A stretch of 19,629 bases of DNA, taken from assembly GCA_021160245.1 (NCBI GenBank), contig JAGHCW010000084.1, positions 1-19,629 of the forward strand, written 5' to 3'. Positions 1 through 19,629 of this stretch are shown one piece after another (the first letter of the stretch is position 1; each line of letters starts with the position of its first letter). The stretch is from a bacterium. Its GTDB lineage: Bacteria > B130-G9. The notes beneath the pieces were generated by a model. The model ran no database searches, was not told the origin of the DNA, and saw only the letters and a program-made list of their open reading frames with translations. Both the position numbers and the translations under genes were made by a program.

Positions 1-604
1 CGTTGTCCATCGAGAGGTTGTAAGATTCCAGCTTTCGCTCATCAATCGTGACGTTGATCTCCCGCTGAAGTCCACCCATCACAAACGCTATGGCGACGCC
101 TTGGAGTCGCTCCAGGGAAGGAGACATGACGTCCTCAAGATACTCGCGAAGCTCCATCGTGTTCTCCATGCCGGTTATGCCGAACACGAGAACGGGCTGG
201 TCGTTGGGATCATACTTCATAATGAGCGGATCGTCCGCGTCATCAGGCATATAGGCCGTTACCATGCCCACACGGTCGCGGACATCCTGCGCGGCAAAGT
301 CCAGGTTCGCGTCCCAGTTGAACTCCACCATGACCATCGACTTGCCCTCACTGGAAGTCGAGAAAACCCGCTTGACGTTCTCGGCCCGGCTGACCGCCTC
401 CTCAACGTTCTTGGTGATGGTCTCCTCGATCTCCTCCGAGGCGACGCCCTCATAAGTCGTCATGACAACAACTAGCGGGTAGTCGATGTCCGGCAGCAGG
501 TCCAGCCCAATCTGAAAGTAGGCCACAGCGCCGAACAGCACGATGATGAGAATGAACATCGTGGTGGCGACCGGTCTATCGACCGAAAAATTGGCCAGCT
601 TCAT
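1..604 (-). CDS. RND efflux pump 2, inner-membrane subunit (N-terminal part, cut by window edge)
   Basis: This is the first 201 residues of an AcrB/HAE1-type RND transporter, the inner-membrane pump of a tripartite export system. Reading leftwards from ATG 604-602 gives MKLANFSVDRPVATTMF, then a first membrane helix (about residues 12-30), the family motif LLPDIDYP near residue 37, and a porter-domain start containing EGVASEEIEETIT. The ATG overlaps the stop of adaptor 2 by 4 bases (ATGA), so translation is probably coupled and the two proteins form one pump/adaptor pair. Known family members run about 1000-1050 residues, so roughly four fifths lies outside the window. TM4, where the proton-relay residues sit, is not visible. 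The N-terminus differs clearly from pump 1 (LMPKVDVP at the same place), so the two pumps belong to different RND subgroups. Substrate unknown. Confidence 0.93.
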   Translation of the reverse strand, partial: MKLANFSVDRPVATTMFILIIVLFGAVAYFQIGLDLLPDIDYPLVVVMTTYEGVASEEIEETITKNVEEAVSRAENVKRVFSTSSEGKSMVMVEFNWDANLDFAAQDVRDRVGMVTAYMPDDADDPLIMKYDPNDQPVLVFGITGMENTMELREYLEDVMSPSLERLQGVAIAFVMGGLQREINVTIDERKLESYNLSMDN

Positions 605-1830
605 TTGCCCGCGCCTCCAGGCCGGACAATAGTAACCTCCTGGCCATCTGAAAGCGCCCAGTTGCCCTCGACTATGACGAGTTCATCGGGCTTCACGCCG
701 GAGAGTATCTCAACATTGCCGTTATCCGAGGCGCCAGTTTTGATCTCTCTCTGCTTTGCGTGGGCATTCTCCACAACGTAGAGCAATCGCTTGCCCTTGA
801 CCGTAACGAGCGCCTCGTCGGGCACGATGATGGCGTCAGGTTTGAGGCCGGTAATCAGCGCGATGCGGGCGAACATCCCCGAATTGAGGAAGTAGTCAGT
901 GTCCGAGTTCTCGATCTCAACCTGGACGTTAAAGGATCTGCTCCCGGCATCCACACGCGGATTGACAGTGATAACCTTCCCCGTAAATGTCATGCCGGGG
1001 AAAGCATCGACCGAGACCCGCACATCCTGGCCGACGCCGGCCTTTCCGGACTGCTCCTCCGGGACGCCGACATCTACCTTGACCGTTGAGAGGTCCATCA
1101 GCCAAACAAGAGGCGGGCCGCCAGCGGCCACAAACTCGCCCTCGTTCGCCATCTTGCCGACCACGACGCCGGCGAACGGAGCGCGGATGACGCTGTCGGA
1201 AAGCCTTTGCCTCGCCGAGTCGGAGCGAGCGGCTGCCTGCGCAAGGCCTGCTCTTGCGAGCTTCAGCTTCTCCTCTGCAACACGCTTCGCCGTGTCAATG
1301 TCTTCATAGCTCTGCTCGGATACAACGCTCTGCTTGTGCAGCTTTGCGAAGCGCTCAAAGTCGCGATTCGCCTTCTCTAGGGAGACCTTTGCGACTGAGA
1401 CCGATGCTTTAGCGTTCTTTTCCGCCGCCTCGCTCTCTCGAACCGCGAGCTCAAAATCGGTCTGCTCAAGGACGATGAGCGCATCGCCTTTGTCAACTTT
1501 ATCGCCCTCGTCAACATTGATCTTTTCAATACGGCCAGGGACCTTCGTCCCCAGCTTGGTCTCTTGCGCCGCCTTTAACGTGCCGGTAACGTGTATCGTC
1601 GTCCGAATCTCGCCCAGCCGGGCCGGCTCAACCATCACCTCAACCCGCGCCGCGTTGTTGTGGTTGGCGCCGTTCTGGTTGGCCGCGTCCTTTCCGCAAC
1701 CCAGACCAATCATCATAAACAATGAGATACATAAGACCGGCAGACATCTAATCACATTCTTCCCCAAGTTCCCCCTATTTGATAAGATTGTTTCCACTCC
1801 AAGTTGACGCCTCGAATTGACATAAACCAT
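601..1830 (-). CDS. RND periplasmic adaptor 2 (membrane fusion protein, probable lipoprotein)
   Basis: HlyD/AcrA-type adaptor that would bridge RND pump 2 and the outer-membrane channel. The order is typical: hydrophobic signal segment ending in GLGCGKD (probable lipidated Cys, although the -3 position is Gly rather than Leu); first half-lipoyl segment (INVDEGDKVDKGDALIV); an alpha-helical hairpin rich in Lys, Ala and Glu; second half-lipoyl segment (VIRAPFAGVVVGK); then beta-barrel and membrane-proximal domains. The start is uncertain. The frame is open to TTG 1860. ATG 1830 has GGGAG 6 bases upstream and is used here. TTG 1767 or GTG 1755 would give a shorter, more normal signal peptide of about 20 residues before the Cys. 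The stop overlaps pump 2 by 4 bases. Its first 257 bp or so (1505-1761) are 96% identical to the truncated remnant at 5174-5430. Confidence 0.92.
   Translation of the reverse strand: MVYVNSRRQLGVETILSNRGNLGKNVIRCLPVLCISLFMMIGLGCGKDAANQNGANHNNAARVEVMVEPARLGEIRTTIHVTGTLKAAQETKLGTKVPGRIEKINVDEGDKVDKGDALIVLEQTDFELAVRESEAAEKNAKASVSVAKVSLEKANRDFERFAKLHKQSVVSEQSYEDIDTAKRVAEEKLKLARAGLAQAAARSDSARQRLSDSVIRAPFAGVVVGKMANEGEFVAAGGPPLVWLMDLSTVKVDVGVPEEQSGKAGVGQDVRVSVDAFPGMTFTGKVITVNPRVDAGSRSFNVQVEIENSDTDYFLNSGMFARIALITGLKPDAIIVPDEALVTVKGKRLLYVVENAHAKQREIKTGASDNGNVEILSGVKPDELVIVEGNWALSDGQEVTIVRPGGAGK
1505..1761 (-). repeat. Adaptor 5' repeat, copy A (inside intact adaptor 2)
   Basis: 257 bp matching copy B at 5174-5430, with 10 mismatches and no gaps by eye. 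The match covers the signal peptide and first half-lipoyl segment and ends abruptly on both sides. Upstream of it the two copies have unrelated N-terminal codons. Confidence 0.93.
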
Positions 1831-1850
1831 CAGTTGTCTCCCGCGCCGCC

Positions 1851-1964
1851 CTAATCGCAAAGTCTATCCCGTTGTCCACCCTCCCGTCGATGATTCTCTT
1901 GATAAGTCATCAATCTGATTACTGGGGGACGAAGGCAACTATTGATCGTTTTGGAATCAGCCAT
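1851..1964 (-). CDS. Possible 37-residue leader ORF ahead of adaptor 2
   Basis: A short frame starts at ATG 1964-1962 (MADSKTINSCLRPPVIRL...) and stops at TAG 1853-1851. It has a strong ribosome-binding site, AGAGGAG at 1971-1977, 6 bases from the ATG. It lies 50 bases after the ABC ATPase stop and ends 20 bases before the ATG chosen for adaptor 2. The peptide has no signal sequence or domain that I recognise and is rich in Arg. It may be a leader that feeds ribosomes into adaptor 2, or the 5' stub of a gene broken when the ABC module arrived. The strong ribosome-binding site is the only real support; a chance ORF remains possible. Confidence 0.3.
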   Translation of the reverse strand: MADSKTINSCLRPPVIRLMTYQENHRREGGQRDRLCD

Positions 1965-2014
1965 AGAATACTCCTCTTTGGTTGGTAACTGTGGGGGCCG
2001 GATCGGTTCGCAGA

Positions 2015-2725
2015 TCATTCGAAACCTCGTCCTTCGCCGGCCTCTTCATAGGTCACGCCATCACGGATGTGATAGATGCGCTTGAAGGTTGGAATGATTT
2101 TTTCATCGTGGGTGACAACTATGATCGCGGTTTCAAATTTGCGCGCCATATCATTCAAAATACGGATCACCGCTAATGCGCGTTCGCTATCAAGCGGTGC
2201 GGTAGGTTCATCGGCGAGAATGACCGGTGGGCGATTGACCAGGCCCCGGGCGATGGCCACCCTTTGCTGTTCTCCTCCCGAAAGTTGCGAAGGCATGGCC
2301 TTGGCGCGATGGTCCACGTCAAGCGATTGCAGCAGCTTGACCGCCTGCTTGCGAGAGTCGGCGTTGGGCTTCCCTGCCAGCATGGGCAGCAGGGCGACGT
2401 TGTCGGTCACGTCTAAGAAGGGGATGAGATACGGAGCCTGAAAGATGAAGCCAATTTTGTCGCGACGTAGTGCGCGCAAGTCTCTGACCTTCCAAGCGTT
2501 GCTGTAAATCACCTCGTCGCCAATGGTCATGCGCCCGGCGGTGGGCTCGATGACCGCGCCCAAACACTTAAGCAGAGAGCTCTTGCCGGACCCTGATGGC
2601 CCGATCAGGCCGACAACCTCACCCGGGGCCACCAGCATATCCACTTTCTTCAAGGCATCGACGGCGGTGTCGCCACTGCCATAGCGTTTCCGCAAACCTT
2701 CGATATGAATACCTTTGCTGCTCAT
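2015..2725 (-). CDS. ABC exporter ATPase (DevA/LolD/MacB-like)
   Basis: A 236-residue ATP-binding subunit that powers the adjacent FtsX-like permease. All nucleotide-binding motifs are present: Walker A GPSGSGKSS (42-50), Q-loop FQAPYL (Q96), signature LSGGEQQR (148-155), Walker B VILADEP (168-174) and H-loop His206 in VVTHD. The D-loop region reads DEPTAPLDS where most MacB/LolD proteins have DEPTGNLDS, a minor variation. Length and motifs fit the small LolD/DevA class. The start ATG 2725 lies one base after the permease stop, so the module reads adaptor, permease, ATPase as one unit, the usual DevBCA order. No terminator is visible after the stop. Confidence 0.96.
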   Translation of the reverse strand: MSSKGIHIEGLRKRYGSGDTAVDALKKVDMLVAPGEVVGLIGPSGSGKSSLLKCLGAVIEPTAGRMTIGDEVIYSNAWKVRDLRALRRDKIGFIFQAPYLIPFLDVTDNVALLPMLAGKPNADSRKQAVKLLQSLDVDHRAKAMPSQLSGGEQQRVAIARGLVNRPPVILADEPTAPLDSERALAVIRILNDMARKFETAIIVVTHDEKIIPTFKRIYHIRDGVTYEEAGEGRGFE

Positions 2726-2726
2726 G

Positions 2727-3932
2727 TCAACCTCCTATGGCCTCGGCCGGGTCCACCTTGAGGGCGGCATGAATGGCGATAATACTTGATAGCACGCAGA
2801 TCATCAGCACGGCGACGAACCCGCGCACGGAATCGAGCGGCTCAAGTAGCACATATTTTGGGAAAATCGGCGCCATCAACAGGGTAGCGGTGATCTTGCC
2901 TACCACGAAGCCGATCGCCCCTAGGGCGATGGCCTGTTGCATGATCAAACCGACAATGGTGCGATTCTTGGTGCCAATCAGTTTGAGCACCGCGATCTCA
3001 CGGATCTTGCCGAGGGTCAGGGTGTAGATGATGAAGGCGACAATGGCCGCGCTAACAATCGATAGGATCACCAGGAACATGGCGATCTGTTTTGACGAGG
3101 TGGCGATCAGCTTACCGATGAGGATCTCCTCCATCTGGCTGCGGGTGTAGACCGTCAAACGCTTCCAGCGGCGAATCGATTCCGCCACCTCGTCCGCATC
3201 ACGACCCGCTTCAATCTGGACCAGAACCGCGTTGATGTAAGAGTTGGTGCTTTGCGAAGCGATGACTGCATCGAGTAAACCCGGAACCTGTGGTCGATTG
3301 AACGCCGGGTTTGAGGCGGTGCGGCGACGCTGCTGTCGGATGGCATCGTTGTCCTTGAGAAACTGGGCTTCCTGGGCATCCTTGAGCGGAATGAATATGA
3401 TTGGATCGCCTCCAGAAGAGACCATCCGCCGTGTCAGGCCCACCACCGTGTAACTGTTGCGGCGTATCTGGAGACAATCGCCGAGCTTGAAGCCGCTGGC
3501 GATGTCGGCTACCGCCTCGTAATGGCTACGGGTGATCTGACGGCCGGCGACGAGATACGGCGGCCAGCCGGGTGTGCCAGGCCCGCCCGCAGTAACACCT
3601 GTGACCATCGTCCGCACGTCACGCTCGCCATGGCGCACCTGCATGGTGAGATACGTGACGTTGGCCGTCCGCGCCACCCCCGGCATGCTGCGAATGCCGC
3701 GCCAACCATCGTCGTAGATACTTGAAGGCTCGGCATAGGGACCGAGGGTGTCTTTTTGCACCACCCAGAGATCGGCGCCGCTGTTGTCGAGCAAAGCCTT
3801 GCCATCATCCACCATACCTCGGTAGATGCCCGCCATGGAGAGGGTCACGCCGATCAGCAGCCCAAGACCAACGCCGGTAAAGACGAACTTGCCCCAGGCG
3901 TGCATGATGTCGCGACCGGCCAGGCTGATCAT
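2727..3932 (-). CDS. ABC exporter permease, FtsX/MacB family (DevC-like)
   Basis: A 401-residue inner-membrane permease. The layout is the MacB/DevC type: an N-terminal helix (about 15-36), a large periplasmic domain of about 240 residues (containing SGADLWVVQKDTLGPY), then three C-terminal helices (about 283-308, 330-354, 371-391) and the cytoplasmic tail LKVDPAEAIGG typical of FtsX-like permeases. The conserved GKIREIAVLKLIGT segment between helices 2 and 3 is the expected coupling region. ATG 3932 overlaps the stop of the HlyD-type adaptor by 4 bases. DevBCA systems export glycolipids in cyanobacteria, and relatives occur in many bacteria; the cargo here cannot be told from sequence. Confidence 0.95.
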   Translation of the reverse strand: MISLAGRDIMHAWGKFVFTGVGLGLLIGVTLSMAGIYRGMVDDGKALLDNSGADLWVVQKDTLGPYAEPSSIYDDGWRGIRSMPGVARTANVTYLTMQVRHGERDVRTMVTGVTAGGPGTPGWPPYLVAGRQITRSHYEAVADIASGFKLGDCLQIRRNSYTVVGLTRRMVSSGGDPIIFIPLKDAQEAQFLKDNDAIRQQRRRTASNPAFNRPQVPGLLDAVIASQSTNSYINAVLVQIEAGRDADEVAESIRRWKRLTVYTRSQMEEILIGKLIATSSKQIAMFLVILSIVSAAIVAFIIYTLTLGKIREIAVLKLIGTKNRTIVGLIMQQAIALGAIGFVVGKITATLLMAPIFPKYVLLEPLDSVRGFVAVLMICVLSSIIAIHAALKVDPAEAIGG

Positions 3933-5080
3933 CGCCTGACTCCTGGGATCTGTTCAACTACTTGAATGCGGCTGCGCGCATTCAAGGCTTTTGCGCTATA
4001 GACGACCACCTGGTCGCCGGTCTTCAGCCCTTCACGGACCTGCACCAGACCGTCCAAATCGGTGGTACCCAGAGTGACCTGTGTGAAGTGCAGGTCGCCA
4101 TTCTTGACCTGCCACACGCCCAATTTGCCATCGATGCGCTGGATGGCGGCATTGGGGAGGACCGGTCCGGCCGGAAGTGCTGGTAAAGCAACGGTGACTT
4201 CGGCCAGCTCACCGATGGGCGGTAGCGGCTCGGGCAGGTGATCGAATACCACCTTGGCCAGCACTTCCTCGGTCACTGCGTCGGCCAATGGCTCCATCCA
4301 CAACACACGACCGGTCTCTAACTCACCCGTTTGTGAACGCAATACGATCTGAGCCGGCAGATTGGCGGCAAGCCCACGCGCATGGATTTGATCGAAGCGT
4401 ACATTGACCCACAAACTCTCTGGGTCGATCAAACTCACCACCGTCTGGCCTGCCATAATCGTGGTCCCCGGATCGGCGTCGCGCGCAACAACCAGACCGT
4501 CAGCTGGAGCGATCAGCCGCAAATTGTTGTGTTGCGCAACCAAGGCCTCGCGCTCGGCCAAGACGCGGGCGAATTCGCCGCGCGCTGCGTTCAGACCTGC
4601 CTCGGCGACCTGCGTCTCGTATCGTTTGGTAGCGACCACCTCCTCACTAGAGGAGCGCATCTCCAACAACTGCTCGTAACGTTGCTCTTGTGTTAGGGCA
4701 TAGGTTTGGCGTGCCTGTGCCTCGTCTAATTGTGCATTTGCCCGTTTCAGGGCGGCGTCCTGGGCGCGGATACGTTCGTCAAGATCAACGGGGTCCATTT
4801 CGCCCAACACCTGGCCCGCTTTGACCCGATCTCCCACATGGACGTCCAGTCTTTTGACACGTCCGGCGAAGGTTGGACCGATTTTGTAGGTGTATCGAGC
4901 CTCGACAGTGCCGATGCCGAATAGCGCTGGTGAAATGGATGTGTTCTCAACGGTAGCCAAGGTCACGGGCACTGGCGCAAGGGGCCCAGAGCGCAGGGCA
5001 ACATAGACAAAAAGCGCCAGCAAGGGGATGAGTACAGCAAGCATGGCCAGGGTGCTCTTTCGCACACGTAGCTTTCTCAC
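3929..5080 (-). CDS. ABC exporter periplasmic adaptor, HlyD family (DevB-like)
   Basis: A 383-residue membrane fusion protein for the ABC exporter. It has a Lys/Arg-rich N-terminus (VRKLRVRKS), one membrane anchor (about 10-28), a half-lipoyl segment (VHVGDRVKAGQVLGEMD), a helical hairpin of about 90 residues (DERIRAQDAALKRANAQLDEA...), the second half-lipoyl segment (LIAPADGLVVARDADPG), and a beta-barrel region. The GTG start at 5080-5078 is chosen because the stop of the upstream chimeric ORF overlaps it as GTGA and the protein then begins just before the anchor. The frame is open further to 5140, but that would overlap foreign sequence and add 20 residues in front of the anchor. It is not closely similar to either RND adaptor in the window. 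Confidence 0.92.
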   Translation of the reverse strand: MRKLRVRKSTLAMLAVLIPLLALFVYVALRSGPLAPVPVTLATVENTSISPALFGIGTVEARYTYKIGPTFAGRVKRLDVHVGDRVKAGQVLGEMDPVDLDERIRAQDAALKRANAQLDEAQARQTYALTQEQRYEQLLEMRSSSEEVVATKRYETQVAEAGLNAARGEFARVLAEREALVAQHNNLRLIAPADGLVVARDADPGTTIMAGQTVVSLIDPESLWVNVRFDQIHARGLAANLPAQIVLRSQTGELETGRVLWMEPLADAVTEEVLAKVVFDHLPEPLPPIGELAEVTVALPALPAGPVLPNAAIQRIDGKLGVWQVKNGDLHFTQVTLGTTDLDGLVQVREGLKTGDQVVVYSAKALNARSRIQVVEQIPGVRR

Positions 5081-5463
5081 GACCTGATGCCTAGTCGATA
5101 AGCTATAACGTCCAATAAGCGCCACGGCATTTGAACACACACCCGTGGTTGGGTCAAGGCAGCGGGAGCGCCTCCCTCGTCAACGTTCACCTTCTCGACG
5201 CGGCCAGGGACCTTCGTCCCCAGCTTGGTCTCTTGCGCCGCCTTTAACGTGCCGGTAACGTGAATCGTCGTCCGAATCTCGCCCAGCCGGGCCGGCTCAA
5301 CCTTCACCTCAACCCGCGCCGCGTTGTTGTGGTTGGCGCCGTTCTGGTTGGCCGCGTCCTTTCCGCAACCCAGACCAATCATCATAAACAATGAGATACA
5401 TAAAACCGGCAGACATCTAATCACATTCTTCAAGTTTCTTCTAAGGTAATTAACAGAGCCCAT
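5077..5463 (-). pseudogene. Truncated, chimeric remnant of an RND periplasmic adaptor
   Basis: This 128-codon frame starts MGSVNYLRRNLKN and continues with an adaptor signal sequence and N-terminal domain nearly identical to adaptor 2, through KVNVDEG (residue 97). It then switches to 31 unrelated residues (GAPAALTQPRV...GIRS) and stops. The helical hairpin, second lipoyl half and beta-barrel are absent, so it cannot work as an adaptor. A GGAAG sequence lies about 9 bases before ATG 5463, 45 bases after RND pump 1 ends, exactly where an adaptor for a following pump would sit. The TGA at 5079-5077 overlaps the GTG of the ABC adaptor, so residual translation may still feed ribosomes into that gene. 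Confidence 0.85.
5174..5430 (-). repeat. Adaptor 5' repeat, copy B (inside the truncated remnant)
   Basis: Same-orientation partner of copy A, offset 3669 bp. Seven of the ten mismatches lie in about 20 bp at its left end (5185-5201); the other about 235 bp differ at only three positions. The seven clustered changes give mostly synonymous or Ile/Val replacements. Confidence 0.93.
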
Positions 5464-5508
5464 GACTCACAACTTCCAGGTCTCCGCACGCCGGTCTGCT
5501 TAAGGACT

Positions 5509-8500
5509 CTATTGGTGCTGCTTCGTAGTTTTCCGTCTGCGTGTGAAAAGATCATAGATGATTGGCAACATGAAGACGCTCAGGACGCCGGAGACGAGTA
5601 TGCCACCGGCCGAGGCGATTCCGATCCCATTTCTCATCTCCGCCCCTATCCCAGTTCCAAACGCCATCGGCAACATTCCCAAGACCGCGGCCAACGTAAT
5701 CATGACGATAGGTCTGAAGCGTTCGCACGCTGCGGTAATCATCGCCTTGTGTCGCGGGACACCCTCCTTAAGGTGAACGTTGAATTGGTCTATGATCAAG
5801 ATGGCGTTATTGACCACGATGCCAATGAGCATAACGCCGCCGACGAGAACGAACATCTCAATGCTCTTCCCAGTTATGAACAGGGCCCAAATTATCCCAA
5901 TTATGGTAAGTGGAAGCGTCACGAGTATTATAATGGGCTGCTTGAATGACTCCAAGATTGCGGACAAAGTGAGAATCACTAGCATGGCTGCGATGATGGC
6001 GGCTTCGGCCAGTCCTGCCTGACCCTCGGCCATGACTTCATACATGCCAGCGAATGTGTAGTTATACCCCGGAGGAATGATATTCGCATCGTCAATTTTC
6101 CCACTTATCTGGCTCACGGCTGTGCCCATGGGTTTCCCGGGCAGGAGGTTAGCAAACACCTTCGACACACGTCGCTTGTCCTTGCGCGTGATCTGGACTG
6201 GGGAGAGGTCCTCCTCTATCCGGCCCAAGCTTGTCAGAAGCAACGGATGTCCGGGAACCCCGGGAAAAAGAAACTGTTGAACCTGCTCCTTTCCCTCCTC
6301 CTTCTCAAGTTCCACTACGATATCGTAATTCCTTGCTCCCCGCTTGAATGTGCCGGCGGTAAGGCCCTCGAGATTCGCTCTCATAGTCATCCCCAGGGAT
6401 GTGGCCGGAAAGCCAATATCGGACATCACCGCTCGTTTGGGTCTTATGCGAAGCTCCGGTTTGCCTGCCCGGACGGTCGTATCCACATCAGTCAACCCGT
6501 TGATTTGGTTGGACAGCCCTTTAATCTTCAGAGCCAAGTCGTCAAGTGTCTCGAGGTTCTCTCCGGCAATCTCAAGCTCTATGTCGGACGATTGACCGCC
6601 GACGGGCGATGGTATCGATAACGATACGATGCAGTCCGGCATCTCGGCCAATCTAGTCCGGACCTCCTCCATTAGCTCCCCAATGCTAATTTCTCGCTCA
6701 TCTTTGTCGCTGAACTTAAGCAGTATCTGAGCTAGATAAACGCCCTCGCTCGCCTGGCCCATGACGCCCTCCACCTTGCCAATCGTGCTCAATGAATGGC
6801 GCACCTCGGGAAGGTCCTTCAGCAGTTCCTCAGCCTGACGCAGTTGCAGCGTCGTCCTGCCAAGATCGTTGGAGGTGGGAAACTCGAGCTTGACACTAAT
6901 CTGGCCTCGGTCCGCGTGAGGAAAGAAGTCCATTCCCAGGCCCGGAATCATGGATAGAGAGTGCAGAAGAACGAGTGCAACAACCACCAGAAATGATATC
7001 GCCGCCCATCTCCGCCGCTCAGTGAATGTCAGCAATGCGCGATAGATATTAATGACTCGCACGAATCCCTTGTTCCAACCTCCTTCCATCTTCGCGAGCA
7101 AGGATTGGGATGAGGACTTCTTGGCCCGCAAAATTATGGAGCATAGAAGCGGGGTGAGCGTGAACGAAATGAGCAACGACACAGCCGTCATAATCAACAT
7201 CGTGATCGCAAAGAACTTGATGAAAATGCCCATCATGCCGCCCATAATCGCTATCGGGAAGAGTACGACGATATTGGTGCCAGCGCTGGCGAGAACCGCT
7301 ATAAAAGCCGTGTTTGCTCCAACATAAGATGACTTCTTCACGTCGCCCGTCTCATCGAGGCGCTTGACAATCGCCTCAAGCACAACTATGGAGTTTGCGA
7401 CCAGTATCCCCACTGACATTCCGATGGCCATTAGGGTAGGCGCGTTGAGCGTATAGCCAAACATCTGCATGAAAAACAGCCCAATTACGATCGTAAGCGG
7501 CATCGTAATCGAGACGACCAGCAAGGCACGGAGATTGTACAGGAATAGGAACAGGATAAGGGCGGTTAGAAGAATGCCCTGGCCAACGTTGAGCCATGCG
7601 CTATCCACCATTGATTCAATGAAACGGCCATCGTCTGTAACCCATACCAGCTCCATCCCGGCCGGCAGATCTTGCTTGAGCTTATCCATCGCCTCACGCA
7701 CCATATTCACAACGCGGACCGCGTTGGCGTCAGCCTTCTTAACCACCTTGATCGCTACACAGGGCCGACCGTCTATGTCTGCTTTTTGTCGAAGCTCCTC
7801 TGTGGTCATGTGGACCCGCCCGAGGTCCTTGATGTAGCAGCGCTGGCCCTCTTTGCCTGCGACCTCCAGCTCGCCAATATCCCCGACTCGGCTATAATCC
7901 GCGTCGAATTTCACCGCATACTCAATGCCCTTTTCTCTGATCCGGCCCGAAGGGATTAACCGAATTCCTTGCTGAATAGCGCCCACTACGTCCATGCTAG
8001 AAAGCCCACGGGCAGCGAGCTTCCTCCGGTCCAGTGAGACGTGAACCTCCCGCTCGGCGCCGCCAATTAACTGGACGTCCGCCACGCCGGGAAGCACCGT
8101 GATCCGGTCTCGAAGGGTGTTGTCTGCGTAGTCATAGAGCTCGTCGATTGGGGCGGCGCCCGTCAGTGCTAAACTGATGATTGGCGCCGCACTCACGTCG
8201 AACTTCAGTATCTTGGGGTCCTCGACGCCCTCAGGAAAATCGGACTTGATTAGGTCCAGCTTCTCGCGCACATCCGTGGCAGCTATGTCCACATCAACAT
8301 CCAGATGAAACTCCAAAAACGTCTGGCAAACATTCTCCATGCAGGCCGAATTGACGTGCTTGAGGCCGTCGATTGTCACCATCTTGTCCTCGATCCTCTT
8401 GGCGACATCGGTCTCAATCTGCTTTGGACTTGCGCCGGGATAGGCCGTGGCGATCGTGATGAAAGGCACATCGACCTTGGGCATTAGCTCGATATTCATC

Positions 8501-8595
8501 TTCCTATAGCTATTGATGCCCAAGAGGGACAAAGCGATTATGAGGCAGCCCATTGCGATGGGCCTTCGGACTGACGCGTTGGACAGAAACATCAA
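5509..8595 (-). CDS. RND efflux pump 1, inner-membrane subunit (AcrB/HAE1-like, altered proton relay)
   Basis: A full-length 1028-residue RND transporter with 12 predicted helices in the usual 1+5+1+5 arrangement and two large periplasmic loops (about 31-335 and 555-860). Family landmarks include ELMPKVDVPF (36-45), the TM2-TM6 block from about 337 to 490, and the TM8-TM12 block from about 862 to 1015. In TM4 the positions matching AcrB Asp407/Asp408 read Ala400-Asn401 (GILVANSIVV). In TM10 the position matching Lys940 reads Asn929 (GIVVNNAILI). The canonical proton-relay triad is therefore absent, although the rest of the fold appears intact and no frameshift is seen. ATG 8595 overlaps the adaptor 1 stop by 4 bases. 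Substrate unknown; function as a standard proton antiporter is doubtful. Confidence 0.95.
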   Translation of the reverse strand: MMFLSNASVRRPIAMGCLIIALSLLGINSYRKMNIELMPKVDVPFITIATAYPGASPKQIETDVAKRIEDKMVTIDGLKHVNSACMENVCQTFLEFHLDVDVDIAATDVREKLDLIKSDFPEGVEDPKILKFDVSAAPIISLALTGAAPIDELYDYADNTLRDRITVLPGVADVQLIGGAEREVHVSLDRRKLAARGLSSMDVVGAIQQGIRLIPSGRIREKGIEYAVKFDADYSRVGDIGELEVAGKEGQRCYIKDLGRVHMTTEELRQKADIDGRPCVAIKVVKKADANAVRVVNMVREAMDKLKQDLPAGMELVWVTDDGRFIESMVDSAWLNVGQGILLTALILFLFLYNLRALLVVSITMPLTIVIGLFFMQMFGYTLNAPTLMAIGMSVGILVANSIVVLEAIVKRLDETGDVKKSSYVGANTAFIAVLASAGTNIVVLFPIAIMGGMMGIFIKFFAITMLIMTAVSLLISFTLTPLLCSIILRAKKSSSQSLLAKMEGGWNKGFVRVINIYRALLTFTERRRWAAISFLVVVALVLLHSLSMIPGLGMDFFPHADRGQISVKLEFPTSNDLGRTTLQLRQAEELLKDLPEVRHSLSTIGKVEGVMGQASEGVYLAQILLKFSDKDEREISIGELMEEVRTRLAEMPDCIVSLSIPSPVGGQSSDIELEIAGENLETLDDLALKIKGLSNQINGLTDVDTTVRAGKPELRIRPKRAVMSDIGFPATSLGMTMRANLEGLTAGTFKRGARNYDIVVELEKEEGKEQVQQFLFPGVPGHPLLLTSLGRIEEDLSPVQITRKDKRRVSKVFANLLPGKPMGTAVSQISGKIDDANIIPPGYNYTFAGMYEVMAEGQAGLAEAAIIAAMLVILTLSAILESFKQPIIILVTLPLTIIGIIWALFITGKSIEMFVLVGGVMLIGIVVNNAILIIDQFNVHLKEGVPRHKAMITAACERFRPIVMITLAAVLGMLPMAFGTGIGAEMRNGIGIASAGGILVSGVLSVFMLPIIYDLFTRRRKTTKQHQ

Positions 8596-9809
8596 TTGCC
8601 CTCCGCAAGAACTTTGACCGGCGACCCATCACTCAGGAAGCTCTGGCCTTGAACTACGACGGGCGTGCCCTCAGTCAACGAGCAGTTCTTCAGAAGAACG
8701 TACCCGTCAGTCTGAAGACCCGTTTCCACCTTGACCGAGCGAGCCATTTCTTGCCCGATAACAAAGATAACATCGTTGTCGCCTCTATGCTGAACGGCCT
8801 GCAAAGGCACGCCCAGCCCCTCAATTCGCTCAAGAACTGTGCTTATATCGGCCATCGCGCCCGGCACGACACCCGCCGGTGGGTTCACCATCGAGCATTT
8901 CACCTCAAACGTGCGAAGCCTGAGATCGACCGTCGGGCTTCTGTAGGATACTTTGTAATGCCCTACGTCTCTCTCACCGACCCGGATGCTCATCACCGTC
9001 TCCCCCGGACGAACATCTGCGTAAAACTGGTCCGGCAGAAACGCGGAGGCCTCGATGACCGAGGTATCCTCGATGCGCAGCACAGGCTTGCCCTTCTCCG
9101 GCATTTCTCCGACCTCGTAGTATTTCTTGCTCACTGTGCCATCTATAGGAGCATAAGCAAGAGAGTCGCTGAGGTTCTTTTCTGCGATGCTGAGTGCTAT
9201 TTCGGCCTGCCGCACACGCTCCTTTTGGAGATCCACGAGGCTTTCTGAATGTTTGTGGGCGGCCTTTATCTGCTTATGCAGGCTTTGAACTTTCTCGAAG
9301 GCGTCAGATGAGACGGTGTTGCTCTTGTGTAGTCTCTCGTAGCGTAGGAGGTCGCGATCGGCCTTCTCCAACTGAGCGTCAACCTGCTCAAGACCCGCCT
9401 GAGCCTCCCGCACCGAGCACCTAGCCACTGCCAGGCCCTGACGTCGAACATCAACCGCATGCCGCAGATTCAGAGAATCGACCTGAAAGAGCTTTGTCTT
9501 ACCGGCCACAACAAAGTCGCCTTCATCAACGAAAATCGCATCGATTGTGCCCCCGACCCGTGCCGAGACATTGGCGACGTTCTTGGCCTCCAGGTTGCCC
9601 TGCACGACGACCCGCCTCTCGAATGTCCGTTTGGAAATGGGGGTCTGGACGACTCGCACGCGAGATTGCTTAAGCGCATCGTTCTCGCCGGCGTTGCTTT
9701 CCGAATCAGAACTACAACTGATAGCTGCAAAACACACGCAACAGAGTGCAGCCAAAGCAAGGACAATGGCCCCATGACGACGGACATTCAAAAACGACAT
9801 CTCCTTCAT
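8592..9809 (-). CDS. RND periplasmic adaptor 1 (membrane fusion protein, lipoprotein)
   Basis: A 405-residue adaptor paired with RND pump 1. The signal peptide (MKEMSFLNVRRHG, then a hydrophobic run) ends in AISC, with Cys32 as the probable lipidated residue. First half-lipoyl segment IDAIFVDEGDFVVAGK, helical hairpin of about 90 residues with many Gln, Lys and Glu, second half-lipoyl segment LAYAPIDGTVSKKYYEVG, then beta-barrel and C-terminal domains. The frame is open to 9956, but that would overlap TolC by 113 bp, so ATG 9809 (GAGG 3 bases upstream, 34 bases after the TolC stop) is preferred; ATG 9800 is an alternative. Sequence similarity to adaptor 2 looks low. Confidence 0.93.
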   Translation of the reverse strand: MKEMSFLNVRRHGAIVLALAALCCVCFAAISCSSDSESNAGENDALKQSRVRVVQTPISKRTFERRVVVQGNLEAKNVANVSARVGGTIDAIFVDEGDFVVAGKTKLFQVDSLNLRHAVDVRRQGLAVARCSVREAQAGLEQVDAQLEKADRDLLRYERLHKSNTVSSDAFEKVQSLHKQIKAAHKHSESLVDLQKERVRQAEIALSIAEKNLSDSLAYAPIDGTVSKKYYEVGEMPEKGKPVLRIEDTSVIEASAFLPDQFYADVRPGETVMSIRVGERDVGHYKVSYRSPTVDLRLRTFEVKCSMVNPPAGVVPGAMADISTVLERIEGLGVPLQAVQHRGDNDVIFVIGQEMARSVKVETGLQTDGYVLLKNCSLTEGTPVVVQGQSFLSDGSPVKVLAEGN

Positions 9810-9843
9810 TCCCCTCTTTTCGCGGCATAGCTCAACGTACAAC

Positions 9844-11208
9844 CTACTGATCACTGTCCTCTCCTCCGCTTGTATCTGCAAACGCCCGGTCATCAATCCG
9901 ACTGCCCATCGACCGAAACAGCCGAGCGACCGCAACATCATGGTGGTAGAGCGCAAAATAATAGTTCATTCTCGCGTTGGCCAAGAGAACCTCGGCGTCC
10001 AAGACCTCTGTTATAGTCGCAATACTTTGCGCATAGCGCTCGTCGCTCATCCGGACGTTCTCCGTTGCCTGCTCAATAGCACGCCTCGTCACCGATATGA
10101 GCTTTCGCGCTTCATCTACTGAAAGGTATGACTGCTTAACTTCAAGCAGCACGCCATCCTCGACGAGGCTCGCTCGATGCCGGGCCTCATTGGTCTTGGC
10201 GCGAGCGTAGTCAAGATCGAACTTCTGCTTGCCCCATTGCCAAATATCCCAGCTCGCAACAAGGGAAACCTGCCAGTCCTCGTCGCGGTCCCAGCTCAAG
10301 GGCTTCTTGGTCAAGTTCTTCGCATAGACGCCGCTAATCTGCGGAAAAAAGGCGCTGCGAGTAGCCTTTTCCGAGAACGAGGCGACATCGATTGATTTTC
10401 GCATAACCATAAGCTCGGGCCGCTCGCTCAAGGCCGTCTCCATACAGTCCGAAAGCGACATCTCAAACGGCATCGACAGGTGCGTCTCAAAAAGCTCAAC
10501 GGGTTCCGAGATATCCCGGCCGAGAGCGTTGTTGAAGGCTGCTTTCGTGGTCTCCACGGCATTCTGGGCCTTGATCACGCCCTGTTCGGCCTCGGCAAGT
10601 CGAACGTCCGCTTGGAGTAGGTCAACTTTCGCAACAACCCCTGCCTTATAGAAACTCTCGGCAGTCTTGCGATGCGCTGCCATCGACTCCTTGGTCAATC
10701 TAGCGACGCCCAGAAGCTGTTGCGCCTGAAGAACTGAGTAATAGGCCTGCGCCGCGCCTAGCGTAACGTCCTGCTTCGCGCCCTCAAGCTGCTCCTGGGC
10801 AATGCCGACGCCGCCCGCGGCCTGTTTGCGCGAATAATAAATAGCGCCGCCCATGAACAACGGCTGAACGACCTGGAGCCCAACCGAATACTGATACTTC
10901 CGCATCACCGGCGAAGTCATCGTCTGTGAGCCCGTCCCAAGGTCGAATGACATCGTCTGATAGCGGTCGTGGTCGAGTCGAGTATAATTGCCGCTCAACG
11001 AGCCAGTCGGCAGAAAAGCCGTCGTCGATGATTTGCGCCGAGACTCTGCCGCGGCAAGCGAGGCCTTTGCCTGGTTAATAGCGGAATGATTCGCAAGCGC
11101 CTCGTCAATGCTCTGCTTGAGCGTCAGAGGTTCTGAAGCGGCGGCAAAATTCGATAGGCCGAAACAGCCCGCGAAAATAACTGCTGCAACAACCAGCGCT
11201 CGGTTCAT
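9844..11208 (-). CDS. TolC-family outer-membrane efflux channel
   Basis: A 454-residue outer membrane efflux protein that would form the trimeric exit duct for the pumps in this operon. The signal peptide (MNRALVVAAVIFAG...) ends near FAAAS-EP. Two tandem OEP repeats follow, each with beta-strand segments and long helices; for example AAQAYYSVLQAQQLLGVA in the first half and EVKQSYLSVDEARKLISV in the second. The frame begins at ATG 11226, overlapping the TetR stop by 4 bases, but AAGGAG at 11213-11218 sits 4 bases before ATG 11208, and that start gives a clean signal peptide, so it is used here. It is the only channel gene visible for two RND pumps and one ABC exporter. Confidence 0.95.
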   Translation of the reverse strand: MNRALVVAAVIFAGCFGLSNFAAASEPLTLKQSIDEALANHSAINQAKASLAAAESRRKSSTTAFLPTGSLSGNYTRLDHDRYQTMSFDLGTGSQTMTSPVMRKYQYSVGLQVVQPLFMGGAIYYSRKQAAGGVGIAQEQLEGAKQDVTLGAAQAYYSVLQAQQLLGVARLTKESMAAHRKTAESFYKAGVVAKVDLLQADVRLAEAEQGVIKAQNAVETTKAAFNNALGRDISEPVELFETHLSMPFEMSLSDCMETALSERPELMVMRKSIDVASFSEKATRSAFFPQISGVYAKNLTKKPLSWDRDEDWQVSLVASWDIWQWGKQKFDLDYARAKTNEARHRASLVEDGVLLEVKQSYLSVDEARKLISVTRRAIEQATENVRMSDERYAQSIATITEVLDAEVLLANARMNYYFALYHHDVAVARLFRSMGSRIDDRAFADTSGGEDSDQ

Positions 11209-11212
11209 ATTT

Positions 11213-11218
11213 CTCCTT
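11213..11218 (-). promoter_or_regulatory. Ribosome-binding site deciding the TolC start
   Basis: AAGGAG on the minus strand, 4 bases before ATG 11208. It favours this start over the ATG 11226 that overlaps the TetR stop. Confidence 0.6.
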
Positions 11219-11222
11219 ACGA

Positions 11223-11858
11223 TCATCCTCGCCTCCCAAATCCATCCAAGAATCGCTCGACAACAACTGGCGCGAAGGAAACCAAATCCGTCTTCTCACC
11301 AGACCTAAACCACATAAAGAGATATGAAAGACACATCAGGCGAAAGACGATCGCCTGTTCCGTGGCGTCGATGTCACGCGTAACCCCAGACGCCTTTGCA
11401 TCCTCAATAACAGGAACAAGCAACGCAAGCGGCAGCATCCCACTTTCCTGAAGACGCTTGTGCAACCTCTCTTTCACGGCCCAGGCGAAACCACCTATCT
11501 CCTGCCAAAACTTCAGAACTGCCTCTTTTTTCTTCAGGACATACCCGAAATAGGCGCTGGCAAACGCCTGAAGCTTCTCCCCGGGGCCAACAACCTGAGA
11601 CATCGCATCCCGCGCGAGCCCATTGAGGTCGGCCAATTCCGCCTCAATGACCGCAAAATAGATGTCCTCTTTGTTCTCAAAGAAATTGTAAAGCGTGCTA
11701 ACAGAAAACTCCGACGCCTCAGCGATGTCGTGAAGGGACGTCTCCTCGTAATCTCTAGAAACGAACAGCTTTGACGCTGCCTCGACTATTTCCTGCTTTC
11801 GCCAAGCGGCTTCCCTCTCTCTTCTGGAGAGCTTCTGTGTATCAGATGTTTCGCTCAT
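11223..11858 (-). CDS. TetR/AcrR-family transcriptional repressor
   Basis: A 211-residue regulator. The N-terminal helix-turn-helix is clear: helix 1 KQEIVEAASKLFVSRDYEE, then TSLHDIAEASEFSVSTLYNF and the FFENKEDIYFAVI segment that typically follows the recognition helix. The remaining ligand-binding domain is all-helical and not closely conserved, as is normal in the family. It is the first gene of the efflux operon and overlaps the TolC frame, so it probably represses itself and the pump genes and is released by a pump substrate. Operator-like repeats lie between its promoter and start codon. GAGGA 8 bases upstream of ATG 11858 is a fair ribosome-binding site. Confidence 0.94.
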   Translation of the reverse strand: MSETSDTQKLSRREREAAWRKQEIVEAASKLFVSRDYEETSLHDIAEASEFSVSTLYNFFENKEDIYFAVIEAELADLNGLARDAMSQVVGPGEKLQAFASAYFGYVLKKKEAVLKFWQEIGGFAWAVKERLHKRLQESGMLPLALLVPVIEDAKASGVTRDIDATEQAIVFRLMCLSYLFMWFRSGEKTDLVSFAPVVVERFLDGFGRRG

Positions 11859-11871
11859 CTTTTAAGTCCTC

Positions 11872-11921
11872 ATGCATCGTGCATAATCTCGCTTTAGATT
11901 ATGAGCATCATTCATAATTTC
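11872..11921 (-). promoter_or_regulatory. Clustered operator-like repeats upstream of the TetR gene
   Basis: Several overlapping symmetries: ATGCA-tcg-TGCAT (11872-11884); CATAATCT-6-AGATTATG (11882-11903); ATGA-7-TCAT (11901-11915); and a direct repeat of the form GCATCRTKCATAATYTC at 11874-11890 and 11905-11921, with 14 of 17 bases identical and starts 31 bp apart, about three helical turns. They lie between the proposed promoter and the TetR start, as expected for an autoregulated TetR operon. Binding by this TetR is inferred. The central CATAATCT/AGATTATG arms could also form a hairpin in the leader RNA. Confidence 0.6.
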
Positions 11922-11936
11922 TAAACATCAATAGAA

Positions 11937-11965
11937 ACTATATAACATAGCAGCAAAACCTGCAA
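11937..11965 (-). promoter_or_regulatory. Candidate sigma-70-type promoter for the TetR/efflux operon
   Basis: On the minus strand, TTGCAG (11965-11960) and TATAGT (11942-11937) are separated by 17 bases. The -10 is 5/6 to consensus and the -35 is 3/6. The predicted start falls just upstream of the operator-like repeats. Nothing else gene-like is seen in the 221-bp gap 11859-12079. Confidence 0.45.
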
Positions 11966-12079
11966 TGTGATTACAATTACTATGTAAGCATAACAGATGA
12001 ATAACCGCCGGGGTTCCAAATGCCTGGTTGACTTCAGGATTGCCATAGGTCCCCACTCACGGCTTAGCTTTGGCAAGGC

Positions 12080-13951
12080 CTAGAATGGATAGCAGTCTTT
12101 GATCAGACTGATGTGGACGTTGGTCAACTCAATCAATATAAGCAAGAGAATCACACCCAACACCACATATCGCCTCGCCCTCGCCGGCAGAAGGCGCGAC
12201 AGGCCATACGCCCAAATCGCTGCTATTCCGAAGCCGACTGGCAGGAGGTAGCGACCGTTAAATGCTCGGAACTTCCCGACCTTAATCGAGCCTTGGGCTA
12301 TCTGCATGAAGACGCTGAAGGTGTGGATAGCCACCGCATAGAAGAGAAACCACAATTTCCGGGCAGTATCGGAGCCAACACCGTCTCCGCGCCCCCGGAT
12401 TCCAGCGAGATTGGCCCTTACTATGCCGGGGATGGCGAGTCCAAGCAAAGATACACTGAGCACGTAGCCAACAAGCGTCGGCACATAGTTTGTATGGCTC
12501 GCGATCCGAATGAACCAGCCGACCGATATCCAGCCCAGGAAATGCTCGGATGTGATGATCTCCCAATATCCCATCATGACCGGCCAAGCCTTGTCCGGAG
12601 CGAAGGTCGTTCCCGTGATGATCGGTCCTCCGAACATCGAGTAGTTTCTCAAAAACCACCAGCCCGAGATGGCGAGCGTGCAGAAAACAAAGACAGAGGC
12701 GAACATCAAGACTCTCCTCAATGCCCTAAAACTCAGGCCCATTTCCTTCAACAGAATGAATAGAAACACCAGGGGAATCGCCGTCACGAAGAGGAGTTTG
12801 GAAAGAAGCCCCGCTCCGACAATAGCGCCCAATGCAGCGATCCTCCCAACCGAAAGAGGCGCATCGCGCCATCTAACAAGGAGGCACAATAAAGCTGTGT
12901 AAAGAAAGATCAGCAAGTGATCATTGTTGACACACGCCTGGTCGAACGAGAACACGGGCGAGAAGACGAAGAGGCTGGGAACAAGCAGCCACCAATTCGT
13001 GCTTGTGCCAAAGAGTCGCCGCGCGCCGAAAGCCATGAGCCAGACCGTTAGCGTCGAGAGAATGACCGAACAGATCCGAATTGCCAGCACTCTGGTTGAG
13101 ATACAGGAGCCTTCTAGGGCCGCCTCGAGTGGAAGCATAAGAACATAGTAAAGCGGCGGATGATGCGCACACCAATTGGGCCAGTCGGAGGCCAGGACGG
13201 CCAGCTCCTCGTCCTCAAAACCAGTCAACGGCACGGTTCCAGCGGGGCCCGAAAAGGCTATGTCATCCACAAGCACCGTCCCGGACAACGTATCGACAGG
13301 CCGATTGACATCTGACACGTAGATTCGTAGCGTCATGTCCCGGCCGAGGCCTGCATTGAGGTCCGATGAGAAGTCATCGAATCTACAGACTATGTCCTTC
13401 CAGCCATGCCAAACGACGGGCATTCCAAGGTCATGCTCTGTTCCTTCTGAAGTGACAATAGTGATGCCGAGGGACACGTCCGAGCCGTCGCCGAAAACCG
13501 ATAGGCCAATCCCGTCAAAATCCGTCAGGTCAACTTTGTTCCGGTATGCGCATAGAACCTCGCCCCGCTCATCTGTGAAATCATAGCCAAAAACAAGTGA
13601 GTTCTGTCCCGATCGAGCCCTGCTGCGAGACTCGGCGCAAATGCCACCGTTGCCGAATGCCGAGAAGCCATGGCAATAAAACGTGTCTGCGCCCGGCCCG
13701 ATCTTCCCCTCATCCGAGGAGACGCGCCACCAATCCGCCTCGAACGTCGATGTCTTGATCTCCTCGGAAAGACAACAAGTTCTCTGGTCCGGCAGTGTCC
13801 GATCTATGAAGAGGCTTTGAATATACCCATAGTGAGCGCGCTCGTCAGGGCCAGCCCAGAGCGGTAGTAAAATCGCCAGCAGCACGCCATTTGTTAGGTT
13901 GATGGCGACTATTAGAATCAGCAAGATACGAGATCTATCGGATGTAGTCAT
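12080..13951 (-). CDS. Polytopic GT-C-type glycosyltransferase with CBM-like insert (paralog 2)
   Basis: A 623-residue membrane protein. It has an N-terminal helix (about 9-31), then the first-loop acidic motif GPDERAHYGYI (Asp36, Glu37), typical of GT-C enzymes that use lipid-linked sugars. Residues about 95-235 form a beta-rich insert with the look of a jelly-roll carbohydrate-binding module (NSLVFGYDF, DFDGIGLSVFGDGSD, SGTVLVDDIAF). The membrane part resumes at HHPPLYY (263-269), followed by VNNDHLLIFLYT (341-352), several more helices, and NGRYLLP (565-571). The C-terminal motif recalls DUF2142 and related PMT-like families. It is the last gene of the glycosyltransferase operon, 67 bp after its paralog. 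I cannot say which sugar or acceptor it uses. GT-C assignment is inferred from motifs and topology. Confidence 0.85.
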   Translation of the reverse strand: MTTSDRSRILLILIVAINLTNGVLLAILLPLWAGPDERAHYGYIQSLFIDRTLPDQRTCCLSEEIKTSTFEADWWRVSSDEGKIGPGADTFYCHGFSAFGNGGICAESRSRARSGQNSLVFGYDFTDERGEVLCAYRNKVDLTDFDGIGLSVFGDGSDVSLGITIVTSEGTEHDLGMPVVWHGWKDIVCRFDDFSSDLNAGLGRDMTLRIYVSDVNRPVDTLSGTVLVDDIAFSGPAGTVPLTGFEDEELAVLASDWPNWCAHHPPLYYVLMLPLEAALEGSCISTRVLAIRICSVILSTLTVWLMAFGARRLFGTSTNWWLLVPSLFVFSPVFSFDQACVNNDHLLIFLYTALLCLLVRWRDAPLSVGRIAALGAIVGAGLLSKLLFVTAIPLVFLFILLKEMGLSFRALRRVLMFASVFVFCTLAISGWWFLRNYSMFGGPIITGTTFAPDKAWPVMMGYWEIITSEHFLGWISVGWFIRIASHTNYVPTLVGYVLSVSLLGLAIPGIVRANLAGIRGRGDGVGSDTARKLWFLFYAVAIHTFSVFMQIAQGSIKVGKFRAFNGRYLLPVGFGIAAIWAYGLSRLLPARARRYVVLGVILLLILIELTNVHISLIKDCYPF

Positions 13952-14018
13952 TCTAGTATTCGCCCGATTCCTTATGTCCTATCGTCGAGCCGTTGGCCGC
14001 CACAGATGACCCTACCGG

Positions 14019-15878
14019 CTAAAAGGGATACCAATTGCCCATGGCGGTCAGGTAATTGCTTGAGAACTGAACCGATATGAGGATTGCTACTATGATGGCC
14101 ATGACTAATCTTCTTGCCCTTTGAGGCGCGATGTTTGAGACGCCAAAGGCCCAAAGCGCCACGATGCCCGCGATTACAGGGAAGAAGTACCGGCCCTGAA
14201 GCGCTCTGAAATGGCCAACGTTGATACTGCCAGATGATACTTGCGACCAGACGATAACGAAATGAATGACGACAGCGCAAAGCAGAATTTTGAGGCGCCT
14301 CGAGACATCATCCGCAATTGGTATCGCTCGCCTAATAGTTCGTCTGAAAAGAACCCAAAGAAGCCCAATAGCCCCCGGATCGAGAATGAGCGCGGCCATA
14401 ATGAACTGAGCCCGTGTGGGTCTCCTAACAAACCAGCCGAACGCAACCCAATTGAAGAAGTTCTCGGAAAAAAAGAACTCCTTGTATGTCATCTCAGTCG
14501 GCCACACATCCGCTGGCCAGATGCTCGTAAGCGTGATCACCGGATACCCATAGAGCAGGTAGTTCTTAAAAAACCACCACCCAGAAACGGCGAATGCCGC
14601 CAGGAAAAAGGCCCCAGAAAATACTAGTACCCTTTTGAACCTAATTTTGCCGCCGGCGCCACTGCGCTCTGTAAAAAGCAGGAAGACCGGCACCAGAACA
14701 AGGGCGGTCACAAAGAGCAGCTTGGTTATGAGGCCGAGTCCGACGATCACGCCCAGCACAGCGACTCTCTTGAAATTGGCCGGTTCGTTGACCCATTTGA
14801 CCATCAAATAGAGCATGAGCGTATATAGGAGTATCAGCAGGTGGTCGTTGTTGATGTAGCCCTGATGAAGGGCATAGACCGGAGATAGCACCACCAAGCT
14901 CGGCGCCAGCACCCAGAAGAGACCGAATCTTCCGAATATCGCCTGAGAGATGAAGCATACGAGCAGAACTGTAATGGTTGAGAGCACGACTGATAAAAGC
15001 CGCAGCGCGAGTGCCCTTGTGAAGACCGGCGAGTCCGCTAGCAACATATCTATCGGAACGCCGAGAAGATAATAGAGCGGCGGATGGTGCCCCACCCAGT
15101 TGATGGCATCGTCGGCCGCAAATGGCAGCTCAGAAGGCTCGAAACTGGTCACGAGCTGCTTGCGCCCGTCGCCCTGAAGCCATATATCATCAATGAATAC
15201 CGAACCTGAAAACGACGCGCCCGGGTCCGAAGTGTCAGTTACACGGAGGCTCAGCATTGCGCTAATACAGCTGCGATTCCTCACGTTCATCCGCGGGTCG
15301 TTAAAGGGGATCGCTATACTCCGCCAGCCCTCCCATGTAACGGGGATGAGCACCTGATGTTCTCCCGGCCCGCCCGTCAATAGAGCAATCGCCAGCGTGG
15401 CCCTCGACCCGTCCCCGTGGACCCAGAGCCCCAAACTGCCGGAGCGGCTGATATCAAGACCGTCACGATGGATGCCAACACCCTCGCCGGCCAACATCGT
15501 GAACGCGTATCGTATCTCGACCGAATGCTCGCCCCCATGAGCGATACTCTTCGACAGGGAAGCGCATCCCCTTGAATCCATGTCCGGGACAAAGCCGTTG
15601 GCGTAAAACTGCTCCGGCCCCGGCCCAACCTTCCCTTTCCCCTTCTCAACGCGAAACCAGTCCGCCTCATGAACCGAGGCCATGATTTCTTGTGTTACGT
15701 GAAATGTGCGCTGGTCTGGTAGCGTGCCGGTCTGCCAGAGATGTCTGATATAGCCGTAGTGGGGAAATTCGTCAGGCCCAGACCACATCGGGGCCAGGAT
15801 TGCCAGCAACACACCGCTAATCACGTTGATGGCGAGCAGGATCACAAGGAATAGTTTGGCTTCCAGCTTCCATCTCAT
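14019..15878 (-). CDS. Polytopic GT-C-type glycosyltransferase with CBM-like insert (paralog 1)
   Basis: A 619-residue paralog of the next gene, alignable end to end: first helix, GPDEFPHYGYI (Asp36, Glu37), a beta-rich CBM-like insert at about 92-236 (HSVEIRYAF, GSLGLWVHGDGSR, SGSVFIDDIWL), HHPPLYY (264-270), INNDHLLILLYT, and QGRYFFP (561-567). Both proteins end in YPF. The start is taken as ATG 15878, which overlaps the GT4 stop as ATGA; GTG 15890 would add four residues. The protein probably sits in the inner membrane with the insert in the periplasm. Position after two cytosolic-type glycosyltransferases suggests late steps in assembling or decorating a glycan. Substrates unknown. Confidence 0.85.
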   Translation of the reverse strand: MRWKLEAKLFLVILLAINVISGVLLAILAPMWSGPDEFPHYGYIRHLWQTGTLPDQRTFHVTQEIMASVHEADWFRVEKGKGKVGPGPEQFYANGFVPDMDSRGCASLSKSIAHGGEHSVEIRYAFTMLAGEGVGIHRDGLDISRSGSLGLWVHGDGSRATLAIALLTGGPGEHQVLIPVTWEGWRSIAIPFNDPRMNVRNRSCISAMLSLRVTDTSDPGASFSGSVFIDDIWLQGDGRKQLVTSFEPSELPFAADDAINWVGHHPPLYYLLGVPIDMLLADSPVFTRALALRLLSVVLSTITVLLVCFISQAIFGRFGLFWVLAPSLVVLSPVYALHQGYINNDHLLILLYTLMLYLMVKWVNEPANFKRVAVLGVIVGLGLITKLLFVTALVLVPVFLLFTERSGAGGKIRFKRVLVFSGAFFLAAFAVSGWWFFKNYLLYGYPVITLTSIWPADVWPTEMTYKEFFFSENFFNWVAFGWFVRRPTRAQFIMAALILDPGAIGLLWVLFRRTIRRAIPIADDVSRRLKILLCAVVIHFVIVWSQVSSGSINVGHFRALQGRYFFPVIAGIVALWAFGVSNIAPQRARRLVMAIIVAILISVQFSSNYLTAMGNWYPF

Positions 15879-17431
15879 CGCCGCGCCCACATCCTCTTGA
15901 ACTTCTGCGCTGCAACTCGGAGGAATGTTAATAGCCCCTCGTGCATGAGTATCTCTGATGCCGCCGTCAGACCAAACCGAAAGTTACTTGGTGGCCGGAG
16001 GCGGACCAAGCCAGCAGCATCGCCGGCCTCCTCAATCGCATCCTCAATCACCGACTCCAACCCGTCAACATTCGAATCCCAAGAGAATTTCGCTGCGTTT
16101 CTGAGCGCCGCCTCGCCCATCATCACAATAAGAGATCGATCATTGACGAGGCGCCGGATTTCCCTCTCAAACTCGGCCTCATTGCTCGCCAATATGCCTG
16201 AGCCGGTGCCATCGATAAGTTCTGGATGAGCCCCGCGCCGCATCACAACGCACGGCGTCCCCTGAAACTGCGACTCAAAAAGGGGCAGGTCGAATCCCTC
16301 CCACAAAGACATTGAGACGAAGAGGTCGGCGGCCGCGAGAGCTCTCGCAACATCCGTTTCAGACGCGTTGAGCATGGACAGAACGTTCATCTTCTGAAGC
16401 TGCTCCTTCGTTACGGTGTCCGACCGCCCGACGAGCAGCAGTTTGACCTCGGGCATGTCAGCATGGACCCGCCTATAAACATCGATCAACCTATCCACGC
16501 ACTTGTACGGCTGACGTTCGCCGTCGAAATCGATGCGCCCGATGTAGGTCATGAGGAAATCGGTATCCCGAACGCCGAGCCGCTCTCTCAGCGACTTCGC
16601 GGCCTCTCGCTCAATCTTTGGGTAGTGGTCGCAACCGTTATGGACAACCGACGTCCTCTCCGATACTTCCCCGGGCAACTCGGCGGCAATAAACTCTGAT
16701 ATCACGACTATGCGGTCGCATCCGCGAATTGCCTTGAAAACTCGCTCACGCTTGAGCAGCTTCGCCATCCGAACCGCAAGCGATACTTTCTTCGGGAAGA
16801 ACTCCGGGGAGGGCGTGCCGTGTTCAATGAATATGACGGGGCCTTGAAGGCTCTCTCGCCAATAGTAAAATGGGAGCGATTCGACCAGCCAGACGTCGCG
16901 GTCATGCTCCCGAAGCTGTCTCACTGCGCGCTCGAAGAATTGCTGCGAAAATACATCCGCCAGCCTATCGCCATCGCCAAGCTGGACGAGGCGATAATCA
17001 ACTGAGGCGTAAATTGGATCAACCGATCCCGTGAAAACGGCGACGTCGTAGCCTCTTGCCTTGAGCCGCTTGGCCGTCTCATGCACGACGAGATCGACGC
17101 CAAATCCCATCTTCATCCGCTCGGTGAGAATCCCGACACGCGGCTTTGCTTTTTCTTGCTCTGAAGCCTCATCAGCAGGGGCTTCCTCCGTCTCTTTCAC
17201 GAGTCGCGTCTTCTTAATCGTCGATACTATCTCGCGCGCAGCCCGCGAGCTGATTTCAAACTTGAGGCAGAGCTTGCGCTCGAGGTCCTGCCTATTTATG
17301 TTTCTGAGCGCGAACAGAAACGAAGCATCGAGGAAGAATGAGTCGCCATCAGACCTCTGGACTATCCGGTGTGGCTTGCCCGATAGAGTCTCAATCTGGT
17401 CTGTAATGATGCAATCGAGCTCGTTCCGCAT
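15875..17431 (-). CDS. GT4-family (GT-B fold) glycosyltransferase with N-terminal PqqD-like domain
   Basis: A 518-residue protein. Residues 98-470 are a retaining GT-B glycosyltransferase: RVGILTERMKMGFGVDLVVH at the start of the Rossmann domain, VVHNGCDHY near 262, YIGRIDFDGERQPYK near 296, and the nucleotide-sugar motif E378-x7-E386 (EGFDLPLFE). Residues 15-80 are extra: RIVQRSDGDSFFLDASFLF, then LERKLCLKFEISSRAAREIV, whose spacing resembles PqqD-like winged-helix domains, followed by an acidic linker (80-96). A basic tail of about 40 residues ends the protein. It starts 6 bases after the GT2 stop and overlaps the following GT-C gene. The GT4 call is firm; the PqqD-like call is tentative. 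Confidence 0.9.
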   Translation of the reverse strand: MRNELDCIITDQIETLSGKPHRIVQRSDGDSFFLDASFLFALRNINRQDLERKLCLKFEISSRAAREIVSTIKKTRLVKETEEAPADEASEQEKAKPRVGILTERMKMGFGVDLVVHETAKRLKARGYDVAVFTGSVDPIYASVDYRLVQLGDGDRLADVFSQQFFERAVRQLREHDRDVWLVESLPFYYWRESLQGPVIFIEHGTPSPEFFPKKVSLAVRMAKLLKRERVFKAIRGCDRIVVISEFIAAELPGEVSERTSVVHNGCDHYPKIEREAAKSLRERLGVRDTDFLMTYIGRIDFDGERQPYKCVDRLIDVYRRVHADMPEVKLLLVGRSDTVTKEQLQKMNVLSMLNASETDVARALAAADLFVSMSLWEGFDLPLFESQFQGTPCVVMRRGAHPELIDGTGSGILASNEAEFEREIRRLVNDRSLIVMMGEAALRNAAKFSWDSNVDGLESVIEDAIEEAGDAAGLVRLRPPSNFRFGLTAASEILMHEGLLTFLRVAAQKFKRMWARR

Positions 17432-17437
17432 AGACTG

Positions 17438-19264
17438 TCAGTCCCTCTGTCGCGACGGGCGCAGGGCACGAGCGATTCTCTTGACGAGCATATAGAGGCG
17501 ATAGGCTCTTGTGCTTTCGATCATATCCAGCCTTGCTGCGAGATGTTCCTCGCTATGCCGAAGGTCATTGTTCTCCGCGCGCAGGGTAGCTATCTCCCCT
17601 TGCAGAGCAAGAGCCTCCTCCCTTTGGCTATCCAGCTCCTGCTTGAACACCAGAATCTGCTTCTGGTGGGCCAGAACCTCTATCCGGCGCGACTCGGCAA
17701 GGGACTCGAGTTCCCTGACCAGATGGTCCCTATCATCAATCCCCGCTTCAGCCCGCTTGATGATCTCATCACGGTCTGCTATCGAGGCCATTGCATCCGC
17801 TATGACAGTCTCTTTCGCAACAATGGCGCGATCGCGACGGGCGATTTCCGCATCCTTTTCTAAACCGGCAGCAAGGCCCACATCAACCTCATCCTGCTTA
17901 CGGGCAAGCGCCTCAAAGAGGCTCTTCACCTCCTGCGACCTGTCGTGAAGCGCTGCCTCAAGGCCCAGAGTGTGCTTATGCGCCGCTAACTTCGCGACCT
18001 TGAGCCTATCGATCTCCTCGCAGAGGCGAGCCTGAAGAGACCGCATCTGTACTAAAAGCTGAGGCCCCGGCCGCTCATCTCCGAGCACGCCATGGAGACC
18101 CAGGCCCTTGCTCAGCGATGCCTCGACCTCGATATAAAACCTGTTGAAAAATGACGGGAAGAAGAAGCCTTTGAAACGATTGAATAAATCATCATCGCCT
18201 CGTCGCCTTAATCGCTGAAACTCCGCCCTCTTGGCGAGTATCTCATCGAGATAGGAGGCGACGTAAATGACAGCCAGCGGCCCGGAAAGGGCGCTCGCCG
18301 GCACAAGAACCTTATCACTCAAACTGTTGAGCATCTCAAGCACCTTCGAAACGCCTCCCGCGACAGCATCCCGCACATCGGCCTCAGATAGCGCCTCATC
18401 GGCGAGTCGAGGGACAATCCTCGCGGCGTTCATAAACAACGAGGCAGGGAGAATCCTCGAGAGATTCTTCTCCTCAAAATTCTTCAGCACAAAGAGAAGA
18501 GCATTCCGCTCGGCGAGGAACGCCATCGAGGCGCTGGACAGGAACCGTCCCGAGGTCCCGTGATGCGCGTGATAGGCAAGCGCGTCCCTTGTGATGAGGA
18601 CCCGATGGCCGAGAGCCCAGAGTCTGAAGCCAAAGTCCACGTCCTCGAAGTAAGCAAAGAACGAATCGTCGAAGCCACCGATCTGAAGGAAGACCTCCCG
18701 ATCGGCCAGCATAGCGCCTCCACAGGCGAAGAATGTCTCCTCAATTGGGGCTCGTTCGGTCAATTCCGGGGCATCCACCGGGCTCCCAAAGCCCGCCTGC
18801 TGTCCAAAACCATAGAAGTTGATCGTTCCGCCGTCGAAATCGATGGTCTTGCCGTCCTTACTGAGCATCCTACATGCAACACAGGCCACGTCGTCCGACG
18901 AGTCAAGAGCGGAGGTCATCCGTTGCAACCAACCCGGAGCGAGGATAACGTCCGTGTTGATGAAGGCCACGTTCGCGGTCGAGGCCGCCTTGGCGCCTTG
19001 ATTGGCTGCGCGGGTGAATCCGAGATTCTCCTCGTTGCGCATCATGCGAACGTCCGCAAAATCACGTCGGATCAAGTCCGCGGAATCATCAGACGAGGCA
19101 TTATCAACGACGATAATCTCTGCGCCGTGCCCTTGTGCCCTCAACGAGGCGAGGCAGTCCGCGATGAACTCCGCGCCGTTGTAGTTCACGACGACAAATG
19201 TAGTGCTTCCGCTCACGAATGGTCTCACGGGTGAATTAAAATCAAAGCAGATGTCTCCGTCCAT
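17438..19264 (-). CDS. GT2-family glycosyltransferase with long C-terminal coiled coil
   Basis: A 608-residue protein from ATG 19264; TTG 19273 would add three residues. Numbered from the TTG, residues 24-270 are a GT-A, WbbL-like glycosyltransferase domain: FVVVNYNGAEF, VVDNASSD, the metal/nucleotide motif INTDV (NTD 106-108), FACGGAMLADREVF, and the EDVD acceptor-side motif (210-213) in FAYFEDVDFGFRLW. A helical region follows (270-395), then a heptad-rich coiled coil (about 405-585), ending in ARLDMIESTRAYRLYMLVK, a tail type seen in other polysaccharide enzymes. No membrane helix is obvious. It is the first gene of the glycosyltransferase operon. No convincing ribosome-binding site is visible at either start. 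Sugar specificity cannot be told. Confidence 0.92.
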   Translation of the reverse strand: MDGDICFDFNSPVRPFVSGSTTFVVVNYNGAEFIADCLASLRAQGHGAEIIVVDNASSDDSADLIRRDFADVRMMRNEENLGFTRAANQGAKAASTANVAFINTDVILAPGWLQRMTSALDSSDDVACVACRMLSKDGKTIDFDGGTINFYGFGQQAGFGSPVDAPELTERAPIEETFFACGGAMLADREVFLQIGGFDDSFFAYFEDVDFGFRLWALGHRVLITRDALAYHAHHGTSGRFLSSASMAFLAERNALLFVLKNFEEKNLSRILPASLFMNAARIVPRLADEALSEADVRDAVAGGVSKVLEMLNSLSDKVLVPASALSGPLAVIYVASYLDEILAKRAEFQRLRRRGDDDLFNRFKGFFFPSFFNRFYIEVEASLSKGLGLHGVLGDERPGPQLLVQMRSLQARLCEEIDRLKVAKLAAHKHTLGLEAALHDRSQEVKSLFEALARKQDEVDVGLAAGLEKDAEIARRDRAIVAKETVIADAMASIADRDEIIKRAEAGIDDRDHLVRELESLAESRRIEVLAHQKQILVFKQELDSQREEALALQGEIATLRAENNDLRHSEEHLAARLDMIESTRAYRLYMLVKRIARALRPSRQRD

Positions 19265-19355
19265 CCGAATCAAATGACGCGGGACATCCCAAATTCTTCC
19301 GACAGGCTACAACAATGGAGCGATCGGCCGCAAGCACAAAGTCCTGACCGAAGGG

Positions 19356-19400
19356 TTCAGATCAATATGAAGTATGGTATATTAAAAAGGAGACCGTCTC
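19356..19400 (+). promoter_or_regulatory. Candidate promoter and operator-like palindrome for the right-edge gene
   Basis: TTCAGA (19356-19361) and TATATT (19378-19383) are separated by 16 bases, a fair sigma-70-type promoter. The perfect palindrome GAGAC-c-GTCTC (19390-19400) lies at the expected transcription start, a position where a bound protein could block initiation. The 199-bp gap 19265-19463 between the two divergent genes contains nothing else I can support; no clear promoter for the leftward GT2 gene was found. Confidence 0.35.
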
Positions 19401-19463
19401 AGGTCACTGCATGATGAATCGGAATGGCATTGGCAATTGCCGCCGGCATAAAAGGGGCGCGCC

Positions 19464-19629
19464 TTGGGCAAAGAGCATTGTAAGAGGCCGAATCTGCACC
19501 CGATCTGCTGTCTCACATTGAGTCTCCTGCTATTTGCGGGACTTCTGCTAGTACCCGCGCAGGCTGCCCAATGGGAGACGTTCAACAACCTCAATGCGGT
19601 CAATTGCCTCGCTTCGGACGATGAGTATA
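19464..19629 (+). CDS. Secreted protein with N-terminal signal peptide (5' part, cut by window edge)
   Basis: The only plus-strand gene. A TTG start at 19464 follows AAGGGG (19452-19457) by 6 bases, and an in-frame TAA at 19449-19451 rules out longer starts. The first 55 residues show a basic n-region (KEHCKRPNLH), a Leu-rich core (LSLLLFAGLLLVP) and a cleavage site after AQA (residues 32-34). The mature protein begins AQWETFNNLNAVNCLASDDEY. The pattern of Trp, short turn, NLNAVNCLA then DDEY resembles the first blade of secreted beta-propeller proteins (WTTY...NGL..N.V..LA.D), but this is only a hint from about 20 residues. It is divergent from the GT2 gene, so the two may share regulation. 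Confidence 0.75.
   Translation, partial: MGKEHCKRPNLHPICCLTLSLLLFAGLLLVPAQAAQWETFNNLNAVNCLASDDEY

Follow-up and report, generated by a model that had tools for sequence, protein, structure and literature searches.

A CBM11-like jelly-roll domain in the first loop of paired GT-C-type membrane proteins from Coatesbacteria

What occupies the first loop of two GT-C-type membrane proteins encoded side by side in a Coatesbacteria genome, and what might it contribute to their function? The two genes lie in a window of 19,629 nt (the whole stretch of DNA analyzed), which is contig 151 in a 3.43 Mb genome of 244 contigs (G000), and their products are paralogs sharing 41% identity (Table 1). The sample contained three other genomes of the same family and phylum (G001, G002, and G003), one of which includes contig JAFGIT010000391.1 (Candidatus Coatesbacteria bacterium isolate Zod_Metabat.233). 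The genomes are metagenome-assembled; a second sample of relatives, centered on another genome, comprised nearly the same genomes and gave no independent sampling. To our knowledge, the phylum has no cultured members. In the window, no Rfam families or tRNAs were matched, and promoter and terminator scans yielded signals not clearly above chance. Downstream on the same strand, a drug-efflux-type cluster (1-11858) encodes a TetR regulator, an OEP (TolC-like) protein, and HlyD-type adaptors, along with an ABC ATPase, a MacB-like permease, and two permeases of the RND type.

Table 1. Features of the glycosyltransferase genes and their products, with positions in the window.
Feature	Residues	Position	Strand	Basis
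GT2 glycosyltransferase, 611 aa, long C-terminal coiled-coil-like tail		17438..19273	-	Orthologue 48% identical, same position in locus L019 (G002)
GT4 glycosyltransferase, 518 aa, end overlaps next gene		15875..17431	-	Orthologue 57% identical, immediately preceding the GT-C pair of L019 (G002)
GT-C-type membrane protein 1, 623 aa		14019..15890, likely ATG start at 15878	-	ORF; full-length AlphaFold model matches OST/AftA/ArnT, model confidence low
First transmembrane helix, protein 1	13-31	15798..15854	-	Hydropathy 2.9; K/R on short N-terminal side
GPDE first-loop acidic motif, protein 1, presumed catalytic acid	38-41	15768..15779	-	D and E invariant in 4/4 and in compact homologues
CBM11-like inserted domain, protein 1	101-258	15117..15590 (profile match 15165-15563)	-	Profile comparison
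QLVTSFEPSE, protein 1, first-strand-like yet behind last strand	245-254	15129..15158	-	Weak motif evidence
HHPPLYY motif, protein 1, putative JM2 of GT-C core	268-274	15069..15089	-	Invariant; HPPLYY/QPPLYY in homologues
NNDH motif of GT-C core, protein 1	347-350	14841..14852	-	Invariant in 4/4
GT-C-type membrane protein 2, 623 aa		12080..13951	-	ORF; PMT_2 match
GPDE motif, protein 2	34-37	13841..13852	-	Alignment of four plus homologues
CBM11-like inserted domain, protein 2	97-253	13193..13663 (profile match 13244-13633)	-	Profile comparison
VPLTGFEDEE, protein 2, strand-1-like behind last strand	240-249	13205..13234	-	Weak motif evidence
HHPPLYY motif, protein 2	263-269	13145..13165	-	Alignment of four plus homologues
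NNDH motif, protein 2	342-345	12917..12928	-	Invariant in 4/4

A first-pass annotation of the locus had assigned both proteins to the GT-C type. Four complete proteins were available for comparison, namely the G000 pair and a G002 pair whose members share 42% and 39% identity with protein 1; all four retain the GPDE (or GADE), HHPPLYY, and NNDH motifs, and the paralogs are in tandem in both of these complete loci. GT-C gene fragments also occur at contig ends in G001 and G003, the former reaching the inserted domain described below and the latter stopping ahead of it. In GT-CA enzymes, the catalytic aspartate forms the tip of JM1 in the TM1-TM2 loop, and the same loop holds JM2 (PMC12041299); GPDE and HHPPLYY would correspond to this acid and to JM2, respectively. 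Against Pfam PMT_2 (PF13231), protein 2 scores 29.2 bits (cut-off, 26.1) and protein 1 alone gives no match, while homologues lacking the insert match PMT_2 and DUF2142. A crude hydropathy scan gave 8-10 hydrophobic peaks and a first loop of ~260 residues, with the chain ending close behind the last helix, at YPF. Because a short, positively charged N terminus precedes TM1, an outward-facing first loop is supported. The AlphaFold model of whole protein 1, built from a 4-row alignment, has a mean pLDDT of 45.6, with the helical core partly at 70-86. Searched with Foldseek, this low-confidence model matched the OST catalytic subunit, AftA, AglB, and ArnT at a probability of 1.00 (E 2.9e-4 to 1.6e-3; TM-score about 0.3), with Pmt4 and Pmt1-Pmt2 also among the matches. 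The motifs and the family matches support the GT-C type, and the whole-protein model weakly supports a GT-C fold. A single-protein sequence search of the PDB gave no match, a 4-row whole-protein profile retrieved only weak PDB matches to FlaA and a MurR/RpiR entry, and NCBIfam contained no family for either protein. Matches to NotI, BdpA, and SMC were judged to reflect chance or coiled coil.

Spacing between the first two motifs sets these proteins apart. The distance of about 225 residues originally noted for both paralogs was measured at 225 and 226, and all four Coatesbacteria proteins fall within these values. Among 14 homologues of other lineages, by comparison, the same motifs are 26-33 (n = 11) or 92 (n = 3) residues apart, and homologue profile matches skip from position ~54-69 to ~252-262 of the Coatesbacteria proteins. 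Given these jumps and the 26-92 residue spacing, the first loop is long by insertion, with about 130-200 residues extra; some 140 of the 225-226 residues make up the CBM-like domain. The homologue spacing and profile jumps likewise support the insertion point first proposed, between GPDE and HHPPLYY of the first loop, here read as the catalytic acid and JM2. In the closest insert-less homologues (L061, L062, and L068), 92 residues separate the motifs and the corresponding loop holds a shorter segment of another kind, helical in appearance, so this loop tolerates insertions.

We then asked which domain family the insert resembles. Pfam CBM_11 (PF03425) was the first or second match for three of the four inserts (E 4.6e-5, 0.0069, and 0.054), with none reaching the family cut-off (best, 24.0 of 27 bits); CIA30, Lyase_N, and FlaA were matched beside it. 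For a profile of the four inserts, the top PDB hit was the endoglucanase H CBM11 (E 0.076). Searched against 386 genomes, the same profile found relatives down to E 3.6e-11 per genome, as domains of glycoside-hydrolase-like, N-acetylmuramoyl-amidase-like, polysaccharide-deacetylase-like, phosphodiester-glycosidase-like, and other secreted proteins (host proteins named by inspection, except L012 and L034 by Pfam). A profile of 23 such relatives, taken from unrelated secreted proteins, aligned with CBM11 (1v0a) over almost its full length (E 2.7e-12), reached CBM30 at 3e-6, and also matched FlaA and CIA30 structures; 14 of the 23 matched Pfam CBM_11 (best, 4.5e-24). The insert and relatives profiles align at 99.6% probability in hhalign, and a model built from the 23 relatives alone scores the inserts at 52-83 bits, in a chain of evidence that is not fully independent as the relatives were gathered with the insert profile. 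Across the whole 3.43 Mb genome, the 23-relative profile hit exactly two places, the two loops (E 9e-18 and 2e-17). By profile comparison, the insert thus belongs to the CBM11/CBM30/CIA30/FlaA group of beta jelly rolls; the CBM-like identity initially suggested for about 140 residues is supported, with CBM11 leading among Pfam and PDB families. The tyrosine platform that we take to form the ligand-binding residues of 1v0a comprises Y22, Y53, Y129, and Y152. Residues Y129 and Y152 face other residues in the insert alignment, and Y22 and Y53 fall outside its aligned part. An AlphaFold model of the insert, likewise from a 4-row alignment, had a mean pLDDT of 35, and the insert lies below 50 nearly throughout the whole-protein model. 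Foldseek matches of the low-confidence insert model to galectins and laminin G (E >= 0.08; TM about 0.2) were set aside for this reason.

The boundaries of the insert raise the possibility of rearrangement. The opening strand of CBM11-like domains has the form (I/V)(I/L)xDFE, of which the inserts have no clear copy at their start. Directly behind the final DDI strand, the inserts instead carry LTGFEDEE, LTGFELEE, or LVTSFEPSE, with invariant F and E. A two-copy (tandem) profile produced an alignment running across the junction in one of the four sequences, and by a 10-residue motif score the site came second among 604 columns. These observations are suggestive of a possible circularly permuted CBM11-like domain, a topology that would go well with insertion into a loop.

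The same inserted domain recurs in the orthologous GT-C pair of a Candidatus Coatesbacteria genome and, in part, in the G001 fragment. No protein outside the family joined the domain to a GT-C core among the 386 genomes, a thin sampling of the bacterial domain to which all statements on spread apply. Within this sample, a single little-known bacterial phylum accounted for every instance of the arrangement. The gene order GT2-GT4-GT-C-GT-C is common to G000 and G002, and in G001 and G003, too, the GT-C gene immediately follows a GT4 gene; the four genes look like a cassette for one glycan. The G000 genome has 36 GT2 matches. Two features of the cassette enzymes are kept in their orthologues: a tail of about 200 coiled-coil-like residues on the GT2 enzyme, and an N-terminal extension of the GT4 enzyme (residues 1-80) that lacks a Pfam match and is PqqD-like by eye. 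In the Coatesbacteria relative, PMT_2 and DUF2079 membrane proteins adjoin the cassette (L019:8028-9479 and 9570-11231). In a GT-C protein from another lineage (L083; 716 aa, minus strand), two hydrophobic segments near the N terminus flank a domain that looks rich in beta structure. This domain bears a weak similarity to the sugar-binding domain of GH2 (E 0.024), giving an EmbB-like layout without Emb sequence. Because its N-terminal domain is a different one, combinations of GT-C cores with sugar-binding-like domains may have arisen more than once.

Both enzymes probably attach sugars outside the cell. We favor, at about an even chance, a reading in which the insert is a CBM-like module that holds the acceptor next to the active site of a GT-C enzyme. 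The enzymes would take a sugar from a polyprenyl-phosphate carrier on the extracytoplasmic side and add it to a cell-surface glycan that the cassette's GT2 and GT4 enzymes help to build. The CBM11-like jelly roll, inserted in the first outer loop between GPDE at the predicted JM1 tip and HHPPLYY in JM2, would bind the acceptor glycan and keep it beside the active site. Glycan sensing, polymer positioning, or gating, as envisaged in the first-pass annotation, are roles that the insert may have. A more elaborate version, which we consider doubtful, holds that a permuted CBM11-like domain in the JM1-JM2 segment would link acceptor binding mechanically to active-site closure, with the two diverged copies recognizing different stretches of one surface glycan.

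The main rival to acceptor holding treats the insert as a structural or assembly cap, FlaA/CIA30-like and devoid of sugar binding, that lies over the active site or brings the paralogs together as a pair. We regard it as somewhat unlikely. Its group includes members not known for glycan binding, as seen in the FlaA and CIA30 matches, and these related jelly rolls need not bind glycans; where the alignment can be read, the tyrosines of the CBM11 platform are not conserved, and both complete loci have the paralogs in tandem. The closest profile relatives, however, sit in carbohydrate-active secreted proteins. Divergence is less telling: the insert has diverged more rapidly than the core (31-39% vs 45-53% identity), as the cap would have it, but a ligand-binding module is also expected to change fast, so this difference fits either explanation. 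An improbable third reading is that these GT-C-fold proteins O-glycosylate proteins and that the insert recognizes a protein acceptor or its glycan, as MIR may in Pmt enzymes. The PMT_2 match, the presence of Pmt4 and Pmt1-Pmt2 among the fold matches, and the precedent of GT39 enzymes, whose MIR is a beta domain within a luminal loop (PMC7759382), speak for it; yet the PMT_2 model is broad and takes in bacterial lipid-linked-sugar transferases as well, and the GT2 and GT4 genes of the cassette suggest a multi-sugar glycan. That the insert is an artefact, either a fusion created by assembly error or a chance likeness of simple beta sequence, might be entertained given metagenome-assembled genomes and failed fold models. 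This is barely credible and already contradicted by the whole-genome search and by four genes in two separate assemblies with unbroken frames and identical 225-226 residue spacing.

The domain arrangement is thus real and conserved, apparently new in detail, and assembled from known parts; what it does is proposed here from sequence. The way in which a GT-C enzyme keeps hold of a long acceptor glycan is understood in few instances (Emb, Aft enzymes, and OST). The same core with and without a candidate acceptor-binding module, at a point where homologues have 26-92 residues, provides a natural experiment, and the arrangement may reveal how enzymes of this kind grip a chain during its extension. 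The module further points to an uncharacterized surface glycan in Coatesbacteria.

The closest precedent in layout is found in the mycobacterial arabinosyltransferase family GT53 (EmbA, EmbB, and EmbC), GT-C enzymes that also carry jelly-roll CBMs on the outer side (PMC7305291, PMC7341804). The first-pass annotation knew of no common GT-C family so arranged. This holds in detail, but CBMs near the first loop of a GT-C enzyme have a precedent: of the two jelly-roll CBMs in EmbB, that at the N terminus lies between TMH1 and TMH2 (PMC7305291). In EmbB, however, TM1-2 are additional helices that anchor the N-terminal CBM ahead of the GT-C core, and the catalytic residues D285/D286 follow the module (PMC7341804), whereas here the module follows the acidic motif and precedes JM2 of the core itself. 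The GT53 layout, with a CBM before the catalytic aspartate on two extra helices and a second CBM at the C terminus, is not found in the Coatesbacteria proteins, and the whole-protein profile search of the PDB gave no sequence match to Emb. Nor did we find, in the open-access literature, outside which most subscription papers fall, a description of a GT-C enzyme whose CBM follows the catalytic acid and precedes JM2. Bacterial GT-C proteins of the DUF2142 (PF09913) and PMT_2 (PF13231) families have a similar core and the same motif order (PDE..H, (H/Q)PPLYY, NND) but space the first two motifs by 26-92 rather than 225-226 residues and lack the CBM-like domain. For the insert itself, the CBM11 of Clostridium thermocellum endoglucanase H (1v0a) and CBM30 are alike in jelly-roll profile over most of the domain, with the E-H and the final DD/DN strand aligned; the former is the appendage of a secreted cellulase, whereas in the insert the tyrosine platform is not seen in the aligned part and the first strand has apparently moved to the end. 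The Pmt1-Pmt2 and Pmt4 enzymes (GT39) share the principle of a GT-C core with an extra beta domain in an outer loop, although theirs is the MIR beta-trefoil in loop 4, with the catalytic DE in loop 1 (PMC7759382), and that of Coatesbacteria is a jelly roll in loop 1.
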